The notes under the pieces were generated by a model. It searched no databases. It was not told the origin of the DNA and was given only the letters and a program-made list of their open reading frames with translations. DNA of 64,000 nt, from NCBI RefSeq assembly GCF_000006405.1, contig NW_003208915.1, positions 66,056-130,055 on the forward strand. Reading direction: 5' to 3'. Position 1 is the first letter of the stretch, and every line of letters begins with the position of its first letter. This stretch comes from Perkinsus marinus ATCC 50983. Its lineage: Eukaryota; Perkinsozoa; Perkinsida; Perkinsidae. Position numbers and translations under genes: made by a program. This document shows, piece by piece, positions 1 through 64,000 of the stretch.

Positions 1-27
1 CGTCCGACACAGTAGTAGTCTTTTTCC

Positions 28-1224
28 ATGAGGCCCTTGAGAAGTTCTCTGGTGGTGGTGGCGTCGGTTGTCACCTCAGTAGTAGTAGAGGCGGGCAACT
101 GCTCGATCGCAGCGGCGAGGTACGGCTTGATGGATTTTCCTGCAATATCTGTGGACCGATCGAAGTCATCGGAGCCCCTCAGCTTCTGTGCGGAATATAG
201 TGGTAAGAAGTTAGTGACGGTCTGGATGGCCACGGGTGGACTATCATGCTGTGAGGGTAGCGGTGGATAATACCACATCTTGGACTAATCGTGGCTTGAC
301 CCTCTCACGAGGCTCCTATCATTTAACTCGTGGACGATTCGTCTACACACTGTATAGGAATTAGTGGTCTATACCACTCCTTTTTCTCATCGTGGTTTGA
401 TCCTCCTACGCGGCCGATATCATTCAGCCTGTGGATGTAAATTATCGTCTATACACTGTGTAGAAATACAGCCTAATGGTCCATACCACTCCTTTTTCTC
501 ATCGTGGCTTGGTTCCTCTCAGGCAATACGTGTTGTGGTCTACGAGATGACCTCCGAATACGATCGCGTTACGTCAATCTCGTCGGTCGAGGTATGGGTA
601 AGGAGGACGGAGTGAGCCAGGAGTGTGCTGATATGCTGCGTAAGGTAGGTCTGTATTCTCTGACCGCGCGCGGCACGAAATTACCATGCTTAGGTCGCTT
701 GCCTGCCCTGTGACGGTTACCTGGCTAGTCAGTCTAAACTGCCGTCGATTTGCGGGTCTTTCTGCGACTCCTGGTTCGATTCCTGCCGAGGGGATTTTTT
801 CGCAGTTGTTGGCAGTGGCAACCAACTGGACCTATGCGACCCGAAATCAACCTTGATATGTGCCCGTCTGGACGAGATAGTAGCTGACTCTGCCGAACTG
901 TGCGAACGGTCTGGCCTTGGGCAAATAACGGAGGAGGAGGAGGAAAGCGAATGTTTTGATGGTGTGCCCAATCCGAACCATCGGACCAGTGAGGTCGTAT
1001 GGAAGTCTGAGAATCGATATGAAGAGGCTATCTACGAGTGGGTTTATAAATACTTGAAAGTCATCGTGTTAGCAGCATTGGGGCTGTTCTTGGTCGTTGC
1101 GAAGATGTACGCAAGGGGGCTGTCGTCGATACGACGAGGTGATGGGCGACGAGATAACACTAGAGATGCCCGGAAGGAGTTCCTCGACCGCTGGCAACGC
1201 CAACATGATGCTAAGACTGATTGA
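28..1224 (+). CDS. Folate-receptor-like membrane protein
   Basis: Three exons are joined by frame: 28-202, 523-644 and 694-1224 (275 aa). The N-terminus is a signal peptide (hydrophobic run about residues 6-22). The mature part follows the folate-receptor (FOLR/riboflavin-binding) cysteine plan: PLSFCAEYSG, then NTCCGLRDDLRIR across the first splice, then VACLPCDG, then CGSFCDSWFDSC, then a final block from ICARLDEI to CFDGVP. A single C-terminal membrane segment (VIVLAALGLFLVVAKMY) precedes a basic tail, so it should sit on a surface or endomembrane with the Cys-rich part lumenal or outside. Introns are 320 and 49 nt. The first intron holds two imperfect copies of a roughly 120-bp unit (taccactcctttttctcatc recurs). 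Start: first ATG before the signal peptide. Ligand is unknown; family membership comes from the cysteine spacing. Confidence 0.72.
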
Positions 1225-1848
1225 AACATTCGTTTGTCCATCTACTGTTTTCAAGTGGGTGGTTAATGTTGGTTGTGAATCAATTTTTGGGCGAGCGAGA
1301 TTTCAAATACGTTTTTTGAAAGCGCATTTCGGGCAGAAATGTATGTCGGAATTTCATGGGTACTTTGAATTACCTCCGACTGTATATTTTTAAAGGGTCA
1401 CGAATTTGTTAGTTTTTTTGACGCATTTGCCGCCCTGTGGGGTGGGGTAATTTAGTAGGGAGGTGTGATCCTCAGAAGGGTACTGTGGACCTCGCATAGC
1501 CCGACCGGCTAAAGGGATCCCCAGGGGTGGGCCCAGGAGGAGGGGGCTAGCCCCTATTAGTCTCCTCTCACAGTGGCTCTCTATGCAGTTGGCAAGAACG
1601 GAAATTTTCTCGAGTTTTCTGGAAAAAATGACATATTTTTCGCTGCGAATTTATCACTGAGGGCGCGTATGGTCCGCCTCGTGTGTGGTCGACTTGATAG
1701 GAGTTTGTTGACTGAGTTTGTGACTATGACGACTTTCTCTACTACTACTACTACGGCGTGCCGTGTTGGATCCTCGGAAGGGTCCCAAGGCGAGGGCGAG
1801 CAGAAGCGGGGAGTGTATCAGCAAGGACTGGGGACAATACCGGTTCAC

Positions 1849-2883
1849 ATGATGAGGAATAGGCTACCGCCTGGTTGGGACATTAGGGTGGGGAAGAGGA
1901 AGATTAGCGGAGCGAAGTTATTGGAAATCAGGAATCAACATCGAGACCGGGCAAGTTCTATTACTTCAACGTACACACGCAGCAAGGGCAGTGGGAGTTC
2001 CCCTCGACTGAAGTGATGCCACCGAGTAAGACTCCCAGACTGTTGTTTCAAAGGCTGTTATGGTCCCGTTCAGCGAGAAGAAAGAGCTCATATGTCTACC
2101 GCATGCCGGAACTGGAGACAGCGCATGTACTGCATATTCTTAAGAAGCATAGGGGGGTAGTAGTGGGGGGGGGGGGGCTTGGTTGGGGTCATCCAGCAAG
2201 ACTTTGGAGAGAATCGTTTTACTCATCGGTCGTTATATAATCGCGTTGGCGGTATATGTTCGCTTTTTTCATAGAGATTTGCAGAAGCCGTTAAGAATTT
2301 CCCCAAAATTTTCCTCATAATTTCCATATTGTCACCAACATATGTGCATATTCTCCCTACACATAATTCAATTTTCACAGGAGTCAACTTATTTTTGGGT
2401 GTAGAATTTTTACGAATATATTTTAGTCTCGGAAACCTCGGTCGTGGAGAATCGATGGGGAAATAACACTACCAGTTGAGGAAGCTATAAAGGTAGTGTT
2501 GGTGTGAACGTTTTGGGACTACTGTCCGCTTAGGAATTAGCATTGATAAGGGAAGAAGTGGTAAGGCAAGAACCGAACGGGCTGGCGGCTATGACTAAGT
2601 GCTTCAAGGACAACGCTAGAATTGAAAGTGATTGCGGCACAGCTAAGCGAGGTGGACTGAAGTATTCGAAGTCGATGTGAAGGATAAGTTGATTTTTGGT
2701 AGGAGGCGACCTTGGCGAGATCGCTCGTGGAAGAATGCAGCCATCTTTTGAAAAAGTGGCGTTTGCGTTGCCCCCAGGGACATTGAGTCCGATTATACAC
2801 ACGGAATCTGGGGTAAGGCTCGGCGGGGCTTGGCATTGGTATTGTGAGCTGGTGAGGTGCACTTGATACTTCGCTTAAAGTGA
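1849..2883 (+). CDS. Pin1-type peptidyl-prolyl isomerase (WW + parvulin)
   Basis: Exons 1849-1887, 1932-2156, 2427-2492, 2534-2651, 2703-2812 and 2857-2883 give about 194 aa. The family isomerises pSer/pThr-Pro bonds. Residues about 6-38 are a WW domain (LPPGWDIR, then FYYFNVHTQQGQWEFPS across intron 1). The rotamase follows a 30-residue linker: AHVLHILKKHRG, SRKPRSWR (basic phosphate-binding patch), SDCGTAKRGG (catalytic Cys region), GGDLGEIARGRM, and SGVHLILRLK at the C-terminus with the conserved His. All splice phases agree. Introns are 44, 270, 41, 51 and 44 nt. The 270-nt one contains a copy of the dispersed CCAGTGT-type element (2249-2360, reversed). The start is one of two adjacent ATGs just before the WW domain. 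The linker could hide a further intron. Confidence 0.85.
2249..2360 (-). mobile_element. CCAGTGT-type element, copy a (partial)
   Basis: Reversed copy inside the 270-nt intron of the Pin1-type gene. Shares atatgttcgcttt, gaatttcc, and caccaacatatgtgcatatt with the other copies; its ends are decayed. Confidence 0.65.
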
Positions 2884-7463
<4,580 letters not shown>

Positions 7464-7500
7464 ATCGTGTCATCAGAGTGGCTCCGACAACAGCGTGTTG

Positions 7501-8739
7501 ATGACGACAAAGTATCATGACGACTATCGCTTCCATCGACGAGCCATGCGAGTGAACTATCGCCATTGGAAGTCCACCAAGGCTCATGAAGCTACCGGAC
7601 CATTGCCGACTCAGAGGTATGTCTCGTTGAGTTTCCTGGACTAAAACATCGGAGTTTCGCCCGTGATATGAGAAACACTAGTGAAAGATATATTTCGCGA
7701 CTCCTGCGTAGCGCGAATATCGCGTTTTTCACAGAGTATTACGCCACTTTACGTAAAACGGGTGAGACTATTTTCAGTTATCCTAGCGTGAGACGGTTGA
7801 TCACTGGATATGACCGAGATTTCAATGGAGTATCACCTGATGGAAGTAGAAAGGAAGCATCCAGTAGGACTACACGTGCGGCTGCTCGCCCTGTTTACTG
7901 CATCTCGACAGGTGAATCTTCTTTGTGGGGAACGGTCAGTACTCTATCCAATACAAGCGTTGATCGCGGTCTTCTCCATGGTGTTTTCAAACCTCATCTA
8001 CATGGCTTCATCCAGAATCATGTTCAACGACTAAGTACTTTATCATTTGCCTTTTCCTTGGCCAGTGGTTCCTCTCAGCTCATGCTGATAGAGAATGCTT
8101 CATGTCGTGCTTGCGGAGCTTGCATACACTACGCAAGGAATCCCAATATGTCACCATGTAAGGCTTCGGTGGGCCAACCCAAACGTGTGTATGTTCATGA
8201 TGCAGAATTATGAAACTCGTCAGCTGAGACGATACGGCCAGCAGCCATTCAGATGACTGTTTTAGGCACAAACGAGAATTCCCTCCTCTTGTCGAGAACA
8301 CTCGAATGTGGCGTCCCAAAACAGCGAGGCCTCTTATGGACCGCATAAAACTATGTCAGAGTAAAGTGACACTGAGTGGGGATCCTGCGTTGAAGGCTTT
8401 CGAGGGCCCATGCAAAGCTACTCTCGCCGAGGCAATACGAGAGGCAGCTGCTACGCGGCTTAAGGACGATGTGAGCTGACAAGAAGAAGTGTTCCAAGCC
8501 ATAATGTCTCAGTGCATTCAGGGATCGACCAAAGAACAGAACCCCAAATTGATTCTGCAGAGGCTGCTTGAGCGCGCTCGCCAACGTGGGCATTACATCT
8601 GCGGATTCGGTGGTGATTGCAGCTTTCAGATGATGACGATGGTTCTTCACCCGACGTCTTTCCCATGAGCGAGATCACTCCAACCGAAGCTACTCATGTT
8701 AGTTTGGCTGACTCCCAGTATGATGATACCATTTCATGA
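7501..8739 (+). CDS. Unidentified multi-exon gene, possibly damaged
   Basis: Coding-looking exons follow one another on +: 7501-7617 (starting MTTKYHDDYRFHRRAMR), about 7790-7910 (continuing RLITGYDRDFNG, ending CIST), about 8206-8253 (NYETRQLRRYGQQPF), and 8263 onward (FPPLVENTRMWRPKTARP, then a helical stretch ending ERARQRGHYICGFG). The first junction is in phase. The middle junctions could not all be resolved. An in-frame TGA near 8477 separates two stretches of good coding sequence, so the gene may be a pseudogene or the base may be wrong. The first intron holds a second dispersed repeat (see 7651-7790). No domain recognised. Confidence 0.4.
7651..7790 (+). repeat. Second dispersed repeat, copy 1
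   Basis: ggagtttcgcccgtgatatg + agaaacactagtgaaag, then tatttcgcgact and agtattacgccactttacgt, match 50145-50290. It lies in the first intron of the gene at 7501-8739. Confidence 0.5.
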
Positions 8740-9640
8740 ACCACGTTGATTGCTGCATCTCAAGTTGTTCAACATTTGCCACTAATCTACTATTTGAGTT
8801 CTATAGTGAGCACTGCTTCAACGCACTCGTGTATGGACAAGAATATCCAACAATGTGAGTGTAGGTTAATCGGTCGGACTCGTCTCGTGCTCACGACGTC
8901 CGTTGACGCTTGTGGCTACCAGCAATGTTTGTTTCGGTGTCTCAAAAGCTCATCGCAATGATGTCAACGGAACGCATCCTATTTACTCCGGGTGATATGG
9001 TAAACAGGAGAGCAGACCCTGAATACAGGTTCCGGTGGAAAAAATAAATTTGAACTCCCACTTCGGGCCGACCGAGTCGAGGCCGACCTCCACAGGTTTG
9101 CCCACGAGCTGTCTCAGGCGAGTGATTCATCTCGAAAGAGGGGGCTAAGGAGAAAATAAAACCTGCGACGCAAGTACGACGCGGGAAATACATACACGTT
9201 ACGAAAGACTCTTTATATGATACCAGATGCCTCCTCATACATTTTGCACTAATGTGACGGTGCTACTTGGCTTGCCGAAATCATATGTGTATTGCTCCCA
9301 GATTCGATTGCCTGGTTGAATCCGCACGGGTGACTCGGGTCGGCTAATCGGCTACTCCCCAACCATCACATGTCTTAACACGGATAGTATTGGTTTCTTT
9401 GGCTCGAAGAACTTGCACGCAAACCCTTTTTGACATTCAAGAATTCAAGAACAATCAGTACAACTCGACCGACTGGAAAAGATTCAACGAAGTGGAGCGA
9501 TGAACAACAACTATATATACAGGAAGGCATAGGCACGAGCCCACAGAGACGTTTCAGTAGTAGAGAGACTGAATAAGAACGAATGCGATGGGTGAGGACA
9601 TTACCAAGAAAACAGAAAACAACATTTATAGAAGACATAT
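8740..9640. other. Intergenic between convergent genes
   Basis: No gene seen. It separates the unidentified + gene from the first amino-acid transporter on -, so it should hold both 3' untranslated regions. Confidence 0.5.
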
Positions 9641-11091
9641 TTATTGTGCCGCGAGAGGAATATGTGTCAAACCTACGGCGTTGGTAATCATTAAACATAC
9701 AGCAAACATCGCAATAACAGTGAAAATGGAAAGAGTCCAAACAATGACCCTTCCTGTAAGTCGTGACGATTCCTTCTTCATCACCTTTACGAAGATAATG
9801 CAAGGGCAAGTGACGAGCAGTAGAGTTCCCAAGGAACCGCCCAAGAGGGATACAACATCAGCGATGCCAGGCACCAATATGGCAATGGTCAAGGTCACCA
9901 CGAGAAGAATCAGGGAAATCGAAATACGAAGAATCTTCTCGCTTCGACTCTCACAACGGAGGGACGACGGTAACCTTTCGCGCTGATCAAGAAGAGGCTC
10001 ATTTTGTGCTGCCGATACCTCCTTCATCGAGGAGATGAAATGCACAGCGGCTCTCGCCGTCGGATTGGTGTTGATCGGAATAGAGCACATCAGACTGAGG
10101 GCGAGGGCCAAACGACAGAGGTTAATGAGAACATCGTCGTGAGAGTAGTTCGTGATGTAATTTTGATGAGTAGTGCTCAAGAAACTGAGGTAACCAGATA
10201 CACCGATTAGAATATAGAAGCCCAGCTGCAGCACTGCCACTCTGAAACTAACTTTGAAGCACCTCTTGGGTGTGGGGTCGATCAGCTCGTTGGCCACGGG
10301 AACCACATTAGTGTGGCAAATATATGCGAAAAGCGTAATAGTCAAGCACTTGAGAAGAGGCCATCCGAAAACAGCCAGGTTAACCGTGAGATCCTCAGGA
10401 AGACTCTCTGCTCGCCCTGGAGCTTGAATGAGGGTGCAGATAGCAGTAAAGATAAGGGCCAGAGTCGATATAGGGGTAACATGACGAAGAACGGACAGTT
10501 TCTCCGGCAGCACGAGAGGGATGGCCACGATGGCAACCAGAAATATGCAGAATGTACGGGGGACGCTGACGCCGATCCAAGCGAAGAGAGCTGGTAAAAA
10601 GTCTCCTTCTAAAATGAGGTATGCTGTCATTGTGCCCATGCCGTAGAAGAACATAATAGCATCCATTATAGCAGCTGACCAGCGACCACAACAGCTGCCT
10701 AGTAGAGAGCCGTAGGAGCCTCTGCCAGTCCTCTGAGCTGACTCCATCAGAAGATACATAGTAAGGATAGCCAAGGCCGCAGAGACTACCAACAGGATCA
10801 GTCCGTTGATGATACCAGCCTGAACGAGGAATATCACATCTTGACAAACCAATGGGAAGTATGCCTTACCTGCTTCATCACATAAGGAAGGCAGAGAACA
10901 CCACCACCCATCGATGTTGATATTAAAGTGAACATCGACTGAGTAACGCCTCCGGGAGTAAGTCTGAACAAGCTCCCTTTCTTCGTGGGAACTTGTGGAC
11001 GACCCAAATCTGGCGAGGCCCTCGTCGTCACAGTATTATCCGAGTCAAGACGTCGGTACACTGGTTTACTCTGTGGAGCTGATGACGACAT
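9641..11091 (-). CDS. Amino-acid transporter (AAAP/SLC38-type), tandem copy 1
   Basis: Two exons, 11091-10870 and 10819-9641, joined in phase 0 across a 50-nt intron (466 aa). The N-terminal tail is followed by GGGVLCLPYVMKQ, the typical first-helix motif of the amino acid/auxin permease (AAAP) fold. About 11 membrane segments follow, with FGWPLLKCLTITLFAYICH and NVVPVANEL in the middle and GIADVVSLLGGSLGTLL near the end. It should carry neutral or other amino acids across the plasma membrane or an organelle membrane; substrate cannot be read from sequence. The tandem partner at 11441-12885 has the same intron position. Start: ATG at 11091. Confidence 0.88.
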
Positions 11092-11440
11092 TCAAACAGA
11101 CCAAAGGGGAAAGACGATCACAAGAGTACGAATGGCCAAAAAAGCACAACAAGAGATGAACTTTATGGAGACCCTGAGAGGCTTCTGCCAAGTGTCCACG
11201 TCAAATCCAACGAAATGGTATGACGAGTAGTTCTAAAATATGTACGTCACTTTTCTCTAGTCCTCCCAGCAGGACTATACTGCCAGAAAACTCTTAAGAC
11301 CCTCACACTGGGCAGGTCGGAGCCGATACCTAAACCGGGAGCTGAATTACTTAATCACGAGGAGAACTAACGATAGACAGTCAAATAAAAAAATGCAGGT
11401 GACCTCGGAAGAATGCCACGTGTTGGCAATAGTAAGCTCT
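11092..11440. other. Spacer between tandem transporters
   Basis: 349 nt, holding the 5' flank of copy 1 and the 3' flank of copy 2. No gene seen. Several short plus-strand open frames here are shadows. Confidence 0.5.
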
Positions 11441-12885
11441 CTAGTTCACAGCTAGAGGCACGTGGGTAATCTTCATTGAGTTGGTGACCATCAAGCACAC
11501 GGCTGTCATCGCCACAAGCGCTGCTAGAATCAAAGACCATACCACAATTTGACCCAAAATTGTCTTCGATTCGCTCCTCATTATTGTGATGAAAATGTAC
11601 ACCGGGCAGATGATCATTATGATAGTCCCGAGAGAGCCTCCTAGCAAAGACACTACATCAGCCACACCGGGGACCAAGATAGCGATAGTCAGAGTAACAG
11701 CCAAAACAAAAAAGCTGAAGAAGATTCTTGTTGCTCTCTCGCTCGCATTCTCGACATCAGCAGATGACAGGACACGCCTTCTGCCAAGGAGGTTGTCACC
11801 TCTGGAGTCGGCCATGAGCTCTCGAACAGACTGGAAAAAATGCACCGCGGCCTTGGCAGTAGGATTAGTGTTAATCGGTAGGGAGAAGAGAAGGCTGCAT
11901 GAGAGCGATAGACGACATAAACTGATGAGGACGTCACCCGATGAGTAATTAGTGATGTAATTTTGATTGGTCAGATGAGAAAAACTAATGTAGCCAGCAA
12001 CACCGATGACGATGTAGAAAGACAGTTGTACGAACGCCACTCTGGAGGTCACTTTGAGGACTCTGGTCGGAGTAGGATCGACAAGCTCCCCAGCGACTGG
12101 AACTACATTCATGTGACAGATGTAGGCAAATAGTGTGATGGTAAAGCATTTCAGCAGAGGCCACCCGAAAATGAGCAAATCCATCGGGGCTTCGGGGGGC
12201 AACAATGAAGCTTGACCGCGTGCCTTGACCATCGTGATGGCTGCCGTGAGAATGAGCGAGAAGGTGGCCACTGGAGAGACGTACTGTAGAGCCGACAAAC
12301 GACGGGGAAGCACCAGGGGTACCGCAAAGGCTGCCGCCCCGACCATGCAGATCGTACGACTTGCAACCGTGACGCCGACCAGCTGGAACAGGGCTGGCAA
12401 GAAGTCACCGAGTAGGATGAAGTAAGCGATGACAGCACCCATGCCGTAGAAGAAGAGTATGATGTCCAACACTGGAGCAACCCATTTGCCTGCACAGTAG
12501 CCGAGGAGAGAACCGTACGAATGCTTGTTCACTCTAACAGTACACATAATGAGGATGTACATTGTGACGAAAGCGATAAGCGACGAGATGCTCAACAAAA
12601 GCACTCCGTTGATGATGCCAACCTGAAAAAAGGAAACGCTGACCAGTTCGACTAAAGCGGTGTCGCTATCCTTACCTGTTTCATAACATATGGTAGGCAG
12701 AGGACTCCACCTCCCATAGCCGTCGAGATGAGTGTAAACGTTGATTGCCTGATGCCTCCCGCAGTGAGCGGAGCGAAGGACCTCTGTACGAAGCCTTGGC
12801 GATACGGCACAAGACTGGAGGACGAGGAGAGGTCCACCGCTGATGGATCGAGAAGTCGAGTTGACATCCCCTTGTTTGAGTCCAT
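11441..12885 (-). CDS. Amino-acid transporter (AAAP/SLC38-type), tandem copy 2
   Basis: Exons 12885-12676 and 12622-11441 join in phase 0 across a 53-nt intron (463 aa). The intron position, right after GGGVLCLPYVMKQ, is identical to copy 1. Core blocks match copy 1 closely (FGWPLLKC, TLFAYICH, NVVPVAGEL, NQNYITNYS, PINTNPTA, GVADVVSLLGGSLGT), whereas the N-terminal tails and the loop before the last four helices differ. This is a clear tandem duplication followed by divergence of cytosolic parts. Start: ATG at 12885, the only one ahead of the conserved first helix. Confidence 0.88.
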
Positions 12886-13140
12886 TCTTGGAGGCTAAAA
12901 ACTTAGAGATGGCAAAAGCACTAGTCGTTTTGACATGCTTGTAAAAAGCGCGCGCCCACACGATCGAACTCCGCGCATCGACTTGACTTGGCTATCATCA
13001 ACACGGAAAGACGGTAAAATCCATATTTCCAAAGAAAGTGTCTCTTTTCTAAAGAAGCTTCTCGCTCGCCCCGCGGAGCCTTCAAGGCTCAGCCTTGCAT
13101 TACAGCTTGCCGTGCGTATCAGCCTTGCCTTGCATAACAG
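12886..13140. other. 5' flank of transporter copy 2
   Basis: No gene seen. It grades into ccttgc/ataacag short repeats that belong to the adjoining tandem array. Confidence 0.4.
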
Positions 13141-13600
13141 CTTGCCTTGCATAACAGCCTAGCCTTGTATAACAGTTCGGGTTTTTGGTTTCCGTCAATA
13201 ACAGCTCAGCCTCGGATAACAGTTCGGGTTTCGGGTTGCCCTGTAATTATTGTTTTTTTTCTTCTCGGCCCGGTTGTAGGAGCCCAGCCTCGTTTGTCAC
13301 CCTTGCCTTGCATAACAGCCTAGCCTTGTATAACAGTTCGGGTTTTTGGTTTCCGTCAATAACAGCTCAGCCTCGGATAACAGTTCGGGTTTCGGGTTGC
13401 CCTGTAATTATTGTTTTTTTCTTCTCGGCCCGGTTGTAGGAGCCCAGCCTCGTTTGTCACCCTTGCCTTGCATAACAGCCTAGCCTTGTATAACAGTTCG
13501 GGTTTTTGGTTTCCGTCAATAACAGCTCAGCCTCGGATAACAGTTCGGGTTTCGGGTTGCCCTGTAATTATTGTTTTTTTTCTTCTCGGCCCGGTTGTAC
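13141..13600 (+). repeat. Tandem repeat, period about 160 bp, about 2.9 copies
   Basis: The segment beginning ataacagcctagccttgtat recurs at 13151, 13312 and 13472, followed each time by gttcgggtttttggtttccg and a T-rich stretch (ttgtttttttcttctcggcc). Copies are nearly identical. Smaller ccttgcataacag units sit inside and extend left to about 13090. It ends just before the MULE remnant and could be a subterminal repeat of that element. Confidence 0.85.
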
Positions 13601-13639
13601 TCTCAGTTCTTTGCGGTCACTCGTACCGTCGCTTCTATG

Positions 13640-16339
13640 TCTGCTTCTAGGACTACATACGGACCGCGCTTCCGCACTCTGTGGTTCGACGATGACGATC
13701 TCGTTCCTGGTGGTACGTGGCCCCGTGGGAAGATGCTCAAGTACAAGGCTTGTACTACAAGCTAGAAGACCTTTTGGATGTTGAATTGAAAAGCTACGGG
13801 AGCAACCGTCGAAACGAGATCCCGTGCTTGCGTACTTTCATATGTGCTTCACATCGCGAATGCCAATTCAAGGTAAATCACACTGCTTTTGTGAGTCAGC
13901 TGAAACCTGTCTGAGGCGATCTACGAATTAGGTGAAGGCGATCCGGATCTCGGGTCCCGAGGCAAGGGCTGGCGCCGCTCTGCATCTATCTCTAGCCGAG
14001 CACTCCCCAGAACATGTACCGCTAGCTTCTGGGAAGTACCTCAAGCTTCCTCATGTCCTGGAGAGGGAGTGTGAGCGACTCGTGAGAGTTCAGAAACCCA
14101 TACGAGCCTACGGAGAGGTCAGCGGGTAGTTGGGCGTGATGGAGGGAACTGTGGTGTGCCTCAGATGAAGTCGACTCATCCTACTCAGATCGCACGTTTG
14201 GCAGATGCGCTTGACTCTACAGCTTATGCCGCACCCGATAGTAAGCTTGATGGTCATCAGCGATTGGCTCAAGCCGTCCGCAACAAGCGTAAACAGTTTC
14301 TTGCTAACAACCACCAAGTCGCCACCTCGTTCGATGAAGTTCTTCTAGAAGTCCAGAGGCTGGGGTTCACCTCCGTGGACGACGACGCGGTTAGGGTTAT
14401 TGGCGAGGGTATACGAGCTAGTCCATTAGCGTCGCGCTTCACCAGTCAGAATCCTAAGAATGACGAGCTTTATTCCTTCGGTGCAATTCAACTGCCTGGC
14501 GGAGCGCAAGACGGCTCTGGCAAGCGAGCTCCGCAAGCAGTGGTGGTGCTAAGTAGTGGCCTCGGCCTGAAAAATATTTATAATAGCTTCGACCCGTCGT
14601 CTCCCTTTCTCGTCGGAGCTCGACGTGAGTACGGTCTTCCGACTATGCCCGCGATCTGCATCGATGGCCATTTTAAATCAATCCGAGCGATGGGCCTGGT
14701 GGTAACCATATCGATCCTTCACTATACGTTGAAAGAAGGGGGCCGGTATGGGTGGTCCATCGCACCTGCTCTCGTAGCAATCTCTCTTACTGAGGCTCAA
14801 TCTTGTATTGCATTCGCTCTCGACCGGTTACGCACAATTTTACGTTTGTTCTTTCCTGAGGATGGAATCGGTGTTGGAATCTGTCATAGTCCTTCCTACT
14901 TGGTAGCCGATTCCTCTCCCGGAATTGTGCGAGGAGCGAAACAAATCTTTGGGGAAGACTTCCTTTGCGTCCGTTGCGAGTTCCATGCTTCCGAGAATCT
15001 CAACAAGGTCTCAGTTGGTACTGCTGCTGAGAAGGAGCAATTTCTTCGATATGCCCGAGAGAAACTTTGGAGGTTGCCTGAGTGTTCGGGCTGGGAGTGC
15101 TACGAGTGTTACGTTAAACTACTACTGTCTGAGATGGCCACCATGTTCGGAGAGGGCCCACGGAAGACGTTGACATCATCGATGATTCATCGTGGTTGGA
15201 TAACACCGGCGTGTACGGAGGATTATTCCACATGTCTTTGAGCGACATGTTGCGAGGAAAACGCCCCCTTGGTTGCTGCCCGGTCACTAACAACTGTTGT
15301 GAAAATGGCTTCAAAACCCTCCGAGTCGACTACCTTGACCGACAAAGAATCAATAGCCTCATCGGTGATGAAGGAGCCATCTCCGTTCTCAGAAACTTTC
15401 TGAGAGCCGTTGGGGATTGCGCTGCTGGCAGCCGCATCTCTCATACGGCGGTTGGTTGGATGAATGTTGTCGCCGTTCAGATCGAGAGGAAAGCTGCCGC
15501 TCGGGTCGAAGAACACAGCCACGAAATCGGCGATGTGATACGTGAGATGGATCCGACCCCAGACGGCCATCGTCTGTTTTGCGTTGCGTCCTCTCGCCGA
15601 GCATGCCCGCTATCGCCTCAAGATGTCCAGAAGAGGGTGGAGTTCCACCTTTGTCCGAGGCTCGAGGTATTCCAGTCGGTTGAGGAGTTCGAGGACGTCG
15701 TCTTGGGTATTCACTTGGTGGTCTTGATGCACTCAACCAGCAGCTCGTCTTCGGTCGGCTCTGCTACGAAGCCACTTTGCTCTTGTCGGGGATTTGCCTC
15801 TTGCTTACGATGTCATCACTCACTTATGGTTGAACACTTGTTGCAACGCCGTCATCTTGTGCAACCCGTGTTGCTACCTGCTCCTCGAGCCGGCCGCCCC
15901 AGAAAAAGTGTTTCTTTGGGAACTCTAGAGCGCCATCCTACTGATGTCGACGCGCAGCGTGAGATGGACAACACGACTCCGTTGCTGATCGAGGATGCGT
16001 TGCCGGCCGTGACGGAAACATCCGATGCATGTGAGTCTTCTAGCATTGCTTCTCTGGGGTGTGGGTAGAGCTCCTTCGTAGGCCCGAAATCTCCCATCTC
16101 GCATGAAGTATACTCTCATCAGGATACATCCACTGTCGAGCCGGGTAACCTTGAGTCATGATGGACACACAAAATGCTTGGCCGCAGTTACCACGACCCT
16201 ACAACCGATCAAGAGGAAGGCTAATACTAAGGAAGGCCCGAGACGCTCTCCCAGCGAGACCATACTCGAACCTTCCGTGCAGAGACCCAAGCGTGCAAAA
16301 AGAGCGCCTGCTCGCTTCAAGGATTTCGTGAAGTTATAA
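13640..16339 (+). pseudogene. MULE-type transposase, frameshifted remnant
   Basis: Consecutive coding blocks on + need several frame changes: 13640-13765 (LWFDDDDLVPGGTWPRGKM), 13750-13910 (YYKLEDLLDVELKSYGSN, then CLRTFICASHRECQFK), 13932-14129, 14156-15241, 15196-16068 and 16103-16339 (basic tail KRAKRAPARFKDFVKL). The large middle frame has the MULE transposase layout: PAICIDGHFKS, YGWSIAPALVAISLTEAQS, ICHSPSYLVADSSPGIV and CEFHASENLNK. A one-base shift near 15155 joins it to the WLDNTGVYGGLFHMSL block. With at least three frameshifts and a stop near 14127 it cannot be functional. Family call is from domain style, not from a search. Confidence 0.7.
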
Positions 16340-16560
16340 GCTGGATGCTGATCAGCTCAATTTACCAATTACGACATGGAAAGAAGGCCTGAGCAAACTT
16401 ACTGCTTATTGCGATATGTGTTCGCCTAGGCAACCAGGTCGTGATGAATTGCAAAATGTCAACTGTCTAATCGACAGTATCTATCAGATAGACTCGTTGT
16501 TGAGTTCATCGAGTCGCTGCGAACTTTACCGTCGGAAGTATCACGGCATACCGATGCTAG

Positions 16561-16601
16561 TCTCTAGGTTATACTATAACGGTTATAGTATAACCTAGAG
16601 A
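16561..16601. repeat. Perfect 41-nt palindrome
   Basis: Two 20-nt arms (16561-16580 and 16582-16601, starting tctctaggttatactataac) are exact reverse complements around a single G. It could fold as a strong hairpin or cruciform. It lies between the MULE remnant and a 21-bp tandem repeat, and may mark an element end. Confidence 0.9.
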
Positions 16602-16619
16602 CCCCCTACAGGTTCGCTA

Positions 16620-16830
16620 CCTCGCTTAGATTTTCGCCATCCGCCGCTTAGATTTTCGCCATCCGCCGCTTAGATTTTCGCCATCCGCCGCTTAGATTTT
16701 CGCCATCCGCCGCTTAGATTTTCACCGTCCTGCTTGGATTTTCACCATTTCACGCTTAGATTTTTGCTATTCTCGGGCGGGCGCTTTTCTTCTTTGACTT
16801 TTCATCCTCTCGCTTAGATTTTCACCTCCT
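16620..16830 (+). repeat. Tandem repeat of about 21 bp
   Basis: The unit cgcttagattttcgccatcc is repeated about five times almost exactly from 16622 to 16720, then in decayed form (gattttcaccgtcc, gattttcaccattt, gattttcacctcc) to about 16830. Confidence 0.85.
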
Positions 16831-17548
16831 ACCACGGAAAGACCCTTGTCGACACTATGCACTTGAAAGGTGCTTCTCCCTCATGGCAATCACTAAGACA
16901 CTACAGTATGTGGTAACACACAGTCGAAATAAGATCAATTGTAATGACGAGTAACTCGTCAATCTGCGTACTTGTTCCCTCATGCGAGGAAGTGACTGCG
17001 GGTGGTATGATACCAACTAACTATGATACCAAAAATGACAGTAAACCACGAGCAAATAATCGAAACACAAGCGCTTTAACAATTCAGATGGTGTTCTTGC
17101 ATCGCAAGCATCCAAAAGACACTCCCAGCGATCAGTAGGTTCCCAGTCCGATAGTCGCCAGCCATCGTCACTCAGTAGAGGCTCGAGTCGGCATCTTTGA
17201 GGTAATCTAGTTGTGCTATACACAGCGAACGTTTTGATAATAATATCTGAGACACCATCGTCGGAGAAGACGATATATTATCGCACAATTGTACGGAGTG
17301 GAAGAGGCGGGTCGAAGTCCTCAAATACCATGCGGCCCGCATGATGTGAGTCAAGCGAAAAGAATATCTTAGTAGAATTGGCTGTGCTAAAATCAGTTGG
17401 ATCAGCCCCTAAGGCTGCCCCTTAGGCTGGGAGAATCTTGAGGTACAGCGCGGAAGATACGGAATAGGTCAGGTTGTGGGTGTCAGAAGGGGTCCTGCGT
17501 GCCAATACACCCCGACCGGGTCACGTATCATGGACACCGCGTTCCGCG
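16831..17548. other. Intergenic, nothing recognised
   Basis: Short open frames on both strands lack coding features. Nothing else seen. Confidence 0.4.
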
Positions 17549-20360
17549 ATGAACATCCGCGTGCAAGTCAAGTATGATGATGTGGAGGAGCCTTCGGGAC
17601 TCTCGAATCGGAAGTGTCGACGATTTGTCGCGCGCCACGAAACTATCATGAACTCACGACACGGAACGGAGAAGTAAGATCCGGGGACGCCTCTCATCCG
17701 AGCGTGGCAGGCCTTAATTTCCCAAGTCGCTCGAGATAGATGGCCATCGACTCGAAGGTAGAAGAGGAAATCTTGACGATGGTGGGGGTCGCCGATAAGA
17801 GAGTCCGTGCCATGGACGAGGTAGTCAACGAGGATCTGCCTAGCATCACCCCAATGGCTTCATCAGTCCGCCGCCGAAGCCTGTTTCAACAGTGCTCCTA
17901 CCCCTAGGCTCCGGGGAAAGGACAGTAAGCGAGTTGATGATCTCTCATTGTGGATGTCTGTTCCTGTACAGTGCCCTACATGAAAGTCGCAGCCTCGGTC
18001 AACCTGGCGACCATACCGGAGGAGAACCTCACCGAAGAGTACCCATAACTCTGGTGAAACATCTACATTCCTACTGCCCTCAGGTATTTTGGAAGGTTGT
18101 TGGGAGGCGGCGCTTCCATTGTTGTACTGGACATCACCAAGGGAGTTTTTAGCGAGGCTGGTATCACACAAGTCGGGAAAAGGTCAATGCTGAGTTTTTA
18201 CCCTCCTCAGCTGATCCTCGAGCGTTAGTAGACAAGCTCAACTCATGCGTCCACAAGATCAGTAGTCCCCTCTGGGCCGTGCCGCGGGAAGGAAACTCTT
18301 TTCAGGAACTGCGGGGAAGAGCAACAGCGGGGTCAGTCGGCCTTTTTCGTTGGCTTTGTCTGTGGGCAACAACGAACTGGCTAAACTGTCTATTGTTAAA
18401 GTGCCTATACGACATGGTATCAGCGCGGTCATTATCCCACCGGTTCGCACTGGCGCCGAAATTACATCATCTCGGAGCTCTGCCCTGGGAAGGAAGAGGA
18501 GAAGAATTAAGATATTCGTAAGAAGCTCAGCGCTGAATGCCCTCTCAGCTTGGAGTTCGCTAGCCCAGATACACACCACTTCTACTAAGAACATTGATGA
18601 CTTCCTCCCGACTGTGGATGGAATAGTAAGCACCAACTTAATCGGGTGAGGTCGAGCTCAGGTTGTACCGCCGTTGACGGTAAACTTTCAGAGTATCTGC
18701 GCCCGTGCGAATTTGGCTGGAAAATTGGTAGGCAACTTGTGGGTGTTCGTTGTAGACCTCCTCCGTATCTTTTTCAACAGTGCTCTCTTGAAGCGCACCG
18801 TAATTAGCATTGTTAGAGCCTACAATACACTTCTCTTCACAGTAGTGCTGTTATAAGACTTCATAAGTTCTGCTTATTTGTTTTACTGGTTAAGGCTGTT
18901 GATGAACCTTTCACCTGTGACTAGTATAATCTACCGCGTCACTCTCCACAAAACTTCATAGGTGATCACGGACTGCTCTGCCGCACCAGTAGGCAACCTT
19001 ATGGCCGCAGTATCGGTTCAAAGCGATACAGCTCTGGCAAGCAATTTGCCTCTCTTGGTCACCATTCTGGGTATCGTCATTCCCTTCAGCTTTCCAGTGA
19101 TCAAGCGTCACATGCTGCTGCTACCATCCATACACTAGAGGACCAAGTGAGACTCAGCTCGCTGCTCGATCTACGAACATCGTTATAGAGTTATGTAGAG
19201 TGTCAGGTTTCGGCGGCAGATGCATTTTCGTCGAGTCCGAGTAAATCTGACTCGGTGGTACGACTGGTGGTCGAGAGAGCCATCGCAATACAGAGGGACC
19301 CGGGCAATGAGGCTAAGCTCATAGTGGTAAGATTCCATGCACGCTGTCGTTATTGCTATAGTTTTTTCTCAGGCCTTCTCGGACGATGGAACAACAGCGG
19401 CTATGCTTTCTAGGATGAGGCCTTCTTGCAAGGTGTTGATGCAACACGTTTCCTCATCAGCGCCGTGTTCAGATCCTGGCCATGTCGGCCTCTGAGGCAG
19501 TGGTGAACTTCTTCACAACCCTCTGGGGTGTCGAGCCACTGCAGACATCTAGGTAACGCGATCGCTTAATGGGTTGGTTTATCAAATTCTTTTCTGATCA
19601 GAAAAAAATCCCTTTTTTTCCAAATATCCCGATATTTTTAATTCAGTTATCAATCGGCAGAAGCAGTGATTCAAAATGTGAAGGATTTCTGTAAGGACAC
19701 TGGTCTGGCCGCCTCGGGTAAAGTCTATTCCACAATGCTAAGTGATGCCTACAATGGTAGGCACTAACCTCGTGGTTGTACGCCCGATACCGTCCACGGC
19801 TACTCTAGAGGAGATCGATGATCTGGATGCTTTTGTCGAGCTGGTGGAGGTGAGCACCTTCTCCTTGGTCGCTGATAATGGGTTGTCCTTTTGAATGCAT
19901 TGTCTTAGGTCTAGCTGTTTCGTCTGGCCTACAGCGCCAGCGTAGTTTTTGTATCAAGATGTAGATGGTTTGATGCCTTTGAGGAAAAGGTACTCAAGAA
20001 AGTCGGCTCACGCCGAGGATTTTACCTCATTTTTGGCACTTTCAATCGGACGATGCTCACGGTGGTTGTATTACAAACTTCCGCTGAGGACATCGAACCT
20101 GTCGTGGCCCCTATAATTCGCTGGTCGCTAGAGGTATTAACCTCTGTTGTAGTCGCGCAGTTGAACGATAGGGTGAAAATTATTGGATTTCATTGCTCAT
20201 GCTTTGAGTAATTTGCTCACTTCTCTGGAAAAGATGTCTTTTCTTAACACGAGTTCAAGAGTACAGGCATGCCCACATGGCTGATCCCCAGACTGGTGTT
20301 ACATCTCATCTGACTTGTTGGTATCCGAACACATCTCTACTAGGCTATCTAATCATGTAC
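17549..20360 (+). CDS. Unidentified intron-rich gene (possible helical-repeat protein)
   Basis: A series of + exons with coding character but no domain I recognise. They include 17740-17880 (MAIDSKVEEEILTMVGVADK, then RVRAMDEVVNEDLPSITP), about 17970-18040, 18220-18300 (LVDKLNSCVHKISSPLWAVP), 18350-18640 (ALNALSAWSSLAQIH, IDDFLPTVDGIV), about 19210-19325 (VVRLVVERAIAIQRDPGNEA), about 19640-19715 (AVIQNVKDFCKDTGLAASG), 19765-19850 (LVVVRPIPSTATLEEIDDLD) and 19915-20130 (ending VVAPIIRWSLE). The alternating helix-like segments suggest a HEAT/ARM-type scaffold, but this is only an impression. Boundaries and splice sites are approximate. Confidence 0.35.
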
Positions 20361-20545
20361 GAGAACTGAGTGAAGTATCGGGTGATGACTCCGGCAGAAA
20401 ACATACAAAAGCTACGTGAGTCACGTAACGTGACGCGCGCGCGGAGGCGGAGCGAAGCGATTCATGTTGTGTAAATTTGCTAGAGTAGAATGAGCATTGT
20501 CTCGACCCCATAGTAGTTCCTCTTGTTACTCTCTTCTCTGTCCCC

Positions 20546-21412
20546 ATGAACCTTATATTATTCGAAGAAGCTGAGCTTGAATACCCTTCTACGACCTCAA
20601 CCGATGCTGAGTGTGATGAGAAGAAGAACTCTGTCGCCTACGTCAGACTGCCGTCGTCGGATGCACGAGCCAAACACGTTCAGAAGGTCCTCAAGAGCGA
20701 ACCGGGCGATTGGATCAGGGCTGGAGTCATCGATGGGCCCTTGTGTTCGGTAATGGTCGAGGAAAGCAGTGTAGAATTGGGTGTTAGATTTAAAGTGGAT
20801 TTCGCTGCGCCTATCCAAGGGGCTGGCGCGGAAGCGGGAGCCATGGCCGACCCTGGAGTGGACCTGATCCTTTGTGCTCCTCGACCTAAGGTCATGGCCC
20901 GATTGTGGCCTACTATAGCGCAACTTGGCGTAAAGCGAATCTGCATTATCACTGCGGAGAGAGTCGAAAAAGCGTTTTGGGCAACACATGTTCTTCGACC
21001 GGAGTTCTATCGGCCGTTATTACTCAAGGGCCTCGAGCAAGCCAGTGTTGATACGACGCTTACGAAAGTTTCCGTGCACCCGAAGTCTTTCGAACGCTTC
21101 CTTAATGGGGAGCTGGAGCGGTCTTTCCCTGAGGAGAAATACTGCCGACTCGTGTGTCACCCCTACGACGGTTGTAGTCAACTCCACGAAGCAGTAGTGA
21201 AGTGTTTGGGAAACGGGTCGGCGAAACGGGTGGTATTGGCGTTGGGCCCTGAGGGCGGTTGGCTCGACTATGAGATCGAGATGATGCGGGAAAAGGGGTT
21301 CGAGTGCGTCACTACGATGCCCAGGATCTTCAGCACGGACGTGGCCCTTACCTCACTAGTGTCTGTAGCTGCTGATGCTCGCAGATTCGCCATAGAGAAG
21401 ACTAGTGAATAA
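20546..21412 (+). CDS. RsmE-family 16S-type rRNA m3U methyltransferase
   Basis: Single exon, 288 aa, close to the bacterial RsmE length plus a short N-terminal extension. The family uses AdoMet to methylate N3 of a uridine in small-subunit rRNA (U1498 in E. coli) and has a SPOUT knot fold. Seen here: an N-terminal PUA-like part (HVQKVLKSEPGDWIRAGV), the core KVMARLWPTIAQLGVKRI, then ERSFPEE, and the knot RVVLALGPEGGWLDYEIEMM followed by MPRIFSTDVALTSLVSVAAD, matching the GPEGG and P-R-I-L-R-T-E-T-A region. In a eukaryote it would normally act on organellar ribosomes, though I see no clear targeting peptide. Start: first ATG in frame. Confidence 0.9.
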   Translation: MNLILFEEAELEYPSTTSTDAECDEKKNSVAYVRLPSSDARAKHVQKVLKSEPGDWIRAGVIDGPLCSVMVEESSVELGVRFKVDFAAPIQGAGAEAGAMADPGVDLILCAPRPKVMARLWPTIAQLGVKRICIITAERVEKAFWATHVLRPEFYRPLLLKGLEQASVDTTLTKVSVHPKSFERFLNGELERSFPEEKYCRLVCHPYDGCSQLHEAVVKCLGNGSAKRVVLALGPEGGWLDYEIEMMREKGFECVTTMPRIFSTDVALTSLVSVAADARRFAIEKTSE

Positions 21413-21885
21413 TCTGTACTTTACCAGTCAATGAGTGTCGAGTTACACGGGTAGATCGAGGGTGATTTTTTATTCTGCTCCTTCGGTGTTTCTGAGTTCG
21501 TATGAGGGCCCGATAATACCGCTAAGGTCGGTGTAATTCACACTCAGCGGTTAATTGGTACGGCTGAAAAGTCGTGGAGTCGACTGAAGAGTTGTAGAGG
21601 GTGCCTTGTAGTAGAGGCATGAAAGCATTTGAGAGAAGACTGTAACGTTGAGGACGTACCCTACACTGTGTAGAGGGCAGAAGTCACTGCCGAGCATTCG
21701 ATGCCTCTGAATCAACGTCGGAACTGCAATGACAGGGATTGTAGACTTGGTGGCAGTTTACTTCCTTTACCAAAATTTCACCTCATCGTTGCCTCCGCTC
21801 GAGCTTGCCTTGCGTTCCGAGAAGCTACCGTAAGGTGACCAACACGTAGTAATTTTAGTGGATTCACAATAGAGAAAATGCTTCT
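21413..21885. other. Intergenic, nothing recognised
   Basis: No coding or RNA feature seen. Confidence 0.4.
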
Positions 21886-22136
21886 TTGGAGGACCATCGG
21901 ACCAACTTTATGTCACTCGAATTTTTGGCCCTCAGCGACGAGAAGTGGACTCGCTTTGTGAAACCTATAGAGCCGTTACCCGAGTTACTGACGAATCATT
22001 CTGACCTCGATGCGCTTCATAAACTTGAAGTTTTTCAACCTTATGGCCTGCTGCCTCCGGTCTTGGACAGGGACGTACGTTTCAGTTCCTTCCTGCTGCA
22101 CTTGGGCAATTCAACAGTGAATAGTCTCCAAGTCTG

Positions 22137-22202
<66 letters not shown>

Positions 22203-22870
22203 GCATCATATCATATCATCTTGTCTCACGTCCTCACACAGACGTCTTCTTCACTTCATTCTTAAAGGAGATTCGTCGATTGCTCGTTATTCAAACCATA
22301 CGACGGTTTCTTATCAAATAATGTCTCTGGAGGTTGTTCAACTGAGTTTGCTCCCAGAGTAGCGGCTCTGGCAGAAAATCATGGCTGAGATCTGGCCGAT
22401 CATCATCTGTTCGTTTTGCATTTCGTCTTCCCAGGATTATCGACCTGCCTTCTCTCTTGAGAATCAACAAGCGTGTTGATGCCGGGCGCTGCTGTGTGAA
22501 GTACGATTCTCGACATACTCGACCCCAAATCTTACTGTGTTACACTCGGGCCTTATTCCCATTTCAATATTGCTCTATCCGTTCTGTTGTGGTGAGTGTT
22601 GTTCACCGTACCTGACCGGTCGCCTGTTCATCCCTAAATCACCGGACTATCCAAAAATAATGCTGCGTCTCGTTTTATTGGTCCTGTTGTGTTCCGGAGT
22701 TCAAAGGCTCGACTACTTGAAGCGTCTAACGGTCAAGCGATTTCGATGAATTTCTCACAACTACTGGTCGTTAGCTCGAATGCTTACGGTCTTGGACGTG
22801 ATCACGTCTGACTACATCGAGCTAGAGTATAAGATGTCAATCATCTTCTGCCTTTGTCCACTACACTTCA
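21886..22870 (+). CDS. Unidentified multi-exon gene
   Basis: Coding-looking segments: 21910-22073 (MSLEFLALSDEKWTRFVKPI to LPPVLDRD, then a gtacgt donor), about 22242-22322 (DVFFTSFLKEIRRLLVIQTI), and about 22425-22590 (RLPRIIDLPSLLRINKRVDA, then RCCVKYDSRHTRPQILLCYT). The first intron contains the TAC microsatellite. No domain recognised; splice sites beyond the first donor are uncertain. Confidence 0.35.
22138..22202 (+). repeat. (TAC)n microsatellite, about 21 units
   Basis: Uninterrupted tac triplets from the end of the agtctgctac block to the following tag. It is open as poly-Tyr on +, but it lies just after a splice donor at 22074 and is better read as intronic. Confidence 0.95.
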
Positions 22871-23511
22871 TTAATGTATTGGCTGTAGGGACGGTTTGCT
22901 TACCTTCCTCCGGGGGAGGCTGGTATCGGCTAGCTCAAAGAGGCGTGGTAGCCGAGCTACTAAAGCCACCAGCCATCGCGAGGCGCGGGGCATGTACGGC
23001 CAACTGATAGGAATTCGAGATATGATAATTGGTATGATGCTTGATAAGAGGAACAATGTGAAGGGATCGAACCTGGCTCTTGTGAAGATTATGCCGGGAA
23101 CTCACCACCTCCCCATCTGTCCTCTATTTGGAATTGATATGATACTATATGAGCCTTTGACGTGGTTATACTCTGGCAGGAACTCATACAGAGATGAGAC
23201 CCTGCGCCGATTCCTACACCCGGGCGGTTTGCAGGAAATGCAAGAAAGCCCCCTCTATAGTTCCGGTGGAAATGTGCAAGTTGTGGAGTACAGAAAACTG
23301 ATATGCCATCGTTGGAGTGATCGTTGCCTCCGTTGATGAACCAGAGTTGGTCGTCTTTGAAGACAGTAAGGATCATCAGTTGAGATCTCGCAAGTGGCTA
23401 TTGCGTTTTCATCCAAGGCTGGCAATGCCCCTCGAGTTGCTGATAGTAAAATGTGCCTCGTGAGTAGGGCTTGAAACGTTTCTCTGCCCCCTTCTATTCA
23501 TCGTAATTAAC
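22871..23511. other. Ambiguous stretch, no supported gene
   Basis: Overlapping open frames exist on both strands (22896-23336 + and 23089-23376 -), but neither shows a domain. I leave it unassigned. Confidence 0.3.
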
Positions 23512-26500
23512 ATGCCCTTAGCCAGTGGGCCTTTACCACAACGTCAAAGGGAGATACGGAAACCACCGAAGATGTATCAGGACCCAGGTACGCCATGGGG
23601 TCCATCGGGAGGGACTCTCAGCATTTCCTCAGAGACTCACATATCACCGGTTCGGACCCCACCTAGAGAGCCGGATGTACATTATTGGCATCGACTGAAC
23701 TTTGTAAGCTTATCATCTGCTGCTCACGGGACCATCTATTCCGGATCGGCTGATTTAGGTTCCGAAGTCGCCGCCTCAAAGGGTTGGACGGTCACCAGTG
23801 CAGACTACCGGGTGAGATGGTGGTGCATGACTCTCTGGTTGGGCTTCGGGACCAGAAATCACTTATTCCTTTTGCGAAATTTGCAATATCCTACCAACCC
23901 GAACCCTGCCCGTGTGGGTGTGGGTGTGGGTCTGACTGCCGAATGTTTCTCATTGGCTGGGTGGATCAAATTTCGCCTCCCTCAGCGTATGCATGTATTA
24001 ACTCCTATGGGTTGGTGTTCTAGGCGGCCCCCCACATTGACCAGGTCTCCACAGCCGAGGCCCCTGGCACATAATGCACGTGAAATCGTCCCTGATCCTC
24101 CACGTGAGATCTTTATCCTCAATCTGCTTTATCGCACTGATGCAGTGGCGAAGTCCCCACCTCCGCCACCGCGTATGTTCGGTCCTAGCGACTTCATTCG
24201 GAACCATCTATGTCCAGAAAGACGCCACGCTGTACCACCATCTGGAGGTGACCTCGTCACTGGTCATGCTCATTATTGTGGCCATCGACCAGTTCACCTC
24301 AGGAGGATCGCGTTCTCGGTCCCGGACACCTGAGGTTCGCAAAAACATGGTCCATCGGGAGAAGTATGTTCCGAGTGGAGGTGAGGCTCCCTTAGATTCC
24401 AGTTGGAGGGACGTGTCCACGTGCCAGCCCCAGCCTCCCCTGTCCGAAGAGATCGCGATTCTGGTCTGTACACCAAGTTGATCGCCAGAGAAATGCTCAA
24501 AGTACAGGCCCTGGAGCGGGAAGTGTAGGGATCCCTTGGGATGGCCTTGGGACAGTCTACTATGTCTCAGAGCCATCATGGAAGAGGCCCTAGCCAAAGA
24601 CTTCGCCGTGGCCGAACGCAATGAGGCCCGACTCCGCGAACTGGAGCGACCCTCTACCCTGTCCAACTCAAGGTTGCAGGATGATGTCAAAAAGTTGTCT
24701 GAAGCCATAGTGGCCATTTGTGCCTACAGGTGGGCCCACGCCGACCCCTCTCGTGGACCACTAGCTGTCCTGATAGATACTTCACCCCATCCTTTGATTC
24801 GGTCGCCTTCAACACTGTGGTGGCCAGCCTGCTCCGAGGGTGCCGTGATATCGACCCTCGCATGGAGACTCTGTGGGTTCCTCTTCCGACCTAACTCGGA
24901 CGCCCTCACGATCAGATACCAGACTGCGAGTCGAAAGTCGGGTGGACCAACCGCTGGTCTCGAGGTGGGCATCTGCTTTCCCCCTGCCGAGGGGGAGTTT
25001 CCGCGGTCAGGTCACTCGACCTCCTGAAGAACCCCCGGTTCGAACCCCGGAGGCGCCAGTTCTCCGAGCCGCATTGAAAGTCATTGACGAGGAAGCTGCT
25101 CGAAGTAGCCCAGTGGGACCCCAGCGGTGGTCCTCGAGGAGCATGATCAGGTTCCAACATACGTACTGCTTTGGAGAAGGGATTCGCATTAGTTATGAAG
25201 CGCAAGGTGGGTACAGCAGGGTCAGCTCCTGATCCAGTAGGGTTAGGGTAGGTCCATGTGCGAGTAGTAGAGGAAGTAGACCCAAGTGGAGGACCTCCCA
25301 AGCAACATGTTCATTTTTCGGTGGGTATATCGATGGTCCTATTGCGTCTTGTGGAGGTGCCTTGTCCAGGCACCAGATCTGGACGAGAAGACTGCTATGG
25401 AGGCTTTCACTAGGGCCATGGAGCAGGGTCAGGCCCACCCAGAACATGAAGTTCGGCATCTCCTTAAAATGTAATACCACTACCGGTCCACAGCTGGGTA
25501 AATGAGCCCTCGGGGGGCGGTGCTAAGTGTGCCCATTGTAGGTGTACGGTAACCCATCTCAATGATAACCCAATAGAGATAGGCCCAGAGGACAACCCTT
25601 CGTTGGTATCACCCGAGAACCTCAACCATCACCCTGAACGGCTTGGTCGAGTCGAGCCCGTTGAGAGACTGGATCAACTTGCGCACGCTCGGGGGCCTGG
25701 TCCGGTCCATCCTGTGGGGAAGGGGCCTGATCAGGTCCACCCTGTGGAGAGGGGTCCTGGTCCGGTCCAATCTATGGAGAAGCTTGGCCCGGTCCACCCT
25801 GTCGAGAGGGGGCCTGGTCCGGCCCACCCTGTGGAGAGGGGGCCTGGTCCGGTCCACCGTGTGGAGAGGGGGCCTGGTCCGGTCCACCCTGTGGAGAGGG
25901 GGCCTGGTCCGGTCCACCCTGTGGAGAGGGGGCCTGGTCCGGTCCACCCTGTGGAGAGGGGGCCTGGTCCGGTCCACCCTGTGGAGAGGGGGCCTGGTCC
26001 GGTCCACCCTGTGGAGAGGGAGCCTAGTCCGGTCCACCCTGTGGAGAGGGGGCCTGGTCCGGTCCACCCTGTGGAGAGGGGGCCTGGTCCGGTCCACCCT
26101 GTGGAGAGGGGGCCTGGTCCGGTCCACCCTGTGGAGAGGGGGCCTGGTCCGGTCCACCCTGTGGAGAGGGGGCCTGGTCCGGTCCACCCTGTGGAGAGGG
26201 GGCCTGGTCCGGTCCACCCTGTGGGGGAGCTTAGTCAAGTCGGGTCTACAGAGAGGTTAGATCCGGTTCCGCAACATCACGATGCTGGCCCATTACCATC
26301 GTCCAAACCAAGTGATCACACGGTACCAGTGGGTGGTCCACCCGTGGCCCATGCCCATCAGAATCAGGGAGCTGATCTTGGTCCAGCACATGACACCTCT
26401 CCCAGTCCGGCGAAGAAGGGTCGAGCCGCGTTCAAGCGGGCATCTGCGGTTACTAAGACACGTGGCGATGGATCGCCCCTCACGCAGGGACATGCCGTAC

Positions 26501-27850
26501 CCAAACCAGCTGGTCCCATGGGGTTCAAAAAAGCCAAAGGGCCTTCGGCTGGGGTCCGAGCCCCTCATACCGACCAAGCTAATTCTGGACTTGAGCCTCC
26601 TGGCCGGGCCATGTTTGGTCGTCGAGACACTGCTGCTACCGTGGGCCAGCCTGAGCAGGTGGTCCACAGTGAGCATGACAGAGTTGAGGGAGGTGGTGTG
26701 GTCACAACCGATGTGAATTATTACCACAATATGTTCATATACCAGAAAATGGAAGTATTTGGTCCTGACAATGACCACCAGGGTAAAGGCTTGGTGTGGC
26801 CTCAAGTGTACAGATATCCGGAAGCTCAGCCCCCACCAGTAAGTTGCAGGGGGATGGGGTGGTGCCGGCTCAACCGGTCCCGGTCAGGTCATTGAGTCCC
26901 CGAGGGAAAGTGGCAACCGGCCAGTGACACCTCCTACTGAGGTGGGCTCAGTTCGTCAGCCGAGGGGCTCTGTGGTTCATTCGTTGTCCCTTCAGGCCCA
27001 GTCGGCTGACCATAGTGGCTCAGAGAGAAGTGTTGGACCTAGGGTGGTTCTGGTGTCTGAGGGCTGGGTCTTGCTGATCCCTGCTGGTCTCAGGTTCCTG
27101 CTGTGCGCCCAAGGCCCCCAATACCGCAAGTACGGAGGGTCAGTCGAGGACATGAGCCGGCCCGGCCCACTCCGGTAGAGACCACGGCCTCTGAAACCGC
27201 TGGTCCGGTCCCCGCGGAGGTGGGTCATGGTCCGGTCCGATGGTGCTGAGCTGTGGTCTCTAGTTACCATCTAGAGAGGAGCTTGTTGTACCCGTGAAGG
27301 AAGGACCAACCGAAGTCAGTCCAGGTAAGGACAACTAGATTATCCAGCGAGGGCATTGGGGTGAATCTCTGTGGCAGATTCTGTCGTAAACGAGGCTTCG
27401 GACCATCGGCTCCAACCTAAGCATGGTCCTGTCGAAGGTAGGTCTACACCCGGTAGTCCTCGCCAATAGTGTCTCTAGTAGGCCCACAAGGGCAAAGAGT
27501 AATACATATGATGAAGCATGAGGTCGAGGAAATTACCGGTGTAAGGCAATGCGGTTTCATTCAAAGTGTTTGTGTTATGTCCCCATGCAGATTGGCGAAT
27601 TGTGGTCAAGTGACTCGTCGTTGAGTGACGATGCCGAGGCCAAGCTGGCCAAGAAGGGCTTCCGAGCCCAGGCTGATGCCAAGAAGGTACCATGCAGTGT
27701 TGGGGCATGCTCCGGGTTATTTCTCGATGAGCTCAGGCTCTTGGGATTGGCATGAGCGTATCTTCTGTGGGTCCAAGTCGACGTTGGAGTGGTCGAAGGG
27801 CCTCGGGAAGTGTACTGGTTCGGCGAAATTCAGTGACCTCCGACTCCTAG
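23512..27850 (+). CDS. Unidentified Pro/Gly-rich low-complexity gene
   Basis: Long GC-rich open stretches on +, interrupted by introns I could not place. Recognisable blocks: PGTPWGPSGGTLSISSETHI near 23600; RSRSRTPEVRKNMVHREKYV near 24310; a predicted coiled-coil region near 24575-24725 (ALAKDFAVAERNEARLRELE, then RLQDDVKKLSEAIVAI); APDLDEKTAMEAFTRAMEQG near 25375; a decapeptide array GPGPVHPVER at 25691-26233; and LWSSDSSLSDDAEAKLAKKG near 27600. The frame 25603-26895 alone is 430 codons. No catalytic motif seen. It could be one or several genes, or a retroelement gag-like protein; I cannot decide. Confidence 0.35.
25691..26233 (+). repeat. 30-bp minisatellite, about 18 copies
   Basis: The unit ggtccaccctgtggagaggg + ggcctggtcc is repeated with period 30. 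The outer three or four copies on the left are diverged; about 13 internal ones are almost identical. Because 30 is a multiple of three it keeps frame: + frames read GPGPVHPVER and RGGLVRSTLW, and - reads TRPPLHRVDR. Confidence 0.95.
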
Positions 27851-28264
27851 CAGGATCCATATTATAAGTTGACTACAGTATGGTGCCCATCTTCGTAATC
27901 ATGACATATCATGAATGTCTTGTTGGCTCACATGCAAGAGTGTTGCGCAAATGCAGTACACGGGGCTCTTCTAATACTATTCTCGGAGATACTGGACCAA
28001 TTCGCCGATCTTCTTTCGGTATTATGGAAGTTGAATATGTGATTATTTCACGTACTCATATCGGTCCACGCCGTGGAATTGTATAGACATCAACAGATTG
28101 CCGTTTTGGGTGTTTCAACTTTGATTTAAACACAATAGATCGATGGTTGGCGCTCGCCGGATCTCAATAGCGAGGAAAGAGGAATATATAACCGATTGCA
28201 GTTGCATATCAAAGCAAGACTTCACTAAGCTTCAGTATGCACTGTGGTTTAACGTCACGATCAG
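27851..28264. other. Intergenic, nothing recognised
   Basis: AT-richer sequence before the inverted repeat. No gene seen. Confidence 0.4.
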
Positions 28265-29054
28265 ATACACCCCTCCACATATTCTTAGCATAACCGGTTT
28301 TTCGACTCGTGCACAGCCACCACAACGAGTATCATCTTGCGGCTCAGGGAGGTATGTACTTATGCTTTACCTGATATGACCTCCAAGTTTCAGGGCCTAA
28401 CTCTTCGTAGTTAGTGAGAAGTCGAAGACCGGTAAAACGTTTTCTCCACATATTCTTAGCATACACGTGTTAAAATTGCGCCTCAAAATACCAACTTTTA
28501 CTCGGGGAGTATATCTATAACTCCGCTCCTGATCTAATGCTATACATCAACAGAAAGAGAATCGTTCATAATGATATCCCTCCACGTTTCACACTCATAT
28601 TTGGAGGCANNNNNNNNNNNNNNNNNNNNNNNNNNNNNNNNNNNNNNNNNNNNNNNNNNNNNNNNNNNNNNNNNNNNNNNNNNNNNNNNNNNNNNNNNNN
28701 NNNNNNNNNTGCCTCCAAATATGAGAGTGAAACATGGAGGGATACCATTATGAACGATTCTCTTTCTGTTGATGTATAGCATTAGATCAGGAGCGGAGTT
28801 ATAGGTACACTCCCCGAGTAAAAGTTGGTATTTTGAGGCGCAATTTTAACACGTGTATGCTAAGAATATGTGGAGAAAACGTTTTACCGGTCTTCGACTT
28901 CTCACTAACTACGAAGAGTTAGGCCCTGAAACTTGGAGGTCATATCAGGTAAAGCATGAGTACATACCTCCCTGAGCCGCAAGATGATACTCGTTGTGGT
29001 GGCTGTGCACGAGTCAAAAAACCGGTTATGCTAAGAATATGTGGAGGGGTGTAT
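28265..29054. mobile_element. 345-bp inverted repeat around a 100-N assembly gap
   Basis: Left arm 28265-28609 and right arm 28710-29054 are near-identical reverse complements (start atacacccctccacatattc). The Ns fill 28610-28709. Inside each arm the motif tccacatattcttagcata occurs twice, about 170 bp apart. This fits a transposon with long terminal inverted repeats whose interior could not be assembled, or a foldback element. A scaffolding artefact that joined two copies of one arm is also possible. No clear target duplication is seen. Confidence 0.7.
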
Positions 29055-29689
29055 AGGAGTCTACGAAATGGTATGAGCTATGACGTATCATAAACAGAGA
29101 CTCATCGGTTTAAAATGACATGTCGCGTTTCCCTGCTTGACACTAACATGGAGATATCTTGGACAATGTGTTCCTGACCAAGTGGAAAAACCAAAATGTG
29201 TTGTAATTCGCAATTGTCCCACATTAGGGAAAAGATATATAGTCGCAGTGAGAAAAGTGTATTAGACCTGTGTACGATGAACGTCGATTGCAGAATCACA
29301 GCTAGTCTAATCATCCTCATAGTGGGGCTAGTATGGCTGTAACAGTCTGGATATAGTGGGCCATTTTTTGCGTTCTTCAGTACGGGCGAAAGCGATCCTC
29401 TTAGCAGGTTTATATACTAAACACAACTTCTCATCATCTCAACAACCACCATTGTTTGCACTTTCGAACTCATCGGAGTTCGTCGGCTTTATGCTGGCAC
29501 ACACATGCCTTTCATGAACGTGGGAGTATCTGAACCAACTCGGCATAAACACAGCCCATACAGATCCTGGCGGTCTTACGATTAGGTGTGAAGACGCCCA
29601 AATGGGAATTCTTCCCGAGTTGACTTCCTCCTTGTTTCATATATTCCTCACAATTCACGCCAGTCGTGTTGGTCACTGATCATGAACTG
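29055..29689. other. Intergenic, nothing recognised
   Basis: A short minus frame (29102-29320) has no domain. Nothing else seen. Confidence 0.4.
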
Positions 29690-31852
29690 TCTTCGATGAA
29701 TGCAATACCCCTGCCGCTTACCATGGGGGATCGGTGCCTCAATAACATCAGGGACGGCGGCTTTCTGCAGGGACGTTCTTCTGCCAGCTCTGAGGCTCTG
29801 CTTGGCGACCGCCTCCTTTTGCTGGACCGCGGGTGTCGTGGCGTCCTCAATGTCGAATGAGATACGGCGCTTACGGTCCTCTTGGAGAAGTCCGTCAATC
29901 AGGAGCATCGACTCGACCACCTAAGTCGTCAATAATGTCGATTTTCAAGGGGAGCTTTACTGACCTCAGATCTCATCGATTTTGACAGAGACGCGGTGAG
30001 CATGTGGACAGCACTATTGCGCTTCTTGTTCTGAACACAATACGTTGGTCCCTCCGCGCTAATCTTGGTGGTCTTACCTCAGGGGCCACGACCTTCTCGG
30101 CCTGTAGAGCAACCGAAGGATTATTCAACTTGCGTTCGTCCACCACTGCTCTGGTGCCGGAAATGATGTTGAACAGAGTGCCACCGAGGGCATACCTGAC
30201 AACAGACCGACACTAATCGTTGTTGCTATATGTAAATTATGAGAATGTTGATACCAGTGTGGGAAAACCTGCACATGGTCAACTGCACGTGTTGGTGACA
30301 ATATGCTAGTCTGAGGAGATTGTGGGAAATTTTTGTCGATTTCTGTACACTTTCACCAGAATTAACGAATCAGGAACTCCTGAGCTCAGCTGAGGGGAGC
30401 AAATATATACTTCAACACTGGGTTAAACCGATTCCGCTGTTTCCCCTGTACGACCCACCAGTCCACACTCTTTGCCTCGTCGAAGGTAAGGGAAGGGCTG
30501 CTCAGTAAACTGCGAATTTCCTTAGTCTCCCTGAGAACAGATTTCGCGACCTACCATGACTTCAGGCAAGACCACTTACGAGTTTTTCCCGTCCTCAGCT
30601 CCAGTGGCGAGGACTACTGAGTCCTGCATGAGCTCGCTAGCCGCCGGTGGGGTGCTCTGAGGGCCACGTTGTGATACGGGCAAATGATGGTATGAACAGT
30701 TGTTGTTACCGGAGTGGGAACCTTCCCGTCCCAAGTATTGAAGTACTCGAATATGGCCGCGTCACTGCACTTAGTGTCGGAGCATAGGACGGTTTTTGGT
30801 GACATGCCCAAATGAATCTGAGTGATATAAAGGAAGCCAATTAGCGCGACGTTGACGATACCTACCATGTGGGCTTTCGAGTGGAGAAATCTAAGACTGG
30901 TGACCAGCTGAGGGGCGATCTTCTGGAACAGAGGGAACCTATTAAAATCAACATCCCTCTGAGACGTCGTTGTCCTCATAGACCACCACCTCGTGATCAT
31001 GCTAGAGAACTCTCCTATGTAGCCCTGTTGGTCTGCTGCTGGTTGAAGGAGATCGACAAGGCGACCACCAGGCATGTACTGCATCAAGATGTTACTCCCG
31101 AAACTGTATACGCTTGTCATCGAGGCCCACTCTGAGGATGGCTCACTATATGTTCTTGACGTCCTCAGATTTCCGGCCAGATGCCTTGGGAACGACCATG
31201 GTGACACCACTGGTGACAGGGACTTTAGTGCCGTTCTCGTATTGAATGTCACTGACGTCGTGACCAAACCTAGTACGACACACCTAAGCTCGTGGACCTG
31301 TCACTGGGCTGATCTCACCCGTAGAGCACGTGGTGGTTTGGACAGGTGACGGTCTGACCAGGCTTAGCAGAACCTGAGAAAAGAAGTCGTAGTATTCACC
31401 GACAGGACCACATTAGTTTACCTATAGCAGCGCACTGGACCGTGTTGGTCTTTCCGAACCACATCTTCTCTCTGTTGAACTGGCCCAGCGTGTGGATCTT
31501 CCTCTCCTGGTCCGTGTCCACAGGCAGGGACACAGCCTTCAGGGCGTAGTCGTTCTTGTTGGAATCGGTCACTCGGAATACCACTCCATTGCGAGCTTGG
31601 AAAAGTCTGTGAAGGAAGTGCCAAAGGGACAGACCAAACTGGTCACCTTTCATGCAGGATAAACGGGCCCTTGGGGATGACCAGTGAGACCGGCTTGTTG
31701 TGATGTAACTGAACGGTGAGCAACACGTGTAATAACGCGGTCGACCCAAGGACCACTTGGTCCGACTCCGAGGACCAAATGCTCACCTGGTGGTCGAAGC
31801 CACTGAGACTGTCGATAAGAAGAGCTGCTAAGGCAAGGGTGATCCGCGACAT
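29690..31852 (-). CDS. Signal-peptide-bearing kinase-like protein, likely pseudokinase
   Basis: Exon 1 is 31852-31647 (hydrophobic start MSRITLALAALLIDSLSG, a probable signal peptide), then a 40-nt intron, then exon 2 31606-31422 with NGVVFRVTDSNKNDYALKAV, a kinase N-lobe with the ATP-site Lys, and FNREKMWF as helix C. Further exons give NILMQYMPGGRLVDLL (hinge) near 31090, SLRFLHSKAHM near 30880, and, after a 46-nt intron, IHLGMSPKTVLCS at about 30785-30825. That last block sits where HRDLKPENVLL should be, so the catalytic Asp is Gly. No DFG is evident. YALGGTLFNIISGTR (30115-30200) and LIDGLLQEDRKRRISFD (29850-29915) match later C-lobe segments. A copy of the dispersed element lies in the intron at 30254-30421. 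Middle exon borders are approximate. Confidence 0.6.
30254..30421 (+). mobile_element. CCAGTGT-type element, copy b
   Basis: 168 bp with both ends visible: ccagtgtgggaaaa at the left and ttcaacactgg at the right, which are inverted repeats. Interior: gcacatggtcaactgcacgt, gggaaatttttgtcg, gagctcagctgagg. It lies in an intron of the minus-strand kinase-like gene. Confidence 0.8.
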
Positions 31853-32689
31853 TGTTAAATTCAGGATTGGGTAATGGCTGATAGAAACTCAAATTGTTGA
31901 CCAGCGACCGTCGCGATCCGAAATCTTGCGCTGACAGATTCTTGCAAGTTGCACGAAAAACGAGCATTAGTTAGCGCGCGCCCGAAAAATACTAGCGTCG
32001 TTTTTGATGGCTCTGACAGGTAAACTGGTCCCGGTATGAGAACATGATGGTTCAGGGTGTCACCAAAGAATGACTAGATAGATGCCCTCGTTCAGGCCTG
32101 AGTTGTGGTCGTTGTATGCCCAAAGGTCGTAGGCGCTTCGCCAGTTCTGACGTGTTGTCCGGCCCGAGGGCATGTTCAGACTCAGTGGTGATCTCTTTGT
32201 CCCACACATCGTCCTTGCTGCGCATCCCTCGTACTTTATTGGGCCAGTTTCTTGCTGAGTGACTGCTCTCAGTAGTTCATGGTTGATGAAACTAGCTTAA
32301 TCGTTTCATCCGGCACTTCAGTCGTGCACGTCGTGCACGACTACACGATGATATCATCCAATGCATGAACCTGGACCAGGTCCTGGTTCATCCTGTGATC
32401 CTGCACTTAGGTGATCCTGGTCACCAGTCATCCATGTATTTATGTTTCTTTTCAATAGTACAATAGTGGCACTATTATAGCACTATTATAGTGTTAGTTC
32501 ACTTCCCGATATAGTAAACTCAAATCTCGAATTATACAATCAGCACGCGAGTTGGAAACATCTAGCAGCGGCATCAGCGCTCGAGCTTATCAGCATCCTC
32601 CTTTGTCCACACCAACTGACGCCAACCACACGGTCGGTATGCTCTGAAACATACTCTCAGGGTAATTTCATGGCGCGTGACGCTATCTC
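31853..32689. other. Intergenic, nothing recognised
   Basis: Contains the kinase-like gene's 5' flank and the end of the WD40 gene. An AT-rich patch at 32440-32530 repeats actattatag. No gene seen. Confidence 0.35.
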
Positions 32690-34980
32690 ACCACGCAGTG
32701 TACAGTCCGTGGCTCCTGTCCCGTTGGTGATGGTCAGAGTGTTGTCGAACCCCACACTTGCTATTTTCGGTCTCTTATTGCCGAAGTCTGTCATCAAAGC
32801 CACGGCACTAACAATAAGGAAACCCTAGGTACGGTCAGACCAGGAATCCTATCACTGGTCCAGTGGCCGAACCAGAGAGACATACACATGATCAACTACG
32901 CGTATTGACGACAGTCGTAAAGTTCCGGTGAAATTTCCGAGAATTTTTGTTGATCTTCGTATATCTCCGGAGTGGACTTTCATAATGTAGCTTTGGAAAC
33001 CCCCTGCGGAACTGAAGTTCTATTTCAACACTTCCAGGCGTTTACCGGCAGCTGTCACTGTGTGCAGATGGTCCGTATACGAGAGGTCGCTGAGCAGTAG
33101 AGCGCGTGTCCCATATGGCAACAGTGCCGTCCTCGAAGCCCGCACCGATGTACACTGGGGAGGATCATCCCCAATGGACCAAGGTGACCAAGGCTCGTAC
33201 TTGTGTCGGGAGACATATTCACACTATTGGCTTCTCGATGATGCATTTCGCCAGGAGGGGTCCATACCGGAGTGCATGATCTTAGGGACCTGATGATCAT
33301 CATGACAGTACTTACCTGGACTGGGCGTGTGGTACGTGTTGACCGAAAGGTCCTATGCTGGGCCCAAACTGGACAAGGCCATAAACAACACATGCTACGA
33401 CATCATTACTATAGCCGAGAGTTACGGCAACTCCGCAGGCGCGCGCAACGATGAGCACATTAGACCTATTCACATCGAGTGCACGACACTATCGATCTCG
33501 TCTATGTCTCCTTTCTATCACCCCAAGAGGACTCTTGGACCCCAACACTCACCAGATAGAGACATTTCCACCAGATGAGCCAACGGCAAGAAGTACTCCA
33601 TCATCCTGGTGGCCACAGCTAAGGGACAGAGCCTAAGGAGTATTCAATGAACGCCTTCCTCAAGGAGTCTTCTTACATTGCCAGGCATAGCATCTGTCCA
33701 TCTCGGACCACCCAACGTAGCCTTACTACTATCTCTGTCAACCTATAAAGGGCGTACTTTTTTCCTCTGGCAAATTCGGAAAATCGGCGTTTTTTTGAGC
33801 TGAGACTTTAATAGAGCATGGTTATGATAACTAGCTACTGCATATTGAATTGAAACTGTCATTTTCGAAATCGTTACTGATATATAGAGCTAGCTGTCTC
33901 CCCTCAACTGGCCCTTACGTCCCACACTCTAACACAGTGTTCATTACTCGAACCACTGAGGAAAGTTGTCGAACTCGCCGCGCAGACCGTTCGAATAGTC
34001 CCTGTGAAAGCCATCTAGACCAGGACTGATTGACCTCACAGTTTACCTGCTTGTGGATACCATCTGCGCTCTCGGGCATTGTCGAGTGTCGGATCATGAT
34101 CAAAGGACATGACCTGTAAGCTCTGATCGTTGGAACCAGTAACCAAGACCCTGCTTTCTGGTGACCACGACATGCAGTATCTGCCCAACCCTAGGGGGTC
34201 CTCATCCTGCTGTATGAGCTTACATCGAGCCAGCGTGGTACTTGTCCCGTCTGAGGAGCTCTATAGTGTCCCCATCCTCTATGGCTTCCACATCACATAT
34301 TATCAACGACCGACTGTTGGTGCCTACATCACACCAGGAACAGTCTAAGGCCTAGGGACCACGGCGAGGGCAGGGCCAGGAGGGGCCCTGCGTACTGCAT
34401 GCGCCTAGGGCCCGAGATTGCGAGGAAACTATAAGCAAGGCTCTGCATAGGGCCTTGATAATGACGGCCACTTATAGACAGCAGGTATTCGTACACCACG
34501 GAATTGAAGTCGAAGTGAATTCCTTGAGGAATGTACGTAGAGGCGACATGGTATGACTATAATTATGTCTTGTGGCACTTCTAAATCGGAAGTTGGGAAG
34601 TTTTCAATCGACTAGATATGATACAGTCGTGCCGTAGATGAGATCGGCGAGTGATCGCGAACATAAATCCAAGGAAAATGTGGTCATGCCTACCAATGCC
34701 AAGATAACGGCCACAAGGACTGAAGGCGACACAGCGTATGGCCTGCGTGTCCTCATATTGCCAGATCTGAGTGACTTGTATGCGATCCTGGACTGGTCCA
34801 CTGCTAACATAGGCCGATGCTCCTCCTTGTAGACCCAAATCTGGATCCAGATAGTATCCTCGAGAATCACCACAGAGGCCCTCTACCTCTCTGCTCGCCT
34901 GAACGGCGTCGCGCCTTCGCTTCGGGGATCGGTGCTCTGGGAGGTGTACCATGAAGGCTTGGAGAGGATCGATGATGGGC
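32690..34980 (-). CDS. WD40-repeat protein
   Basis: Minus-strand exons read in order as beta-propeller blades: about 34980-34694 (ending AIRCVAFSPCGRYLGIG), 34340-34110 (DCSWCDVGTNSRSLIICDVE, then CMSWSPESRVLVTGSNDQSL), about 34020-33905 (GTIRTVCAASSTTFLSGSSN, then CVRVWD), about 33620-33555 (DDGVLLAVGSSGGNVSIW), about 33155-33060 (YIGAGFEDGTVAIWDTRSTA) and about 32810-32695 (IASVGFDNTLTITNGTG). Spacing and the G-x-x-D/N-x-x-V-x-I/V-W signature support a seven-blade propeller used as a scaffold. Which WD40 subfamily is unclear. A dispersed element copy (32872-33037) sits in one intron. Exon borders are approximate. Confidence 0.6.
32872..33037 (+). mobile_element. CCAGTGT-type element, copy c
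   Basis: 166 bp, more diverged: ccagagagacatacacatga at the left, cgagaatttttgttgatctt inside, caacacttccagg at the right. Inside an intron of the minus-strand WD40 gene. Confidence 0.65.
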
Positions 34981-34984
34981 CTGG

Positions 34985-35152
34985 CCAGTGTGGGAACATC
35001 CGCGTAGTAAACAACATGTGTTGTAACAATGAGGAAAATAACAGAAGTTTCGGGAAATTTATTGTTGGTTTTTTTTGCACTTCTTCACCAATTCGGGTGC
35101 GAATTTTCATAACGAGGAATGAGCTCAGTCGAAGGGAGGTGCTCACCTGACC
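34985..35152 (+). mobile_element. CCAGTGT-type element, copy d
   Basis: Left end ccagtgtgggaacatc; interior acaacatgtgttgtaacaat, cgggaaatttattgttggtt, gagctcagtcgaaggg; the right end is lost. On - it forms almost the whole of an intron (gtgagcacc donor, ggccag acceptor). Confidence 0.75.
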
Positions 35153-36800
35153 ACTACTGCTTCCTGTGGGGGTTCCCATACGTGGTCCTGCCATACACCG
35201 ACTGACCACTCCTTGCCCAACATAACTCATCATCTCACCAATGGAGTCCGCGACCGTTCGGCTGATATTCGTTTGCCTTTCTGAGGAGCCCCACTGCCAC
35301 GCAGTCGTCGACCCAACAGAAACCTAGATCTCCAAAATGTGTGAGCCCAGCAGTAAGGTAAACACCTGTCGGCTGTCCCTCACTGACTCTCTCTCGTCCG
35401 AGTGGTCGGCGGTCCTTCTAGCCGGCTCGGGCTCCCATGGTATGTCGATCCTTACCCCCTTAGGGAATACCACTGGCTTGCCCTCGCTCTGATCTGTTCC
35501 ATGAGTACTATAGTACACCGCGACCATAGCGAGACTAACTTCTGGAGTTCGTGTCGGGTGACTCCTGAGCCTCCACAGGGGTGAGGATGGGCCGGTCTTC
35601 CCTTGGGCCTGGACTCGGAGGTGGACCAACACGCTGACCGTTCACTGGCTGGCCTGGTGCCTGACCAGTACAGTCTTCAGTGTGTACACTGTCGAGTCCA
35701 ACCTCAGCTTGGTCCACGTCTCTAGCCAGTGATAGAGGAACACTTGGTGACCGGGGACTGCCGGTGGCCTAGAACATGGAACCACCGACCACACGAGCGT
35801 AGTGCTGCGGTGCCTCACTGTGATGGTCGGAGAGTACTTATGGTTGAGGCCTCGGCCAATGAGATCGTCAAGAGTATCCTCTCCAGTGCAGCCCTCAGGG
35901 ACGAGCATCCCACCTGACCCCAGCATGGTCCATTGACAAGACCCTTCCTCACAGTCTTCTTCTGTCCAACCCTCGCTGCCGTACACCTCCATGAGCCTGG
36001 GTACGTAACTGCGCCATAGTCCGTACCTAGATGCCGCTTGTCACGACTACATAGCCGTGAGTCGTCCCCACCGTCCCCCAGCCCGGCCGTGCCACTCCTG
36101 CCGGTACTTGTCTAGCGTCGGGACAGTAAGGGTCTCATGCAGCTGAGCGTATCTGTGGTCCAGACTAGCATTGCTCTATTCTAGGTAGACCCACTCAGCG
36201 TCAGAACACAGAGGTTGTATTTTCTCTAGTACTTGGACCATGTCCCGGACCAACTAAAATCGAACCAACCAAAGTTGTAGCGCTGGTCTCCATTCAACTC
36301 CCAAGACCAACTGCTTTCTCATGAATTGGTCCATCAGCTCCCTCACGGACCTTCTCGTCTTCCTCAGTGAGAAATAGGAGCTCCAGAAACTCCTGAGTAA
36401 CACGCCTTCGGTATGGTCCACCGAGTGGCCCTACTTGTCTATATACTCTGAACTGTGCAGCTTCCTGATCTGCCGTCGAAGTGGACGAGTACCTGGCCTT
36501 GGTCGCTCTGTGGCCTCCCATGGGAGCTACCTACAACTTCCTCACGAGTCTCAACAGGTCATCCCAACGCCCAGCCATGACCACCGAACGGAAGTACTCA
36601 ACCTAAGGACGGTTCACTCCGAGCCGATGGCAAGTGTTGACTTACGGCATCGTTAGCATGGGGAACACAAAGTTTTGTATTGGTCTCGGTCTCTAGGGCT
36701 TGCATGGCCGAGTACAGCCCGTGGTCGTGCCTATCCGAATGAAGAGCGATTTCTGACCCCATTATCAACAGTATGGGAATATATGGTGGCTTTCCTTGGT
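34985..36800 (-). CDS. Unidentified minus-strand gene
   Basis: Coding-looking pieces on -: about 36775-36640 (GSEIALHSDRHDHGLYSAMQ, then ALETETNTK), 36460-36310 (RVTQEFLELLFLTEEDEKVR), 35992-35720 (EVYGSEGWTEEDCEEGSCQW), 35717-35540 (PPPSPGPREDRPILTPVEAQ), 35600-35360 (VYYSTHGTDQSEGKPVVFPK) and 35250-35154 (MMSYVGQGVVSRCMAGPRMG). It may be the 5' part of the WD40 gene: the exon after the element-bearing intron (34985-35153) continues into that gene's first block. No domain recognised in this part. Confidence 0.35.
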
Positions 36801-36920
36801 AGAACTTGACAGTTTATATACGAATTAGGGTAGAAGTGCTCAGAAACCAACAATAATTTCCCAGAATTTCCATATAGTCACCGACACATGTAGTCGATCA
36901 TATGCATATTTTCCCCACTG
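36769..36920 (-). mobile_element. CCAGTGT-type element, copy e
   Basis: Reversed copy: cagtatgggaatatatgg, agaaaccaacaataatttcc, gtcaccgacacatgtagtcg, ttttccccactg. It lies next to a minus-strand coding block. Confidence 0.75.
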
Positions 36921-38075
36921 CATTTGAAACCGCAGTAGCCACTCACAAATATCGTAGCATGAGTAGCACTACTGCCTTGTCATCGCAACCTGGCTGACCG
37001 GACCACCCGCGGCCCCCTTCTGCTAGGTCAGCTGTAGTCATTGAACTAGTTCGAACTATACCACTGATGTACAACTAACACGTCGTAACTCGGGCCATTG
37101 TGGTTGGTCTACAGTGAGGCAGCCTCCTATATCAGACTGGCGAGCCTAGGTTCACTGTACTCGATCAAAGTCCCTGTATTGATCCTGTTGATTGTATGAT
37201 ATTGACAAGTCAACGCTGAGCACATGTATCATTCGAAAATGCATGAGTGTACTATTCACATGTCATTAATGTTGCTAACATCTGTGCTGGACCACCGGGA
37301 TCATTCCTTCGTAGGGCATGACCGCGGCAGATAACCTTCGCAGTGGAGTAGGACACTCCTAAGGATTCGAGTAGGAAACCCTACTAGAAATAGGCTCGTT
37401 GCCCCTTGAATTCGGAGTAGGGGACTCGGTCTGAGCTCTCGGGAGATCGACTCCTCCAAGAAAATACACTCCGAGCTCTCTATCTCTGAACTCGTAGGCC
37501 TCGCAGTAGTAAAGCGAGGCGAGTCTAAGAGGATCCATCGACCCTATATCTGACCAGAGATGCGGTGGCCGGGGATCGAACCCGGGTCGTGGCACTGCGA
37601 CCGTGACTTACACAACGTTGTCTCCAAGGAGCTGCATTGTGATATCAAACGAACCTTGGAATGCTCTGAATTCCACATATGCTAAAATAAAGTTAGTGTA
37701 GAAGTATAATCTAAGACCACACCGGTGTAGGAGGGCAGACGACTGGCTCTATTGATACCACTTTTTCGCTTCTTCTCGGAAGCAGTCCCAGCAGAACATG
37801 GCCAAAAAGAGTTGCTATTCCAGACTGGGACCACATGGTATCTTGCTAGGGTCCTTGCTTGTTCCACTCTTATATTTTCTTGGACCAGGGACTCGGCCCT
37901 TAACGCCACCTTCCCCATTCACGGTCCACTCGGGGGAAGCCTTAGAAGGCGACATATGCTGCTCGCGAGGCGCCGCCGCAACCAAGTGCTAAGAATATTA
38001 TAGTTTACTATTGTAACAACGCAAGGCCACTGAGACTAAGGACAACACAATGCCCGACATGGGGCTCATGACATC
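36921..38075. other. Intergenic, with a tRNA-like fragment
   Basis: No gene seen, apart from a minus-strand tRNA-like sequence at 37560-37634. Confidence 0.4.
37560..37634 (-). pseudogene. tRNA-like fragment with perfect T arm
   Basis: On - the T arm is perfect (CCGGG TTCGATC CCCGG), followed by CCACCGCA as a 3' acceptor half. Upstream is a weak A-box-like AGCTCCTTGGAGA, but no matching 5' acceptor strand or normal anticodon arm is found. It is either a decayed tRNA gene or the head of a tRNA-derived SINE. Confidence 0.4.
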
Positions 38076-38076
38076 T

Positions 38077-39697
38077 CTAGGCCTCTGGGTAGGGGGGCAC
38101 ATTACCGTCCAGGACCACCCGCAAGGACTTGATCTCAGCATCCTTCAGCCACAGCAACTCGACGGAGCTCTTCAAAGCTGTCCTCAGCTGATCGCCACTC
38201 CTGGTGAGCTCTGAAACTCTCGATCGGAGACGGGCTCGCTCGGCCAGTAGATCTGAAGGACCATGTTCTCCTTGAATGGCTCCTACCACCACTACCTTCC
38301 CGCTCCCCTGCATGGCTCCACCTGGCACTTGATTGAGCGTCGTCATATCGAGACCTGGGCAACTTCTATGACCAATCACCATGACAAATTTCCACCTTGT
38401 TGATTCCGACTTGTACGCCCGCATGATCCGCCGTGCCGCGTCTCGATGCTCCTGAAAAAAGTAGGTTGCGAAATTGTTGATCAAACCTAGAGGACCACTT
38501 TCCGAATCAGATGTTGGTGTCTATGGGGGACGGCGGCGCTGGAAAAGTACGTCCGCTGGGTCTGAGAGGCCAGATCTACCAGAGCTGACCGTAGCTGACC
38601 ACTACCTTGTGTTTGACGATATTGCACATAGAAATGTCCATGGTCCCCCAAGACTCCTCCTCTGGACCTCCTATGGTCCTATGTGTGGCCCCATGAAGTC
38701 TTGGAACTCGGTCGTACTTGGAAATACTGGTACAACTGCTTCCGGCCTCGAATGGGCCAGAAGATACAATCAGTGATCGGGAGGTGAGCGATTCATTCGC
38801 ACCGTATGAGGGTTTCTCTTGCCGGGGGGCCATGGCGTCGATCTTGGGCATCGCGGAGTGGCCTACTGTTGCTGATCTGCCCCGTGTGACCGGACCTACA
38901 TCCTCTGCCACAACGGTTTCGGCCACTGGCACTGGGCCTTCCTTCCCCGCAGTGGCCCCGACCACCATTCGGCCACCGTCCTCAGCTGGCCCCGCCTCGG
39001 CAGTTACTACTGATTGCCGAACCACCAGACCATGGTCCTCTGCCGGCAGTGCTTCGTTCACCGTATCACCTTCCCCAACCGGTGGTTGGACCACCACTAG
39101 TGGCCTCTTTTCTACCATCGGACCATAATCCTGGGACGGCGGCACCAGAGTCGCCACTACTGGTTCGCGAACTCCAAGACCGTCGTGCTCGTTCGGCACG
39201 GGCTCAGCTGGTACCGCGACGGTAGCCTCTGGTGGGGCAACTACCGGTGTAGGATTTTCCTGGGGGGGACCCACCGCCTCTGGACCATCACGGGTCGTTG
39301 ACCCCTTCCCCGCGAATATCGAGTCCAGACTTCCGAGGGGGGCCGGTCTCGGCTCGTCCGCTTCCCCACCTGAGTGCGGCGCCCCTACTGGCTCCTGGCT
39401 GCCCGACGAGGCTCCCCAAAGGTCTGATAGATCTGGTAAAGGCGCAGCGCTGGCGGAAAACTCTGCCATTAGAGCTGATAAGCGTGAGAAGAATTCTTGC
39501 CAAACCCAATTAACCATTTTCGCATCAGAAGATCGGTTCGGATTCACCCCGGACGAGGGCTTGAACAAACACGCATCGGCGACCACTTGTAAGGGCCATA
39601 AACGCCACACGTTGGTGGGGCTTGAGCCCAAGACGGGAAGTTGTAGCGGAAACTCGAAAGGGGTCTCGCTTAGCTGGAGATCTACAAAAACCTTCAC
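38077..39697 (-). CDS. Unidentified Pro/Ala/Val-rich gene with coiled-coil end
   Basis: The frame 39697-38576 (373 codons) encodes a low-complexity acidic protein rich in Pro, Val, Ala and Gly (PLPDLSDLWGASSGSQEP, then many VVA/PVVA runs). After introns, 38484-38077 adds EHRDAARRIMRAYKSEST and a likely coiled coil (LLAERARLRSRVSELTRSGD, then QLRTALKSSVELLWLKDAEI), ending at a stop near 38077. Composition resembles the + gene at 23.5-27.8 kb. No enzyme motif. Function unknown. Confidence 0.4.
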
Positions 39698-39889
39698 TGT
39701 GCGCTCAGAAGCCTCACTCGCAAGGATACGCGAAGATACCGAATGAAACCGTCAGGGTGTACAGTGCAATATCGAACCGACTCATATCTTGAGCTCCCGA
39801 CAGAGAGAAATGGTGTGATCTCGCTCGCCCGTGATGAGTTGCACAAGCCTACAGCGAACTCGCCTGGTCGGTTCTCTTACTATCCATTT

Positions 39890-39899
39890 TAATTTCAGT
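39890..39899 (+). promoter_or_regulatory. Candidate 3' splice/trans-splice acceptor upstream of HSP90
   Basis: The tract ttttaatttcag ends at 39898, 39 nt before the HSP90 ATG. In perkinsids and dinoflagellates mRNAs often receive a spliced leader at such AG sites. This is an inference; an upstream 5'UTR intron would look the same. Confidence 0.3.
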
Positions 39900-39937
39900 G
39901 CTCTGTATTGCCCCTCTACTGGCAGCCTACTACTACG

Positions 39938-42217
39938 ATGTCCACGGAAACCTTTGCATTCAACGCTGATATTCAGCAGTTGATGAGTCTTATCATCAAC
40001 ACCTTCTACAGTAAGTTGTTCATCGTCGCTCGATTCTGTCTTGGATCGTTTCTTGGTCAGGCAACAAGGAGGTCTTCCTTCGTGAGCTCATCTCCAATGC
40101 CTCCGATGCATTGGACAAGATTCGATTCGAGTCCATCACTGATCCCGAGAAGATCGAGAATGTAAGTGAAAGGGTCCTTTCTGTTGCATTTTTGTCATGT
40201 TTGTTTTCTTCAGGAGCCTGAGTTTAAAATTAAGATCATCCCCGATAAGACCAACGGAACTCTCACTGTTGAGGATACCGGAATTGGTCTCACTAAGACT
40301 GAGATGATCAACAACTTGGGAACCATCGCCAAGTCTGGTACCAAGGCCTTCATGGAGGCCATCCAGGCCGGTGGTGACATCTCTATGATCGGCCAGTTCG
40401 GTGTTGGTTTCTACTCCGCCTACCTCGTTGCTGACAAGGTCCGTGTTGTCTCGAAGTCCAACGATGACGATCAGTACATCTGGGAATCTGCCGCTGGCGG
40501 TTCCTTCAGTGTCACCAAGGATACCGAGTTTGCTGATGGTCACATCAAGCGTGGTACTAAGGTCATCCTTTATCTCAAGGAGGATCAGACCGAGTTCCTT
40601 GAGGAGCGTCGTCTGAAGGATTTGGTCAAGAAGCACTCTCAGTTCATTGGCTTCCCCATTGAGCTTTACGTCGAGAAATCTACTGAGAAGGAAGTGACCG
40701 ACTCCGAGGACGAGGAGGAGGACAAGGAGAAGAAGGATGACGAGAAGAAGGACGAGTCGGAGGAGCCCAAGATTGAGGAGGTCGAGGACGACGAGGAGAA
40801 GAAGGAAGGCGAGGAGGAGGGTGACAAGAAGAAGAAGACCAAGAAGGTCAAGGAGGTCACTCACGACTGGGAGCAATTGAACAAGACCAAGCCGATCTGG
40901 ATGCGCAAGCCTGAGGATGTGACCAACGAGGAGTATGCTTCCTTCTACAAGTCTCTTACTAACGATTGGGAGGACCATCTGGCTGTCAAGCACTTCGCTG
41001 TTGAGGGTCAGCTCGAGTTCAAGGCTCTCCTGTTTGTGCCACGTCGTGCCCCCTTCGACTTGTTCGAGAACACCAAGAAGCGCAATAATATTAAGTTGTA
41101 CGTCCGCCGTGTCTTCATCACTGATGACTGTGAGGAGCTCATGCCCGACTGGTTGTCCTTCATCAAGGGTGTTGTCGACTCCGAGGATCTTCCTTTGAAC
41201 ATCTCTCGTGAGACCCTTCAGCAGAACAAGATCCTTCGTGTCATCAAGAAGAACTTGGTGAAGAAGTGTTTGCAGTTGTTCGAGGAGATGGCCACCGAGA
41301 AGCCTGATGATTACAAGATCTTCTACGAGCAGTTCTCGAAGAACATCAAGTTGGGCATCCACGAGGATAGCACTAACCGTGAAAAGATCGCCGAGTTGCT
41401 GAGGTTCAAGTCTTCCAAGTCTGGTGAGGATATGGTTTCCTTCCAGGAGTATGTTGACCGCATGAAGGAGGGTCAGAAGGATATCTATTACATCACTGGT
41501 GAGAGTATCGCTGCCGTGTCCTCAAGTCCCTTTATCGAGACTCTTCGCAAGAAGGGTTATGAGGTCCTCTATTTGGTTGATCCTATTGATGAGTACGCCG
41601 TGCAGCAGCTCCGTGAGTTCAACGGTCACAAGCTGAAGTCCATCACTAAGGAGGGTGATCTCGATCTCAATGAGTCTGACGAGGAGAAGAAGGCTTTCGA
41701 AGAGGAGAAGGCTGACTTCGAGCCTCTCTGCAAGCTCGTTAAGGAGGTCTTGGGCGACAAGGTTGAGAAGGTTATCGTCTCTCAGCGTGTGTCGGAGTCT
41801 CCTTGCGTGTTGACCACCTCCGAGTACGGCTGGACCGCCAATATGGAGCGTATCATGAAGGCTCAGGCCCTTCGGGATAGCTCTATGACTAGCTATATGG
41901 TGTCGAAGAAGACTATGGAGGTCAACCCCAAGAACGCCATCATGGTCGAGCTGAAGAAGAAGGCTGCTGCCGATAAGTCCGACAAGACCGTGAAGGATCT
42001 CATCTGGTTGCTCTTTGATACTTCTCTTCTTACCTCTGGCTTCAGCCTTGATGATCCCACTCAGTTTGCCAGTCGCATCCATCGTATGATCAAGCTTGGT
42101 CTTTCGATTGATGAGGATGACGAGGAGGCCGAGTCTGATGATGAGGATCTTCCCCCTCTCGAGGAGGTTGATGCCCAGGCTGCTGATGAGGCGTCTAAGA
42201 TGGAGGAGGTCGACTAA
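39938..42217 (+). CDS. HSP90: Cytosolic HSP90 chaperone
   Basis: Exons 39938-40010, 40061-40161 and 40214-42217 (725 aa) with introns of 50 and 52 nt. Residues 1-220 are the ATPase domain: [38 protein letters not shown] across intron 1, [11 protein letters not shown] and [16 protein letters not shown] charged Glu/Lys/Asp linker follows (about residues 220-280), then the middle domain ([32 protein letters not shown]) with its catalytic-loop Arg, and the dimerisation domain. It ends MEEVD, the TPR co-chaperone tail of the cytosolic form. Codon use is strongly biased (AAG, GAG, GTC, CTC), as in highly expressed genes and unlike its neighbours. The start is the only ATG ahead of the conserved N-terminus. 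Confidence 0.98.
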
Positions 42218-42900
42218 CTTTCCCTTAGATGTTTTGATCGGGTTGGCTATACGTAGTGCCGAGAATAACTATAAGTAGTACTTGAGTCGTAGAAATACGC
42301 GCTGCTGTTAGTTGTAGTACTGGTAGTATTATTGCTTTTGTCGTTTCCATCTGCTACTACTATCTTTGAAGTATGTAGGGTGGTATTGAATATGTTTAAG
42401 CATCGTGGGTTGGAGGACAGTAGTCATCATTGACGGTTCAGGCTGCTGGAGTTGTCACCACATACACCTCAGAGGCACCAATTTCAGAAGTCCAAGTTGT
42501 CTTGTGTTAAAGTCACTGTATTAGATTGAGAAGGATTGGATATGATTTGTCGGAGGCTCGTTGGGACTGGTTAGGCTCTCCTTTGTAGTTCAAATTCTAT
42601 GAGGGGATTTAATGCGTGTTACTTGTACGAGTTGCCAGTCGTAGTTTTTTAAGCATCAGACTGTGCTGTGTAGCAGCTTGTGAAAGTAGTGTAGTACCTG
42701 GTAATAGTAGAAATGTCAGGGAAGGGCATCGCACGACTTAGCGCCTCTAAGTATGTAAGAGGCCGAGGTACATGATACAGCGACAGGACCTTAGTATAGT
42801 AGTGGGGTAGATGCGAAGAGTGTGGCAGAAGATCTGAAGTCCGAGTCGAATCGAGAGAGGACTAAAATTGCTCATGAGTGTGTGAAAGAAATTGCTATGT
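42218..42900. other. 3' flank of HSP90
   Basis: No gene seen. Rich in tagtagt/ctactact triplets near 42310-42370. Confidence 0.4.
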
Positions 42901-45000
42901 AGTCTCTTGGGAGTGTTGCTGTGGCGGCAGTGCTTAGTGGTAGGTGTCCCGTGTTGTCGAGGCGGTGGATCGACTTGACAGACACGATGGAACAATTGGC
43001 GCGGTTGGCGATGTTGGAGGCTAGTGCTTCGCGAGGGAAGGGGAGGGCCAAGGTGGTGACACGAGGGATGGTGACACCTCCGAGAGGGTCGGCTGTAGGT
43101 GTTGGGTCGGCTGGATGATGGTGGTACACTGTGGGATCAAGACACAGAAGAAGATGCGGTCAGGTGATTGAGGAGGGTTCTGGGTTTGATAATAGCAAAC
43201 TGATGATGCAGGCTTTTGATGGAGGAGAATACAGTTAATCTCAGCTTACGGATGCTGAACGACTATAAAGTGCTGGACTAGTGTGGGTGGCTGGCTGGCA
43301 TCGATCGACTTAGGTCTGGCAATACGCCAACTCGCATCGCCTTGAAGACGCTGTAATGGATACTGCGAAAGGGAGTGGTGGTCTTGATGGTCACCGTGTG
43401 GTCGATCCTCAGGCTCTGTCACAGTCTTTGGTGAATAAAGTGGTGGGACTACTGTTGTGATGGTTACAGAAACTATAGTGTGTTAGAACACGTTTGAGGA
43501 GAGTGTGGGGGTGCTGTTGTGGAAGTGTCTTGTCCACGTGGAAGCACTGCAGTTGGTGGACCTGCCCCTCCTCATAGGCCACTGCACTGTGAGTCTCTCC
43601 GGGACTGGTCTCGGTCAGTGGACGTGGTTTAGACAGTGTTGGACCAAGTGGGCGAGCGAGACCTCGAGGTCAAGCATGTTAGAAGGCAGGTAGTAGGGCA
43701 AGGTCGGTTGAAGTTACCCTAGTGTTGGTCAGTATTGGAATATATGTTCGCTTTCCTCAACTGAGCTCGGGTGTTCCCTCACCCATAGGAGTTTACATAC
43801 AAATTCGGGTACAGGTGTACAGAAACCAATAACAATTTTTCCGAATTTCCTCTCAAAATTCTCGAATTGCCACCAACACATGCAGTTGGTCATGTGCACG
43901 ATTTCTAACACTGGTGTTGGTTACAGGAGGCTCTTGTTATCCACTATTTTCACTGTATTATGAAGCATAGTGAGAAGCTGAGCGCCAAGGCGGTGTTCGA
44001 AAGTATGCGAGACACTGGCCTTATCTCTGGCATACTCCACTATCTGGCAAACAAGGAGTGCACGCCTGACCTCAAGGTGAGGCTCGGCTGGCTCGGTCAT
44101 CTCACGCGCAAGGAATGTCTTCTGGTGACCGTATGGTTGTTCCACCCAAGTATGTGGCATCGCTCGGGCCGTGACCTTGACCATTCAAGTGACTAGGCGG
44201 TGGGGATGGAGGGTCTGTCGATGCTGGCCGACTCTGAGGATTTCCAATGTGACATGCACCGTTTTCTGCCACGTCTGGAAGACATTGAGGCTCTCAGGGA
44301 GATAGAGAAGTGAATACTGCATTGATTCATATGGTGTACGCTTTAGTTCAGGGTGGCAGAGGTGGTCCTACAGGAGGGGCTTTTGAAGCGATCCGACGTC
44401 AGACCGCTGTTGGATCTGTTCGCCAAATGTAAACGCATGAACTGATTGTTGTTTTCATGCAGTATAGTTCCGAGATGTGTTGATCAATGCCCAGTGGTTG
44501 GAAGGACAGTGATGGAAGGGATATTATCGACGCTAAAGGAAGACTTCTACTGCCCACAGTACTCCACGCACGCAGTGGTTAGTGGACGCTGACTCCTCCA
44601 TAGATCGTCGAGTGTTGGACCGGCGTTAGACCTCTGTGGACTTGAGCAATGTTGTTGAGGATAGGTTTGATCGGTAGGGGTGAGTTTGCTATTTCAGGTT
44701 CACCCCATATGCTCCTAAACTAGCGTTTTCCGTACTCGTGGAATTCACATCCACATCGTCATCCTACGTGAAGTCATCAGTATTCCAGGAATATATGTTT
44801 GCCCTCGGAAATGGGAGGTGGTCGAGATGGTCCCCTTGATTTTATGGTAGAATCTCGGGGGGTCCTAGGAGGACTCGGAAGAGATGAAGCTGTCTTCCTT
44901 GTACTTGCTGCGACCAATGAGCAAACAAGAGTTCTATGTGATCAGAATTAGGCTTAGAAGAGTAAGGTGAGCACTGCTCATTTGAGGCTGCTCACTGAGC
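42900..45000 (+). CDS. Unidentified multi-exon gene
   Basis: Exons judged from frame and splice sites: 42921-43090 (RRWIDLTDTMEQLARLAMLE), about 43636-43689 (TVLDQVGERDLEVKHVRRQ), 43928-44075 (HSEKLSAKAVFESMRDTGLI, then SGILHYLANKECTPDLK), about 44200-44310 (MEGLSMLADSEDFQCDMHRF), about 44362-44437 (VVLQEGLLKRSDVRPLLDLF) and 44464-44580 (VMEGILSTLKEDFYCPQYST). The helix-rich content suggests a scaffold. The intron before 43928 consists largely of a dispersed element (43730-43914, reversed). May be continuous with the next gene. Confidence 0.4.
43730..43914 (-). mobile_element. CCAGTGT-type element, copy f
   Basis: The most complete copy at 185 bp, reversed: cagtattggaatatatgttc at one end, cacgatttctaacactgg at the other; interior agaaaccaataacaattttt, caccaacacatgcagttggt. 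It sits in an intron of a + gene (donor at 43690, acceptor about 43927). Confidence 0.85.
44779..44815 (-). mobile_element. CCAGTGT-type element, end fragment
   Basis: cagtattccaggaatatatg followed by tttgccctcgga matches only the right end of the family, reversed. Confidence 0.4.
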
Positions 45001-45789
45001 AGCCCTGAGATGGTATATGGGCGTGCGGGTGTCGACTATAACCTGGGGACCCCCTGCTATGCCCAACCGCAGTCTTTTTTCGTGAAACGGCATTTTCGGG
45101 ATACGATACGGCTTCAGAGGGAGGGCCAATGATGATAAGGGACTCTGGCTCAGAGTCACGTAGATGGTATTGGTCGGATAGGAGGCGTGTTCGGGCACAG
45201 TGTTGCTTTCAGAGTGAGGTGGGCCTATTGACCGATGTGATAGACTCCTCAAAGTTGACCCTATTGCTTCCAGTGGGTACAGCACGCATGCACTCAGTGT
45301 GGTGATAGCGTGTATCGATATGAACGTCTGCCTGAGATCCGAGTTAGTATAAACTACTCTGAACCCCTGAGGTTGCAAGATTCTCTCAACGGGGACTTTC
45401 TAGGAGAGAATTCCTCCGATATGATATTGTGTTAACTGGAACAGGTCGGTCCATTAGGAGAGAGAGTGTACTGAGTTGCCATGGGAAGGTCTAGGTCTGA
45501 TCCCAGCCGTGAGTCTCATGCTGGGAAGGCCGATGAGTGAGACTTCCACAGGGATTTCCTCGACACCACTCCACGAGCTGATAATAATGGTTTCATGTGT
45601 TATCTGATGCCGTCAGACTGATGATAGTGTGTGTTCGTGCTTTTCCCGTCAACCCAGTTGGGTTTTCCCAGTTGGTAGTGTGGGTAGTGATACTAGTATT
45701 GCTTGGGATGATATCGGGGAGAGCAGACCTTGTTCTAACAGTGGGATGGGCCTCACTGTGATTCTCAGTTAGAGTTTTCATTGTACCAT

Positions 45790-47400
45790 TACGGAAGTGG
45801 AGATCGACCAATCTCAGTTAGATGAGCTCCACCACGAGATGGCGAAGGTCAAAGTAGGTCCTTCTATCTGTCCTAGGTGGACTTATTGTCCAGGCAGCTC
45901 TCGAGACCGCTTCCAAGACTGGCTCGGGGACCATATCGTACCGTGGTTTGGAGGGCCCCGCTTTGGGCCGGTACCTGTTAGAGTTGCAGCGGAAGGAGGT
46001 CAGTCTGTTGAGGGCCCAACAGCGGAAATTGGAGAGCGAGGAGGACCAGCCGGAAGATGCCCATCCAGCCCGACCACTCACCGCAGCTGAGCTCCACGAG
46101 GCCTCAGTGGAGGAGGTAGTGGCGTATTTGGGGCGAATGCAGGGGACTGAGGACGAGGTAGAGCGAGGGCTCATCGCGTTGAGACAGAAGATTGATAATA
46201 GCGGCTATCACTATCGAGATAAGGCCTTGGAAGGTAAATGGAGACGGGTGGACTCTGTAGTGGGAGGTACTTGTTCTAATAGTATTACCCTTTTGGAGGG
46301 ACCTTGAAGGAAGTGAAATTAGAAGTATGGGAAAATATGCACATGGTCAACTACATATGTTTGGGGACAATGAATGTGAGAAGAATTCTCTTTGTTTTTA
46401 TACACTCCCACCTGAACTTGCATGTGAACTTCTACAATTAATGAGAACAATTTCAAGATTCAGCAGTGAAAATACATTCCAACATTGGACATTGTCGGGA
46501 GCTGATACTAAGTTCACTCAGATGAGCTTTTTCAGACACTCTAGCGGCGATTCTGGAGGCTTCTGGGGCGGCTGATAAGGTCCGGTTGAAAGCAGTGGCC
46601 CTCCTAAATGCGATGGAGGAGCAAAGAGAGGACCCTAGGCGGTAGTACACTAGAGGCCCTCGCTGGTTCGGAATGCCTTGGCCCAGGCCCTCCCTTCTGA
46701 GCCGACGCTTTGCGCCTATACTGGCGGACCACTGCATGAGGGGACCAGCGAAGGGAGGGGACGAGACGTTGATGAGGGACACTGCTGAACTGATGACTGA
46801 TTGGATCAGCAAGCAAGGGGACGATGGTGTTGATGATGTAGGGCTTGTGGAATTTCGTGGCGCGCGGTCATTTTAGCTCCTATTTGAAACTCGTGGGCAT
46901 CCATCGCCTTGTTCTATCTTCAGCCCCTCCGAGACTGTACCATAAGTTGCCTGCTGAGCTCCTTCCTCTACCATGGTCCGGACCACCTGCCCTGTCTGGA
47001 GCTGCTAGAGGCCCTGTTCTCGGTAGAGACCGTCACTGATAATGTGGACCTGTGGACCGCCATGGCCAGAGACCTACGGGTCCTGCTCGACACCAAGGTC
47101 AATACAGAGATCCGACTGGGCCGATTCGCCTATGGTACGCCTGTGCCCCTCGGGTCATGGTCATCCTTCTTCCCTTAGTGGTCACTGAACTGACCGCGAC
47201 ATGGAGTGGTGGGGGCGACTTGATCCTCCGACTGGTCGAGCTAGGAGTCCATTCAACATTGCGTCAAATGCCACTACTGGAGGCTGAGACCAAGGAAGAG
47301 GCCAAATGGGCCCGGGACCAGGTCCAATATCGCCAATGTGGTCGCCATTACTTTTTCTGGGCTCTCAGGTCGAGATAGCGTTAGCCGCCCTTGAAGGTAG
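45790..47400 (+). CDS. Unidentified multi-exon helical gene
   Basis: Exon about 45790-45852 (IDQSQLDELHHEMAK), a 45-nt intron, then about 45898-46235 (GLEGPALGRYLLELQRKEVS, RKLESEEDQPEDAHPARPL, EVVAYLGRMQGTEDEVERGL). After an intron containing a dispersed element (46324-46488) come 46538-46640 (LAAILEASGAADKVRLKAVA, then LLNAMEEQREDPRR), about 46680-46830 (RDTAELMTDWISKQGDDGVD) and 46909-47130 (CTISCLLSSFLYHGPDHLPC, then LELLEALFSVETVTDNVDLW). The style fits an armadillo/HEAT-like protein. No family assigned. Confidence 0.4.
46324..46488 (+). mobile_element. CCAGTGT-type element, copy g
   Basis: 165 bp: agtatgggaaaatatgcaca, tggtcaactacatatgtttg, ending acattccaacattgg. Lies in an intron of a + gene. 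Confidence 0.8.
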
Positions 47401-47659
47401 CTACCAAACCGCTGGACGGGAAGGGCAGCTCTTATGACCATCGTGTCACCATTACTACCATTTCCATAGTACTTTGGTGGCTCGAGTTGCTGCCTTCAAT
47501 TGAGCTTAGGGCGTATTATTGTGGTTTAATGATACACGCCGTCCTGGTCTTCAATAATAGCGGTAAGACGAGGCTGGCAAGGTTCTACACTGCCATGCCT
47601 CTCCCGAGACGCCAAGGCCTCATTGACAGGGTTTATGGTGTACTCAGAGGGAGGTAATG

Positions 47660-49002
47660 GTGACACTCTATTAGTAGCATGGTGACACTGATATAATATT
47701 CCTTTGCGTAAGTTACCCAGAGTAGAATTGCCAGAATTGTGACTCTGTACTTCATATTCTTACCGGTACCACGACTTTCCTAGATTTTTCCCCGAGGGTG
47801 CCGAAAATATTTACTCGTTCATGTTGTGGCACGGAATACTAATCTTTTATCACAAAAGATTAGTATTCCATGCTACAAAAGTTTTGTGAGAGGCGGCTAG
47901 TAGAGACAGGGTCCATAGGCGTTCTGAGCTTGACTCCTGGGGGTTCCTAGTGGGTGATGGGAGGGCCACACCTCGCGAGGTTTTCCATAACTGGTTTCGC
48001 TACCGCTACTGTTAATCTCAGAGCAGATGACCACTGCTGTTGTGTGGTCCCGGAGGATCTACATGAACTGTGTGATGGGAGGAAGTCAGCGCCCAACAAT
48101 CTCAGGATCGTCTATAGGTCCTCCTGGTCGGGCATGGTAGGGAGGCTCGAAACTCTTGCATCCTCAGGCACTTCGCAACCCTCTACTTTGCCTTCATCGT
48201 TGACCACACCGAAAGCGATCTGGCCACCCTTGATCTTATACAAGTCTTCGTCCAGGTGACACTCATTGCGATTTGCGCCCATTGGCTTCCTCATGAAACT
48301 GTCTCTAGCACAGTACGAATAGTGGAGGAGGAGCGGACATTTTGGGGGGTTAGTGCATTCGTGTTATACGGAAGATCATCACTGTAGTTATTCTGATAGG
48401 AGGGGAACTTGTTGGAATCTGTGCCTGTTGTCACCCATATGGGGCTGTATCTCTAGCACAGTAGGAATAACGGTGGAGGGGGGGACACCCTCGGCTGAAG
48501 CCCCAGGAGGTTCATCACTGTTGTTATTCCAATAGAAACGGCATTGGCCTCTGATTCAACTTATTTCTAGCACTTTTGATTATATTGGGCCCCTTTCTCA
48601 GCAATAATTATTGTAGGCCTTGGACAACGCCTTCGACAGTGTTTGTGAGCTCGACTTGGTCTATCACTTCGATAAGGTAGTACTGCATTAATGACGGTCA
48701 TCTCCAGCAGCAGCAGCAGCCAGGCCAACTACGTCCTGGATGAGGTGGTCATGGGTGGTCTGGTCCTCGAGTCCAACATCGATACCATAAAGATGGCCCT
48801 TCGTGAGGCAGCCTAGCATGATATCTGTCATGGTTTCCCACCAGAGTTGTGGTGTTCACGAGCGTCGTCAAATCGGTACGAAAAAGTGAGACGTGCTCGT
48901 TAGTGGCATTGGATATGGCGATTCAAAATCTCCGACTGCATCAACATGTGGAAATATCCCTCCCAGAGTTGGTTTAGTTTCCCTACCTCCCTCCCTTTAC
49001 CG
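47660..49002. other. Intergenic, weak coding on minus
   Basis: A minus frame 48294-48112 (KGGQIAFGVVNDEGKVEGCE) looks codon-biased but has no partner exon that I can link. Segments around 48300-48420 and 48450-48540 are imperfect copies of each other (ctctagcacagta, then catcactgt-gttattc). Confidence 0.35.
47824..47876. repeat. Imperfect 24-nt hairpin
   Basis: tgtggcacggaatactaatc + tttt and its near reverse complement (ending ggaatactaatctttt when inverted) flank a 5-nt loop, with about two or three mismatches. It may be a small MITE remnant or a structured RNA. It lies in a gene-free stretch. Confidence 0.7.
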
Positions 49003-50010
49003 ATGGCCTCGTGGCGGCTCGCTTACAAGAACATGCCCGTTGACCTAATCCTTGTTCGTCACGGAGAAAGTGAAGGGAATCTAGCCCAGAAGATGGTATG
49101 GAGATGGAGCGTAGGTATATCAGTGTCCCCAGTAGGCTCAACAAGGCGGTGTTCCCAACCCGTGGACCAGCGGCTTCCGGGCCCGTCATAACTCTAAGTA
49201 CCGTCTAACTGACAGGGGTAGGGCCCAGGCCGAGGCCGCGGGGGAGTGGATCAAGGACCACATTGGTAGGGACTTTTTGCGAGTAGTGGACCAGAGTACC
49301 ACGTCCAGGAGAGGCCTTTGACATTTGTCTCACCAGCGAGTACATCAGAGCGATGGAGACCGCCGCATATCTCCACATTCAGGAGGCCGAGTGGAGGACC
49401 GAATTCTTCCTAAGGTTCGAATCCACACGAGGCCTCTCCATTCAGTGGCGGTCAATCTAGCAGGGGGGAGGCAAGTCTATTGTTATTCAGAGAACGTGAT
49501 CGTGGGGTGTTGGCCAACAAGTCCAAGCAGGAACGACGAAGAGAGCATGCAGATGAGATAGAACGACAGGACCGGGACAGTTTCTACTTCCAGCCCAGTG
49601 GAGGGGAAAGTAGCTTTAGGACTGTATCGGAATCTCGATGATAGTCGTCCGGAAAGGTATCGCTAATCTGTGTCTGAGGGTCGAGAGTGTGATCAAACAC
49701 CTTCAAAAAGGGAGTGCTGGACTGAGGGTCATCATAGTGTGCCACGGTGGAGTCATCAAGGCCTTCAGGGCCCTGGTGGAGAGGAAACGGCAAAGTAGGA
49801 GGGCTGGGCTTTGACTAGTGGTTACGTTATATTTCAGCTGACTTCAGTGAGGGCTTCGAGGTCCATAGGAGCCGGTCTCGCCGGAGGAGAGTCCATCCTC
49901 ATGAACCAACTTTTAAGGTACTCCAATCATACCACACCATCGTCACATCGTTGTACACTAATAACCGTTGGTGCCCCCATTCTTCCACCACCGGGCATCT
50001 CCTCTTTTAA
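49003..50010 (+). CDS. Histidine phosphatase (phosphoglycerate-mutase fold)
   Basis: Exons 49003-49095, 49136-49265, 49309-49414, 49491-49609, 49657-49794 and 49838-50010 are in phase, apart from an uncertain 3' end. The catalytic LVRHGESEGNLAQ motif (His phospho-acceptor) is near residues 18-30. GFRARHNSKYRLTDRGRAQA and EWIKDHI follow; then FDICLTSEYIRAMETAAYL with the acid/base region; REHADEIERQDRDSFYFQP; and VIIVCHGGVIKAFRALVER with the second catalytic His. All of this is the branch-1 histidine phosphatase layout. Substrate may be a sugar phosphate, but the RLTDRGR/FRARH pattern is of the broad-specificity kind. After exon 6 a gtact donor suggests an alternative further exon. Confidence 0.82.
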
Positions 50011-50900
50011 AGTGCTTTAGTCCAGTCTCTGCTTGGCGATCCTCGATAACCGTTGAATTTCGGCACCTTCGCACTAATGATACAAAAGTGGACACCTGTA
50101 GTGGATTTTTGGATATAGATTACCATATAAGGGTATATAGTGGAGTTTCACAATGATGTGTGAAACACTAGTGAAAAATGTCATATTTCACGACTACCAC
50201 TGTGGAAAACCATTGTGTTGTCGGTCGCGAGGACAAACACGTGTTGAATTTACATGAAGTGTTATGCCACTGCATGTTGAACTCCAATATATTCGATCAA
50301 TAATATATTCATATAGACTATCTAGGTACTCGTATAAGTAGTGTAATAAGGTTATATACGTTATATGAATATCTATATTCCGTGTATAATAACAATATGG
50401 TTTACTATGTTAACATATTATTAATTAAAGATATATCCTTATTGTATATAAGCCTTGTTAGTTGGGGGTATAATATCAACTATATCGATCCGGAAATCAT
50501 CCAGGAACCTATAATGTTCCCGCGGGGGGGGGGAACTCGTAATGGCCGGGAACACCTTCCCATGTAAATGTCATCACATTGGGAACGATTCACCCATTGT
50601 TATCAAACCCTCGGGAAGGTTACTTCTTAAAACTGGGTGGGTCTCTGACATCGATATGTATCATTATGTAGATCCTTTAGTCCACTTGCATTGCCCCTGT
50701 GATAGGAGTAGTATCATCGTGGGTGTTGATGCTTCGTCTATGTCCCTTCAGATCTACAACGGCATGGTGATCCACTACTCGAGACGGAACCCGACTACCG
50801 GGCTCATTTCTGACAACTACCATTGGGTAGAGAGAAATTGACCGATGGTGGGATCGAACCTTGGTCGTTTGCATTAGGTCCGGTGTGCCTGCCCATGGAG
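50011..50900. other. Intergenic, AT-rich, with second repeat and tRNA-like copy
   Basis: 50280-50470 is strongly AT-rich (atatattcatatag and similar). 50145-50290 matches a repeat in the intron at 7651-7790. 50839-50914 is tRNA-like on -. No gene seen. Confidence 0.4.
50145..50290 (+). repeat. Second dispersed repeat, copy 2
   Basis: ggagtttcacaatgatgtgt + gaaacactagtgaaaaat, then atttcacgact and agtgttatgccactgcatgt. The ends ggagtttca and tgttgaactcc are roughly inverted, so it may be a small MITE. Confidence 0.5.
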
Positions 50901-50914
50901 GCCTTCCTTGGTCA
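50839..50914 (-). pseudogene. tRNA-like 76-nt sequence
   Basis: On - the 76-nt span has a 6-of-7 acceptor pairing (TGACCAA / TCGGTCA) and a B box GGTTCGATCCC. The T stem and anticodon loop do not fit, so it is at most a decayed tRNA. Confidence 0.3.
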
Positions 50915-51930
50915 ACGAGAATTGGATTCATTTTTCCCCTCACGTCCTTAGCAACGATACGCTGTTGGCTGAAGTCCAGAAAGTCCCGCAGCTTGTGAAC
51001 GAAAGTCGGTCCAGATTGGCAGTTTTGATACAATGGGGATGCGTTGGCTCACCAGAAAGATTCAGTTTGGTCATTGCCACTTCCTGTTATCAGGGTTCGA
51101 CCAAGCCTTGGGCCGGTACCCTCACGAGGAGCCCTCCTCCCCCACTAGCGACTACGCTGAGACTGTCACGGAGAGGCCCTCCAGATGTAAGCATTTCGAT
51201 GTCGTAGTGGACCTGTTCGTTGGGGTGGTCACCGGTCTTGAGGCCATCGACTTAGTAGAATAGGGATCTCCGGAGTGCCTTTCCTCAGCGTCCATACGGG
51301 TGCCGAGCTACCAGCCACAGGCCAGTGAGGGGGACGAGGAAAATCTAACAATTGATATCGGTCCGAAATTCAATGCGTATCTTGGGACCATGCCCATTCA
51401 GGTAGCGACGGAGACACTGATGACTTTAGGGCGAGGTCTTTGGACATGAGCCCGACCGATCGAGCCATGCCCGAGTCGCCTTTCTACCATGAACAGTACG
51501 ACTCCTGGCCTTGCACCATTGAGATGTCCTTTGCCTTCTGCAGACGGTATCCGTCCCTTTTTGCCTTGGGCTCACAGTCTTCCTCTGTGATGGGACCCCA
51601 CCTTAGGAGCTCTCTGTCCTCCTCTTTGGGCCATAGGACCCTAGGGGACAGTCTGGGTAGCGTGGCCGAGGGTAGGCCGGCCCCCGTGGCTGAATTGCTC
51701 AGAGGTGGGCGCTGCCGGTCCTCTGTGTGATACATCTCCCCGCCCTGGTCAGCAGGTCACGGCGGAGGTTCGGGCCACCATCTCCGGAACGCCCGACTTG
51801 ATCTAGGTCGGCTGAATAGAGTCGGCGAGTCTGAGTCCGAGGACGATGGGTCCATGACCGGTCCTCCTGCTGCAGCTGCTAGCGGCTCGGATGGCCTCCG
51901 TCGGCATCAAGCATGATAACAATGTTACAC
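50901..51930 (+). CDS. Unidentified exons upstream of SLX4-like gene
   Basis: Coding-looking pieces: 50908-51000 (FSPHVLSNDTLLAEVQKVPQ, then LVNESRSR), 51070-51260 (FDQALGRYPHEEPSSPTSDY, then CKHFDVVVDLFVGVVTGLEA) and 51440-51725. Frames and splice sites are unclear and there is no domain. Confidence 0.3.
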
Positions 51931-52095
51931 AATTTTTGAATATTTCATCCTCTTGCCACTGCTCAATAGGGTTTCTCAATATCGCTCTGGTACCTGGTTT
52001 CGCTTAGCCCCATCGTGAGTGCTGAAAATATTCATACACATGTAAGTTTTTGTTTATATTTTTCTGAAGCCCTACAGTGTGGGTGTTGGTCACTG

Positions 52096-54875
52096 ATGCC
52101 CCCTCGCAAGAAGCCGGCCCCCACTACCACCAGGCGGAAGGCTCGAGGGCTGCCGAGGTGTCTCGACGAGTTGGACATGGACCAGGACGATATCACCAAG
52201 TACTTCAAGCTCAAGGCTGGTGCCCCCTGGACTTCCGCGGAGGTCGAGCTCTTGAGACGGAGGATAGTCACGGCCGATAGGAAGATTGCAACGTGGGCCG
52301 GTCATTTCGTGGCGCGCGGTCATGGACGCTGCTGCTCTGTCAGGCTCCAGTTGGAGAAGGAAAGGTTGCTCAATATCCTCCACGAGGTCCCCGAGGAGCT
52401 CCTCGACCCAGACGGGGGAAAGCGGGCCTCGCCCTCCAGACCCGAAAGCGACGGGGTCATAGATCTCTCACAAGACATGCCCTCAAGTGGTGTGGTCAAG
52501 TCGGAGGGCCAGTGGCCAGAGAAATGCCCCTGGGAGGACCGGGAGGCGGCCACGGTCCGAATGATGGGCCGGATCAGCATGTTCTGCATCGACGACCTCT
52601 TGGAACCGTCGGAGCGGGTCCACATCGATGAGGTGGGGCCATCAAAGCAGTGTGGGAGATATGCACATGATCAGCTACATGTGTTGGTGACGATATGAAA
52701 ATTGTGAGGAAATTTCGGGAAATCCTCTCTGGTTCCTGTACACTTCGTTTATAAATTTCTGTCATCGGTGAGGAACCTCTCGAGCTTAGCTGAGGAAACC
52801 AAATATGTCCTTCAGGTGGCTGGAGGAGGGTCAGAGCCATCTGGACAGGGCGGCCCCAACATAGAGATACCTCCACGGCCGGTAAGGTCCCTTCTGGACC
52901 AGACCGTATGCCTCCCTTTGATCAGGATGGGTTGCCGAGCCCATTCCCTCGAGTCTTGGACAAACACGGCCCGTTTTTGGGGAAATACCCATCGGTGCCG
53001 GGTTTCTTCGATGACTTTGATGGCCTCTTCGTACTGTCCCCGACAGAGCTGGTCGCGACCATAGACGAGCTCGAGAACTTACTCGCTACCTACCTTAATC
53101 CGCTCGTTTGTGAGTGCTTCTGTTGGACCTCTTTGTTGACCGACAACGCTGAGATGATCAGATACCAGGAAGGACCTCAGCCGGTGGACTGACTACTCGG
53201 TGGAGTTCCTCATTCGCCTTCATGAGGGGGTGAGGAGGAACAAGGCAAGGGGGGTCTCTATCGAGGCTGTGCAGCGGTACCTCAACGAGTTGTTCTCCAA
53301 CTACCCTCGTCCTAAGCCGGACCAGTCCGAGGAGGAGCGCTCATCATCTAGACGACCACTACTGGAGACCAGTGGACCGCCTCTGGCCCGGAACATGGCT
53401 GAAACGATGGACTTCGCTGAGCAGGTGGAGCCCTTAGCCCCCGAGGGCCAATTTGATGAAGTCCAGGACATAGACCAGACCGAGGTGATGCATGAAGACG
53501 ATGTCCCTCCTTCCACTGCTATCGTCGAGGCGATACCTTTGACTCCCAACGAGATGGTCACGGATGATGAGGGACCGGTACATCTGCGGTACAGTGAGGC
53601 CACCACGGCGACTTTGGCACAGGAGAGCTGTAGTCAGGACGACCTCATGCAGTTTTATCCTATCATAGAGGTCAGTGGTGACGACATGTCCGAGCGGGGG
53701 GACGGGTGGTCAGGACCGCTACCTTCATTGCCAAGTGATGATGATGATATTCAGTGTCTGTCTGGGGGCAGTCCTCCGACCTCCACGCCGGAGAAAGAGG
53801 TGGACCAGAGTGGGCCGGATGCCGCGAATCGACATGAGTGGCTATCCTCTCTTCCACTTGTAGAACGTGTGAAAGCTCTGGGGGCCATGAGGAGAGGCTC
53901 AGATGTGAGCCGCTGGGCCAATGGGACCTGGAAGGTGCCCCGAGTATCGCTGGCCAGCCTGGGTGTTCCGGAATCCTCGGCTGACCAGACGACCCTTCCG
54001 TACGAGGATGATGTGCCAGTAGTGGAAGCGGTTAACGATGATGACTTGCTGTTGGAGGACAGCATGGCCGATGCGGTCCTGGTTGGTGGCGCCTCGCAGG
54101 GCGCGTTGGGTGAGACGGCCGCCAGCGAAAGCCCTACAGTGTCACCGGACCAGATTGCCACAGGTGGTAAGGCGGATACGCAGGCCGGACGATCTGTGTT
54201 GGGCTTAATGGACTGGGAGAAACTTGGAGACGACGAACTGAAGCGGTGGATGTCCTTCTTTGGTCTCAAGGTGGTCTCTGGCACCTCTAGTCGAGGGAAC
54301 ATGGTCAGGACCCTCACGGACATCGCTAGGTAGGGACCTTGGCCGTGGCGCTCTTCCTAGTCCAGTGGTCCACAGATACGTCGAGAAAGGCGCGGCCATG
54401 AGGGTGGACGAGGAACAGACTTCTATCGAGGCCCCGAGGAGGAAGCGACAGAGGAGGTCCCCCGCTAAGAAATCCAAGGAAGGCATGTGTGGGTTTCAAC
54501 TGGCTTTTGCCCCTGACGTTGTTGTTGGTCTTAGAGAAAAAACGAGAAGCTGAGGAAAAGCGGAGGGCCAATAAATTGGCTCTCGTCCACGCCATACGGA
54601 AGGACACTGAAATGTGGCAACGGATGCTCCTTTTTGAGACCATCGACCTCACTGACCTCTCGACACGTCTCAAGAACCAGGTCGGTCCTGTATGGTATCG
54701 CGGAGGAGCCCTCATGTGTCAGGACGACTCTATTGTGTGTGATACAGTTCTCCTACGGGAGATGCTGGAAGAACAAGGTGTCCAATTCTGCAATACCCTC
54801 CAGTCAATGACCCAAAGGGCTACTCGAAAACCGAGGAAGGCGACGGCATCTGTCCGACGACAAGCTCGATCGTAG
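52096..54875 (+). CDS. SLX4-like structure-specific endonuclease scaffold
   Basis: Exons 52096-52651, 52816-53109, 53162-54329, 54361-54482 and 54535-54875 give 826 aa in continuous frame. The C-terminal half has the two SLX4 landmarks. One is a SAP/helix block WEKLGDDELKRWMSFFGLKV with GNMVRTLTDIAR. The other is the C-terminal SLX1-binding domain (MWQRMLLFETIDLTDLSTRL, then LLREMLEEQGVQFCNTL), comparable to the L-Y-x-K-I-L-x-Y-x-P-L-x-L pattern of the family. SLX4 binds the SLX1 nuclease and cuts branched DNA. The N-terminal half is acidic and low-complexity, as usual. Oddities: the intron at 52652-52815 is a dispersed element, and the last intron needs a GC donor (54483) to keep frame. Family call is from motif pattern alone. 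Confidence 0.55.
52648..52815 (+). mobile_element. CCAGTGT-type element, copy h (acts as an intron)
   Basis: Starts cagtgtgggagatatgcaca; interior gatcagctacatgtgttggt, gaggaaatttcgggaaatcc; ends aaatatgtccttcag. The intron 52652-52815 of the SLX4-like gene begins within the left end (T|GTGGGA) and ends at the right end (TTCAG). Element and intron therefore coincide. Confidence 0.8.
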
Positions 54876-55269
54876 TCTCTCGATACACCACCCCTGAACC
54901 GGGGGATGTGCCAGCCTGAGAGGAGAATTCTGTGGCGCGTGACGGTTGATGATGTGAAGACCAAGCAAGAGTTAATGAAGCCAAGAACTGCTCCGTATGC
55001 TGTATAAATCCGTATATTATATAATTCCATCTCTTACGAACGTCGTTGTGATGACAGTAGGGGCGGTAAGCGAATCACGAGATATAGGTATACCCAAGTC
55101 AGCCCGTGCATGAGCCTTCCTCCATCGTCGGTATCATTAGGGACCACTTCCTGATGGTAGATGCTCTCACGGATCATTGCGAATAGATCTCCAGACCCAA
55201 CCAAAATTGAAAACAGGAGGTATATAACGAGTTGAATACCGTTCAAGAAACCTCTCATGGACCCAACGG
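54876..55269. other. Intergenic, nothing recognised
   Basis: No gene seen on either strand. Confidence 0.4.
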
Positions 55270-56701
55270 GCCGATCTCAACGGCAGACTGCTCCGGTACT
55301 TGTATCTCGACTACGGTGGTAGGTTCGGCTGGGACGAGTACGAGACTAGCATTTATCCACCACTTGACGTAGAGAGAAGTTCTCCTCCTGATACGTTGTC
55401 GCCCGCCCTTCGATCAGTGATCGACGATTTCGCTCGAAACACAATTCCCCCGGGCTTGTCTCCAGTCTCACTGCAGTTGTTATTATTCACTAATCACTAC
55501 AGAGGCATTGTTTCATTCGCATAGTGGAGTCGATTATCATGTTACTCCCGAGTCGAAAGTCTCAACCTGGCTTGGGGACATTGGAGCAGTTTTTGGCTGT
55601 ATATCTCCATAGCTTATCACTCATCTAGGAACAACTCCCCTGCGATGTTAACTGTCGTAACGAACTACATTCTGATCTCGGCTCTCCTGGAACGTGGATT
55701 AGCCCGTTCTGTCTCCTCCTCAACAGGTCGCAACAGTCTGCCCACCATCCCTGAGGTAGTCACCCCAACGCTCTTGTCGCAATAACCTTGATTATCAGTC
55801 AACTGAGGAGGAGTTAGATAGTCCACCTCCCACACCTCCAGAGCTAGATGATCTACCTCCCCCACCGCCAGAGCTAATGAACTCAGTGACGCTCTCTGAT
55901 GATGCATTCAATGCCATGCAAGTAACATAGTGTGCAGCGCCACTGTTGTTGTTCGTTATACCACTGGCGCATCAGGCCGATATCTCATTCTTGAAACGAC
56001 GCGTGAATATACTCGAGCAACAGTCTCGTGTAAGTTCTCCTTCCCAGCAATATAGTTGTTGCCACATGGTCTATCAGGCCCACAGTGAAGTCACTGCTGT
56101 CGATACCAACAAGTGCGTTCGACGGAACAAAATGTGGCAGTTTGCCATAACGTTGAAAGTTTCTCAAAATGATGGCAAATCGCCAATGAGGGAGACCGAG
56201 AGATCAATATGTTTTGAATTGCTCGATCCAGAACTGACCATATCGTATTTGTAAGTTGCATGTTGGGATTTGTTTGAAACCACGACGTGTTGTAGATTGA
56301 AATGTGGCGAGCTGTTCAAGCTTGACATCGAAGGTTCGTCATTCAAAGAAAAGAAGAGAATAGAGGAGGCCCGTGAGCATTTTTCGGGTATTGATCCCCT
56401 CAACCATCTGACCGAGAGAGATTTGAAAGAGGTCCAAAGTCTCTTTCCGATCGCTAAAGATGATCACCGAAGATGTGAGGCTCTATTCGACTTTATGGCC
56501 ATTCATCCACCTCCGACGAAGGAAGAGGGCTATGATTGGATAAGTGATTACTTCTTCGAGGCAGCTCAGTACGGGGATGCTAAGATCAACGAGTGGCATA
56601 CACAACATGGCACACGACTTAGATCAGAGAAACGACTTTCAACCCTCAGTAGTAGAAGGTCTTCTTCCGGCTCCACAGCATCTTTCAAGCTACGTCATTA
56701 A
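55270..56701 (+). CDS. Unidentified multi-exon gene
   Basis: Exons: about 55270-55480 (LLRYLYLDYGGRFGWDEYET), about 55770-55925 (acidic/proline-rich EEELDSPPPTPPELDDLPPP), 55946-56249 (DISFLKRRVNILEQQSR, ETERSICFELLDPELTISYL) and, after a 46-nt intron in phase 2, 56296-56701 (KCGELFKLDIEGSSFKEKKR to the stop after FKLRH). The last splice is in phase and convincing. A polar, helix-rich C-terminus ends in a Ser/Arg tail. No domain recognised. Confidence 0.5.
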
Positions 56702-57381
56702 TAATGGTAGAGAAATAAAGACAAAGATGTCCTGTTGTATGGTGTTAACTTTGCGTTACCAGTCATCATTGAGGGTGTCTTGAGGAGGCCAGCTAATCAT
56801 AGGAAGGAAATCACAGCTCTTCGTTCACAGCCAAAATTCTCTTTGCTACAGTGGTTGATTTCCCTCTGACAGGCATTGTCACTAAATTTTCAGTGAATCT
56901 CATCTCATCAACTGAATCGAGGATCTAACAACTACCTCCGAAAGATCGCAATAACGAAGTGCCATGCCCATATGAATCGATGAACTGTCCACTTCCAACG
57001 CAATATCACTCCAGTGTGCGGCAACAGAAAGCCGAAGAGCGTGATAGATTTCCCAACGTTCGAGACGACAATCCCAGACTCTGATGCGAGTCGTGGATAA
57101 AAAACAAGATACCAACCGCGTTAAAAACTCTCACCAAGATAATCTTTTTAAGATCATAGGATGATGGTTATCGAAGTAATCAATTAACCTATGGGCCATA
57201 TGGGCCTCGAGACCAATAAAAACGGACAGGAAATTCCAATAGAAATTATACAGATTCCCAGCACAAGAGATATCCAATCATCAGAGCAACTACACAGTGG
57301 GCAAGACATTCAGTCCTCCACTGGTAATGATATCACACATGACGGAAACTCCCTGTGGCAGCATCGCCACAACATAAGGTT
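56702..57381. other. Intergenic between convergent genes
   Basis: No gene seen. It should hold the 3' ends of the + gene at 55.3-56.7 kb and of the sugar transporter on -. Confidence 0.45.
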
Positions 57382-58717
57382 TCACTCACCGGAGAGAACC
57401 ACAACGGTGGGAGTCCGTCTGTTATCACTATTTCTGACACTATACTTGTGATGAAAGTAAGTCTGGATTTCCTCAAATGTTTTACCTTTCGTTTCGGGAA
57501 CTATAAACAATACGAATACAACCATGATGAGACATATTCCAGCAAAAAGCCAGAAGACTCCGTAAAAAGTGATAGCTTCCCGGAGTTGATCCAGGAAATG
57601 AGTGACGATGAAGGAGCACAACCAGTTGACCATAGTAACTAAAGAAGCAGCCAGACCTCGCACTTCGTCGGGGAAAAGTTCGGCCATGATCAACCATGGT
57701 ATTGCGCCAACACCCAGAGAAAAAGACGCGATGTAACAGTAGGCAGAAGTGATGGCCAACCATCCAATATTGTTGATACCGGACACCTCGTTAAGATAGA
57801 AAAAGACGCCTTCACATACTGCAGAGATGCACATTCCAGAGGAAGCAGAGACGAGGAGAATCCTCCTACCCAGTTTGTCAACAATCCCAACCGCGATGGC
57901 GGTCACGCCAACTGACACAGCCATGACCGTCAATGCTACCTCATCCTTATTGTCGATGCCCGCGGCTTGAAAGATAGAAGTTTGGTAAAAAATGATAGCG
58001 TTGATGCCAGAGAACTGCTGCAGTACTTGCGACATGATACCAATGAAAACTTGCATCCGACATCTATTCAATGCTTTTAGAGATGTCATGACGGATCCCT
58101 TCTCTTCGCTGTCTCTTTTGGACTTGATAGCCTCCAAGGCCATGAGCTCAGCTTTTACCACAGGATCTTCCGCATCACCTCCACGCAGTTTAATAACGAT
58201 CCCCTTGGCTTCCTCGATACGTGACTTTTCAGCTAACCAACGGGGAGATTCGGGTGCGAAGAACATGCATATTCCCAGCAGAGCCGCCGGGATGATGTAT
58301 ACGAAGCTGAGTGTTCGCCAGTTACAGAATGTTCTTGATGTGGCTTCTGGATCGATCGACCCAGCTTGGGTGCGGAAAGCCAACCCAAAGAGATAAGCCA
58401 GGAGGATGCCGATAGTAATCCCAAGCTGATTGCAAGCACCGAAAATACCGCGGTATTTGGTGGGAGCAACTTCACCGATGTAAGTGGGCACGCTGAAGGA
58501 GCTCATGCCAAGGGCAATGCCGACGATGACACGAGCCACGATAAGCTGCCACGCGGTGCGCGCTAGACCGATCCATAAAAAGGCCAATAGAAATAAAGGG
58601 GATGCACCAATGAGGCTCCATTTACGGCCAATCTTCTCGTTGACGGGGCCACCGCCAAGCGCCCCGATGATAGCACCAATATTGACCATAGAACCGAATA
58701 AGGAAGCATCATTACTA

Positions 58718-60596
58718 CAGCATTTCCCGGTCATGTTTCCGACTTGCGCACTGTTATTTCCGACTAACTGCATGCGAACATCCGATGCATCATAACAATT
58801 TCCGACCCGCACTCATTTATCCGACTCGGTCAAAAGCAATATCCGATATACCGCATGAAAATTTCCGACTAGGGTCATCCTAATATCCGCCCGATTCGTG
58901 CATCCCAAATATCCGACTGTCATTCAAATATCCGATAGCCTACATTCAAATATCCGCGGGCGCGCGCTTATTCAAAAGAATCTTCTGCGCAGAAATCAAA
59001 TATCCGACAAAAGCATGAATTATCCGACCAACTCAAAACGACTAAATCAAGTAAACTCATGTAAGACCACATGACTCCGTGACTCGATACGAGCCACAGC
59101 TGACACATTATAATGACTAGGATATAGGAAAAAGAGTTCGAACAGAGCCAAGTTGGCTCAGCCAACCACATCGTTCGTGATTCACATGTCCTCGCCATTG
59201 AGAGCTCTAGGAACCTCGGAAGTCAATACGTGAACGAGGCTATTCGAAACAGTTGCCACGGTGACCGCATCCACAGCCTGGGGACAAAACGATAGAAGAA
59301 CACGGGATCTGGCCTCTTGCAGAGACTCTCCGTCGTGTGGCTGAACTTGTCCGTGCTCAGATATCATTCTCTTCAAGGCCGATTTCAAGGGCGAGAAGCA
59401 ATTTTCTATTGGATTTAAAGCACATGAATAAGGGCTCACTCTCTTATAGGCCACATTCAGGGCGTCGCATGTGTTGTCAGCAGTAGCATGACAAGGAGCA
59501 TTGTCATAGAGTAGGCAAAAAGGCCGACCATCCGGTTGGTTGGCCAGTTTGTCAAGCACATCACGTAGAAAAGCCTCGAAATCTTCCTTTTTACATCCCC
59601 CTAGCATTGACTGCCAAGCGAGGATCCCACCCTCGTTGCATACAGCACAGATAAGGGTAACGTGTTTCCCACGCTGATTAGCGCAGGTCTTCCTAGCTCG
59701 TTGCCCTTTCGCCGAACGACCCTTAGATCTACAGGTATACAAGTTATACCCTGTCTCGTCAATCCAGACAAGACGATATCGGCCAGCGTTCACCTGAAGC
59801 CACTGAGCGAAATCACGCCTCTTCACCTTATTCACTTCACTGTTTCTTGCTTCGGGTATCAGCTGAAGTTGCTTCATGCTGATAAGCCTACCTTCCAAAG
59901 CTCGAGCAACAGTGCTTGTACTCAGCTCGACGTTCCACTCACGAGATACTTCGTCAGCGATTTGCTTCAAAGTCAAGTCAGCATCCCTCCCAACCAGGTA
60001 TGCCATGAATTCTATCATAGGCTCGGTACACTTCTTATTTCTTGGGCCCCCACGTGGCCGCGTTTCTTCCCTTTGAGACTTTACAATGCGGTAGGCGGTG
60101 TCAGGTTTCACACCAAGGTTTTTTGCTGTAACCTGGTAGTGACTACCAGGTAGTCGTCTCCGTCTCGAGCTGCTTTGATGATGGCCTTACGCGCCAAAGA
60201 GGGGATGCTCTTACCTCCTCGAACGCCCATTAACGGAGTAAGAAAGAAAAAAGACTAACTGTTCACATGCACTCCACTCGACGTCTTTGGATAATTCATG
60301 CTTTTGTCGGATATTTGATTTCTGCGCAGAAGATTCTTTTGAATAAGCGCGCGCCCGCGGATATTTGAATGTAGGCTATCGGATATTTGAATGACAGTCG
60401 GATATTTGGGATGCACGAATCGGGCGGATATTAGGATGACCCTAGTCGGAAATTTTCATGCGGTATATCGGATATTGCTTTTGACCGAGTCGGATAAATG
60501 AGTGCGGGTCGGAAATTGTTATGATGCATCGGATGTTCGCATGCAGTTAGTCGGAAATAACAGTGCGCAAGTCGGAAACATGACCGGGAAATGCTG
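58718..60596 (-). mobile_element. Tc1/mariner (IS630)-type transposon with 308-bp inverted repeats
   Basis: 1,879 bp flanked by TA on both sides (58716-58717 and 60597-60598), the target duplication of the superfamily. The terminal inverted repeats (58718-59025 and 60289-60596) appear identical along their 308 bp. Each carries about a dozen short WWTCCGAC/ATATCCGAC motifs spaced roughly 20-25 bp apart, likely transposase-binding subrepeats. One transposase gene lies inside on -. The near-identical ends and the undecayed host exon point to a recent insertion. Confidence 0.95.
59182..60111 (-). CDS. IS630/Tc1-type DDE transposase
   Basis: 309 codons from the first Met of the open frame. A helix-turn-helix part (DLTLKQIADEVSREWNVELS, STVARALEG) is followed by a DDE_3 catalytic core: WIDETGYNLY (Asp118), LLYDNAPCHA (Asp203) and LNPIENCFS (Glu236), with 32 residues between the second Asp and the Glu. 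The true N-terminus is longer. Upstream, a frame starting at about 60230 (MGVRGGKSIPSLARKAIIKA) would join VTAKNLGVKPDTAYRIV if a 14-nt palindromic segment near 60130-60145 were absent. As it stands the protein is therefore frameshifted at its N-terminal DNA-binding domain, unless that segment is spliced. Confidence 0.85.
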   Translation of the reverse strand: MKPDTAYRIVKSQREETRPRGGPRNKKCTEPMIEFMAYLVGRDADLTLKQIADEVSREWNVELSTSTVARALEGRLISMKQLQLIPEARNSEVNKVKRRDFAQWLQVNAGRYRLVWIDETGYNLYTCRSKGRSAKGQRARKTCANQRGKHVTLICAVCNEGGILAWQSMLGGCKKEDFEAFLRDVLDKLANQPDGRPFCLLYDNAPCHATADNTCDALNVAYKRVSPYSCALNPIENCFSPLKSALKRMISEHGQVQPHDGESLQEARSRVLLSFCPQAVDAVTVATVSNSLVHVLTSEVPRALNGEDM

Positions 60597-60774
60597 TAGT
60601 TTTGAGGACGAAGAAGGATGATCCCTCACCGATCGGGATATGCCTCCCATCGGTGGTTGTGACGTTGTCTCTCATAGTGTCAATGGCCGGTCCAGAAAAC
60701 CCCAGAGACAGACCGAAGAGTAACGCACCGAAGAGGGATGCTGAGACGGACAGAATAGCACAGGTATGTTTCAT

Positions 60775-61405
60775 AGTGGAAGAACTCAACTGAGTCCAAA
60801 CTTGAGGGGGGAGAAATCCACAACAACGGGTTTGGGGCCGATATGCCACTCTGCGATCTGAGGTAATCATTCTGAATAAGAGAGCTGCAGGGATGGGAAA
60901 GGATACCGGCTTTGGAATGGCATAGCGGCCCCAAGCGGAATGAGATTTCTCAACAGCAAAATTGGTGTTCTCTATTTCGTGCCGTTGCGAGATCGATTGT
61001 GTAGAGGCAAATCTTGGGTGTACTTATGCGATCCTTGCCCATCATACCCCTGGCATAGGCGCCCCACCTGGACATCCTCCTGATTGAGCGGCCCCTCATC
61101 TGAAAGTTGCGTTCGCGTGCGGCATTTTTCGCTACGCCCAATTTAGTGTGATTAAGATTGTTACCACAACCAACGCTTGAATATCGAGTCAAAAGTCGTA
61201 ACGTTTAGAACGCCATCACGTTTACATTACAATTGGCAACTACAACGCGTCAATCACCGGAGATCACTTCCGATCTCGCTATTGGCGAGCCAAAGGTTCA
61301 AGGGGACGTCACGTCTCTGACGTGAGGAATGTCAAGTGATTCAAGTGAACTCAAGGTCAACTCCTGTAGAATATATGATGGATAAACTCGTGTATTCGTT
61401 TACAA
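60775..61405. other. Divergent promoter region
   Basis: 631 nt between the sugar transporter (-) and the hydrolase-like gene (+). It probably holds both promoters; no recognisable motif. A minus open frame (60950-61192) has no domain. Confidence 0.45.
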
Positions 61406-62814
61406 ATGAAGGCTTCTCTATTGTTACGGCATAGTCGCAAGCGAGATGAACCTGAAGTGTCGATCAGGCCTCCAGTGGCGGACGTGAACATCGAAAACAT
61501 CGGGTGAGTGTGATCAAATTACGATGTATCGTCTGTCGTTGTAGACTAGTTACGTCGTTATTCAGCTATAAACCGATCTACTTTCGCCATTTTGTCAGGG
61601 AGCGTCTTCATCGAGGTGACGTGTTGGACGACTTGGAATATCTTTTGTTCAGCAATCGAGTTACCACCTCGGACACGGAATCATTCTTGCATATTCGAAA
61701 GCCAGCTTCCGTGGATATGAGAAATCGCCTTTTAAGCGCTATGGACTGGACTGACCACGAGAGAGACAAAGTGAGTTAGTCGAGTGTCTCTCGAATCTTC
61801 GTTCCTCCAACCCCCCAGGTACTCTCTATGCTTAGTAAAGAGCAGTACACAGTTAAGGTGAATAAAGACATGGAGGTGCAAGTCAGAGTTCGGTCACTGT
61901 GTTTGTCCTCCTATATATGCCCTGATAAAAGCTTCCGTCATTGTATCGTTGGCAGTAACATTCCAGAGAGCCAGAAGTTGTTTAGATTTGCAAACCGCCC
62001 ATGTGTCTTGGTCCTGCACGACCTTGGTGATGAGAAGTCTTCTTGGTTGCAATGGATGCGATTGGCCGTAGATATCTTCAAAGGAGATATCTTTGATATT
62101 GTCATGCTTGAAGTCGACCAGTGGCGTAAAGACCCTTCATCATGGTTCTCATATATGCCTTATATCTTACCACACCTTCTCGAACACTTGGGTATCAGTA
62201 AGGTGCACGTTCTTGCAGACGGATATGGAAGTGGGTGTTTTCTAAGATGGTTAACACAATGGAAAAATAATGATAATATGCGCGCACTCGGAATGTTCTC
62301 GAAAACGACGCATCTTCTCCACAATTGTGATTTTCACCGTGCCATTCATCTCTACGATGATGAATGGGCTAAGGCTCTTCGAGCGGTGATCAAAGCGACC
62401 GGAGTGCAACTGTGGTTCACTTGGCAAGACCAAACTCATCCGTTCAAAGTAGCCAGGAATCGTTCTAGTGCCCGCAGCACTATGAAGAGGGTGCATGAGT
62501 CTATCACTCAGCTTGCCGCCGATCTCGAGAGCGACAAGTGTCTCTTGGACCCACCGTTTGATCCCATCATCTCGAGTGAATTGCCGTCCTCAGTATTGCG
62601 AAGTGAACTCATTGATTTTCCAACTGGACGTGTGGCGATGCCCAACTCAGTCAATTTACCAGCGAGTGAACGATTCACAGAATCGGTGAAGGAATTTTTC
62701 CGAGAAGGGGAGAGAGCGAAGATGCGAATGATCAAAGAATGCTTTCTGGATGGCCTTTTCATCGACTCTGACGTTTTGATGACGATAAATAGGCCGATGG
62801 TCGAAGTACGGTGA
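61406..62814 (+). CDS. Alpha/beta-hydrolase-like protein lacking the usual nucleophile
   Basis: Exons 61406-61503, 61599-61770 and 61819-62814 (421 aa) join in phase across introns of 95 and 48 nt. Residues about 140-260 have an alpha/beta-hydrolase rhythm: PCVLVLHDLGDEKSSWLQWM (strand and oxyanion HxLG-like turn), FDIVMLEVDQWRKD, and ISKVHVLADGYGSGCFLRWL at the nucleophile elbow. The elbow reads GYGSG instead of G-x-S-x-G, so the normal Ser position is Gly. The protein may be catalytically dead, or the resemblance may be only structural. The C-terminal 150 residues are polar and unassigned. A spartin/maspardin-type relative is a possibility. Start: first ATG after the intergenic region. Confidence 0.55.
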
Positions 62815-64000
62815 CAGGCTTGGGTTGGGATGATGATAATGTTAAGGTTCCGCAGGGAGGGGGCATTTTCTCAGCGTTGCTGTCTGGAGATGAGAGAAAA
62901 ATGTGGTAATAATGGCTGGATGGTTTAATTACAATACTGAGATGCAGTAGGCGCAAGTTCAAACCCTGCTCAGTTCGTTTTATTCCCGTGATATTTCTCA
63001 GTAGAATATGACATGGTGATATCTTTAGCATTACAGGGCGTTGCTACGTCTGATTATATATATATTTATTCGTCCTCAGCTTTACGCCAAACTGCACTAC
63101 GTCGGTTCGGCGAGAGGAAGGCAAGGATGCGAAAATATGTAATACGCTGAGATCCTTCATATTGTCGACCCGATGGAAGAAACTTTTCCAGCAGTGTAGT
63201 AATGCTTGCTCAGTGAATAACAATAGAGAGGTCGAGTCGGAGGTAGATGGCTCGAAAGCAGAGGGAAGTGAACTGAAAGTAGTCCCAACTGGGGGTTCGT
63301 TTATCATATGAATGCCGGGATGGAATTCGTCTGAAGTTAGGTTTTAACGCATTCCTTCACAGCGGAAAACCCCACGATATCAAGGGAAGGTGTGAAGAAA
63401 ACTACTGTTGAGTATGAGAAGTAACTATAACATTCACGGAGTCTCTTATAAGGATAGGAACTCTCTCAGGTTGGATAGAGCAATTTCGAAAAGCTTAGCG
63501 GAGCGAAGCATATCATCGATTTTGCATGATGGAAATTCATAGACCTCTTGAAAGACCGGCTTACCATGTTACTTGCATACCCCATCAGAATCGTTGGCCT
63601 CAACTTTTTCTGTTGCGTTCAGTGTTTCCATAGGGGGTGGACTCCGTTTTTAAAGTTGATATTATTACTCTGATAGTTTATGACAACTGCGAGTGCAGGG
63701 AGGTGGATCTGCTTTAGTATTGAGGACCTTAAAAAATTCAAAGGTCTCCCGCAATGTAACGAGAAACCCAATGATTTTCCGACTCTTATTGACAAAGACA
63801 ATACCGAGTCACCACTACTAGGAAGTAATACTGAGGGAAGTAGCATCTGTCGGTAACTGGAGTGGCGAAGTTATGGTATCAACTTGCTAATAATCATCAC
63901 CACTGTTCGTGGAAATTCTCCTCCTCCTATTCTGATCTTGTTCGTTCGCGGTCTACCTGTATTTCTATGTGTGATATCAGCTTACCGTGGAGGAGACCAA
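62815..64000. other. No supported gene to window end
   Basis: Contains a tRNA-like remnant on + (62910-62977: an A-box-like TGGCTGGATGGTTTAA and a B box AGTTCAAACCC with a 4-of-5 T stem, but no 5' acceptor strand). Minus open frames 63044-63307 and 63619-63846 lack domains. Confidence 0.4.

Follow-up and report, generated by a model that had tools for sequence, protein, structure and literature searches.

Inverted ends that start with CAGTG, combined with 8-bp target duplications, are typical of the hAT superfamily. Perkinsus marinus harbors a family of short repeats that resembles the MITEs of this superfamily in its small size, its inverted ends starting with CAGTG, its 8-bp duplications, its high copy number and the presence of hAT-domain genes in the same genome. 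This family also recalls several systems in which repeats reside in introns. In carrot, MITEs located within introns alter the length of these introns and generate intron-length polymorphisms (PMC5422474). The introners of Micromonas, Aureococcus and Symbiodinium are non-autonomous repeats that have terminal inverted repeats (TIRs) and a target duplication and that lie in introns; they create the intron, the splice sites being found in the element, in the duplication or in the adjoining exon (PMC9860276). Finally, Amoebophrya, which is also an alveolate parasite, carries repeats with inverted ends in its introns, and its introners are defined among introns with non-canonical splice sites (PMC7789003).

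The window analyzed in this work is a stretch of 64,000 nucleotides of P. marinus DNA (Table 1). The initial annotation had recognized in it eight copies of one repeat, in both orientations, and had interpreted them as a family of introners in a perkinsid-like genome, element and intron being one and the same. The repeat is borne out at all eight places and in both orientations: blastn with the copy at 52648 recovered the other seven (E 8e-16 to 0.03) and a profile HMM gave eight hits in the window (E <= 1e-4). The genome is indeed that of a perkinsid, since the gene around 52648 matches P. marinus Pmar_PMAR009981, with 100% identity over the longest block. The ends of the consensus (5' end CAGTGTGGGAAAATATG, 3' end CATATATTCCAACACTG) are inverted as stated, 16 of 22 bases agreeing, including 15 of the first 17, as counted by eye. 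Furthermore, we found 8-bp target duplications, which the initial annotation lacked. The element is short (~180-185 bp), has inverted ends and is too small for a transposase gene, as expected of a MITE, and its 8-bp duplication is that of a hAT-like MITE; from the type of its ends and duplications, we take the family to be hAT-like. By contrast, the equation of element and intron is not supported. It is highly likely that the repeats form an old non-autonomous hAT-like MITE family that lengthens pre-existing introns and is not their source. This kind of element is already known and the family itself is new: no account of it was found in the literature searched for Perkinsus introners and for P. 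marinus transposons and MITEs.

Table 1. MITE copies and element-bearing introns in the window and at loci outside it (window positions, except for L loci).
Feature	Position	Strand	Host gene or intron	Remarks
MITE family	Perkinsus marinus	both orientations		~180-185 bp; inverted ends and 8-bp target duplications
Truncated MITE copy	2249..2375 (ends approximate)	-		blastn and profile HMM
MITE copy	30254..30416	+	antisense in intron 30196-30458 (- strand, 263 nt) of a protein-kinase gene	P. marinus protein P0011 (also P0013, P0014); splice sites 58 and 42 nt from the element
MITE copy	32872..33033	+	antisense in intron 32808-33045 (- strand, 238 nt) of the WDR47-like gene	P. olseni protein P0017
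MITE copy, right end degraded	34985..35150	+	antisense in the WDR47-like gene; intron 34899-35146 (248 nt)	frame-keeping junction, frame alone
MITE copy	36769..36925	-	sense in intron 36731-36946 (- strand, 216 nt) of the WDR47-like gene	P. chesapeaki protein P0018; upstream exon short in this model (~16 residues)
Intact MITE copy	43730..43913	-	between HSP90 and the 45839 gene	perfect 8-bp duplication ACCAACAC on both sides
MITE copy	46324..46490	+	sense in intron 46234-46535 (302 nt)	P. marinus protein P0012; splice sites 90 and 45 nt from the element
MITE copy	52648..52812	+	SLX4-like gene	5' inverted end preserved (CAGTGTGGGA)
SLX4-like intron holding the element	52633..52815	+	183 nt, GAG|GTGGGG..CCTTCAG|GTGG	spliced alignment of P0001 (Pmar_PMAR009981)
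Downstream GT-AG intron	52882..52925	+	44 nt	spliced protein alignment
Element-bearing introns	L037		232 and 428 nt	
Element-bearing intron	L035		232 nt	
Element-bearing intron	L004		257 nt	
Element-bearing intron	L072		645 nt	
Element-bearing introns	L033 and L040		454 and 325 nt	the same intron in two copies with ~97% identity
Element-bearing intron	L034		~334 nt	P. olseni protein; joined by hand from two adjacent intron calls
Element-bearing intron	L009/L070		252/249 nt	ab initio

The copies that span nearly the whole model number 63, haplotype duplicates included, and come from the window, from 129,975 readable bases of contig C233 and from 48 short loci (L labels). A perfect 8-bp target duplication flanks 9 of them, versus 0.4% of shuffled (mismatched) pairs, and at least seven of the eight bases agree in 17 of 63, versus 5.1% of shuffled pairs. 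The nine perfect cases represent eight distinct duplications, two of the copies being one haplotype pair. The median pairwise identity is 79% in a 65-row alignment of copies, and the family is therefore not a recent burst. It is present genome-wide: each of three element queries had 40 matches scored, out of 1,040, 2,710 and 1,415 first-look candidates. Moreover, seventeen profile hits (including partial ones) in ~194 kb of readable sequence suggest, as a rough extrapolation, several thousand copies in the genome. The hAT dimerisation domain was detected above cut-off at 14 places in the P. marinus genome and in none of 14 control genomes. The difference from hAT-superfamily MITEs concerns the autonomous partner: no hAT element with the same ends was found in the ~1.1-1.2 kb flanks of one (C25) of these 14 sites. 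Next to several copies, there are head-to-tail repeats of the final ~45-70 nt of the element, mostly spaced ~56-67 nt apart (L003 3-471, L006 868-1399, L007 1296-1477, C278:97981-98504, C289:108129-108340 and C217:643521-643799), as small satellite arrays grown out of the element 3' end.

The window also carries other repeated structures. Two inverted arms of 317 bp, 99% complementary and 1,263 nt apart, are located at 58709-60605; the coding sequence between them resembles, on visual inspection, that of a Tc1/mariner-type transposase. Two other arms of 395 nt, 98% complementary with nothing between them, occupy 28265-29054 and are possibly an assembly artefact, since the 100 N of the window (28610-28709) fall there. 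A 30-nt tandem repeat at 25692-26321 encodes a repeated PVHPVERGPG motif in a predicted protein.

Each of the eight window copies had been assigned to an intron or to the immediate vicinity of coding blocks. An intronic location is retained for six of them (30254, 32872, 34985, 36769, 46324 and 52648), whereas at 43730 the intron call is a weak, ab initio one and the copy at 2249 is reached by no ab initio gene model. P. marinus proteins place the copies at 30254, 46324 and 52648, a P. olseni protein that at 32872 and a P. chesapeaki protein that at 36769. The copy at 34985 is placed by frame alone because the proteins of relatives disagree on the junction (34881-35113 for P. chesapeaki P0018, 34937-35226 for P. 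olseni P0023) and no P. marinus WDR47 protein was found in the second and third protein searches. This reversed copy had been described as spanning nearly the whole intron; the frame-keeping junction gives a longer intron (Table 1), and an acceptor adjoining the left end of the element (GGCCAG|GCCC) leads to a frame that stops at 34867 unless another intron follows. Other introns of the WDR47-like gene are also long in the alignment of P. olseni P0017 (33290-33552, 33743-33918 and 34324-34693; 176-370 nt). The profile found no copy of the element in these three introns, and other MITE families may be involved there.

If element and intron were the same thing, about 0 nt should remain once the element and a single 8-bp duplication are subtracted from the intron length. 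This leftover was calculated for 14 element-bearing introns, placed by P. marinus proteins (10), by proteins of relatives (3) or by frame only (1); L056, a haplotype of L037 with the same outcome, and L009/L070, known from ab initio prediction only, are not part of this set. Thirteen introns leave 39, 48, 51, 68, 78, 79, 92, 127, 135, 139, 234, 261 and 452 nt, and several of these values correspond to an ordinary intron. Indeed, 38 element-free introns from five of these genes have a median length of 47.5 nt (IQR 45-51) in protein alignments, introns below 35 nt being dropped and one intron being counted in two alternative forms of 49 and 154 nt; the published median for P. marinus is 49 nt (PMC7789003 Table 1). 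In contrast to the situation described in carrot (PMC5422474), host introns of ~47 nt become about five-fold longer through a single insertion. The splice models are based on annotation or proteins and the aligner allowed only GT-AG introns, other sites being invisible to it; with this reservation, P. marinus, whose introns are 99.3% GT-AG (PMC7789003 Table 1), differs from Amoebophrya.

According to the introner interpretation, the element would carry or recruit splice sites at its ends, enter exons and thereby create introns. TIRs and target duplications are also found in published introners (PMC9860276), six of the eight window copies are intronic, and the 183-nt SLX4-like intron, with its acceptor at the 3' end of the element, consists of the element plus 15 nt and has a leftover of ~7 nt. 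However, the 13 other introns do not coincide with the element and its duplication, the intron-sized remainder speaking against this interpretation. Furthermore, both splice sites are located outside the element in 12 of the 14 introns, unlike those of the introners described in PMC9860276. The consensus has a GT close to the 5' end in both orientations. Whichever way it is read, however, AG is missing from the final 17 bases at the 3' end, and among the eight distinct perfect duplications only GTGAGCTG and CTTCAGTG contain an AG. Judging from the consensus ends and the duplications, the family neither carries splice sites nor regularly recruits them. These data, together with those on the paralogue and on the empty sites described below, make an introner family very improbable.

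One locus allows a direct before-and-after comparison. The intron of the L004 gene (P0006; C141, C267), which reaches 271 nt in the C267 copy, contains the element, whereas the paralogue (P0009; C266, C316) has an element-free intron of 46 nt at the same position and in the same phase (TTTGT|GTAAG..AG|GTACTT), with flanking exons that are 85-89% identical between the paralogues. The intron is therefore older than the element at L004, the sole locus with an element-free comparator; this is an outcome that the initial annotation had itself named as incompatible with its proposal. The element has thus not created at L004 an intron position that element-free relatives lack, and this also counts against introners. 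In the homologous stretch of C233, no element-free site was found, and the seven window copies compared, all but 2249, lie there in aligned blocks with few gaps. The stretches compared within window positions 29098-54307 have an inverted counterpart at C233:~580800-606000 that is 94.5-96.2% identical and in which these elements are present as well. The two haplotypes thus seem to have been assembled separately.

At L037, the target duplication is the old donor itself (GAA|GTGAGCTG) and the leftover is 48 nt, which indicates that insertion took place at the donor of a ~48-nt intron, the 5' splice site being duplicated in the process. At positions 803-994 of this locus, twin splice sites flank the element, the donor being present twice. 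Twin splice sites also flank the element at L009/L070, where the duplication includes the CAG|G of an acceptor predicted ab initio. At L040, in a manner similar to that seen at 52648, the acceptor adjoins the truncated end of the element, and 141 nt of non-element sequence are present on the donor side.

The copy at 52648 is the lone exception in the leftover test. Of the two splice sites that had been assigned to the element ends, the acceptor does adjoin the right end (52815), whereas the P. marinus protein puts the donor 15 nt upstream of the element, at 52633. The donor proposed inside the left end (CAGT|GTGGGA, first intron base 52652) had been thought to keep the frame. In the frame test, the frame after this donor stays open only when the 44-nt intron downstream (Table 1) is retained, and removal of that intron leads to a stop; the reverse holds for the donor at 52633. 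As this intron is the element plus 15 nt, either an old intron was shortened by deletion or the intron is new. In the latter case, the family would be an ordinary MITE family of which a single copy hit an exon of SLX4 and became an intron, its donor being GAG|GTGGGG in the exon upstream and its acceptor having formed at the eroded 3' end. The P. marinus lineage would then have gained an intron through a single introner event, in a family that otherwise invades existing introns. The leftover, too short for a former intron, agrees with such a gain. Moreover, the first 15 nt of the intron (GTG GGG CCA TCA AAG) extend the open frame of the exon as V-G-P-S-K, which resembles by eye the VDGPST found at the same point in P. 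olseni.

Data from P. olseni point in the opposite direction. P0005 is a 'partial' protein of 367 aa that lacks an initial M. Its contig measures 1,299 bp, and 198 nt remain for introns over a span that includes, in P. marinus, three short introns and the element intron. Provided that the fragment fills its contig end to end, a total of 196-200 nt has, in the resampling, a probability of 0.084 with four introns, versus 0.003 with three and 0.020 with two, and this arithmetic favors an older intron at 52648. Furthermore, P0005 and P0004 differ by two residues right at this point (GPST-DT-SGDN versus GPST-SGDN), a difference of the kind expected from an alternative splice site, and the last ~9 nt of the element 3' end and the target duplication are not recognizable, as after a deletion. 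The number of residues between the anchors PS and DGLPSP, counted by eye, is 28-30 in the P. olseni orthologues versus 31 in the P. marinus model. Aligned alone, the P. olseni SLX4 protein P0002 gave the junction 52687-52925, with a donor inside the element; this stretch is poorly conserved and the alignment was not relied on. It is thus suggested that the intron at 52648 is older than the element, and we consider a gain at this site unlikely. The deletion that would have shortened the old intron may also have removed the end of the element and its duplication.

The distribution of the family was analyzed on 59 distinct copies: each was excised together with one duplication, and the resulting empty site was scored ab initio. 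Forty-five sites were intergenic, 13 intronic and one exonic, versus 302, 80 and 218, respectively, for 600 random points, i.e. a depletion of exonic sites (P = 8e-10). In simulations, an excision error of 1, 2 or 8 nt in an exon made 75-84 of 150 exonic points look intronic, and the test therefore gives weak support only. Nevertheless, 59-67 of these 150 mis-excised points still scored exonic, whereas only one of the 59 empty sites did, which speaks against introners that enter exons. Nor is the intron share of non-exonic sites in favor of introners, being equal to that of the control (13/58 versus 80/382, P = 0.86), with a finder that misses about half of the supported cases: of the 13 copies located in introns by proteins or by frame, it scores 6 as intronic by our count. 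This finder, which uses explicit intron lengths, predicted exactly 21 of 32 protein-aligned introns, some of them from its training set. It replaced a first ab initio gene finder, dropped for having missed the WDR47-like gene, with which 51 of the 63 copies were intergenic and 12 intronic. Our conclusions rest on the spliced alignments of P. marinus, P. olseni and P. chesapeaki proteins.

The family could also be a specialized intron-lengthening MITE with a target preference for introns or their vicinity, a possibility that is compatible with the explanation retained here and that we view as rather unlikely. In the window, six intronic copies out of eight exceed the ~21% expected from the intron share of non-coding DNA, as worked out here from PMC7789003 Table 1 (binomial 0.0016; 0.025 with a share of 35%), and two duplications, those of L037 and L009/L070, lie on or at a splice site. 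However, both flanks are coding for 13 of the 58 non-exonic distinct copies versus 59 of the 382 non-exonic control points (P = 0.18), and outside the window only 9 of 51 copies were scored intronic ab initio. The intron excess of the window may result from an intron preference or from local gene density.

The scenario that we favor for this MITE family is the following. A hAT-type transposase presumably pasted the copies, each insertion duplicating the 8 bp of target now seen at both ends. Insertions would have targeted intergenic DNA and pre-existing introns of ~47 nt, and those in exons, hardly seen among the empty sites, were probably lost by selection. When an element enters an intron, the old donor and acceptor would remain outside it, and the longer intron is therefore presumably still spliced, whatever the orientation of the element. 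In this way, introns would grow from ~47 to ~215-300 nt or more. A splice site may later be brought up to an end of the element by deletion, and this is how the copy at 52648 is best read.

The leftover length provides a cheap way of separating an introner from a MITE located inside an existing intron. The present case also calls for caution with introners that are read from sequence: in a genome whose introns measure ~47 nt, any MITE insertion gives an intron that seems to be mostly element. Furthermore, the ability of an 8-bp duplication to copy a splice site, as at L037, is a plausible first step towards introner behavior. Finally, these data suggest that some unusually long introns of Perkinsus originate from a single MITE family.
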